In this document: piece by piece, positions 1 through 32,185 of the stretch
Layout: every line of letters starts with the position of its first letter
How positions within the stretch are numbered: position 1 is the first letter of the stretch
Source: a virus
Strand: one strand, 5' to 3'
DNA length: 32,185 bases
Virus record (IMG/VR): IMGVR_UViG_3300005935_000073
Span: 1 to 32,185 of that record
Program-made: the position numbers and the translations under genes
Notes under the pieces: generated by a model
The model's database searches: none
What the model was told of the DNA's origin: nothing
The model's input: the letters and a program-made list of their open reading frames with translations, nothing else

Positions 1-383
1 GGTTCGCATGTAAATGTATTCCCATTCACGAACGTTTTTACACCGAAGTTCTCAGCACCATAGATTTTGTCGCTTGTTACTCCCTTGACAGCCCATCCGT
101 AAACAGTAAGGTTGCCGGTGATAGTAAATGCAACACCAGTTCCGGTATTATACACCGATACAATCGGGTCTGCGGCGGTTGCGGCTGTCCAATTGGCCTT
201 CGTGAGTGTTACCTTCTCACCGCCGTTTGTAGTGATTTCAGTTATAGATGCATTGACTGTTGCATCTGTGATTGTTAAATCATTTGAAAATAAAATAAGT
301 TCTTTGTCTTCAGGAGTTGCATTATCAATAAACACAGCATCATACATTTCCTGAACACCTTCAATAACCATCTGACCAGCCAT
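1..383 (-). CDS. Phage virion/tail protein, C-terminus cut by window edge
   Basis: An open frame starts at an ATG preceded by AAAAGGAG with 6 nt spacing and runs off the left edge after 127 visible residues. The stretch LILFSNDLTITDATVNASIT resembles a motif I know from small phage tail or virion surface proteins, where an LxLFxNxxTPxD-type strand is followed by an F/I-TE segment. The rest is Thr/Val/Gly-rich and predicted to be beta-structured. It lies just downstream of the LamG-bearing tail protein, separated by 12 bp, so it is probably part of the same tail-tip or fibre module and co-transcribed. No catalytic motif is visible. The family assignment rests on motif resemblance only, and the missing C-terminus could change the picture. 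Confidence 0.6.
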   Translation of the reverse strand, partial: MAGQMVIEGVQEMYDAVFIDNATPEDKELILFSNDLTITDATVNASITEITTNGGEKVTLTKANWTAATAADPIVSVYNTGTGVAFTITGNLTVYGWAVKGVTSDKIYGAENFGVKTFVNGNTFTCE

Positions 384-395
384 AATATGCTCCTT

Positions 396-1847
396 TTAAT
401 CGAGTGAAATTGTGATATCTCCAATATCAAGAGACACGAAATCATATTTTGTGATTGCTATTGCTTCATCTAATGCTCCATGAAATAATATATTTCCTGT
501 TGTCAATGCATCTGCTAATAAAAATTTAGATATATCCCCCCAAACATCCGTTGCTGTGGATGATTCAAGTACATCAGTATTTACTGATTCTCCATCTGAA
601 GCGGCATCCCAGTTATTTATCAATGTTCTGGCATATCCTGATGCCGGTTCTGATACTGTTGAGCCTGTATCTGTATCAGCAATTGCACTGGTTGTGAATC
701 CCATATAAATATTCGTTGGTGGAGTGAATGCTGATCCCTCAAACAGATGGTCAAGAGTTGCATTTGCCAAGTAATTTGAACTGCCATTCTTTTTGTATGT
801 GATTTCAAGTTCATAAAGTTTAATGTCAACAGATGCTTCTGATTCAATTATCTTTGCAGGACTCCAGTCACCATAAGCAATAATATTTCCAGTCAGTAAT
901 GTGGCAGTATCAAGAACAGCCCAACCATATGCTACTCCCCAGTCAGCAGAAGGAGTTGGAAATGAATATAATGTGTTATTTACAGTGCTTCTTCCTGAAG
1001 CTGATGCGAAATCATCACATGATATTCTGGCAAAATTGCTACCACCTGCCAATTCATCATTATATATAGCTGTAATTTCGGCAGAAGTTAATGCTCTATT
1101 GTAGATGCGAACGTTGCAACCGTTACCTTTGAAATCCCTTCCAGATATATCGCTGCCAATCCTTACTGAGTGGGATGTGGCAGGAAAAAGTGATGGACTA
1201 TTAGAAGTGCCAACACTGACACCGTTTAAATAATATTCCCAATCAGTCAAATCATGGGTAAGAGCGAGATGTTCCCATTTATTTCTCTGGAAATTAGGGG
1301 CGTTTTTAGTTAAACTTATAGCTCCTGAACCATCATCAAATAAAACTCTGAATCGCTTGTCATTATATAATTGGAAAAATACAAGATCACTAAATCCATT
1401 AGAAATGGCTACTAAGCCCGATGGGTCTGAAGAGCCATCTCCAGTTTGGTATACCCACAATGAAACAGAAAAGGGAGTATTAAGAGCAAAATCTGATGAA
1501 GATGCAACTTGAATATAATCTGTCGTCCCGTTAAACACAGTCGCCCTATCCGCTCTACCATCAGGAGCATTTGCAAAACTGGGAGCATTCGCCGGAGTGC
1601 CATCATTATTATTAGCTGTTAAATCCTGAAATACTCCAGCAGAATAATTGTTTTCAGCAAGTGTCAAATGTTCAACAAACCCATCTTGTGTTGACCCTAA
1701 TATTTCCGATATGCTTCCCCCTGTATCAGCATCTACCACATAATCAGTTGTCATGGTCAGGAACAGCCCTGATGGTCTTGTATATACACCATTGCCAAGA
1801 GTATGGTCAAGAAGTTTATTCTCCATGTAGTTTGATAATTGTCCCAT
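396..1847 (-). CDS. Tail fibre-like protein with LamG/concanavalin A-like domain
   Basis: The product has 483 residues. I chose the ATG at 1847 because AAGGAA lies just upstream; a TTG precedes it by one codon. Residues about 64-268 form a LamG/concanavalin A-like jelly roll (FSVSLWVY near 127, WEHLALTHD near 191, a WEYYLNG strand near 203, VRIYNRALTSAEI near 246), a fold that usually binds glycans. The flanks hold a known small phage tail domain: SNYMENKLLDHTL begins one copy and SSNYLANATLDHLF near 357 begins a second, complete copy ending at DITISLD. The first copy is interrupted by the LamG domain and resumes at about 270 (NFARI, WGVAYGWAVLDTATLLTGNI). The protein is therefore a tandem fibre domain with a lectin-like insertion. 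It probably contacts the host surface. Role is inferred; domain recognition is fairly sure. Confidence 0.78.
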   Translation of the reverse strand: MGQLSNYMENKLLDHTLGNGVYTRPSGLFLTMTTDYVVDADTGGSISEILGSTQDGFVEHLTLAENNYSAGVFQDLTANNNDGTPANAPSFANAPDGRADRATVFNGTTDYIQVASSSDFALNTPFSVSLWVYQTGDGSSDPSGLVAISNGFSDLVFFQLYNDKRFRVLFDDGSGAISLTKNAPNFQRNKWEHLALTHDLTDWEYYLNGVSVGTSNSPSLFPATSHSVRIGSDISGRDFKGNGCNVRIYNRALTSAEITAIYNDELAGGSNFARISCDDFASASGRSTVNNTLYSFPTPSADWGVAYGWAVLDTATLLTGNIIAYGDWSPAKIIESEASVDIKLYELEITYKKNGSSNYLANATLDHLFEGSAFTPPTNIYMGFTTSAIADTDTGSTVSEPASGYARTLINNWDAASDGESVNTDVLESSTATDVWGDISKFLLADALTTGNILFHGALDEAIAITKYDFVSLDIGDITISLD

Positions 1848-1857
1848 CAATTATTCC

Positions 1858-2283
1858 TTATTGAACAGTTGGATCAGGTTCTCTGAGTCTGAGTCTGAAA
1901 TTAGCCGCCATGAGATCAGATGTTCCATATTTTGTTGCTGGAGTGACTTTCCCACCAGCCTTAAAGAAAACTGAATGAGTGACTCCTGTTGTTCCCAAAT
2001 ACAGTGTATGAAGACCTGAACTTTCAAGAACTGATTTTAATGCATTCAAGTTTACCAGCATAGTTGCCACACTTGTTGCACTGATTTGACATTGAAGTGA
2101 GAGGTCTCTTGCTTTGAAATAAATATCATTTGCAAGAACATGCTCTTCTTCACCATCTTCATCTAACCAGTCTTCAGCAGTTTTGCCTTTTCTCTGAAGT
2201 AAATCAAGATTCCCACTGACAGAATTCACAGTGACTCCATATACTGTTTTTAAATTACTTCCATCAAGTCTGTAATTTGCCAT
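1858..2283 (-). CDS. Tail-tip associated protein (distal-tail-like position)
   Basis: This 141-residue protein starts at an ATG overlapping the tape-measure stop codon (TAATG), so translation is coupled to the tape measure. In siphovirus tail operons this slot is usually held by a distal tail or tail-tip protein. Nothing in the sequence is catalytic: it is a mixed beta-rich chain with an N-terminal YGVTVNSVSG segment, an acidic DEDGEEE patch near residue 42, and a C-terminal strand FRLRLREPD. It is shorter than classical Dit proteins (about 200-300 residues), so it may be only a reduced hub or a minor tail protein. The family is not recognised with certainty, and function is inferred from position alone. 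Confidence 0.6.
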   Translation of the reverse strand: MANYRLDGSNLKTVYGVTVNSVSGNLDLLQRKGKTAEDWLDEDGEEEHVLANDIYFKARDLSLQCQISATSVATMLVNLNALKSVLESSGLHTLYLGTTGVTHSVFFKAGGKVTPATKYGTSDLMAANFRLRLREPDPTVQ

Positions 2284-5144
2284 TATGCAACTCCCATTGA
2301 ACGTAATATTTCAGTATTGGTTGAAAGTTTTCTATCAATAGATTTCAGAAATTCAGTATTATCTGCAATCCTTGTTGTTTCTTCCAACATATCATCCATG
2401 AGAGCAACAGAATTCCTGACTTCTCTCATATCGATTCTCATTGCATTGATGTTTCCTTCAAGAAGTCCGGCAGTCTGCTCTGTTATTCCTGCAATTGCTC
2501 CTGTTAATCCTTGTGGAGAACCAAAACCTTCATCATCTTCATCTCCGAATAATTGACCCAAACCAAGTGCATCGAATATTTTTTTAGACCCCACTATTCC
2601 TTGTCTGAGAGCATTAGATAATATATCAATTTCTCCTTCATCTAATCCATTTGATTCAAGAGCATCTGAAAGGGAGATATACCATTCATCAAGGAATCCT
2701 TCCATAATTTGCCTGTTGAATGATTGCATCAAAGCATTCTGCATTATTTGTTCAAAACTCTGAGCAAACACTTCAGCAGAACTTAATCCTGATGCAAATC
2801 CATCTGCAATTCCATCAGCAATTGAGTCAGCAGTTGTTCCTGTCAATTGTAGATGCAACTGGTCTGTAATCTCTTTGATTGCTATATTCTGAGCATGGAG
2901 ATTCTCAGGAGTCAATAAAGTGAAAGTTCCATCACCAAGTTTTGCATATTCAGCAACCAACTCTTGAAGTACAGGGATTGTGTCTTTCATTAATTGAAGC
3001 GACCTTGTGAGTGGTTCAATTGTTTTGTTTGGGTCTCGCATCGCTTTCTGTGATTCATCGGAATTCATAGCATCTAACATTGACTGAACCATGTTCCAAC
3101 CAAATCCTGTTGAAACATCCTCATTTCTCTCATATTTACTCTTGCTTGATGCTCCCATAATAGTGCTTAAAAGACCAACTCCAGATGATACTTGTCCAAG
3201 AATATTGCCTGATGTAATAGCTGTTGCCAGACTGGAAATTCCTCTTGCCATCCCTCCCATTGTATTGAGTGTTTTTGCAAGGTTTTCATCCAGACCTGTG
3301 ACAATATTAGCAAGATGGTCAAAGGCATCTCCAATCTCCCTTATATGTCTGATTGTTCTTTGAGCCATATCATCTTCAACTTCACCAATACGCTCAAGAA
3401 GTATTTCCTTTTCATCGGCAAGCCATTCTTCAGATTTAAGTTCTTCTTTGAGTCTTGCAAGATATTCTTTTAGTCTTTCATCAGTGAATCTGTGATATGA
3501 CTTCAGGAGATTTCTGTATTTCTTATTGTGTATTTGGAGTTCTTCTCTTGCTAATTTTTTATTAAGAGCAATTAAGTCATTAAGGTCTTTCTTTTTTCTT
3601 TCCTTCTCTCGTTTGTCTGTTAATTTGTTAGCATCTTCAGTTTCTTTTTCAAACTGCTTCATCTGTTCTTTGGCTTTTTCAATTTCTTCCAGTCTGGCTT
3701 CAGCATCAGCCCTTCTTTTGTCAGACGCTTTCTTCTCATTGTCAGCTTCAGTTTTGTTTCTGTCTGTGACTCTATCTTTCACCGCTTGAATCTGTTCCTC
3801 TATTTCAAGCTGTCTTGCAATAATATCATTTATTAGTTTGTGTTTAAGCTGTGCACCAACAAGACTCTTTTCCCCAAGCACATAAATGGAACGAAGTCTC
3901 TTTTCAAGGTCTTCAATGCCAAGACCAGCCCCTTCAATAGCAGTTTTAGCTCTTTTGACTTTTGAGCCAACTGGCAAAGCTGTTGCAAGTCCTTTGTTTG
4001 TGAGAGCTTCATTGAGTTCTTCTCTTAATGTTGCTTTTTCAAAGGCTTTATTCAGACCAGACACCATGCTATCAATAATATCAAGTGTAGCATCCCCAAA
4101 ATCAGCCAGTTCAGCCTTAATATTATTCCAGAATATCTTTGTTTTGTTTCCAGTTTCCTCAAGTTGCAGTGCAAGAGCATCATTCTTTGAACCAACTGAA
4201 TCAATCATTTCTCCATATGCATCGGCAAAATCCCTTCCTTCATCAGCACCAAGAGCCAGTAGACCGATTAATCCTCTGACATTAGGAAGAAGTTTTCCAA
4301 GAATCTTGTCAGAGCCGCCTGTTTTCTCATTCAAGTCCTTCAGGAAGCCTGTGAGTCCCTTTGCTCTCAGTCCTGCTGTACTCCACTCAATACCCAACTT
4401 TTCAGCCATTTTGGCGGCATCTTCGGAAGGTCTCACAAGAGATGTCAGGAAGCCCCTTATCGCTGTGAAGAATATTTCAGGTCTGACAGTTTTTGTTCCA
4501 ACAGAAATTGCAGTTGTCAAATCAGCAAATTCAAGTCCAACCTGAGATGCAAGTCCTGTCACCATTCCAATATTAGTTGCAAGCTGTTGCATGTTAATTT
4601 TACCGAGTCGAACTGTGGTAAATAGCTTATCAGAGATTTGTTCAGCAGTCCCTGCTTGTTTCCCATATGCATTCATAATGGAAGTCAGGGCATCAGCAGT
4701 TGTGAATGTGTCAGTCAGACCAGCAGTTGCCAATTCAGCAGATACTCTGAGAACATCCAGAGATTCAGCAACATCTGTGATTCCTGCTGATATTATCTGA
4801 TATTCTGCTTTTGCAAGCTGTTCAGCAGTCTGTGGGAGGATTCTTGTCAATTCAAGAATTTTATCAGAGACTCCTTCAATATCCTTTGCAACATCATCAG
4901 ATATTGTTGAGACCTCAATCATTGCTTTCTTGTAATCTCTTGAGAATTTATACATCTCAGCACTGATTTTCCCAAATGCAATAGCTCCACCAATCGATAG
5001 ACCGGCAAACACATCCATTGTGGAGATGTTCTTAGTCAATCCGGCAAGAATCCCTTTGACTGCCAATGCTCCACTTTTTACTCCAGAAGGGTCAATCCCT
5101 GTTTTGAAGAACAGAGCATCCCCACCACCAACATTCAATGGCAT
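2283..5144 (-). CDS. Tail tape measure protein (TP901-type core)
   Basis: This 953-residue protein is the longest in the window. The N-terminal third carries the TP901 tape-measure core: a Gly/Ala hydrophobic stretch (VFAGLSIGGAIAFG, near 44-57), then YKKAMIEVSTISDDVA, the helical TAEQLAKAEYQIISAGI and a TADALTSIMNAYG-like segment. A central region (about 370-600) is very rich in Lys/Glu and predicted coiled coil. The C-terminal part has Gly/Ala-rich amphipathic helices around GQVSSGVGLLSTIMG and a helical tail. The protein sets tail length and is expected to line the tail tube lumen and pass into the host envelope on infection. The start has GAGGTG upstream. It follows the chaperone genes with a glycosyltransferase gene intervening, which is unusual. 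I see no lysozyme or peptidase domain. Confidence 0.93.
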   Translation of the reverse strand: MPLNVGGGDALFFKTGIDPSGVKSGALAVKGILAGLTKNISTMDVFAGLSIGGAIAFGKISAEMYKFSRDYKKAMIEVSTISDDVAKDIEGVSDKILELTRILPQTAEQLAKAEYQIISAGITDVAESLDVLRVSAELATAGLTDTFTTADALTSIMNAYGKQAGTAEQISDKLFTTVRLGKINMQQLATNIGMVTGLASQVGLEFADLTTAISVGTKTVRPEIFFTAIRGFLTSLVRPSEDAAKMAEKLGIEWSTAGLRAKGLTGFLKDLNEKTGGSDKILGKLLPNVRGLIGLLALGADEGRDFADAYGEMIDSVGSKNDALALQLEETGNKTKIFWNNIKAELADFGDATLDIIDSMVSGLNKAFEKATLREELNEALTNKGLATALPVGSKVKRAKTAIEGAGLGIEDLEKRLRSIYVLGEKSLVGAQLKHKLINDIIARQLEIEEQIQAVKDRVTDRNKTEADNEKKASDKRRADAEARLEEIEKAKEQMKQFEKETEDANKLTDKREKERKKKDLNDLIALNKKLAREELQIHNKKYRNLLKSYHRFTDERLKEYLARLKEELKSEEWLADEKEILLERIGEVEDDMAQRTIRHIREIGDAFDHLANIVTGLDENLAKTLNTMGGMARGISSLATAITSGNILGQVSSGVGLLSTIMGASSKSKYERNEDVSTGFGWNMVQSMLDAMNSDESQKAMRDPNKTIEPLTRSLQLMKDTIPVLQELVAEYAKLGDGTFTLLTPENLHAQNIAIKEITDQLHLQLTGTTADSIADGIADGFASGLSSAEVFAQSFEQIMQNALMQSFNRQIMEGFLDEWYISLSDALESNGLDEGEIDILSNALRQGIVGSKKIFDALGLGQLFGDEDDEGFGSPQGLTGAIAGITEQTAGLLEGNINAMRIDMREVRNSVALMDDMLEETTRIADNTEFLKSIDRKLSTNTEILRSMGVA

Positions 5145-5152
5145 GATTCACC

Positions 5153-6616
5153 TCAAGTTATTAATCGCTTTTTGCAGTTTTCCTCATTCCAAATGTCCCA
5201 GCGAATTCTTTCAGGATGCTGACTGTTATGCACTCCAGCATTCATGTATTTCCCGGCTTTGTCATAATCTCCTTTTTCAAAGTAATAGACAGTAAGCCAG
5301 ACAAAAATTTCATCGATTATCATATCAACATGGGAAGCAAGTAATCCTTCCATCTTCCCGGCAGTTTTATTTGCAATTTTGACTCCTTGTTCAATCCATT
5401 TGACAGCATCTTCTCTTTTTTCCTTTGTTGCATACCAATATCCAATATGAAAATGTATCATTGGAAGCCTGTCAGAGAATTCATCAGCTATTTTCTTGAA
5501 TTTCAATGCTCTTTTGATTTCATTATTAGTCACACAAGATGCGACAAGAATATTGAAAATCTCAAGATATGCAAACCAACCATCATTAAATTCACCTTTT
5601 TTCTTGACATCTCTCATCATTTTAATCCATTTATTACTGTATGCCATTACATTTTTATGATCCCTTTCAGTGTGATAAGTTTTAATAATGTGAGTCAGCA
5701 TTTGCAAATTATTGTTATCTTTTTTGTATTCTCTCAGAAGAATTGGAAGTGTTCTATTCATTTTCTCTTTTTTCAGATATTGCTTGCCCTCAAACATATA
5801 TCCAAAATGAAGTAGATTCACATCATTTGCTATAAAATATGGCTCTGTCGGCTGTGGTTTATTATGAGCCGCACCAGTATATAATGGCTTCCCTTCTGGA
5901 TTATCAAATATTCTTGCTTGCTGAACAACAGACCTTTTTATTTTGTCAATAGATAAGATATTAATGACATTCATAAACATTGTTCCAAACTCAGAATATT
6001 CAGGATTTAAAATCATATCCTGAAGAAGATATAAGCTGTCCTGCTCAAGTTGTTCATCTGCATCAATGATAAATATTTTCCTTCCACTTGCCAGATTGAT
6101 TCCATAATTTCTATGTTTTGAGAAGTCAGCTTCCCATTTCTGGAATTCTACAATATCAGCATACTTTTCTGCGATCTGCTGTGTTCTGTCACCTTCCTGA
6201 GTGCATATAATAATCAATTCACACCAGTCCTGATATGTCAGTGGAAGGATTGAGTCAAGACATCTCTGGAGATTTCCTTCTTCCTTACCAACTATCATGC
6301 AGATTGATAGCGATATTTTAGAGTTGACCTGAGTCGGTTCTTGTAGAATATACCAACCTTTACCATGACATTTAGGGCAATTCGTTTCAAATACTTCGAT
6401 GTCTCCTATTGTTTCAGTCTTAAAATCAACTTCACCTGGTTCTGTTTGTTCTATCTTGCCATTTACGCATCCTTCAAATTCACACTCTATCGCGTTGGGG
6501 ACATATCCAGTCCCTTTACATACAGGACAGACTTCGGTTGATGTTTCTGCTCCATTTTGCACTTCAATAGTGCCTTCAAAACAGTTTGGATTTGTGCATT
6601 TTGGTTTTTCCATCAT
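5153..6616 (-). CDS. GT2 glycosyltransferase with N-terminal DnaJ-like zinc fingers and helical C-terminus
   Basis: The N-terminal 90 residues hold two C4 zinc modules: Cys7/12/30/33 and Cys45/50/80/83, with CPVCKGTGY and CPKCHGKGW matching the CxxCxGxG style of DnaJ and related zinc domains. From about residue 101 a GT-A family 2 glycosyltransferase begins (ISLSICMIVGKEEGNLQRCL), with the metal/nucleotide-sugar motif DADE at 185-188. The C-terminal half (about 290-487) is alpha-helical and TPR-like. The start at the first ATG has AAGGAG 7 nt upstream and overlaps the preceding stop. Enzymes of this family transfer a sugar from a nucleotide-sugar donor; the acceptor is unknown. Its place between tail chaperone and tape measure genes is atypical and suggests a tail protein or host-envelope substrate, but that is inference. 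Confidence 0.85.
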   Translation of the reverse strand: MMEKPKCTNPNCFEGTIEVQNGAETSTEVCPVCKGTGYVPNAIECEFEGCVNGKIEQTEPGEVDFKTETIGDIEVFETNCPKCHGKGWYILQEPTQVNSKISLSICMIVGKEEGNLQRCLDSILPLTYQDWCELIIICTQEGDRTQQIAEKYADIVEFQKWEADFSKHRNYGINLASGRKIFIIDADEQLEQDSLYLLQDMILNPEYSEFGTMFMNVINILSIDKIKRSVVQQARIFDNPEGKPLYTGAAHNKPQPTEPYFIANDVNLLHFGYMFEGKQYLKKEKMNRTLPILLREYKKDNNNLQMLTHIIKTYHTERDHKNVMAYSNKWIKMMRDVKKKGEFNDGWFAYLEIFNILVASCVTNNEIKRALKFKKIADEFSDRLPMIHFHIGYWYATKEKREDAVKWIEQGVKIANKTAGKMEGLLASHVDMIIDEIFVWLTVYYFEKGDYDKAGKYMNAGVHNSQHPERIRWDIWNEENCKKRLIT

Positions 6617-6795
6617 TTGAACACTCCTTCGATTTCACTGAAGTCTTGAATATTCTGATATGTATCTCCTTCAGCAGTTTTTCCCTTGTTGGATTTGGCT
6701 TCTTTGTCTTTCTTTTTCTGATATTCAGATTTTGGTATTGAGTTTATCATCATTTGTAAGTTTACCCAGTTTATTTCCCAGAGAACATAATCCAA
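6613..6795 (-). CDS. Tail chaperone T-like frame, probably a frameshift extension of the upstream gene
   Basis: The frame gives 60 residues from a TTG, is Lys-rich, and ends overlapping the start of the glycosyltransferase gene (ATGATG). No Shine-Dalgarno precedes the TTG. The frame stays open upstream into the 3' end of the preceding gene, in the -1 register relative to it. That is the geometry of lambda G and G-T, where a fraction of ribosomes slip back one base to make a G-T fusion that chaperones the tape measure. A canonical slippery heptamer is not obvious; the closest is G GGA ACT (complement of 6861-6867), whose second codon does not re-pair well. It may be expressed only as a fusion or may be an independent small protein. 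Confidence 0.5.
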   Translation of the reverse strand: MDYVLWEINWVNLQMMINSIPKSEYQKKKDKEAKSNKGKTAEGDTYQNIQDFSEIEGVFK

Positions 6796-6812
6796 TGTGA
6801 AATGAAAATATT

Positions 6813-7364
6813 TTATTGTTTGACTGAGAGTTCTCCAGCAGTTTCTGTATTCTGTGGGGCAGTTCCCATCTTGTCCTGAATCTGAGTCATCTGATTCATC
6901 CCCTTGACCAAGATGATAGATTGCAAATATTCTGTGATTCTCATTTGTTTCACAACTATATGTAAAAGTTGAAATAACTCAACAGTGGTTAAATTCCATT
7001 TGATATAATATTTCAGCATGAATGTTGGCTTTGTTTTTGAATCAGTCAATGCAAGTGCAATGACATTAATCATTTTGTTGGCATGTTTGTGGAGTGATTC
7101 TATTCCTTCAGCAATATAATTCTCAACATTTTCAACTTCACCTATATCATGAAGGATTTTTGATATTCGAATCAGAGTACCATAATGCAATGGCTTTAAA
7201 ATATATGTTCTGGAAGTCTTGAGAATTTTGAGTCTGTGAAGAATATTCGGATTTGCAACTGTGATTTCAACAGGAATGCCTTCATCAACAATTACATCAG
7301 ATGCTTTTTGCAGAACTTCTTTTTCATCCAGTGGTTTTTCCACTTGAGCTTTTGCGGATTTCAT
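6813..7364 (-). CDS. Tail assembly chaperone, lambda G-like position
   Basis: The product has 183 residues and is helical and charged, with a repeated pattern of Leu/Ile-rich helices (HRLKILKTSRTYILKPLHYG; ALTDSKTKPTFMLKYYIKWN). It lies between the tail tube gene and the tape measure region, where siphoviruses encode the tail assembly chaperone that keeps the tape measure soluble during tube polymerisation. The start has GGAGATGTTAAA upstream (GGAG, 8 nt spacing). The C-terminal 25 residues (TQIQDKMGTAPQ onwards) are polar and look like a linker, as expected for a protein extended by frameshift. No sequence family is recognised confidently; the call rests on position, size and the overlapping -1 frame. 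Confidence 0.65.
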   Translation of the reverse strand: MKSAKAQVEKPLDEKEVLQKASDVIVDEGIPVEITVANPNILHRLKILKTSRTYILKPLHYGTLIRISKILHDIGEVENVENYIAEGIESLHKHANKMINVIALALTDSKTKPTFMLKYYIKWNLTTVELFQLLHIVVKQMRITEYLQSIILVKGMNQMTQIQDKMGTAPQNTETAGELSVKQ

Positions 7365-7383
7365 TTTAACATCTCCTTATGTT

Positions 7384-7411
7384 AAGCAGGGAACATCTCT
7401 GATCCCTGCTT
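7384..7411 (-). promoter_or_regulatory. Stem-loop between tail tube and chaperone genes
   Basis: AAGCAGGGA pairs perfectly with TCCCTGCTT across a 10-nt loop. It begins 6 nt after the tail tube stop codon and ends before the next ribosome binding site. There is no T tract on the minus strand, so it is not a classical intrinsic terminator. A likely role is protecting the 3' end of abundant tail tube mRNA or lowering expression of the chaperones, which are needed in far smaller amounts. Confidence 0.6.
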
Positions 7412-7417
7412 ATTAAT

Positions 7418-7948
7418 TTAGCTTCTTGTTCTGGTTATCGGAGCAACATTTGTTGTCGTGTTTTCGCCAACAAGCACTTCAGCTTGGAAGTTCAGAACTC
7501 CCGGCTCAGTTGCACCTTTGTTTGAGAATCTAAGGTCAGCACCAGCCCCAAATTCTGCTCTTGGAATTGCATATGTGTATTTTACACCACCAAATGTCTT
7601 TGAGACAAGTTGTAATGCTTTTTCAACAACACCTCTTGGAGCAGTTGGAGCAGTCCAGACATTGGTTGTTGTGTTATTTGTTCCCCCAAAAGCAAGCACC
7701 ATCAAATGCCCTGCTTGATCTCTTGTTGAAAACTCAACCATTTTTGCTCCTGCCTCAGATATCACAGTATCAGGATATTCTGAGTCTTCCACGTAATACT
7801 TACTTTTTGTCGGAATTTCAAGTGCCAAGACAGCACTGCCGGGAACAATATTATATATTGTTGTAAATGTTGACGGCATTGTATATGACGTTGTGTCTAC
7901 TGTGCCAACTCCTACACTTTCCAGTCCAACAAGACGATATTTACTCAT
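7418..7948 (-). CDS. Major tail tube protein
   Basis: This 176-residue beta-rich protein starts with a strong AAGGGAG site. Position (after the tail terminator gene, before the chaperone pair and tape measure), size and composition fit a siphovirus major tail tube subunit, which polymerises into stacked hexameric rings around the tape measure. The sequence shows alternating beta strands with Thr/Gly/Val-rich loops (TPRGVVEKALQLVSKTFGG; GVLNFQAEVLVGENTTT), and the penultimate strand LNFQAEVLV is typical of the tube fold. No Ig-like C-terminal extension is present. The following hairpin and good ribosome site are consistent with high expression. A distant similarity search would be needed for a family name. 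Confidence 0.75.
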   Translation of the reverse strand: MSKYRLVGLESVGVGTVDTTSYTMPSTFTTIYNIVPGSAVLALEIPTKSKYYVEDSEYPDTVISEAGAKMVEFSTRDQAGHLMVLAFGGTNNTTTNVWTAPTAPRGVVEKALQLVSKTFGGVKYTYAIPRAEFGAGADLRFSNKGATEPGVLNFQAEVLVGENTTTNVAPITRTRS

Positions 7949-7970
7949 GTCTTGCTCCCTTCATTAAAAA

Positions 7971-8378
7971 TTATGTTTCAATAGTGCATCTAAGCCTCAA
8001 ACTTCCATAACTCAAAGTTTCATCATCGATGTCTTTAAGTAGAGACTGACTTTCAATTACAAATTCAAAATACTCTGAAGTCCCACTTGTGTATGCTTCA
8101 AGAACTAAAATGACAGCATCAACAATTGCAGTAATAGATATATCATCAGACAATCCATTTGCAAAATTTTCAGCATAAGCATTGATGATAACAGTGGATG
8201 CTTGAGTGATAGCTCCTTCATTCTTTGAAATCGGAAGACTGGTTATGACAACGCATTTCCCTTGAGTATTATTTGGTCTGCTGAATCTATAAACAGCCCC
8301 ACCATCCAGTGTAGTTGTCACAGATGCAACATTAACAACAGGAAAAAGTTTTTCAATTATATCAGTTATTGTTTTCAT
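7971..8378 (-). CDS. Tail terminator / tail completion protein
   Basis: The product has 135 residues. It begins MKTITDIIEKLFPVV, a short N-terminal helix common in tail terminator proteins (lambda gpU and related families), followed by beta strands and a final SYGSLRLRCTIET strand. The gene sits between the gp10-like connector and the tail tube gene, the usual place for the ring that caps the growing tail tube and joins it to the head. The start codon overlaps the stop of the preceding gene (ATGA), indicating coupled translation. The assignment is from position, length and secondary-structure pattern; no diagnostic motif exists for the family. Confidence 0.62.
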   Translation of the reverse strand: MKTITDIIEKLFPVVNVASVTTTLDGGAVYRFSRPNNTQGKCVVITSLPISKNEGAITQASTVIINAYAENFANGLSDDISITAIVDAVILVLEAYTSGTSEYFEFVIESQSLLKDIDDETLSYGSLRLRCTIET

Positions 8379-8827
8379 TCCAGTCCTGCTTCTTTCAAAA
8401 ATGATTTTATATCTATGAACTCAGGGACTGATGTTGTGATAACATCCCAGCCTTTAGACTCTAATGGAGAAGCATATTCCATTCCTGCCACGCCTATGAG
8501 CCACATTTTGCCATCTGTAAGCATCCCTTCATCCATAATTACATCATCAACAGCTTTCTCTGCATAATATTTGGATTCTTCACCTGAATTGTCTCCCCCA
8601 GAATAGTCACTGTATAGTGTTCTCCCATCCTGAACAACATCATAAGCAATAGAACCTCTGAGATTTGATGTCCTGTCTTCATAATCCCCATAAGTTCTGG
8701 CATCATTCACAAACTGTTCACCAAAAAAAGCAAGCCCTTCTGCAAGTTCTTTCTCTTTATTGTCAACAAATTTGTCAATGTTACTGAACATCAGTGGAAG
8801 TGAGAAGGCGGCTGTTAATCCCAGCAT
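8375..8827 (-). CDS. HK97 gp10-like head-tail/tail completion protein
   Basis: This 150-residue protein shows the pattern of the HK97 gp10-like family: an N-terminal helix, FFGEQFVNDARTYGDYEDRT, then LRGSIAYDV, and a late GMEYASPLESKGWDVI segment in which an Ala-rich turn precedes the ESKG motif. Members sit at the head-tail interface between the connector proteins and the tail terminator, exactly as here. The start overlaps the previous stop as TAATG, so it is translationally coupled. I am fairly confident of the family because of the characteristic EYAxxxExKG signature, while the precise structural role is inferred from homologous systems. Confidence 0.8.
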   Translation of the reverse strand: MLGLTAAFSLPLMFSNIDKFVDNKEKELAEGLAFFGEQFVNDARTYGDYEDRTSNLRGSIAYDVVQDGRTLYSDYSGGDNSGEESKYYAEKAVDDVIMDEGMLTDGKMWLIGVAGMEYASPLESKGWDVITTSVPEFIDIKSFLKEAGLE

Positions 8828-9150
8828 TATATTTGCACCTCAGTGTGAAGTTGATAATTCAACAGATTAATTATTGAGAATTTCTCAACATAATCATCAA
8901 GTGATGTTGTGAGAGTTGCTGTTTCTCTGTCAATTGTTTGAGCAATTAAAGGTGTGCTGATTGAATATCTGACTTTTTTTCTGTTCCCATCAGTATCAAT
9001 GGCATATCTCTCAGTCTGTGGCTGTGCATTAGCCACAGTTGAGAGAGTTGTCAGAGTTCCCTGAGTATATGCACCAGATGTGGCGTTAAAATACTCAGTT
9101 CCATCCATCCATGAAATGACAACAGTATTTGGAAACCTTTGGAATCCCAT
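8827..9150 (-). CDS. Head closure / head-tail connector-like protein
   Basis: The product has 107 residues and is mostly beta. It begins MGFQRFPNTVVISWMDGTEYF and contains a region with KVRYSISTPLIAQ followed by RETATLTTSLDDYVEKFSI. The gene lies between the gp6-like adaptor and the gp10-like gene, where siphoviruses encode the head-closure (stopper) protein, a small beta-barrel that plugs the portal-adaptor channel. The WMDGTEYF and KVRYSI strands are compatible with such a barrel. A moderate AAGGAATTGG site precedes the start. The family is not recognised beyond this, and the assignment is mostly positional. Confidence 0.58.
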   Translation of the reverse strand: MGFQRFPNTVVISWMDGTEYFNATSGAYTQGTLTTLSTVANAQPQTERYAIDTDGNRKKVRYSISTPLIAQTIDRETATLTTSLDDYVEKFSIINLLNYQLHTEVQI

Positions 9151-9161
9151 AAGCCAATTCC

Positions 9162-9506
9162 TTACCAGAAATTTGTCCTTGCCACAGAGACTTTCCCTGT
9201 GACTTCAGGAACATTTGCCTGACTTGAAATCTCAGGAAGTACAAGTCCCCACTTATCATATAACCTCTTTCTCAGTTCAAGGAGTTTCTCAACTGGGTAT
9301 TTTATCCCTGTCCTTCCATCACTGAGTTCAGGATGTCCGGAAAGAGAGAGGTATATGTCAGCCATCACCAAATCAATGCTCTGTTCTGCACTGGCTGTGT
9401 ATGTTCCACCAGTTGCAATCCCTGCATCAAGCAGAGATTTCTCAAACAGATTGTCGTTTTGGCTTCGATATTCAGTCAATGACTTTAATGCTTCAAGATT
9501 TGTCAT
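9162..9506 (-). CDS. Head-tail adaptor (gp6-like) protein
   Basis: This 114-residue, largely alpha-helical protein follows the capsid gene with only a 3-bp gap and a poor Shine-Dalgarno, suggesting translational coupling. Segments such as LEALKSLTEYRSQNDNLFEK, IDLVMADIYLSLSG and VEKLLELRKRLYDKWGLVLP fit the helical head-tail adaptor that binds the portal ring (HK97 gp6 / SPP1 gp15 type). The polar C-terminal tail ending in VSVARTNFW is typical in length of such adaptors. Position directly after the major capsid gene and before the beta-barrel stopper candidate supports the call. No family motif is decisive. Confidence 0.6.
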   Translation of the reverse strand: MTNLEALKSLTEYRSQNDNLFEKSLLDAGIATGGTYTASAEQSIDLVMADIYLSLSGHPELSDGRTGIKYPVEKLLELRKRLYDKWGLVLPEISSQANVPEVTGKVSVARTNFW

Positions 9507-9509
9507 TTT

Positions 9510-10592
9510 TTATGACCATACAGTTGCAAGAACATACATATTGAAACATTCATCAACACGTGTCCATGAAGGGAATGCATTGCATTCACCCTTTGTGAAT
9601 TCCTGAACAGGATCAACATCAGAGAATTTCGTTATTAAGACACCATCTGCCTTGCTCTGAGTAACCTGTTTCGGTGGATTATCCTCTTCAGCGATTGGAC
9701 CGTAGAGCATTCTTCCAACAGCGAGATCGGGAATGAAAGTCACATATCCAGTTGTCCACGGATTTGCTGTGGTCTGAGTATGATCATCATCCTCAATCGT
9801 AATGGTCTGATCGATGATAAGAATTGTCGGAAGAGCACGGGCTTTCAACATATCATTTGCCTGTTCTTTTGTAGGAGTCAATTTAATTCCTGCTCCAGCA
9901 TAAATAAAACCATAAGTGTAGTTCTTGGTCTCAGTTGATGTTGAGAAATATCCCCAATCAGTTTCATTCATGAGAGCATATTTCAAGGTCACACCATATG
10001 TTTTGGCAGTAGCTACGGTTGTAATAAAATCAGTGATTGGAGTTGTAGTTCCAACTGCACCAGACCACGCTATTGCCGCGGCTGATTTATTAGCACTTGG
10101 CATCTGGAAATCAATCGCAGATTCAGTCACAATTCCATTGTTTACAGATTTTGTGAGTGTCAGTGCCGGATAAGAAAGGATTTTTAAGGCTATCCATTCA
10201 AGTCTTCCTCTGACTGATTTGTGGACAAAATTTACATCATCAAACACAAGTTTCAGGAGTTTATCTTGGTCAGGATTTGCCATGCGTTTTAACTGATTAT
10301 ATTTGTTCAAATCAGTTTCCTGCATAACTCTCTTGACTCGTTCTGAAGGAATCGTTCCGGTCAGCTTGTCGATGACTTTGCGTGTTTTGATTGGAGCGGA
10401 TGAATTATAAGATACAATATCAGCCGCAACAGGTCTTCCCTCAGAACCGATCAGAGTATCATACTTCAATTCATCTGTGGATTCGGCAGGGAAGAAATCG
10501 GGATAATAAAAAAGCAGTGGTAAGAGATTATTTATATAAGTCCCAATGGACTTTTTATTAATCTCGCTAAGTAAACTATATTGCATACCCAT
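9510..10592 (-). CDS. Major capsid protein, phage capsid E type (HK97 fold)
   Basis: This 360-residue protein has the hallmarks of the phage major capsid protein E family: an N-terminal arm (YYPDFFPAESTDELKYD), the basic E-loop-like region SSAPIKTRKVIDKLTGTIPS followed by RVKRVMQETDLNKYNQL, a spine helix, and a late GYVTFIPDLAVGRMLYGP segment. The protein forms the icosahedral shell. It is preceded by decoration and scaffold genes and followed by connectors, the standard order. A good AAGGAG site lies 8 nt before the ATG. The C-terminus ends in a domain rich in aromatic and hydrophobic residues (NMYVLATVWS). Length is normal for the family. Confidence 0.88.
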   Translation of the reverse strand: MGMQYSLLSEINKKSIGTYINNLLPLLFYYPDFFPAESTDELKYDTLIGSEGRPVAADIVSYNSSAPIKTRKVIDKLTGTIPSERVKRVMQETDLNKYNQLKRMANPDQDKLLKLVFDDVNFVHKSVRGRLEWIALKILSYPALTLTKSVNNGIVTESAIDFQMPSANKSAAAIAWSGAVGTTTPITDFITTVATAKTYGVTLKYALMNETDWGYFSTSTETKNYTYGFIYAGAGIKLTPTKEQANDMLKARALPTILIIDQTITIEDDDHTQTTANPWTTGYVTFIPDLAVGRMLYGPIAEEDNPPKQVTQSKADGVLITKFSDVDPVQEFTKGECNAFPSWTRVDECFNMYVLATVWS

Positions 10593-10628
10593 TGTTTAAT
10601 CTCCTTATATTGAATTGAATTAAAAAAA

Positions 10629-11273
10629 TCAGGAAAAGTTCATTCTTGCTGTCAGAGCAGTTTTCTGACCAGCATCAACGGGATATGGTAACTTACTTTC
10701 GTTCACTTCACCTCTGGTGACAATTCCCACATTGACATTATTGAGAGTCTTATAATCATCTTCTCTGACTCTAATAACATTTCTTGTAAAGCCTTCAGCG
10801 TCATATTGCCCGGAAAGTGTTGCCGCAACAACTGAAGAAGCGGCAGATTCTTCGCAAATAATACTGGCAGTCGCCAAATCACCAATTGCTGTCTCAGTTA
10901 CAATTGTATCTACGGTTGCGGAAGTGTGAGTGATTGAAGAAATGGTTGAAGCTGTTGCCGCACCATATTTTGAAATGAACTCACCAACCTTGAACAGACA
11001 TTTGTATGTCGCATCAGCTACCAAAGTGATAGTCACGGCGGCAGATGTAGTGCTATCTGATTTCTGAGACTTCACAACATTAAAGATGCCATCAGTGCTT
11101 GAAGATTCGGCAACCATTACTCCAGCACCAAGAACAGACATGTCAGTGGCAGATTCACTTGCCTTGATTACGCCTCCACCGGCAATATCACTCAGAATTT
11201 GTCTAAAGACGGGATCATACTGAGTACCTGATGTTTCTTGGACATCAAGATTGTTTTCTGAAAGATTTTGCAT
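10629..11273 (-). CDS. Capsid decoration-like protein
   Basis: The product has 214 residues and is rich in Ser, Thr, Ala and Val. The N-terminal SENNLDVQETSGTQYDPVF and the TRNVIRVREDDYKTLNNVNV segment near the C-terminus are interspersed with beta strands. It lies between the scaffold and major capsid genes, the slot taken by head decoration proteins of the lambda gpD/SPP1 gp12 type in many phages. Its length is larger than gpD (about 110 residues), so it may be a multidomain decoration protein or a minor capsid component. A strong AAAAGGAG site precedes the start. I recognise position and composition, not a specific family. Confidence 0.58.
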   Translation of the reverse strand: MQNLSENNLDVQETSGTQYDPVFRQILSDIAGGGVIKASESATDMSVLGAGVMVAESSSTDGIFNVVKSQKSDSTTSAAVTITLVADATYKCLFKVGEFISKYGAATASTISSITHTSATVDTIVTETAIGDLATASIICEESAASSVVAATLSGQYDAEGFTRNVIRVREDDYKTLNNVNVGIVTRGEVNESKLPYPVDAGQKTALTARMNFS

Positions 11274-11303
11274 ATTATGCTCCTTTTTCTTTCAACTTGT
11301 TAA

Positions 11304-12077
11304 TTATTTTGCTAATACTTGCCTTGAAGCCAGACCGCCAACTTCTGTTAATTCTCCAGCCTGTCTTTTGGCAAAGTCAGCAACTGTCTGGTCTGCAAAT
11401 ACGTCAGAACCAGCACTCTTTGCAGGAGTCCCACCATCAGCAACGATTTTGTCATTATCGATCTGTCTCTGTGTAGTAAACTTACCTTTCAATCCCTCAA
11501 TTTGAGTCTTGATTTTATCAGGTTCAGTTTCTGTCACAAATTCAGACCAGTCTTCAGAAATCTTTGCTTCTTTCAGGGCATCAGACACAAATGCAATCCT
11601 GTCCTTCTCTGACATATTATTTTGAACACCATTGACTGTTTCTGTCAATTTTGTGATATTCTCAACCACTGTTCCCACAAGAGTTGTGAGTTGTTCAATT
11701 CTTTGATCTTTGTCAGGATTGGTTGTCATGTCTTTGTCCTTCTCCTTGATTTTCTCCAGTTCAGCTTTTTTACTTGCTTCTTCCTCTGCAAGCCGGATCA
11801 CTTCATCTTCCTTTTCTTTGTCTGCTTTCAGTTTATCATCATGAGTTTTTACTGCTTCACTCACTCTGTTGTCTGAAATGGATTGAGTATGTTTGTCAAG
11901 TTCATCTTCAGGAATCCCTGCTTTCTTCAGTGCTTCCCTGATGCTTGCATCCCTCTCAGTCCGAACTAAATTTGCAACAGCAGACTCAATTTCAGTTGCT
12001 GAAGTAACCTTGATTTTCTCCCACAGACCCTCAGAAAGACCTACTTTTTTGAGTGCTTCCTTGATTAGAGTTTCCAT
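11304..12077 (-). CDS. Capsid scaffolding protein
   Basis: This 257-residue, highly charged helical protein has a strong coiled-coil region between about residues 80 and 120 (KEKEDEVIRLAEEEASKKAE, then ELEKIKEKDKDM) and a second helical block (RIEQLTTLVGTVVENITKLT). Ser/Ala-rich and helical ends flank these. Scaffolding proteins have this composition and sit directly upstream of the major capsid gene, as here with one decoration gene between. It is expected to nucleate procapsid assembly and then be released. No protease domain is seen in it or next to it, so scaffold removal probably does not involve a fused protease. The Shine-Dalgarno (AAAGGAAAC) is moderate. Confidence 0.78.
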   Translation of the reverse strand: METLIKEALKKVGLSEGLWEKIKVTSATEIESAVANLVRTERDASIREALKKAGIPEDELDKHTQSISDNRVSEAVKTHDDKLKADKEKEDEVIRLAEEEASKKAELEKIKEKDKDMTTNPDKDQRIEQLTTLVGTVVENITKLTETVNGVQNNMSEKDRIAFVSDALKEAKISEDWSEFVTETEPDKIKTQIEGLKGKFTTQRQIDNDKIVADGGTPAKSAGSDVFADQTVADFAKRQAGELTEVGGLASRQVLAK

Positions 12078-12120
12078 TGGTTTTTGTTTCCTTTCGATTA
12101 ATGTTTAGAGTTATTCTCTT

Positions 12121-12699
12121 TTATTCTGAGTATTCATGTATTGCAAATACCAATGATGCTGTCTGTGCTCCTGCCGCATTTGCTATTGCCGCCCAAACAC
12201 AAGTACCTACCGGGAATCTTTTACTCATAATCTGTACTTCAATCGGATTTGATTGCTGAGGATTTGTATCATCTCCCCTGAACCATATATCAGTAAAATC
12301 TCCAGCAATTTCACCAGCAGAAGCAGTTGCACCAAAATATATCCGCATTTTATATAACGTATTTGAATTTACTGCTGTAATCATAATTTTATGGAAATCA
12401 AATTGTGTCGTTCCTGCTCGAATTGGAGTATCATCTGCACCAAGTATTTGTAATGCTGTTCCGAATGTTGAATCTGCCGCCGCTGTAAAATCATAAGTAT
12501 AAAAAGCAGTGCCGGATGTATCGGCAAATACAGTCGCAGTTGGATTTTGGTTACAGCTAATTAACCGTTCAAAATTATGGAAATGCTCTTCAACTATTTC
12601 AACTTCAGAATAAACTTCGCTGTTGCTCAAGTCACCAATTGTTTCAGCTTGGATATTTAATGTGGATAGTAAAAATATAATCGGGATTAATATTTTCAT
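12121..12699 (-). CDS. Exported protein with phage virion-like domain
   Basis: The start chosen, MKILIPIIFLLSTLNIQA, overlaps the preceding stop (TAATG) and has GGGGAG upstream; an alternative ATG 15 nt earlier lacks this. The product has 192 residues. The first 18 residues are a clear Sec signal peptide with an IQA cleavage site. The rest resembles domains I recall from phage virion or surface proteins: FDFHKIMITAVNSNTLYKMR, DIWFRGDDTNPQQSNPIEVQ, and a last strand GAQTASLVFAIHEYSE. Such proteins normally lack a signal peptide. It lies in the head gene block, just upstream of the scaffold. Its destination is probably the host periplasm or surface; role unknown. Confidence 0.68.
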   Translation of the reverse strand: MKILIPIIFLLSTLNIQAETIGDLSNSEVYSEVEIVEEHFHNFERLISCNQNPTATVFADTSGTAFYTYDFTAAADSTFGTALQILGADDTPIRAGTTQFDFHKIMITAVNSNTLYKMRIYFGATASAGEIAGDFTDIWFRGDDTNPQQSNPIEVQIMSKRFPVGTCVWAAIANAAGAQTASLVFAIHEYSE

Positions 12700-13268
12700 T
12701 ATTGAACTCCCCATGTGATGTCTCTGAATATTGCTCTGATATTGCTCCCTGATTTCACCTTCCCAATTCCTTTGTCAGTTTCATCACATTTCATTAATAT
12801 TCTGAAGTCAAGTGGAATTTCATCAATAGTGGAAGCTGTGGTTGCATATCCTTTCAATACGCTGAGAGTGAACACAGTATTAACATCTGGAAGGTCAACA
12901 TAAGATGCCAGATCAGTCCATGTTCCATTCTTATTCCTTGCCTGCGGTTTCCATTCCACATCACCAGTGGCAGTCAATGCTCTGATTTCCACTTTAATGT
13001 CAAAGTATAAGTCTACTAAAAATTTGTGAGAAGGAATTGCTGTTTTCTGATTTCCGAAAACCAAGTCAATGGATTTGGTGAATAAGACAAGTTCTGCCGC
13101 CGCAGTGCCTGTTGTATCCATTGTTGAGTATTGAACTCCTGAAGAGGTCAGGTCTCCGGTAACAAGCTGGAATGTAACATCATGAGCAAGTGTGATTCCT
13201 GTCGGTGGTTCAGCCCTGAGACCTGATGGAAGAATCATCAACATTAAAACAATCAAAAGTTTTTTCAT
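12699..13268 (-). CDS. Exported protein of unknown function
   Basis: I start this gene at the ATG for MKKLLIVLMLMILPSGLRA, giving 189 residues; a TTG four codons earlier is less likely. The first 19 residues form a signal peptide (KK, hydrophobic core, LRA-E cleavage). The mature part is beta-rich with FLVDLYFDIKVEIRALTATG and VEWKPQARNKNGTWTDLASY, followed by a C-terminal RAIFRDITWGVQ strand, again like a virion beta-domain. It is paired with the next exported gene and precedes the scaffold. The start lies only about 17 nt after the T tract of an intrinsic terminator, so its expression depends on readthrough or an unseen promoter. Function not recognised. Confidence 0.66.
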   Translation of the reverse strand: MKKLLIVLMLMILPSGLRAEPPTGITLAHDVTFQLVTGDLTSSGVQYSTMDTTGTAAAELVLFTKSIDLVFGNQKTAIPSHKFLVDLYFDIKVEIRALTATGDVEWKPQARNKNGTWTDLASYVDLPDVNTVFTLSVLKGYATTASTIDEIPLDFRILMKCDETDKGIGKVKSGSNIRAIFRDITWGVQ

Positions 13269-13284
13269 AACTGCCCCCAAACAT

Positions 13285-13322
13285 AAAAAAAGCCAAGAGA
13301 TATTGACATCATCTTGGCTTTT
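13285..13322 (-). terminator. Intrinsic terminator at the end of the DUF2292-like gene
   Basis: On the minus strand an 11-bp stem (AAAAGCCAAGA / TCTTGGCTTTT, arms 13312-13322 and 13288-13298) is followed by a run of 7-8 T. The loop is 13 nt. It lies about 37 nt beyond the stop codon of the small gene and about 17 nt before the start of the next gene. It would also stop transcripts coming from the terminase-portal side. Confidence 0.82.
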
Positions 13323-13358
13323 CCAACTATGATTTGAATTATAATTCAGATTATAATA

Positions 13359-13535
13359 TTATTTTATGGTCTCAGACCTCTTAATATACACTGGTTTTCC
13401 AGCTTGTATAACAATATTAATTTCACCATAAAAGGGTCTGTTTATTTCATTGCGTATCTCGCCAGATTTTTCACATAGATTCCTCACATTTTTTATTAAT
13501 AACATAGAAGGAATGTTTTTATTTTGTTTTAACAT
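13359..13535 (-). CDS. DUF2292-like small protein, moron-like gene
   Basis: A 58-residue frame starts MLKQNKNIPSMLLIKNVRNL and ends with an IVIQAGKPVYIKRSETIK tail. The tail (YGEINIVIQAGKPVYI) matches the pattern of the small DUF2292 family, whose members share a YGSITIIIQDGKVVQIE-like strand pair and end soon after. Function of the family is not known. The gene is enclosed by its own promoter on one side and an intrinsic terminator on the other, and is not overlapped by neighbours, unlike nearly all genes here. That arrangement is typical of morons. The predicted start of transcription lies within a few bases of the ATG, so the mRNA may be leaderless; GGTGAT upstream would be an alternative ribosome site. 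Confidence 0.72.
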   Translation of the reverse strand: MLKQNKNIPSMLLIKNVRNLCEKSGEIRNEINRPFYGEINIVIQAGKPVYIKRSETIK

Positions 13536-13544
13536 ATCACCATC

Positions 13545-13573
13545 ATAATATTAAAGTTTTTCGTTATTGTCAA
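13545..13573 (-). promoter_or_regulatory. Sigma70-type promoter for the DUF2292-like gene
   Basis: TTGACA (complement of 13568-13573) and TATTAT (complement of 13545-13550) are separated by exactly 17 bp. The expected transcription start falls about 7 nt downstream, between 13538 and 13535, essentially at the ATG. It lies in the short gap after the upstream gene, so it can act independently of the operon. Confidence 0.75.
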
Positions 13574-13578
13574 GTTAT

Positions 13579-14031
13579 TTAAATATAATTCAATTCAATG
13601 TCTATTTTTTTAACACTTGGATATAATCCAGCAGGATAAGGCATATCATACTTTATATCCCATTCTTTTTTTAATGCAAACATAAAATCTTTGCTTATAT
13701 CCTGAGGATGTAACAATATTAAGTTAGCAAGTTTTTCTATTAAGCTCTTTTTATTATACCACTTAATAGTAATAGCACTTTCAAGAAACATTTTATCAGT
13801 TTCATCTGCGGCTTCATATTCAGGTGTCATGTGTAAGAAATCAAGTTCAGTTCTTATAAATTCTTTCGGATGTTTATGTGCTTCAATATATCTATTCAAG
13901 TCAGACTCAGATAATCTCCATTCTCCCATTATTTGAAATGCTTCGGGGAATATTTTCTTGAATTGTTTTTCTGTTGGGATAGATTCACTAAGAATTTCTG
14001 ACACTGATTCTTTCGTAAATAGCTTTTCCAT
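13579..14031 (-). CDS. Hypothetical protein, charged and helical
   Basis: This 150-residue protein is not recognised. It is predicted to be mostly alpha-helical with many Glu and Lys residues (EKLFTKESVSEILSESIPTE at the start; ADETDKMFLESAITIKWYNK in the middle) and ends VKKIDIELNYI. No Cys pairs, signal peptide or membrane segment are present. A strong AAAGGAG site lies 7 nt before the ATG. It follows the zinc-finger nuclease-like gene by 15 bp, ahead of the moron-type unit, so it is the last gene of the accessory stretch transcribed from the cassette. Size and charge would fit a DNA- or protein-binding accessory factor, but nothing in the sequence specifies one. Confidence 0.6.
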   Translation of the reverse strand: MEKLFTKESVSEILSESIPTEKQFKKIFPEAFQIMGEWRLSESDLNRYIEAHKHPKEFIRTELDFLHMTPEYEAADETDKMFLESAITIKWYNKKSLIEKLANLILLHPQDISKDFMFALKKEWDIKYDMPYPAGLYPSVKKIDIELNYI

Positions 14032-14046
14032 TGTTATTCTCCTTTG

Positions 14047-15159
14047 TTAAAATGCGAATGATGGTTGAAATGATTGTGATGCTAATCCATCACACTGTTC
14101 GTTATTATTCTGTTTCTGTGCAAATGCAATTACTTGAATGTCAGTTATTGAATATATTCTCGGATTATCCTCTTGCTTTAGTCTTGCAAACCAATAATTA
14201 GGAAACTGTCTCATTATTTTGGATTGCCGAGCAATGTCTTTTTTAATTTGTTTTTTGTTTCTCCAATGATATGGTTCGTCCCATTCGATAATCATTTTAT
14301 GCTCATGGTTTATATAATCAAGGTGATATCCAAGTGTCCTATATTCACCTTTTTTGTTTTCTGATTCCGCATGTTGCCCAAGTGTATTATTTGTTTTGTC
14401 AAACTGATTAAACCACTTGCATGCTCGCTTGTTATATGCTACATGTAGTTGTGGACTTTGTGGATTTTCTCTTATATAATCCGAATAACAGTTTGGTGAG
14501 CAAAATTTACCCCCGCCTCTTTTTATTTCTGAGGGAACTACTGTAAATGTTTTATTACAGTATTTACACCTCTTGATAATTCTTGTTATTTTGTTTTTGT
14601 CGGCACATTGTTTAGAACAGAAACTCATGTTTTTTCTTGATGCTGATACATATTTTTCCTCCCCACACCGCTGACATATTATTTTCACCTTGTCCATTCT
14701 GATACTATCAGAAAAACATGTTTTAGAACAGAACGGCTGATTTCTGCTTATATATGGTACTTTTTTTGTTTTTCCACATTGCTTGCAAGTTATTTTATAT
14801 TTATGATTCACTTTGTTTTTATAGTAGTCACTCCCATATATCTTTATTTTTATTTGTTTACATTTGATACATAATTTGCAGTTTCTGTTCTTTGCTTCAA
14901 ATAAAATCCCACACTCCTTGCATCTTATTTTTACTGGCTTCTTCCACATAGATTCCATTTGACATTTCTTTGAACAATATTTATTTGGTATCGATGCATA
15001 TTTAACTTTAAATATTTTTCCACAGTATAAACAATTTCTTGAGACAGGTGGTTTTTTAAGAAATAATGAAAAACATTTTTTATTACAATATTTTTGATTT
15101 ATTCTTGATGGTGATACCATTCTCTTTGCCCCACACTGCTTGCATGTTATCTCAACCAT
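14047..15159 (-). CDS. Six zinc-finger protein with Vsr-like/EDxHD nuclease-like C-terminus
   Basis: The 370-residue protein starts with six tandem zinc modules of the form CxxC-x(15-18)-CxxxC: Cys6/9/25/29, 43/46/62/66, 80/83/97/100 (variant spacing), 125/128/144/148, 162/165/181/185 and 198/201/220/224. Each CxxCG is followed by a basic loop and a C-S/N-K-x-C knuckle. The C-terminal part contains GYHLDYINHEHKMIIEWDEP, then YHW and KKDIARQSK. This arrangement (D, then E-x-D-E-x-x-H, then D-x-x-R) resembles the Vsr-like EDxHD nucleases such as the homing endonuclease I-Bth0305I. I infer a free-standing homing endonuclease or DNA-cleaving enzyme. The start overlaps the upstream gene by 8 nt, unusual for a recent homing insertion. 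Confidence 0.72.
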   Translation of the reverse strand: MVEITCKQCGAKRMVSPSRINQKYCNKKCFSLFLKKPPVSRNCLYCGKIFKVKYASIPNKYCSKKCQMESMWKKPVKIRCKECGILFEAKNRNCKLCIKCKQIKIKIYGSDYYKNKVNHKYKITCKQCGKTKKVPYISRNQPFCSKTCFSDSIRMDKVKIICQRCGEEKYVSASRKNMSFCSKQCADKNKITRIIKRCKYCNKTFTVVPSEIKRGGGKFCSPNCYSDYIRENPQSPQLHVAYNKRACKWFNQFDKTNNTLGQHAESENKKGEYRTLGYHLDYINHEHKMIIEWDEPYHWRNKKQIKKDIARQSKIMRQFPNYWFARLKQEDNPRIYSITDIQVIAFAQKQNNNEQCDGLASQSFQPSFAF

Positions 15160-16051
15160 AATACTTCACCATTCTTGCAACATACTTGTCAACATCCTGC
15201 ATGAACTTCTTCGCATCATCTCCATATTTCAGTTTACAAATATCCTCGTGCGTCTGTCTCATTCTATCTTTCAGTTCTACATCTTCTTTTTCATACTGTG
15301 AGAATATCTGATAATACGCATTTGCAATCAGGACAGGCATATCTCTCATTGTCTTTGATCTATCTTTTGAAATGCTGTTCTGATTATCCAGCGTATAAGG
15401 CACTGAATATACTGTTGAAGGGAATATATACTTCACCAAACCTTCTTGAATCATGATATTGGCTGTCAGGCTGTCTTCTGCATAATCAAGTCTCTTAACA
15501 CCTATTCCTTCCAACATTTTCTGTACTTCTGTTATTGCTTTAATAACCATCTCTTTTTTGAGAATTGTATTATTAATCGCAACAAGCCCGGAGTGATTAA
15601 CAAACTGACTGACAACATACTGCTCTGGATTGAGATATTGAGGAATATTCCAAACAACTCCATTTGGCTTTCCATTGACAAATATTTGTTTCGGAATTGT
15701 AATCATTGTGTCCGGTAACTTTGAGTCAAGATCAAACTTCAGTCCTTCAAGATATGAGAATGAGAATGGATCGTCAATATCAGTCATGAGAATATCACTA
15801 TACTTTGCAAGTTCAACGCCAAATTTCCTTGCATATAATTGACCTTTGTTCTCTAAATAAGATACAACTGAGACATCAAGATGCTTACAGTCTTTTTTCA
15901 GTCCAAATAACAGTTCAAGAGTCCTGTCAGTAGAACCATCATTAACGAATATGAATTCAGCTTCCTTATCCAGATATGGCATGAGTTCTTTTGTTCTGTT
16001 GAGAATATGTTCTTCTCCATTATAAACTGGGATGATAATCGATATTTTCAT
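15152..16051 (-). CDS. Family 2 glycosyltransferase
   Basis: This 299-residue protein has a GT-A domain: MKISIIIPVYNGEEHI at the N-terminus, the nucleotide-sugar-binding motif VNDGSTDRT at 36-44, ENKGQLYARKFGVELAKYSD, and the metal-binding DIDD at 91-94. The C-terminal part (about 180-299) is helical and acidic, as in many polysaccharide-type GT2 enzymes. No transmembrane segment is visible, so it is likely cytoplasmic. The stop of the next gene upstream overlaps its start (ATGA), so it is coupled to the radical SAM gene. The substrate cannot be read from sequence. It belongs to a cassette with two further glycosyltransferases, an epimerase and two methyltransferases, so it probably adds one sugar of a short glycan. 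Confidence 0.88.
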   Translation of the reverse strand: MKISIIIPVYNGEEHILNRTKELMPYLDKEAEFIFVNDGSTDRTLELLFGLKKDCKHLDVSVVSYLENKGQLYARKFGVELAKYSDILMTDIDDPFSFSYLEGLKFDLDSKLPDTMITIPKQIFVNGKPNGVVWNIPQYLNPEQYVVSQFVNHSGLVAINNTILKKEMVIKAITEVQKMLEGIGVKRLDYAEDSLTANIMIQEGLVKYIFPSTVYSVPYTLDNQNSISKDRSKTMRDMPVLIANAYYQIFSQYEKEDVELKDRMRQTHEDICKLKYGDDAKKFMQDVDKYVARMVKYYG

Positions 16052-17136
16052 ATATGCCTCCTACACATCTTGTCTTCAATAAACACTTTCTCGATTATTT
16101 CATTGTATGCTCCAAACGTACATCTTGGACACTGTTGAGGATCGATGTTGTTCATCATATCCTTATGGAATTCACTGCCCCAGACTTTCAATATCTCTCT
16201 CACATCAGGGTCATGCTTGCAGAGAATTAAATCTTTATTACCTCTCATATCGAAACAGAGATGCACATTCCCATCTGCTCCGAATGTTGCTAAGAGTGGC
16301 AATGCCCGGCACTTCTTGAAATTAACTTTTCTTTTAAGATTCGGATTAAATTTATGCCTGACTCCATACACATGAAAATTCTTTGTTTCCAGCTTCATGC
16401 TCTCAGTAATCTGCTTCTCAATATTTATCAAGTCATCGGAACTATATTCAAGCTGTGGTTCATCTGTTGTTATGTTATCAGTGCAAGCTGGTCTGAGATG
16501 AAAGTCATGTGCGCCATATAACTTTGCAAGTCTTGTTGCTTGATATATTTCATTTGCATTTAATGGATGAAGTAAATATTTATATGCAATGTCACAATTT
16601 GTTCCCAATTCATCAACTTTTAATCTGAGCTTGCTTATGTTATCAAGAACATTAGCAAATCCCCAATGTTTAATTCCTTTTACTTTCATATATGTGTCTT
16701 CATATCCAGCATCCATTGAAAATCCACACCATCTCGCTGTTCTGGCAATCGTTTCAATGTGTTCATCGGTCATTAGTGAGCCATTTGTGATAACTCCAAT
16801 CTCAATCCCATTCTTGTGTAATCGTTCAAGGAAACTGTTAAATGCCGGATTCATTAATGGTTCGCCACCTCCGGCAACACATGTTGACTTTATTCCCCAC
16901 TCCTTGTAAAAATCCGCGAGATCAAGTAGATGTTTCTCTGTCATAGTGTGTTTCTTGCCAGCCATTGTGTCAACTGCATTGCACCAAATACAGTTGTAAT
17001 TACATTTATTTGTCGGATCGGTATCAGCCACTATCGGCGGCATGAAGTTGCCATCTGCACAGCCTTGCAACTGTTCTGGATACATTAATACTTTCATTGA
17101 GTTGAAAGGATTATACGGATTTGTCCATTCTTTCAT
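16048..17136 (-). CDS. Radical SAM enzyme with SPASM-like C-terminus
   Basis: I start this at the ATG with AGGAG 7 nt upstream; a TTG two codons earlier is less likely. Length 362. The radical SAM cluster motif is C45-N-Y-N-C49-I-W-C52 (CX3CX2C), with GGGEP at 89-93, ITNGSLMTDEHI and a beta-alpha barrel pattern. The C-terminal third contains Cys in FKKCRAL, VHLCFDM and LILCKHD, plus CPRC and CRRH pairs, suggesting auxiliary iron-sulfur clusters of the SPASM type. SPASM enzymes often modify peptides or build modified sugars. It sits between the epimerase and a glycosyltransferase, overlapping both, so a role in making or attaching an unusual sugar, or modifying a peptide carrier, is likely but unproven. 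Confidence 0.85.
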   Translation of the reverse strand: MKEWTNPYNPFNSMKVLMYPEQLQGCADGNFMPPIVADTDPTNKCNYNCIWCNAVDTMAGKKHTMTEKHLLDLADFYKEWGIKSTCVAGGGEPLMNPAFNSFLERLHKNGIEIGVITNGSLMTDEHIETIARTARWCGFSMDAGYEDTYMKVKGIKHWGFANVLDNISKLRLKVDELGTNCDIAYKYLLHPLNANEIYQATRLAKLYGAHDFHLRPACTDNITTDEPQLEYSSDDLINIEKQITESMKLETKNFHVYGVRHKFNPNLKRKVNFKKCRALPLLATFGADGNVHLCFDMRGNKDLILCKHDPDVREILKVWGSEFHKDMMNNIDPQQCPRCTFGAYNEIIEKVFIEDKMCRRHI

Positions 17137-17827
17137 TAGCAAACTCCTGTATGTATTGTTTTGATGTTTTGACTGGATATATATTGGAAAGTTTTCCTGC
17201 CCCTATCCAACGTCTATAAGTAAGTGCATCCGGTCTCACTGTATATTTTACACCAAGAATTTCTGCTATCTCATTTATAGAAACAGCTTTTTCCCCACCA
17301 ATATCTATTGTATCATTATGAGTACCCGCCCATATTATATTTATGACTGCTTCAGCAACAGCATTAACAGTGATAAATTGAACCTCTGAATCTCTTGTCA
17401 ACCAGAGTGGAGTTTCATCAATTAAGTCTTTCACAACACCTTTTTTCATGCCTTCACCTATCATCGCAGAACATCTCAGGATTATATAGTTACTGGAATT
17501 CTTTTTGACAATCTGCTCTGCAAGTTTCTTATGAAACCCATAAAACGAATCACCATATACGTCCGATGATGATATATAAATGTATTTCTTGATTTTAAAA
17601 TCCGCAAACGTGTTCATAACAGATACAACTGATTCAACAAAATCCCTGTTCGGATGTTCTTCAGCCCAATACTTTCTGCTGTTTCCGTTTGCATTAATAA
17701 AGACATCAAATACTTCCTCATGAACATGATCTCTGTACGTGTTTCTCGTTATCTGAACAGCATCTGGGAACTGTTTGCACAGTGCCTGTCCGAGAAATCC
17801 ATTTGCTCCAAGTATTCCAATTTTCAT
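17111..17827 (-). CDS. NAD-dependent epimerase/dehydratase (extended SDR)
   Basis: The 238-residue product begins with a Rossmann fold: GANGFLG at 7-13 is the nucleotide-binding GxxGxxG. SSSDVYG at 86-92 and YGFHK at 96-100 (YxxxK) form the catalytic region typical of nucleotide-sugar 4-epimerases and 4,6-dehydratases. It is short for the family (usual 300-340 residues), so the C-terminal substrate-binding part is reduced. Its start overlaps the stop of the CgeB-like gene (ATGA), and its end overlaps the radical SAM gene. It would supply a nucleotide sugar, for example an epimerised or deoxy sugar, to the cassette glycosyltransferases. Exact reaction cannot be told. Confidence 0.85.
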   Translation of the reverse strand: MKIGILGANGFLGQALCKQFPDAVQITRNTYRDHVHEEVFDVFINANGNSRKYWAEEHPNRDFVESVVSVMNTFADFKIKKYIYISSSDVYGDSFYGFHKKLAEQIVKKNSSNYIILRCSAMIGEGMKKGVVKDLIDETPLWLTRDSEVQFITVNAVAEAVINIIWAGTHNDTIDIGGEKAVSINEIAEILGVKYTVRPDALTYRRWIGAGKLSNIYPVKTSKQYIQEFANERMDKSV

Positions 17828-18804
17828 GTCAGCCCCTCAATAGCTTTGAATCGATTTATGTATGTATGATCTTTGAGAGTGCGCGCGTGACCGGCTTTGG
17901 CTATCATTTTCCTCGTGGCTTCAAACTCAAGCAGATATTTTATTTTTTCAATCGTCAAATCAATAGTATTATACGTTATAAATTCGGTATCAGTGAAACA
18001 TTCCCTGATCGCCGGACTGTCCTGCGTCAACAGCAACGCACCGCATCCAGTAGCTTCAAAATCTCTGGCATTCACCTGAATCTTCTGAACTCCTGATGAA
18101 GCGGCTGACAAATTCAATACAATCTTGCTCTGATTATATATCTTAATCAGTCCAGCCTGAGAGATTCTTTCTGTATCTCCCCAGCCTTTCCCGAAACATT
18201 TCACATCAATACCGGATTCTCTGAGTTTCGTAATAAATTCTTCTCTGCCTTTGTGTTTACTACCAATGAAAGACACATCATATATTCTTTCCAGACCCAT
18301 ATCACGATATAACAAAGGATTGCAAGCCCATTCACTCAGGACAGAATTGTATCCTGCAGATAGCCGTTTCTCGTGACTCGGAGTGTCAGTTGTGATAATT
18401 GTATCAAATAGACTCCAGACAGGCTCTTCTGCCTCATATCTCCATGAATCATCGGCATTCCAGATGTATTTCTTGACAGGCAGATTCTTCAACACATCTT
18501 TGTCAATCCAGTCATGAAAGTGGAAATAGAACATTAGATCAGGATTGTAATAATAAACTGCTTCTTCCAACATCTTTGACATTTCCTCTGCTCCATATAT
18601 TTGATATAATTTCATATAATCAAAATATATCATGGAATATCCCATATTAAAGAATGTCTTGTAAAAATTATGATGCTCATAACTCAATCCCCACTCTGGA
18701 TTTCCATAATCATATTTGATTCCAACATACAGAATAGTTTTCTTGCCGGGAAGGATTCTTGTTTTGATTGCTTCATCTACGAGTGTTTCTCTTGCTATTG
18801 TCAT
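17824..18804 (-). CDS. CgeB-like glycosyltransferase
   Basis: This 326-residue protein (ATG chosen; a TTG precedes it) resembles CgeB-type glycosyltransferases: KKTILYVGIKYDYGNPEWGL at the start, NPDLMFYFHFHDWID, WNADDSWRYEAEEP, then a conserved YDVSFIGSKHKGREEFITKL and RDFEATGCGALLLTQDSPAI near residue 250. The final helical tail contains EATRKMIAKAGHARTLKDHT, the usual end of this family. It is a GT-B-type enzyme without membrane segments. The start overlaps the preceding methyltransferase stop by about 32 nt, so it is part of the cassette operon. Family members glycosylate diverse surface polymers; the acceptor here is unknown. Confidence 0.85.
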   Translation of the reverse strand: MTIARETLVDEAIKTRILPGKKTILYVGIKYDYGNPEWGLSYEHHNFYKTFFNMGYSMIYFDYMKLYQIYGAEEMSKMLEEAVYYYNPDLMFYFHFHDWIDKDVLKNLPVKKYIWNADDSWRYEAEEPVWSLFDTIITTDTPSHEKRLSAGYNSVLSEWACNPLLYRDMGLERIYDVSFIGSKHKGREEFITKLRESGIDVKCFGKGWGDTERISQAGLIKIYNQSKIVLNLSAASSGVQKIQVNARDFEATGCGALLLTQDSPAIRECFTDTEFITYNTIDLTIEKIKYLLEFEATRKMIAKAGHARTLKDHTYINRFKAIEGLT

Positions 18805-19450
18805 CAACTTTCCCCTTTACAAATTGAGTGTCAAATATTGGTGTATCTGGTTTTTCAGCTTTCAGTCCCATTGAATCCATCCATGCCTTGAATAATGTTC
18901 CACCTTCAACTTTAGCTTCATAAGTAGCCATATAATCAATAATATCACGTTCCGCATCAGCATCAGACTTGATTTTCTTGTCTTTGATGCCCCTGAAACT
19001 TATATTCGGCCACTGTTCAAACATCATATATTTACCTTCATTGAATCCAACTATTTGAAACATCCATAACATTTTATTAACATCAAACCCATCATAGTGT
19101 GTGCCGAATTGAGCTGTATCCTGCGGACCGAAAATATGCCTGTACCAGAACTGTTGCTCTCTTACGCTTTTTGATTCTTGCATTTTCTTAATAGTTCCCC
19201 AGAAGTCAGGAACTAAAACATTGATTATTCCTTTATTCTTGAGCCACTTATAAAATTTACGGAGTTGCATTATTGCAACATGGCGGGGGAAATGTTCAAA
19301 AACAGCCATCAGCAGAATTTCATCTATTGAATTGTCTGGATAATCCAAGTCTTCAATTTGAGAGTGTATATCAACTTTCGCATTGTCCATGACATCTATA
19401 TTCACCCAACCATCCAAATAATTCATTCCACAACCAAGATGAAGTTTCAT
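18773..19450 (-). CDS. SAM-dependent methyltransferase, class I
   Basis: This 225-residue protein starts MKLHLGCGMNYLDGWVNIDV, where LHLGCG is the SAM-binding motif I and the Asp of NIDV contacts the ribose. DNSIDEILLMAVFEHF matches motif IV with HF near residue 52-56. The C-terminus is helical. It follows the second methyltransferase directly and overlaps the CgeB-like glycosyltransferase gene. Methyltransferases of this shape in sugar clusters often methylate sugar hydroxyls, carboxylates or terminal residues of the glycan. Specific substrate not visible. The missing extra domain and short size are normal for this family. Confidence 0.82.
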   Translation of the reverse strand: MKLHLGCGMNYLDGWVNIDVMDNAKVDIHSQIEDLDYPDNSIDEILLMAVFEHFPRHVAIMQLRKFYKWLKNKGIINVLVPDFWGTIKKMQESKSVREQQFWYRHIFGPQDTAQFGTHYDGFDVNKMLWMFQIVGFNEGKYMMFEQWPNISFRGIKDKKIKSDADAERDIIDYMATYEAKVEGGTLFKAWMDSMGLKAEKPDTPIFDTQFVKGKVDDNSKRNTRR

Positions 19451-20166
19451 CAGCTTTCCCCTATTGATATGAGCCAGCTTCCAAATGGTTTGCCTTCTTT
19501 CTTTTTCCGCTCATTGATTGCGATCTGAACCGGAATAAGTGCATGATTCACTCTCTTAAGATACATTGCTTCAGAGACCAAGCCAATAGTTTCCTCATGA
19601 ATTGGTTCAATGCCTGACTTGCGGAAGTGTTCATGCAAACTCCAGAAATCATTCTCAACTCCATATTCCCATGTTTCCTTTGCTATTGACATTTCTTTCG
19701 CAAACATATATGCATGAGACCCTGAATATGGGACTCCAACAATAACATATTTCCCAATCTCAGCCATCTTTTTAAACATAGCAATTATTTCATGCTGATT
19801 AAAATGCTCAACAGTTCCCATGCTGAAAACAATATCATAATTGTTGGATTTCTTGCACTCAAATAAATTATATTTCTGAAAATTACAGTTCTCAACTTCC
19901 ATGTCACTAGCAATCCTTTTCGCAAGGTCAATACTTCCCTGTTCAATGTCAATCCCTGTGCAATTAGCACCATGTTTTCCCAGTTCTATGCTGTATTGAC
20001 CTGTTCCTGTTCCAACTTCCAAAACAGACTTTCCTTTCAGATCAATATGTTTCATTAACAGTTCAACAAACTCCACTCTCTGAGTGCTTCCAGCAGGCTC
20101 ATCCATGATTCTTTCTGTTGATAGATTCTTATAATTATCCCAGATCGAGTTCCATACTTTTGTCAT
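19450..20166 (-). CDS. SAM-dependent methyltransferase, class I
   Basis: The 238-residue protein has a clear class I fold: SVLEVGTGTGQYSIEL at about 47-62 (motif I), GANCTGIDIEQGSIDLAKRI (motif II), NYDIVFSMGTVEHFNQHEII (motif IV/V), and IGKYVIVGVPYSGSHAYMF. It differs from the neighbouring methyltransferase in all motifs, so the pair is not a recent duplication. Stop of this gene and start of the next share one base. It begins two bases after a small zinc-ribbon gene. In context, it probably methylates a sugar or carrier in the cassette product; an rRNA or DNA substrate is not supported by any extra domain. Confidence 0.82.
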   Translation of the reverse strand: MTKVWNSIWDNYKNLSTERIMDEPAGSTQRVEFVELLMKHIDLKGKSVLEVGTGTGQYSIELGKHGANCTGIDIEQGSIDLAKRIASDMEVENCNFQKYNLFECKKSNNYDIVFSMGTVEHFNQHEIIAMFKKMAEIGKYVIVGVPYSGSHAYMFAKEMSIAKETWEYGVENDFWSLHEHFRKSGIEPIHEETIGLVSEAMYLKRVNHALIPVQIAINERKKKEGKPFGSWLISIGES

Positions 20167-20168
20167 AA

Positions 20169-20360
20169 TTATTCCTTTGCAAAGTCATTATAATTATATT
20201 CTTTGCCTATTTCACCAGAATACATTGTAAATGTTGTTCCACATATATCACAAGTTATTTGAGGAGGTGGATGTTCAATATTTTTGCATTTATGGCAAAC
20301 ATAAATAATATAATCTCCAGCGAATACACCATTTTTCATAGGTTTTATTTTTTCAGTCAT
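20169..20360 (-). CDS. Small zinc-ribbon protein
   Basis: The 63-residue product carries Cys22/Cys25 (VCHKC) and Cys37/Cys40 (CDICG), a four-Cys zinc ribbon. It ends with an acidic/Asn-rich tail (GEIGKEYNYNDFAKE). Its start overlaps the stop of the small membrane protein gene (ATGA), and its end is two bases from the methyltransferase start, so it is a genuine operon member. Zinc ribbons of this size usually act as small protein- or nucleic-acid-binding adaptors. The role within the sugar cassette is unknown; I cannot name a family. Confidence 0.7.
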   Translation of the reverse strand: MTEKIKPMKNGVFAGDYIIYVCHKCKNIEHPPPQITCDICGTTFTMYSGEIGKEYNYNDFAKE

Positions 20361-20593
20361 GACACGATCCTTTTCGCATAGTCTTTCCTGAGTTCTACAT
20401 CCCTAACCCAACCTCTTTCGAATCTTCTTCTCTCTTTCCTTGCATATCCAGCCTGAGATACATATGCATCGATTGCCAACAGGACTTCAGATGCAATGTT
20501 CATCTTGAACTCAGTCCATCTCAGTCTCCAGCTTATTGAGAAGAAATACAGAACAAGAACCACTCCCAGTGCAGTCAGTTGATAGGTCATCAT
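20357..20593 (-). CDS. Small membrane protein, one N-terminal transmembrane helix
   Basis: This 78-residue protein has one hydrophobic segment (residues about 5-22, QLTALGVVLVLYFFSISW) followed by an Arg-rich region (KERRRFERGWVRDVELRKDY), placing the basic tail on the cytoplasmic side by the positive-inside rule. It starts with two ATG codons, the first overlapping the glycosyltransferase stop. It may tether other cassette proteins to the inner membrane or act as an accessory to a membrane-bound glycan step. No family is recognised. Position within an ATGA-coupled operon argues that it is real. Confidence 0.68.
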   Translation of the reverse strand: MMTYQLTALGVVLVLYFFSISWRLRWTEFKMNIASEVLLAIDAYVSQAGYARKERRRFERGWVRDVELRKDYAKRIVS

Positions 20594-21573
20594 TCTGTAT
20601 CTCCGGCAATAACATTTCCAAGTGTTGTTTCAATGATATTAGCAAAAGCCTTGACCTGAACATCCTGAGTCCAACCTTTGTTGATGATATACTGTCTGTT
20701 GAACTCTTTCTCTGTCAGCCCACCAGCAATAAATCTGTCAACAGCTTCCTTAATAGTATTGAATCTCATGACGCCATCATACTGCTTGTCAGCACCATAG
20801 AAATTGTGAATCACTGGCTCAATTCCCCTTGCCATTGCTTCAATAGCCGAAACATTATGACCTTCATGGACTGATGTGAGCAAGAAAAAATCCTTGTCGG
20901 CATAGAACTTGTTCATGTCCTTGACATTGCCATGCATCACAACTTTTCCCACAAGATCGAGCTCTCTAATCATATGGTTGATATATATCTCATATCTGGC
21001 TTCCTGATATGCTCCGGCAACATGCAGTTTGAATTCATCGTCTTTGTCAATCAATGCTCTGAATATCTGGAATAGCATTGCAGGATTTTTCTTGTGAGAT
21101 ATTGCCCCAACAGAGCAGATTTTCTTTCCAGAGGTCTCTTTGTTCAGCACAATATCAGAGATATCAATGCCATTAGGAACAACTGTATTTGTGATTCTGT
21201 TATTGATATTCATCTCATTATGGAATGTATTGATTATTTCCTTAATATGATCTGCAACATAAATAACATGATTGACATAATCCCATTTTATTTCTCTGGG
21301 ATATCCTGCAAGAGCTTCATAGGAATGGAGTCTGACAATAACTTTCTTGTCATGTTTGTTCTTTGTTGTTTCAAGATACTTGGTTATCATCATAGCTGAC
21401 TCATTTGCCCATTCACACCATATCACATCTGCAAAACCAACTGCTCTGATAACATCATCATTGCTTCTGATAATATATACCTTGATTTCATAATACTTCT
21501 GAAGTGGTTCGATCCATTGAAGGAAATTATCCATTCCTTCAAGGCATGTGACTGCAATTCGTGTCTTTCTCAT
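20590..21573 (-). CDS. Family 4 glycosyltransferase
   Basis: The 327-residue protein is a GT-B enzyme of family 4. VVPNGIDISD (131-140) begins the C-terminal Rossmann domain, KICSVGAISHKKNPAMLFQI fits the usual G-x-x-x-x-KN segment, and E237-G-H-N-V-S-A-I-E245 is the EX7E motif that binds the nucleotide-sugar. FKLHVAGAYQ and VVMHGNVKDMNKFYADKDFF are typical of this family. The protein is cytosolic by sequence. It is the first gene of the glyco-cassette in transcription order, after the 65-residue gene. GGAG precedes the ATG. Acceptor unknown, but it probably transfers an early sugar of the cassette product. Confidence 0.88.
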   Translation of the reverse strand: MRKTRIAVTCLEGMDNFLQWIEPLQKYYEIKVYIIRSNDDVIRAVGFADVIWCEWANESAMMITKYLETTKNKHDKKVIVRLHSYEALAGYPREIKWDYVNHVIYVADHIKEIINTFHNEMNINNRITNTVVPNGIDISDIVLNKETSGKKICSVGAISHKKNPAMLFQIFRALIDKDDEFKLHVAGAYQEARYEIYINHMIRELDLVGKVVMHGNVKDMNKFYADKDFFLLTSVHEGHNVSAIEAMARGIEPVIHNFYGADKQYDGVMRFNTIKEAVDRFIAGGLTEKEFNRQYIINKGWTQDVQVKAFANIIETTLGNVIAGDTE

Positions 21574-21587
21574 GGTTTCTCCTTTTG

Positions 21588-21785
21588 TTAGTCAACGATA
21601 TTAAAGGTATTTATTATGTTTTTCATGGTATTTATGATTGAAGCAAGAATATGTGTGTTTTGGCTGATATATCTATTCGCATATTTAAAAATTGCTTCAA
21701 TGTCTTTTTCTTCTCTGTCAGACTCCACATATATTTCAATGCAGTATGGTTTAAATTCAGCTTTCATCCTTTTATTAATTTCCAC
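21588..21785 (-). CDS. Hypothetical small protein
   Basis: This 65-residue protein starts with GTG (AAAAGGAG upstream, about 9 nt). It reads MEINKRMKAEFKPYCIEIYV and then an acidic ESDREEKDIEAIF, ending in a helical NTMKNIINTFNIVD. Not recognised. It lies between the 134-bp inverted repeat and the glycosyltransferase cassette, with a 14-bp gap to the next gene. The clear ribosome site and same strand as its neighbours support it being real. A second possible start is the ATG at codon 7. Confidence 0.6.
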   Translation of the reverse strand: MEINKRMKAEFKPYCIEIYVESDREEKDIEAIFKYANRYISQNTHILASIINTMKNIINTFNIVD

Positions 21786-21823
21786 TGTTTGGTTCTCCTT
21801 TTATTTAGAAGTTATATTATATT

Positions 21824-21957
21824 ATTAAGGAGGGCACTCCAACCCTCATTTAACTGAAAGGAGGTGTTGCCGCTTGAGAATAATATTGAAAGCAACGTTG
21901 CACCTTTCCCAACCTGATGCCTCTTTCCTTTTAGTTAGATTTTCTACCCTCCTTAAT
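21824..21957. repeat. Nested 134-bp inverted repeat, structured element
   Basis: The 11-bp ends ATTAAGGAGGG (21824-21834) and CCCTCCTTAAT (21947-21957) are perfect inverted repeats. Inside, 21848-21861 pairs with 21927-21940 over 14 positions, with two G-U pairs that form only in a plus-strand transcript. A third stem is AGGTGTTGC (21862-21870) with GCAAC...ACCT (21892-21905) and a 5-nt bulge; GCAACGTTGC at 21892-21901 is palindromic. The right arm overlaps the stop codon of the upstream gene. The minus strand also carries AACACCTCCTTTC, identical to the anti-Shine-Dalgarno end of many 16S rRNAs. Function unknown; see findings. Confidence 0.65.
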
Positions 21958-22195
21958 GAAAACGATAAATTTCCCCTTTTGCCTGTATTTCTATTTTTTC
22001 AATACGATATTTAATTTTTAAACGATCCAACACTGACGTATATTTTAACATTTCATAATACATATAAATATATGGAAGTCCGGGGAGTCCACATCGATTT
22101 TCATGTCCATTATCCTGAACTTTATAAATATAATAACGAGGCATTTTATACCATCCATAATAGTTCATTAGTTTTTCAATATAATATACAATCAT
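21953..22195 (-). CDS. Hypothetical small protein, Tyr-rich
   Basis: This 80-residue protein has a good AAGGAG site before its ATG. It is unusually rich in Tyr (MIVYYIEKLMNYYGWYKMPRYYIY, given here in parts as MIVYYIEK and NYYGWYK and MPRYYIYKVQD) with a basic C-terminus. No recognised domain. Its stop lies inside the right arm of the 134-bp inverted repeat. It overlaps the preceding 64-residue gene by 20 nt, which is normal for this genome. Whether it is a functional protein or carried along with the repeat element cannot be decided from sequence. Confidence 0.5.
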   Translation of the reverse strand: MIVYYIEKLMNYYGWYKMPRYYIYKVQDNGHENRCGLPGLPYIYMYYEMLKYTSVLDRLKIKYRIEKIEIQAKGEIYRFH

Positions 22196-22370
22196 TGTGG
22201 TTCTCCTTATTTAATGTTAATTTACTGAGATATTCTGGTCCTACACTTTGCTTGTATGCTTTAATTACTCTTGTTGTTATACAAAATGTTGGGCATCTAT
22301 ATGTCATTATTATGTCATGAACTATTTCTGGATTGCTGTCTCTTGCTATTTGGTCAACACTATCAATCAC
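22176..22370 (-). CDS. Hypothetical small protein
   Basis: A 64-residue frame starts at GTG directly after the minor head protein stop codon (TAAGTG), with AGGAAG in the preceding coding sequence. It contains CPTFCITTRV and a short acidic N-terminus (DSVDQIARDSNPEIVHD), and ends NDCILY. No family is recognised. Its arrangement, immediately downstream of a structural gene and overlapped by the next small gene, is consistent with translational coupling, but the GTG start and short length make it one of the less certain calls. Confidence 0.45.
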   Translation of the reverse strand: MIDSVDQIARDSNPEIVHDIIMTYRCPTFCITTRVIKAYKQSVGPEYLSKLTLNKENHNDCILY

Positions 22371-23429
22371 TTATTTTTTCTTCCTCAGTTTAAAATCTTT
22401 TGTGAAGTTCTTCTCAAGGAAATATGGTTTGTTCTTCATCTTATTGAATGCTGGAGTATGCTTTTTTATATATGCTGTTGCCGGTTTCGGAATCGATCTA
22501 ATATATTGTCTCTTATCCAACTCACCTGTTCTTAGATATCTTGCAACCTCTTTTCTGGAATACATCAGAGTGGTTGTGAAGCAAATACATAGTGCATGAA
22601 ACCCTTCAAATATATAACCTCTCGGATATGCTCCGACCATAGAATTGCAGATATCCGGTCTCGGATGACTTGCTGACAGTTTAACTAATATCCCTTTCAC
22701 AAATGGAAGTTTCTGTCTTCTCAGGAAATCACTGTTATGGAATGCCATGTTAGTTTCTGTTGCCGCCAGTCTACGAGCATTCTTTGCTGATGACCTATAT
22801 ATTCCCCTACCGGGATGATAAGCCTTCGCAGATTGGCTTAAAACCAGCTTCCCATCCTTATCTCTGACCCTTCTGAACAGTTTTTCAGGATCATTAAGCA
22901 ATTGCCTGACATCCTGAGAGATTTTCTGCGCTGACCTGCCTCTTGTGATGCCTGATGCAAGATATGTCTCAAGCAGTTCCTGATTCTGAGTGTTTGTGTA
23001 ATTCCAAACTCTTTGACTGAGATTCAGACCGTTTTGTTTCCTTTTGATGAATTGATCAAGTGCAACAAGATTCAGTCCCTGCATCTCTGCAAGGATAGCT
23101 GGCTTTGCATTTGTGGTATATCTTGAGACCTGACCAATAATATCATCATTCTTGTCATTCCCAAGTGTCCATTGAGACCTCACACCATTGTCAATAGATG
23201 TCAGAGCATTCTCAGAGTATTCAGCCAGCACAGCTTTGACTTTAAGTTCAAGATTCCGATTGAATTTATAAAAGTTTCGCTGAGTGAAGTCACTTGGATA
23301 TTTAATCTTTGCCTGATTGACAAGTTTTGCCAATTCAGTCTCAAGATTCTTAAATATCTTTATCATCTCTCTGTTCTTAGAGATAATCTGTGCTTCATTC
23401 AGCCTTTTATATTCATAATCAAGAAGCAT
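22371..23429 (-). CDS. Minor head protein, SPP1 gp7 / Mu F-like
   Basis: I choose the ATG at 23429 (MLLDYEYKRLNEAQII), which has AAGGAA 7 nt upstream, giving 352 residues. The pattern RLAATETNMAFHNSDFLRRQ followed by SASHPRPDICNSMVGAYPRG and FEGFHALCICFTT is characteristic of the Mu F / SPP1 gp7 minor head family, with the conserved HPR..C and HxxCxC segments. The protein associates with the portal and enters the procapsid, where it may help DNA ejection. It follows the portal by several small genes, the family's common place. A Lys-rich tail (KDFKLRKKK) closes it. No ADP-ribosyltransferase or toxin domain is fused. Confidence 0.84.
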   Translation of the reverse strand: MLLDYEYKRLNEAQIISKNREMIKIFKNLETELAKLVNQAKIKYPSDFTQRNFYKFNRNLELKVKAVLAEYSENALTSIDNGVRSQWTLGNDKNDDIIGQVSRYTTNAKPAILAEMQGLNLVALDQFIKRKQNGLNLSQRVWNYTNTQNQELLETYLASGITRGRSAQKISQDVRQLLNDPEKLFRRVRDKDGKLVLSQSAKAYHPGRGIYRSSAKNARRLAATETNMAFHNSDFLRRQKLPFVKGILVKLSASHPRPDICNSMVGAYPRGYIFEGFHALCICFTTTLMYSRKEVARYLRTGELDKRQYIRSIPKPATAYIKKHTPAFNKMKNKPYFLEKNFTKDFKLRKKK

Positions 23430-23433
23430 TAGG

Positions 23434-23661
23434 TTATTCCTTATTAACAGAAAGAGCCATGACTTTGTTTCCATTTTCTGTGGTAATATCAATATTAGTC
23501 GTCTTCTTAATTGTAACTGTCATACTCTTTGATGTTTTATTATTCCTGAACTCAATTTCCCGGAGTTTACCATTCTCTTTTACTCCGACACACCAATCAA
23601 ACTCATACAGACAGAATTCATCTTCTGTTTCGCTTTTCTTCTCAGTTATCGATACTATCAT
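23434..23661 (-). CDS. Hypothetical small protein
   Basis: The start chosen is the ATG with GGAAGG about 8 nt upstream (MIVSITEKKSETEDEF), giving 75 residues; a longer frame exists but lacks a ribosome site. The product contains FCLYEFDWCVGVKENGKLRE and a Lys/Thr-rich strand TSKSMTVTIKKTTNIDITTE. No domain is recognised. Its stop is four bases from the minor head gene start, so it is coupled to it. The beta-rich sequence would fit a small virion or chaperone-like protein, but that is only a guess. Confidence 0.6.
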   Translation of the reverse strand: MIVSITEKKSETEDEFCLYEFDWCVGVKENGKLREIEFRNNKTSKSMTVTIKKTTNIDITTENGNKVMALSVNKE

Positions 23662-23719
23662 GTCATTTTCCTTCCAATGAAGTAACAGGCAACTATTATA
23701 ATTATACATATAAGTAATA

Positions 23720-23959
23720 TTATGGTTTGATTTCCTCTTGTTTGAATATGCTTGGATTATGCTGATTCGGAATCATGCAGAAGTCATGAGATTGAGTCTC
23801 AGGACGATATGTTACTTGTACTGGTGTGTAATTTGCTTTGGATGTTGTGGTAACCTCGCTTATTGGTGGATTTGCCCAACATTCCCCCCACCATTTCTGA
23901 CTATATGGTTGCTCTTCTGACGAACTCTTCCAATATGGACAATCCTTGCATGTTATCAT
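23720..23959 (-). CDS. Small Cys-containing hypothetical protein
   Basis: I start this at the ATG overlapping the preceding stop (ATGA), giving 79 residues: MITCKDCPYWKSSSEEQPYS and then GECWANPPISEV, ending FKQEEIKP. Cys residues at 4, 7, 26 and 60 may bind a metal (CxxC near the N-terminus, C in GECW, C in HDFCMIPN). It lies between the NTF2-like gene and the small gene before the minor head protein. The CKDCPYWK start is common in tiny Cys-rich phage and host proteins; function unknown. Confidence 0.62.
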   Translation of the reverse strand: MITCKDCPYWKSSSEEQPYSQKWWGECWANPPISEVTTTSKANYTPVQVTYRPETQSHDFCMIPNQHNPSIFKQEEIKP

Positions 23960-24522
23960 TTTACATTCCAGTTCATTTGCATGACAGAGACAGGATTCAC
24001 TCCCCAAGTCCCTTCAAGTGATGGATTATATGCACCAGTTTCACATAGCATATTAATATTCATGAGGCAGGGAGCAACTGTTCCATCACCTTGTTTGATT
24101 TTCGCCTTGACGGGGAACTGCATCATTGCTTCACCAATCCTGACAGGTTCTCCAATCTCCCATGACATTGGTTTCAGGAAACCGAGATGTGAATTGATCC
24201 AGCCATCAGCATTGAATAATGGATGACCGTCTAAAAGCCATGATTTATTTGTGAGTGATGCCATGAGATTGTGATCTGATTTCTTCCATGCATTAAAGAA
24301 TTCACCCAGCTTTGCTTTGGCATTGTTGATGTGGAGTTGATCGGAATTAGATGCATCAACTTTCTTTGTTGCATCTGCAAGGTTGTCAATTGCTTCTTTG
24401 CCTTTGTCTTTGGAATTATCCGGGAAGGTGAGTTTGTTAGTCTTAATCTTGCCAGTCAGCTTCTTCACCTGTGCTGATGTCAGTGTTGTTCTTCTTCCTG
24501 CTGGAGTTTTTGGTTTTCCCAT
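23956..24522 (-). CDS. Hypothetical protein, possible NTF2-like fold
   Basis: Two adjacent ATG codons occur; the second, at 24522, sits 6 nt from AAAGGAG and is preferred (188 residues). The N-terminal 70 residues are Lys-rich (RRTTLTSAQVKKLTGKIKTN), while residues about 72-180 read AKAKLGEFFNAWKKSDHNLM, WEIGEPVRIGEAMMQFPVKA, resembling an NTF2/SnoaL-like cone fold in which a first helix A-x-x-FFxAWKxxD is followed by beta strands. If correct, it is a small non-enzymatic or structural protein. It is the first gene after a promoter inside the portal operon, so it may be expressed separately from the terminase block. The NTF2 suggestion is weak. Confidence 0.6.
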   Translation of the reverse strand: MGKPKTPAGRRTTLTSAQVKKLTGKIKTNKLTFPDNSKDKGKEAIDNLADATKKVDASNSDQLHINNAKAKLGEFFNAWKKSDHNLMASLTNKSWLLDGHPLFNADGWINSHLGFLKPMSWEIGEPVRIGEAMMQFPVKAKIKQGDGTVAPCLMNINMLCETGAYNPSLEGTWGVNPVSVMQMNWNVK

Positions 24523-24550
24523 CATGGTCTCCTTTCAGTGTTGTGTATGT

Positions 24551-24579
24551 ATTATATATTATGATTCATATCAAGTCAA
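24551..24579 (-). promoter_or_regulatory. Sigma70-type internal promoter
   Basis: TTGACT (complement of 24574-24579) and TATAAT (complement of 24551-24556) are spaced by exactly 17 bp. The predicted transcript would start near 24544, giving a leader of about 20 nt with AAAGGAG before the start of the NTF2-like gene. It would drive the small genes, minor head protein and possibly the glyco-cassette independently of the terminase promoter. Confidence 0.75.
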
Positions 24580-24590
24580 GTCTTTTTTTA

Positions 24591-24667
24591 AGTGCCTTGC
24601 TAATATGGCGAAATGGACAGCTTCGGCGGACTATCCATATGAGGTCGCCTGAAAGGAACAAGGCACT
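24591..24667 (-). other. Structured 77-nt element, nested hairpin
   Basis: The ends pair over 9 bp (AGTGCCTTG, 24591-24599, with 24659-24667). Read as minus-strand RNA, GGCGA pairs with TCGCC inside it, and GGATAG with CTGTCC (one G-U pair) inside that, forming three nested stems around a 10-nt loop. The G-U pair is an A-C mismatch on the other strand, favouring the minus transcript. No T tract follows on either strand, so it is not an intrinsic terminator, and no tRNA T-loop (GTTCGAATC-like) is present. It lies in the 3' end of the CysRS-like small gene and just before the promoter. Confidence 0.65.
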
Positions 24668-24861
24668 CAGGTATTATTTATATGTTGCCAAAAACTATGT
24701 TTATATTTCCATGAGACAGAACCATCCCTGTGATATTGAACCGTAACATTATCTTTCTTTAATATGTCTCTAAGTTCATCAGATTTCTCATATTTTTTCT
24801 CAGCCCTGAACTTTATTATCATTCTGACTGCTCGATTGACAATTTCTTGGTTATTCAGCAT
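24667..24861 (-). CDS. Small protein resembling the cysteinyl-tRNA synthetase C-terminus
   Basis: The start chosen (ATG at 24861) overlaps the end of the portal gene by 11 nt. The 64 residues include FRAEKKYEKSDELRDILKKD followed by NVTVQYHRDGSVSWKYK. This closely follows the consensus at the end of bacterial CysRS: R-x-x-K-(D/K)-F/Y-x-x-(A/S)-D-E-x-R-D-x-L, a short linker, then a strand with D-x-x-x-G-x-x-W. The catalytic and anticodon-binding parts of the enzyme are absent, so it cannot aminoacylate. It might bind tRNA-Cys or be a remodelled structural helix pair. The resemblance is by eye. Confidence 0.65.
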   Translation of the reverse strand: MLNNQEIVNRAVRMIIKFRAEKKYEKSDELRDILKKDNVTVQYHRDGSVSWKYKHSFWQHINNT

Positions 24862-26320
24862 CAAAACTTCCGGCTTCAAATCCTTCAGTAGTTTCTTTGC
24901 TCTGTTTGTCTTTTTCCATCTCCAGCTTTTCCTCTGCAATATCAGTCACATATGGATTATTTTTGAGAGCAGTATCTTCTGACATGATAGGTTCTCCTGC
25001 CAATGCTTCAGACAGTGTTGTGATGGTTTCAGCGATATCCTGTGGAGTCGGGTCTTGGAATTGTGGAGTAGCAACCACAGCCTGAAGACTTTCTTCACTT
25101 GCAACTGATGTGAATTGAAGCATCTTTTTCACCAGATTTAATCTTCTTGTGAATCCTTCTCCAAACACTTCTTGATGATTGAATGATTTCAGTCTTGCAT
25201 CGAAAAACAGCATTTTGAGTAGAATACCACTTATGGATGTCAGTCCTTTCACTGAATTGAAACTGATATCAGGTGTGTGTGTATTTGAGAATATCAAGTC
25301 TTTGAGATTATCGAGTTCCAACTTCAGTGATACCGGCTCATGATCCCATGTCAGATATGATGCATCACCATATTCAAGTTTCTTCTGATCCGGAGAAGGA
25401 ACACCAGCAAATTGCAACATCTTCCCTGTCTGGGTTTTATCAGGCGGCTCAATCAATTTCCCCATTATTTTAATCATAGGAGCGGCATAATAGTCATTTT
25501 CATCTGCATGATTTGATATCAGGTCTTCATATCTCTCAATCAGTGACTGAACATCCTTCCATTCTGCCTGTTCCTGCTCATAATATATAACTGGAATCTT
25601 GCCATACTGATTCGGCTTTGTTTCCAACAGTTTGAATGCATCTCCTTCTTTGAAATAGAACACAAAATTCTCAGCAGTATAAACATCCACTCTTGAAACT
25701 GTTGCAATAGCGTTCTTCTCTGTATCAAACTGTTCCATGTCATATGTAACTGTGAAAGCATCCATGTTTCCATATTGGTCAAAGTGTGGATAGATATGAT
25801 ATCCCAGCTTATTAGACAGGAGCATAACTCCAATCTGCGAGCCGATATATTCAGGGTCAGTGTCAGGGACAGGACTCTCTTCATCGAAAGTCTCATTCTT
25901 AGCATACCACAATTCAGCAGTTCTGGTTTCAATCATGGTTGTTCTTGTAAGTTTCCTATCAAAATACTGAATCTTATTAGCATCAAATACTCCTTCAATC
26001 TGTTTGAATGCTTCTTCAGTGTTTTCTTCCGAATCAAGAACATACTTGACTGGTTTCCCGACAAGAAATGCAACAGCAAGACTTGTGATAACCTTCTGGA
26101 ATGTAGCAACTAATCTGGCAACAGGAACATCCTTTACTTTGTCATCCTTTCCCACCTTTTTGTCAGGTCTCAAGAGAATCTTATGATCTCCATCATATTG
26201 CTTCTGATTAGTCTCAGCATCCTTGAGATATTCATCATCTTTTGTGAGTTCCTTGATGATTGCCGCAACATCAGTCAATGCAAGAATCTGATCGATTATT
26301 TTTTCCTGTTTCTCAGCCAT
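24851..26320 (-). CDS. Portal protein, SPP1 gp6-like
   Basis: This 489-residue protein fits the SPP1 gp6-type portal family: an N-terminal Q-K-x-YDGDHKILLRPDKK, then VPVARLVATFQKVITSLAVA and FLVGKPVKYVLD, the stem/crown helices, and QYGKIPVIYYEQEQAEWKDV, SLIERYEDLISNHADENDYY in the clip-wing region. GLTSISGILLKMLFFDARLK follows. It forms the dodecameric ring at the portal vertex through which DNA is packaged. A GGAG-containing site precedes the ATG. It follows TerL by about 15 bp and is the third gene of the packaging block. Length is typical of the family (about 450-510). Confidence 0.92.
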   Translation of the reverse strand: MAEKQEKIIDQILALTDVAAIIKELTKDDEYLKDAETNQKQYDGDHKILLRPDKKVGKDDKVKDVPVARLVATFQKVITSLAVAFLVGKPVKYVLDSEENTEEAFKQIEGVFDANKIQYFDRKLTRTTMIETRTAELWYAKNETFDEESPVPDTDPEYIGSQIGVMLLSNKLGYHIYPHFDQYGNMDAFTVTYDMEQFDTEKNAIATVSRVDVYTAENFVFYFKEGDAFKLLETKPNQYGKIPVIYYEQEQAEWKDVQSLIERYEDLISNHADENDYYAAPMIKIMGKLIEPPDKTQTGKMLQFAGVPSPDQKKLEYGDASYLTWDHEPVSLKLELDNLKDLIFSNTHTPDISFNSVKGLTSISGILLKMLFFDARLKSFNHQEVFGEGFTRRLNLVKKMLQFTSVASEESLQAVVATPQFQDPTPQDIAETITTLSEALAGEPIMSEDTALKNNPYVTDIAEEKLEMEKDKQSKETTEGFEAGSFDAE

Positions 26321-26335
26321 GATTTACTCCTTTGT

Positions 26336-27646
26336 TTACACGAATATTCCATAATCTGCTGGATTAATATGTTCGTTTTCTATCTCTAATATCTGCTCAC
26401 TCCAGGCATACCTCAATGCATCGATCCAATGGTTAAACTTGTCAATCGGGATATTCAATACATCTCCATCTTTATTTTTTGTCCATTGATATAATTGAAA
26501 CTCATTTATTACATCCTGAAGTTCATAATGAATAATAATCTTGTATTGTTTCAGCCAGTTAATACCATAATTTACTGAACCAGCCCCTTTTATTGATGGA
26601 TAGATATTAATGCCATAATTAAGTCTTAAATCTTCTATATCTTTTGAGGAAGCACAATCTCCAATAATCTTTTCCTCACTACTCATTCCTTTAGCAGTCA
26701 ATGGCAATGTTTCTCTGATGTTCTCTGCAATGACAGTGTTTACCATACCAAGTCCACCAAATGCATGAGTAATATATATTATATTGTCACGTTTTGCAGA
26801 CCTTATCCCAGCAGTAGGGTCATTTGAAAATCCAAAGTCAAGTCCATTCTTATAATTATCGAATTGACCAAGTATATCACTTAAATCCTCTTTAATCCAG
26901 TTTGTAAATACAAGTTCACCAAGCACACCCCAGTTACCAAGCACATAAACTTCGTATGAATATCTATCTTCTTCATTCTCTTTTAATGCTTCAAGTCTAT
27001 TTACGTCCTGTTGTGTTAAATAATTATTATCTTTATATGTCGTTTTTAATATTAATTTCTTATCATCTTTGTAAAGTTTATCATCATCATCAAAACACCC
27101 TTTGAAAAATTCTTTGTATATCCAACTTGTTTTAAACATGGGATTAAAGCTAAATATTTCTCTTTTTATTTTCCCTTTTCCGTCATCACCTCTCGTTCGT
27201 CTTCCAAGCTCGATATAATCTTCACGCTTGCACTCAGTTGCTTCTTCATACCATAAATCAGTCACATTTCCAACATCAGCAGTGATTGATTTTATTTTCT
27301 GGACATCATCAAGCCCCTTAAACATTGCCTGATAGCCATTTAGTTTGCATGTGATCTTAAAATCTGTTTCATTTATCTTAAAATGTTTTATTAATCCCCA
27401 TTTTATAATACATTTTTTTACTTCTTTAAATACCGAGTCTCGAATTGATACTCCAACATTACGTAATACAAGATAGTTTCTTCCCCCTTGTATTAAATCC
27501 CATACAAGTCTTTGAGCAAGAAAATATGACTTACCTGAACTTGATCCACCAAAAAATATCTGTATTGGTGTTTCATTAAATAAAAATTCATCATATACTG
27601 GATTGATTTCTCCTTTTCTATTGAATTCAAATCTATATGTTGTCAT
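26336..27646 (-). CDS. terL: Terminase large subunit
   Basis: The 436-residue protein has the packaging ATPase and nuclease domains. Walker A is GGSSSGKS at 33-40, followed by YFLAQRLVWDLIQGGRNYLV and LRNVGVSIRDS; Walker B is VTDLWYEEAT at 128-137, with the catalytic Glu pair. GLDFGFSNDPTAG near 268-280 is the first acidic motif of the RNase H-like nuclease. Later acidic sites are in IIGDCASSKDIEDL and NHWIDALRYAW. The enzyme pumps and cuts phage DNA. It overlaps TerS by 4 nt. Its nuclease fold is of the usual terminase 3/6 type; its relatives use headful packaging in many cases, but that cannot be read from the gene. Confidence 0.95.
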   Translation of the reverse strand: MTTYRFEFNRKGEINPVYDEFLFNETPIQIFFGGSSSGKSYFLAQRLVWDLIQGGRNYLVLRNVGVSIRDSVFKEVKKCIIKWGLIKHFKINETDFKITCKLNGYQAMFKGLDDVQKIKSITADVGNVTDLWYEEATECKREDYIELGRRTRGDDGKGKIKREIFSFNPMFKTSWIYKEFFKGCFDDDDKLYKDDKKLILKTTYKDNNYLTQQDVNRLEALKENEEDRYSYEVYVLGNWGVLGELVFTNWIKEDLSDILGQFDNYKNGLDFGFSNDPTAGIRSAKRDNIIYITHAFGGLGMVNTVIAENIRETLPLTAKGMSSEEKIIGDCASSKDIEDLRLNYGINIYPSIKGAGSVNYGINWLKQYKIIIHYELQDVINEFQLYQWTKNKDGDVLNIPIDKFNHWIDALRYAWSEQILEIENEHINPADYGIFV

Positions 27647-28161
27647 TCTTCTTTTTTCTCATCAGGATAACCTATCTTAATAATAACTTCTTGTGGAGTG
27701 TATTCTTCATAAAGTTTTTTCATCTTACCAAGTTCAGCTAATGCTTTTGATTTTCCTTCAACTTTTATTTCATCAATAGTGTCATATTCTTCACCATCTT
27801 TTTTCCTGATCGTTTTTGTTGAACTGATCGCATAGGCAATATCTCTCGGTAATTCCGATATTGGAATTAGGTTTGAGTTTTCATCATACAAATCTTTCAT
27901 GTTAAAATCTGATATTGTTTTGTTTTTATTCATCACATCAAAAACATCTTGCATAAATAGTTCTTCAAATTTAGCTCTGCGTTTTTCTATGTATTTTATT
28001 ATTTCAGGTTTACTCAGGTTTTCTTGACCAATAGAATAAGCAGTTTTTTTTGAATACCCGGCACGTTTTGCGGCATCGGTTGCATTACCCATTGAAGAGG
28101 TTAAATAGAGATCACAGAATCGTTTCATTTTCGGAGTCATGTTTTTTTTCTTCTTTGCCAT
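27643..28161 (-). CDS. terS: Terminase small subunit
   Basis: The 172-residue protein starts MAKKKKNMTPKMKRFCDLYL, followed by MGNATDAAKRAGYSKKTAYS, a helix-turn-helix typical of the terminase small subunit. The central part is a helical oligomerisation region with FEELFMQDVFDVM, and a C-terminal beta/helical segment (EYTPQEVIIKIGYP). The ring binds the packaging site and stimulates TerL. AGAGGAG precedes the start. Its 5' neighbour is the iteron-like TGTAACA region, which could contain the recognition site, although a promoter role for those repeats is equally possible. Confidence 0.9.
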   Translation of the reverse strand: MAKKKKNMTPKMKRFCDLYLTSSMGNATDAAKRAGYSKKTAYSIGQENLSKPEIIKYIEKRRAKFEELFMQDVFDVMNKNKTISDFNMKDLYDENSNLIPISELPRDIAYAISSTKTIRKKDGEEYDTIDEIKVEGKSKALAELGKMKKLYEEYTPQEVIIKIGYPDEKKEE

Positions 28162-28181
28162 TTGCTCCTCTAATTATTTAT

Positions 28182-28210
28182 GGAGTCCCAGTGTCAGCAT
28201 CTGAGACTCC
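28182..28210 (-). promoter_or_regulatory. Stem-loop in the terminase leader
   Basis: Read as minus-strand RNA, GGAGTCTCAG (complement of 28201-28210) pairs with CTGGGACTCC (complement of 28182-28191) over 10 bp including one G-U pair, with a 9-nt loop. It sits about 20 nt upstream of the TerS start codon. No T tract follows. The G-U would be a C-A mismatch on the other strand, so an RNA role in the leader is favoured, such as mRNA protection or control of initiation. Confidence 0.58.
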
Positions 28211-28263
28211 AGAAGAACTGAATGAAGAAAATATGAAACAAGGAGATTTGCTCCATACATAAA

Positions 28264-28292
28264 ATAATAACATAATATTCTGTAAAATACAA
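28264..28292 (-). promoter_or_regulatory. Candidate promoter for terminase operon
   Basis: TTGTAT (complement of 28287-28292) and TATTAT (complement of 28264-28269) lie 17 bp apart. Predicted transcription would start near 28257, giving a leader of about 95 nt that includes the hairpin. A TGTAACA copy sits 11 bp upstream of the -35 element, so the repeats could be operators or activator sites. The -35 match is imperfect. Confidence 0.5.
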
Positions 28293-28302
28293 GTATTTTT
28301 AG

Positions 28303-28830
28303 TGTAACAAGTTTAATACTATGTTTATTATAAAGTTATAGTCATTCTGTTACAAGATGTTACAGAATGTTACACTTTTTTTCTTCTATAAGTATGTTAA
28401 TATAATAAAAGTTACAAGAATTATTTTTAAATGTGTAACAATGTAACAGAAAAAACAACACATATATATACATGAGGAATGATAGAAATAAATATACAGA
28501 GTTACTCACATAGGAGTGTATAAATACACAGATTCTGTTACATATATATATATTATTCTTAGTAAATATATATATATAATAGAGATAAGTACCTATTTTA
28601 TTTGTAACATTCTGTAACATTCTGTAACAGACCTCTGTAAGTTATTGTTTTTATTAAACTGATTTGTAACAAGTTGTAACATTTAGAGCAGTATATCGGT
28701 GATTTTGGCTATTTTTGCCTTGTTTTTTTTATTTTCATTGAGTAGTTTTGTAACAATATTTTTTATATTTTCATCAATATTATTACTTTTTATTACATGA
28801 AAAATGCATTTTGGTTCTAAGAATGTTACA
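28303..28830. repeat. Iteron-like TGTAACA/TGTTACA array
   Basis: Fourteen exact copies of TGTAACA or its complement TGTTACA occur at 28303, 28348, 28358, 28368, 28434, 28442, 28536, 28603, 28613, 28623, 28665, 28675, 28749 and 28824. Several are spaced exactly 10 bp (28348/58/68; 28603/13/23; 28665/75), one DNA turn, and the triplets face opposite ways on either side of an AT-rich centre with alternating AT runs. The last two copies lie in the following gene. The stretch 28211-28682 has no convincing gene. The array may be a replication origin, packaging site or operator cluster. Confidence 0.8.
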
Positions 28831-29129
28831 GAAATGACCCGATCAAGTGGTGTCTTTTGCTTACAAATAAAGTTATCTCTAAACCCTTTTGGTCGTGAAT
28901 AGTACTCACATTCCTGACAAACCTCGAAGAAATTCTGCTGTTTTAAAGTATCAAGATATTTAATATCCTGCATAATAAGACAGTGCCCAGAATCCTCAAT
29001 TACCGGCTCGAAACATTCACAAGACAATGTGAGTATCTGATTCCCAATGAAATTATAATCCTTTTTCCTACAAAAATTTATAGCCTCACCATGAACTCTG
29101 AATCGACAATTCTTACAGATTCTTTTCAT
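28683..29129 (-). CDS. Cys-rich protein with two repeated zinc-like modules
   Basis: The 148 residues contain two similar modules: Cys5/Cys8/Cys20/Cys37 and Cys71/Cys74/Cys89/Cys108. Each has CxxC followed by about 11-14 residues, then C-x-x-K, then a Cys with a following acidic or aromatic residue (CECFEP; PKCIFH). The similarity suggests an internal duplication. The C-terminus (NIVTKLLNENKKNKAKIAKI) is Lys-rich. It starts with ATG preceded by GAAGGAG and overlapped by the previous gene (ATGA). It contains two of the TGTAACA repeats. A DNA-binding or regulatory role is possible, given its position next to the repeat array, but unproven. Confidence 0.66.
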   Translation of the reverse strand: MKRICKNCRFRVHGEAINFCRKKDYNFIGNQILTLSCECFEPVIEDSGHCLIMQDIKYLDTLKQQNFFEVCQECEYYSRPKGFRDNFICKQKTPLDRVISVTFLEPKCIFHVIKSNNIDENIKNIVTKLLNENKKNKAKIAKITDILL

Positions 29130-29431
29130 TTTCTTGACTCCTTCCCAAAGAACTCCAGCATACTGTCAGATTCTGTGAATTTACCCAATATACGGCTTTT
29201 AAGGACATTATACTGTGTTTGCATATCAACAGCCAACTGCATGAGTTTCATTGCCCTGACAGGAAGCAGAGTGTCTCCTGCGAAGTGTTTGAAGCATATC
29301 GGTTCTGTGATCGGGCTGCCATTAAACTCCTGCTTAAATAATGGATTCCCACAACAGGCAGCACAAAACCACTGACATTGCTCACAAATTGCATAGTAAT
29401 CAATGCCTGATGGACTACATTTCTTTTTCAT
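29126..29431 (-). CDS. Small Cys-rich zinc-binding-like protein
   Basis: I start this at the ATG in GAGAAAAATG (29431), 101 residues, because GGGAG lies about 5 nt upstream. Cys5, 16, 19, 23, 26, 27 and 46 (YAICEQCQWFCAACCGNP; PICFKHFAGD) suggest one or two zinc sites. The C-terminal half is a helix-rich region without recognisable domain (VRAMKLMQLAVDMQTQYNVL). The first 17 nt of this gene overlap the 51-residue gene upstream. The dense Cys pattern is like other small phage accessory proteins of the early region. Function unknown. Confidence 0.65.
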   Translation of the reverse strand: MKKKCSPSGIDYYAICEQCQWFCAACCGNPLFKQEFNGSPITEPICFKHFAGDTLLPVRAMKLMQLAVDMQTQYNVLKSRILGKFTESDSMLEFFGKESRK

Positions 29432-29570
29432 TTTTCTCCCATTCTTCCAACAGTTTATTAACTTCATCCATCTGTTCTTTAGCTTCTTTGGCTGACGTTA
29501 GAGCCTTGTTTATTACTTTAATAAATCTCCCATATATTTCAGTGAGAGTTGGATTAGGATTTTTTACCAT
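29415..29570 (-). CDS. Small helical protein, 51 residues
   Basis: A short frame MVKNPNPTLTEIYGRFIKVI continues with SAKEAKEQMDEVNKLLEEWE and ends KNEKEM. It is highly helical, acidic and coiled-coil-like, and starts with GGGAAG a few bases upstream. Both ends overlap neighbours (the 52-residue gene upstream by 17 nt; the Cys-rich gene downstream by 17 nt), as is usual in this operon. Coding composition and arrangement make it likely real. No family is recognised. Confidence 0.6.
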   Translation of the reverse strand: MVKNPNPTLTEIYGRFIKVINKALTSAKEAKEQMDEVNKLLEEWEKNEKEM

Positions 29571-29712
29571 TAGTCTTCCCAGCATTCTTGACTTTTTCTT
29601 CCAGAACAGCGACTTTTTTCTGCAGTTCAGCTATTTTAGATGCATCTGTTTTTTCAATAACTGTTATATGCTCATGCTTTCTTTCGAGTTGAATACCATC
29701 ATTTTCATCCAT
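29554..29712 (-). CDS. Small coiled-coil protein, 52 residues
   Basis: The frame starts MDENDGIQLERKHEHITVIE, then TDASKIAELQKKVAVLEEKV and ends KNAGKTNGKKS. Residues about 24-42 form a leucine/valine heptad coiled coil. GATTGGAGAAACAA precedes the ATG (GGAG, 7 nt spacing); that leader is part of a 21-bp direct repeat shared with the next gene upstream. It overlaps the following gene by 17 nt. No family known. It may dimerise or pair with the 51-residue neighbour. Confidence 0.58.
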   Translation of the reverse strand: MDENDGIQLERKHEHITVIEKTDASKIAELQKKVAVLEEKVKNAGKTNGKKS

Positions 29713-29715
29713 TTG

Positions 29716-29736
29716 TTTCTCCAATCTTTTTTTAAA
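29716..29736. repeat. 21-bp direct repeat, copy 1
   Basis: On the minus strand, TTTAAAAAAAGATTGGAGAAA occurs here (21 bp) and again, base for base, at 29952-29972. Copy 1 carries the ribosome site of the 52-residue gene; copy 2 lies just upstream of the site for the 68-residue gene. They may be remnants of a duplicated leader or cassette boundary. Confidence 0.7.
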
Positions 29737-29943
29737 TTATTTGCGCTCTAATTCTTTAATTCTTACTCTTACATCAGCCAACAGTTCAATGAGTTTTCTT
29801 ATCGCAATTTGTTCAGCAGTAAATTTTGTAAGTTTAACTATCTTTGGTTGTGAATCTTGAAGTCTTCGAGCATCATCTATTGCCAACCCAATAAACTGCT
29901 GTTCTATTTTTTTCATTTCCATAAGTTCATGATAATCTGACAT
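29737..29943 (-). CDS. Small helical protein, 68 residues
   Basis: The product reads MSDYHELMEMKKIEQQFIGL, then AIDDARRLQDSQPKIVKLTK, ending with ADVRVRIKELERK. It is mainly alpha-helical with regular hydrophobic residues, likely a small helical bundle or coiled coil. A GGGAG lies just upstream of the ATG. It is followed by the 21-bp repeat and then the 52-residue gene. No family recognised. As a small early-region protein, it could be an anti-host or regulatory factor, but nothing in it decides this. Confidence 0.62.
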   Translation of the reverse strand: MSDYHELMEMKKIEQQFIGLAIDDARRLQDSQPKIVKLTKFTAEQIAIRKLIELLADVRVRIKELERK

Positions 29944-29951
29944 CTCCCTAT

Positions 29952-29972
29952 TTTCTCCAATCTTTTTTTAAA
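29952..29972. repeat. 21-bp direct repeat, copy 2
   Basis: This is the second exact copy of the 21-bp sequence described at 29716-29736, about 216 bp away in the same orientation. It lies in the non-coding gap between the 68-residue gene and the zinc-ribbon gene; the rest of that 126-bp gap (29944-30069) has no gene I can see. Confidence 0.7.
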
Positions 29973-30069
29973 GCTGGAACTCAGCCCACCCATGAACCAA
30001 ATCCCAGCACAATACTAAGTAAAAATTTCACGAACACAACATGGGATTTTTAGTCCCATTCATGAGTTA

Positions 30070-30234
30070 TCACCCCCTTACAGTTAGTGGTCTATATTTC
30101 TCTGCACATTCATTGCAAACGATTTTATGAATTGGTGTATGTGGATTATATTTATTAGATTGTAAATACTTATGTCGGATAAGTGTTCGTTCTTCAAGCT
30201 CCATTTCTTTGTGGCAATCATCACATAATTTCAT
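30070..30234 (-). CDS. Small zinc-ribbon protein, 54 residues
   Basis: I start this at the ATG with AGGAGC about 6-7 nt upstream (MKLCDDCHKEMELEERTLIR). Cys4/Cys7 and Cys40/Cys43 (IVCNECAEKYRP) form a classic four-Cys ribbon that would bind one zinc. The intervening part is basic (HKYLQSNKYNPHTPIHK). It overlaps the end of the lipoprotein gene, so it is translated with it. Similar tiny zinc proteins are common in phage early regions. Function unknown. Confidence 0.65.
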   Translation of the reverse strand: MKLCDDCHKEMELEERTLIRHKYLQSNKYNPHTPIHKIVCNECAEKYRPLTVRG

Positions 30235-30622
30235 TGGACTGCTCCTTATAAAAAACTCTGCCTTCATATAGCAAAGAATCAGATACTACTGTGAATTTCT
30301 TCCCTGTTTTGTAAAAATCATCACCTTGTTTCAGATATCCCACTTGCTCTTCTTCATCATATGTATATCTGTAAAGAGGAATATGACCCAGAAAATCGGA
30401 ATCTTTATATAACAGATATCCAACCATTGCTGTCCCATCAGCAAAGAAGATCAAACCTACTTTCTTATCACCTGTAACATTTGGATCAATCCATGTCCCA
30501 GTGATAGATGGAATTATTAATTCACATGGCTCACCTTGAATTCCCTTTAAGCCTTCCGGTCCAATCGGTCCTTCACAAGCAAATATAAACAAAACAGATA
30601 AACAAAGCATAAACATTTTCAT
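30221..30622 (-). CDS. Lipoprotein with collagen-like Gly-X-Y segment
   Basis: With the ATG at 30622 (AAGGAG upstream) the product has 133 residues. MKMFMLCLSVLFIFAC is a lipoprotein signal with lipobox ending in Cys16, after which GPIGPEGLKGIQGEP gives five Gly-X-Y triplets. The rest (GTWIDPNVTGDKKVGLIFFA, DSDFLGHIPLYRYTYDEE) is a small beta domain. It should be anchored in the host envelope. Phage lipoproteins of this type often block superinfecting phages (T5 Llp, streptococcal Ltp), but no such family is matched here. It is embedded in the early gene string with overlaps at both ends. Confidence 0.78.
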   Translation of the reverse strand: MKMFMLCLSVLFIFACEGPIGPEGLKGIQGEPCELIIPSITGTWIDPNVTGDKKVGLIFFADGTAMVGYLLYKDSDFLGHIPLYRYTYDEEEQVGYLKQGDDFYKTGKKFTVVSDSLLYEGRVFYKEQSNEIM

Positions 30623-30786
30623 TTGATTCTCCTTTTTAAGTGTGGATGATTTATACACCTGAATGACAATGTTTTTGATTTTACTATATTACAATTGTGA
30701 AATGTGCATTCATAAAAATTCATAAGTTCTCTGGAATATGGACAATTTCCACATGTTGCTGTGTATATTTTAATGACTGTAATCAT
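30619..30786 (-). CDS. Small Cys protein, 55 residues
   Basis: The frame starts MITVIKIYTATCGNCPYSRE. Cys12 and Cys15 form a CxxC; Cys27, Cys32 and Cys44 follow. The start overlaps the stop of the upstream gene (ATGA) and its own stop overlaps the lipoprotein start (TGA inside AAATGAAAATG). The N-terminal strand-plus-CGNCPYS resembles a truncated thioredoxin/glutaredoxin beginning, but the rest of that fold is missing, so a zinc or redox role is only a possibility. Overlaps on both sides support that it is translated. Confidence 0.62.
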   Translation of the reverse strand: MITVIKIYTATCGNCPYSRELMNFYECTFHNCNIVKSKTLSFRCINHPHLKRRIK

Positions 30787-31058
30787 TTAATCCCAGCTTC
30801 GAGTTCATTTGTGGTCATGTTTTTGCAATAGGCAATTTCAACCTCTCGGCGATGTGTTCTTTGTTGTGATGCTTCAAACATCTTGTTAAACTTCTCATCA
30901 CGCTTTTTCTCCCTTTCTTTTATAGCTACTGGGTCGTGTCGCTTGCAATACCATTTACCGTCACGGACATATTTGGCGGTAACGCCACATTTATGACAAC
31001 CTTGCGCCCAACCATCACTAACATTAGCTTCACACTTATGTTTTACTTTCTTATTCAT
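30783..31058 (-). CDS. Small zinc-binding-like protein, 91 residues
   Basis: I start at the second of two ATG codons after AGGAGG (spacing 5 nt), giving 91 residues. MNKKVKHKCEANVSDGWAQG, then Cys21/Cys24 (CHKC) and Cys38 (KWYCKRHD) with Cys9 form a zinc-like site; His41 may join. The C-terminal half is a basic helix (IKEREKKRDEKFNKMFEASQ). It overlaps the previous stop by 8 nt and the next gene by 4 nt. A small nucleic-acid-binding function would fit. No family is recognised. Confidence 0.62.
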   Translation of the reverse strand: MNKKVKHKCEANVSDGWAQGCHKCGVTAKYVRDGKWYCKRHDPVAIKEREKKRDEKFNKMFEASQQRTHRREVEIAYCKNMTTNELEAGIK

Positions 31059-31464
31059 CATCCCCTCCTGCGTTATCGGTGTCTGGGTTATATACGGTAT
31101 CGCAATCAAGACAGTCTCTATGACCAAACTTTTGAAACTGTTTAGTTCTTGTTGGTACGGTATATGTGCTTCCACAATTTGGACACACATCTGGCTCACA
31201 TATCGTCTGCCTATCACCGCTCTCGGGGTCAGCATTCCCCTCCTTGAATGCCTTGAACTTGGCGAGTACTTGGTCAATGAATCGGCAATCAACAAGCTCG
31301 CTATCGTTAAAGTGTTGCATCACATCGTATGAGCAGTATAGTTCGTGCGCTTTTTCCAACGCATCGACAAGCTCTTTGATGAGTGCGTTCTGCTTCTTAA
31401 CTATTTTGTTTGTCTCGAATAGCACGGTTTCTGTCGGCGGTCCAATCGTTATTTTCTCACTCAT
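31051..31464 (-). CDS. Protein with C-terminal zinc ribbon
   Basis: The 137-residue product starts MSEKITIGPPTETVLFETNK, then a helical region (KNALIKELVDALEKAHELYC in part), and a C-terminal zinc ribbon Cys94/Cys97 (VCPNCGS) and Cys118/Cys121 (DCLDCD). This layout (coiled helix then ribbon) recurs in early phage proteins of the restriction-alleviation or Lar type, but the resemblance is loose. The first seven residues and 20 bp of DNA match the next gene upstream. Start codon overlaps the upstream stop (ATGA). Confidence 0.62.
   Translation of the reverse strand: MSEKITIGPPTETVLFETNKIVKKQNALIKELVDALEKAHELYCSYDVMQHFNDSELVDCRFIDQVLAKFKAFKEGNADPESGDRQTICEPDVCPNCGSTYTVPTRTKQFQKFGHRDCLDCDTVYNPDTDNAGGDDE
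31445..31464. repeat. 20-bp repeat at a start codon, copy 1
   Basis: The sequence encoding MSEKITI in the 137-residue protein is identical over 20 bp to the start of the 95-residue gene at 31729-31748. Each copy begins at the ATG, so two unrelated protein bodies share the same first seven residues. This looks like a duplicated 5' end or recombination between neighbouring genes. Confidence 0.75.
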
Positions 31465-31748
31465 TGCAACCCACCTTCCTGCGTTTCTCCCGTAATATAT
31501 ACCTTTTCTTTATAAGATGACAGTGCGCTTGATAAAAACATCATAAGCATTGCGTTTACTTTCCCCTCATCCTTAGAAAGATATGCCCTTTGAAATTCTA
31601 TTCTTGTTGGCTTATCAGCTATAAACTCTTTTCCTCTACAACAAGAAAAATCAGGACAACACTCATCGGTATTAATATTATGCAGAGAATTTCCTTTTAC
31701 CCATTCCGAAAGTTGCTCTTCTCTTGTTATCGTTATTTTCTCACTCAT
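31461..31748 (-). CDS. Small protein with CCPDFSCC motif
   Basis: I start at the ATG with AAGGAG 5-6 nt upstream, giving 95 residues that begin MSEKITITREEQLSEWVKGN. Cys30/31 and Cys36/37 lie in ECCPDFSCCRG; this motif occurs, as far as I recall, in other small phage proteins of unknown function. The C-terminus (VNAMLMMFLSSALSSYKEKV) is helical. It overlaps the upstream gene by 4 nt (ATGA). The N-terminus duplicates that of its downstream neighbour. Confidence 0.62.
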   Translation of the reverse strand: MSEKITITREEQLSEWVKGNSLHNINTDECCPDFSCCRGKEFIADKPTRIEFQRAYLSKDEGKVNAMLMMFLSSALSSYKEKVYITGETQEGGLQ

Positions 31749-32185
31749 ATCATCTCCTTTGTCCAATTCCTCACCTCCACCATGCAATTAGCGTGGATTG
31801 TGAGCGGTAAGCCTTTGTATTCAGTGCTACCATCCAACTCAATGTCGAAACTCCATCCATCAGGATAGTTACTGTCGTATGGGTAGCAGACATACCCCTT
31901 CCCATCAGCCGTCTTGCGTGGCTTGGTGTAGAGGGCGTTCCAGTATTCCCGAAATCTCCTGTGTTCATTATCCACTCTATCGTACACATCCAACAAATGA
32001 GAACGTTCGATGCCACTGCTCATTATCCTCTCCATAGGCGTCAACTCCTGCAACCGACATACCCGTGTCTGCACAGTGAGCTTGATGTCTGTTTTGGTCG
32101 GTACTGATTTAGTATATATCCGATAATCCGGAGTCCATGACCCACGAGTGCAAGAAACTAACTTTGGAGCATACAAAACATACTC
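31745..32185 (-). CDS. Phage ASCH-like/RLQ-type protein, N-terminus cut by window edge
   Basis: The frame continues beyond the right edge; about 146 residues are visible. LVSCTRGSWTPDYRIYTKSV, then TVQTRVCRLQELTPMERIMS and FREYWNALYTKP fit a common phage protein family in which an R-LQ-(D/E)-(I/L) strand is followed by a helix and a FRxxWdsl motif, ending in a final strand with MVEVRNWTKEM. These are small beta-barrel (ASCH-like) proteins of unknown role, often encoded in phage early regions. The C-terminus overlaps the next gene by 4 nt (ATGA). A TTG at 32176 is in frame, but there is no reason to place the start there. Confidence 0.65.
   Translation of the reverse strand, partial: EYVLYAPKLVSCTRGSWTPDYRIYTKSVPTKTDIKLTVQTRVCRLQELTPMERIMSSGIERSHLLDVYDRVDNEHRRFREYWNALYTKPRKTADGKGYVCYPYDSNYPDGWSFDIELDGSTEYKGLPLTIHANCMVEVRNWTKEMI

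Follow-up and report, generated by a model that had tools for sequence, protein, structure and literature searches.

The gene for protein P0001 raises the question of what a lectin-like domain does inside one of two copies of a small tail domain, and whether such insertions recur at this site. We analysed the gene in its window, the whole 32,185-nucleotide stretch of the virus record IMGVR_UViG_3300005935_000073, together with its relatives (Table 1). A preliminary description had located the gene correctly; it lies on the minus strand, with its ATG at 1847 and its stop codon at 396-398, and stop codons occur throughout the plus strand.

Table 1. Coordinates of the tandem-Gp80/LamG gene, its parts and other genes of the window
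Feature	Position	Strand	Remarks
Tandem-Gp80/LamG tail protein gene	396..1847	-	483 aa, protein P0001, stop codon included
Gp80 copy 1, N-terminal half	1704..1847	-	Residues 1-48; profiles, alignment, AlphaFold2
Insert with LamG/Laminin_G_3 lectin-fold domain	1044..1703	-	Residues 49-268
Pfam core of Laminin_G_3 within the insert	1074-1532	-	Residues 106-258
Gp80 copy 1, C-terminal half	792..1043	-	Residues 269-352; profiles, alignment, AlphaFold2
Gp80 copy 2, unsplit	399..785	-	Residues 355-483; profiles and structure match to 8jou_a
Upstream neighbour, 141 aa, Dit position	1858..2283	-	phrog_6305 tail protein; gene order
Tape measure protein	2283..5144	-
Downstream tail-cassette gene, cut by the window's end	3..383	-
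Major head protein	9510-10592
Portal	24851-26320
Large terminase	26336-27646

That description read the protein as two copies of one tail domain, the first opened at residue 49 and resumed at residue 270 around a LamG jelly roll. The duplication is confirmed by three stretches matching the Pfam family Gp80 (PF23140, named 'Podophage GP4 fiber I protein gp80'; E 3.2e-41, 141.1 bits against a cut-off of 27, best stretch 356-481) and by the likeness of the copies, which are 30% identical over 127 aa when the halves of copy 1 are joined (E 3e-17). The Laminin_G_3 match (PF13385) between these halves is likewise far above its cut-off (E 6.4e-26, 91.8 bits vs. 27.6). A profile of the unsplit domain, built from six unsplit phage homologues, none of them from the window, matches residues 1-47 at model positions 1-47 (E 3e-11), residues 255-350 at model positions 34-126 (E 1.5e-10) and residues 357-482 at model positions 5-127 (E 2.8e-27). 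The second of these matches extends backward into the insert, the true restart being near residue 269. When residues 51-268 are removed, copy 1 becomes a single continuous match (model positions 1-126, E 1.5e-23).

The site of the insert was located in a 35-row alignment of P0001, 24 insert-free tandem proteins and 10 N-terminal fragments (one of which, L271, was aligned to copy 2 and is thus uninformative on copy 1). The insert lies between SISE and GGSNFAR, and the gap falls exactly at a SxxE-PSG-GxYAR loop, where in the tandem relatives a loop of about three residues, commonly PSG, leads into GxYAR or a near variant of it. Profiles and alignment thus place the LamG domain precisely within a loop of copy 1, as proposed, and the split and resume residues given beforehand are right to within one or two residues. 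The insert spans approximately residues 49-268, and its likeness to other LamG domains begins near residue 56-63, close to the start at 64 proposed earlier. The nested architecture is confirmed as real, far beyond chance, with an identical copy in a second contig. Between position 235 and at least position 9283 of the window, this twin contig (IMGVR_UViG_3300025736_000291) has the same sequence, and searching its six frames with the Pfam Gp80 model recovered model positions 2-46, 38-127 and 2-128 (E 1e-8, 5.5e-10 and 2.1e-28, respectively). It diverges sharply inside the downstream gene and ends about where the window ends; positions 1-235 of the window are a clean mosaic breakpoint in the tail-cassette gene.

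AlphaFold2, run on P0001 with the 35 aligned sequences, gave a model with a mean pLDDT of 69.6 and a pTM of 0.62, in which the LamG domain has low confidence because the alignment contained no LamG rows. Both Gp80 copies are predicted with higher confidence (pLDDT 91-97 for residues 1-40, 85 for 41-50 and 83-96 for 271-350 of copy 1; 83-97 for copy 2). The elements of copy 1, H6-17 and E29-33 before the insert and E287-290, E304-312, E322-334 and E348-350 after it, mirror those of copy 2 (H358-370, E381-385, E420-423, E437-445, E453-465 and E479-481). The earlier proposal that residues 1-49 and 270-352 form one domain accordingly stands as regards element order and confidence, both of which resemble copy 2; the packing of the two halves against each other is a prediction. 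It draws, besides these two features, on a match of 221 residues to a chain of the archaeal virus HFTV1, which covers the model range 1-483 and exceeds what copy 2 alone can supply, pointing to contact between the halves. Copy 2 closely resembles 8jou_a (Z 12.1, rmsd 1.5, 125 residues, VIA-align), whereas copy 1 has no separate entry. The matches to 9mt4_K, 9c39_K, 9fko_A and 6hhk_B span the model from residue 1 or 3 to 482/483 with just 107-114 residues, and the two copies may partially exchange strands, with the caveat that match ranges alone do not show which residues are used. When the model was compared with predicted viral proteins, single-domain phage proteins scored best, and some of these carry the name tail protein or minor tail protein.

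Modelled alone, the insert forms a beta-sandwich (pLDDT 69.5, pTM 0.70), with residues 1-48 of the fragment poorly modelled. Of the fold matches listed for it (Z 15.8-17.8), the majority are lectin-like or CBM-type domains of glycan enzymes, including trans-sialidase, AbnA domain 4, NanB and CBM40, and the same list contains PilC pilin, PAPP-A and NTNH. The inserted piece can hence be read as a LamG jelly roll, as first proposed, with a Pfam match above the cut-off and Z scores of up to 17.8 to LamG-like domains. An NCBIfam match of residues 87-269 to the TafC fimbrial protein reaches 40 bits, far under the cut-off of 410. Among the fetched loci, no LamG relative exceeded approximately 35% identity outside the insert's own lineage. 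The LamG domain of a neighbour gene in locus L273, a candidate source of the insert, is among the closest of these (29% identity over 216 aa, E 1e-11), and that of S-B43 is at least as close. A LamG tree, which took in 75 of 199 non-redundant domains and left out L273, was poorly resolved.

Pairwise scores, as opposed to a tree, suggest that the duplication came first and that the LamG domain entered one of the copies later. In two insert-free tandem relatives, L080 and L003, copy 1 finds its better counterpart in copy 1 and copy 2 in copy 2. Copy 1 of P0001 scores 78.6 bits against copy 1 of locus L080 and 59.3 bits against its own copy 2. Copy 2 scores 77.0 bits against copy 2 of L080, with copy 1 of L080 close behind (69.7 bits) and its own copy 1 lower. 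Locus L003 behaves likewise (47.8 vs. 40.8 and 49.7 vs. 40.4 bits).

The extent to which the loop of copy 1 accepts other domains was examined in two sets of loci, both picked by similarity among the matches listed and thus not a random sample. In the set of 423 loci, 269 distinct Gp80-matching ORFs were found, comprising single (n = 201) and tandem (n = 41) forms, single domains in longer ORFs (n = 11) and others (n = 16, made up of the window gene, ends cut short, forms longer by 25-35 residues and weak matches). No further split at the copy 1 loop was found among these 269 ORFs from the loci listed. The set of 448 loci contains 272 Gp80 ORFs and 109 LamG ORFs (E 1e-5 or better), which coincide in one ORF in the window lineage; likewise, among the 48 distinct tandem ORFs in these fetched loci, the window lineage included, only the window lineage has a LamG match. 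To find further domains nested at this loop, we searched with half-domain queries, which do not penalise an insert (best 80 loci per scan), with a tandem profile (best 80 loci of the larger set) and by synteny with the upstream gene; these searches recovered the window lineage alone. A homologue of the upstream gene is present in 23 loci, namely the window lineage and 22 others. In ten of the 22, a tandem gene lies downstream, with one more ORF in between in L436, and in no case does it contain an insert, so that the insert-free relatives that the preliminary description had proposed to compare do exist, even beside the same upstream gene. The other 12 loci showed no tandem match, and one of them (L446) ends right after the upstream gene; two of the upstream-gene loci (L439 and L442) appear to be near-duplicates. 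With one insert in one lineage, and one LamG match in 48 tandem ORFs, the earlier wording of a modular swapping at this loop is not supported.

A search of 392 genomes of one phylum yielded a Gp80 match in 13 at E 0.001, eight of them above the cut-off, and no split at the copy 1 loop was seen in the 10 loci scanned, three weak below-cut-off genomes having been left out. Two Gp80 proteins of this set, from the bacterial genome contigs L182 and L185, are longer by about 80 residues in a different loop, close to model position 93-106, indicating that the Gp80 domain tolerates inserts. These are possible nested inserts at another site of Gp80; they have no Pfam name, and the C-terminal remainder of the domain matches weakly. 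No paper on a LamG domain inside Gp80, or on PF23140, was found among the matches listed in a literature search of titles and abstract starts. Two contigs of this survey merit mention on their own account. A third viral contig (L092, IMGVR_UViG_3300035698_010927) is 100% identical to the first 33 residues of the Dit-position gene and then ends, before the Gp80/LamG gene; the lineage is thus apparently present in a further metagenome as well. A contig binned as Candidatus Lokiarchaeota (L174) encodes a single-copy Gp80 protein in a 144-codon frame (53% in its best segment to the tandem query), representing either a virus of this archaeon or a binning error.

Gene order suggests that the tandem Gp80/LamG protein is located at the tail tip. 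The same order also points to the upstream neighbour as a distal-tail (Dit) gene, an identity for which Pfam, NCBIfam and PDB sequence searches gave no support. The sequence of tape measure, Dit-position gene and tandem Gp80 gene is common to the window and four other loci (L118, L120, L121 and L273), in which the tape measure is approximately 27-32% and the upstream gene 33-51% identical to those of the window. In L118, a Prophage_tail/tail-spike (Tal-like) protein is encoded by the second gene after the tandem gene, and in L429, which has no tandem gene, a gene of this type directly follows the Dit-position gene. From these two orders, the tandem Gp80 gene seems to be an optional element between Dit and Tal; in L431-L433, the ORFs at the corresponding place start like that of L429, as judged by eye. 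LamG domains are encoded next to the tandem gene in five other loci, in the gene next downstream (L273 and L120) or in the gene before it (L003, L123 and L370; Pfam matches for the latter two, with L003 and L123 being close relatives), so lectin domains accompany the tandem gene in a minority of loci. The next downstream gene in L118 and L121 has no Pfam match, a LamG match is lacking from the fetched flanks of most tandem genes, which counts against a tail-tip lectin, and a LamG domain nested inside Gp80 was seen in the window lineage only among the loci examined.

Farther along the window, two further regions were noted. The gene at 5153-6616 lies upstream of the tape measure and has a match to a beta-1,4-glycosyltransferase PHROG (E 1.5e-7), yet homologues with 31-36% identity are found in the corresponding upstream position in L120, L121 and L273; a tail protein may suit its product better than this label. 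Between the minor and major head protein genes, inside the structural module, a block at about 14000-21600 includes an HNH-type match (14047-15159), a GtrB-like match of glycosyltransferase type (15152-16051), a radical SAM gene (16048-17142) and a second match of glycosyltransferase type (20590-21573).

Taken with the nested fold, the order of the tail genes makes it probable that P0001 is a tail-tip (baseplate) adaptor of two Gp80 domains that carries a putative glycan-binding LamG-type lectin in the loop of copy 1, even if the PHROG label of its Gp80 family (phrog_240, 'head protein') speaks against a tail-tip location. The two Gp80 domains would dock on the ring at the tail end, the adaptor perhaps being a trimer that spans a site of six-fold symmetry. 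Pointing outward, the loop would display the lectin while leaving the docking fold unbroken, and the lectin would bind a surface glycan of the host. It could add avidity or make a first reversible contact, as do the inserted carbohydrate-binding modules of 'evolved Dit' proteins. We infer the receptor-binding role of the insert, as well as its place in the virion, from fold and gene order, and the lectin probably helps the virus to grip its host.

LamG folds have many roles, and the pilin, PAPP-A and NTNH domains among the fold matches would also suit an insert that binds no glycan and serves as a structural or stabilising decoration or as a docking surface for another tail protein. The lack of a LamG relative above approximately 35% identity outside the lineage, among fetched loci, fits this view as well. 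We nevertheless consider it unlikely, since sialidases and other enzymes acting on glycans supply most of the fold matches listed, in the form of lectin-like domains, and five further loci have a LamG gene beside the tandem Gp80 gene. An assembly chimera, in which the LamG stretch was wrongly joined during metagenome assembly, would explain why the insert occurs in one lineage only, and the twin contig, identical over the gene, may derive from a related sample. Such an error is scarcely credible, given one open frame across both joins, joins exactly at a loop, the same gene in a twin contig with a different downstream region and an even base composition over the parts (GC 0.38-0.41), which also gives no sign of a recent arrival of the LamG domain.

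The protein might alternatively decorate the neck or head-tail connector in the manner of a whisker, so that the lectin would act away from the tail tip. Gp80-like proteins do occur in phage necks (9mt4_K, Z 8.3; 9c39_K, Z 8.1), several phage records have a single-domain Gp80 gene a few genes after the capsid genes, and the 'head protein' label of phrog_240 agrees with such a site. This placement is nonetheless improbable: in the window and in the 10 relatives, the tandem gene comes after the Dit-position gene (with the further ORF in L436), the tape measure lies upstream in all four relatives checked, and the similar chain of HFTV1 belongs to the tail, being by length its baseplate hub.

The closest functional precedent for the adaptor reading is the evolved Dit of lactococcal and other siphophages; in lactococcal skunaviruses, according to the available portion of PMC10688798, carbohydrate-binding inserts inside Dit help adsorption. 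As far as described in the portions of PMC10688798 and PMC6669499 considered, the two systems share a carbohydrate-binding module inside a structural tail-tip protein whose N- and C-terminal parts align to an insert-free form, and P0001 has such an internal module of sugar-binding type (by fold) and such relatives. They differ in the host domain (Dit there, Gp80 here) and in the module (BppA-like CBMs vs. LamG); moreover, these portions describe many insert groups and a tested function, whereas here there is one insert with a predicted function. No Dit-type Pfam domain matched P0001 at E 1, its core being Gp80. On the best reading, P0001 would work like an evolved Dit on an unrelated scaffold, but is not one. 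The scaffold itself is shared with Gp80 of podophage GP4 (8jou, in which chain 8jou_a is titled 'Fiber I and fiber-tail-adaptor of phage GP4'), by profile for both copies and by fold for copy 2. The GP4 protein is a single 140-aa domain without an insert, in contrast to the fused pair with a lectin in copy 1 found here. Two-copy Gp80 proteins are also encoded by Desulfofustis phage LS06-2018-MD01 (WBK39765.1) and two IMG/VR loci (L118 and L093), in which the short loop, often PSG, stands in place of the insert.

A possible solved parallel is the baseplate hub of HFTV1, which the portion of PMC12494034 considered describes as a trimer with three projecting globular domains and, in its authors' view, a possible role in surface glycan binding. 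The GenBank annotation also gives a carbohydrate-binding domain in HFTV1 gp44 (954 codons; L424:3026-5890), which is taken, by length, to be the 953-residue chain of PDB 9h4p. The two-copy model of P0001 aligns to residues 390-951 of this chain (Z 14.1, rmsd 4.2, 221 residues, VIA-align), a match to which Foldseek lends weak support (E 8.4e-3, prob 0.69, rmsd 29), and sequence profiles gave no match between gp44 and P0001. An internal repeat in gp44 (pairwise E 4e-8, composition adjustment off) apparently consists of a pair of Gp80-fold copies, with a break of about 300 residues in the second; this is our reading and not that of PMC12494034. Unlike in P0001, the apparent insert would lie in the second copy and in another loop, with a weak restart on the C-terminal side (E 0.1).

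The tandem-Gp80/LamG protein adds a new case to a strategy familiar from other phage tail proteins. The principle of the 'evolved Dit', in which a structural tail domain carries a module of sugar-binding type in a loop, is extended by it to the unrelated and widespread Gp80 scaffold, and comparison with dozens of insert-free relatives names the exact loop that accepted the domain. More tentatively, tandem Gp80 might be a general cargo platform at the tail tip of bacterial and archaeal tailed viruses, a trimer over a six-fold site with a lectin on every second domain, to which domains were added independently in different loops: before the YAR strand of copy 1 here, apparently in copy 2 of HFTV1, and in others in the single-copy proteins of bacterial genomes. 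If the HFTV1 parallel is true, bacterial and archaeal viruses arrived at the same solution, and a reason for the duplication of Gp80, with one structural copy and one display copy, becomes testable.
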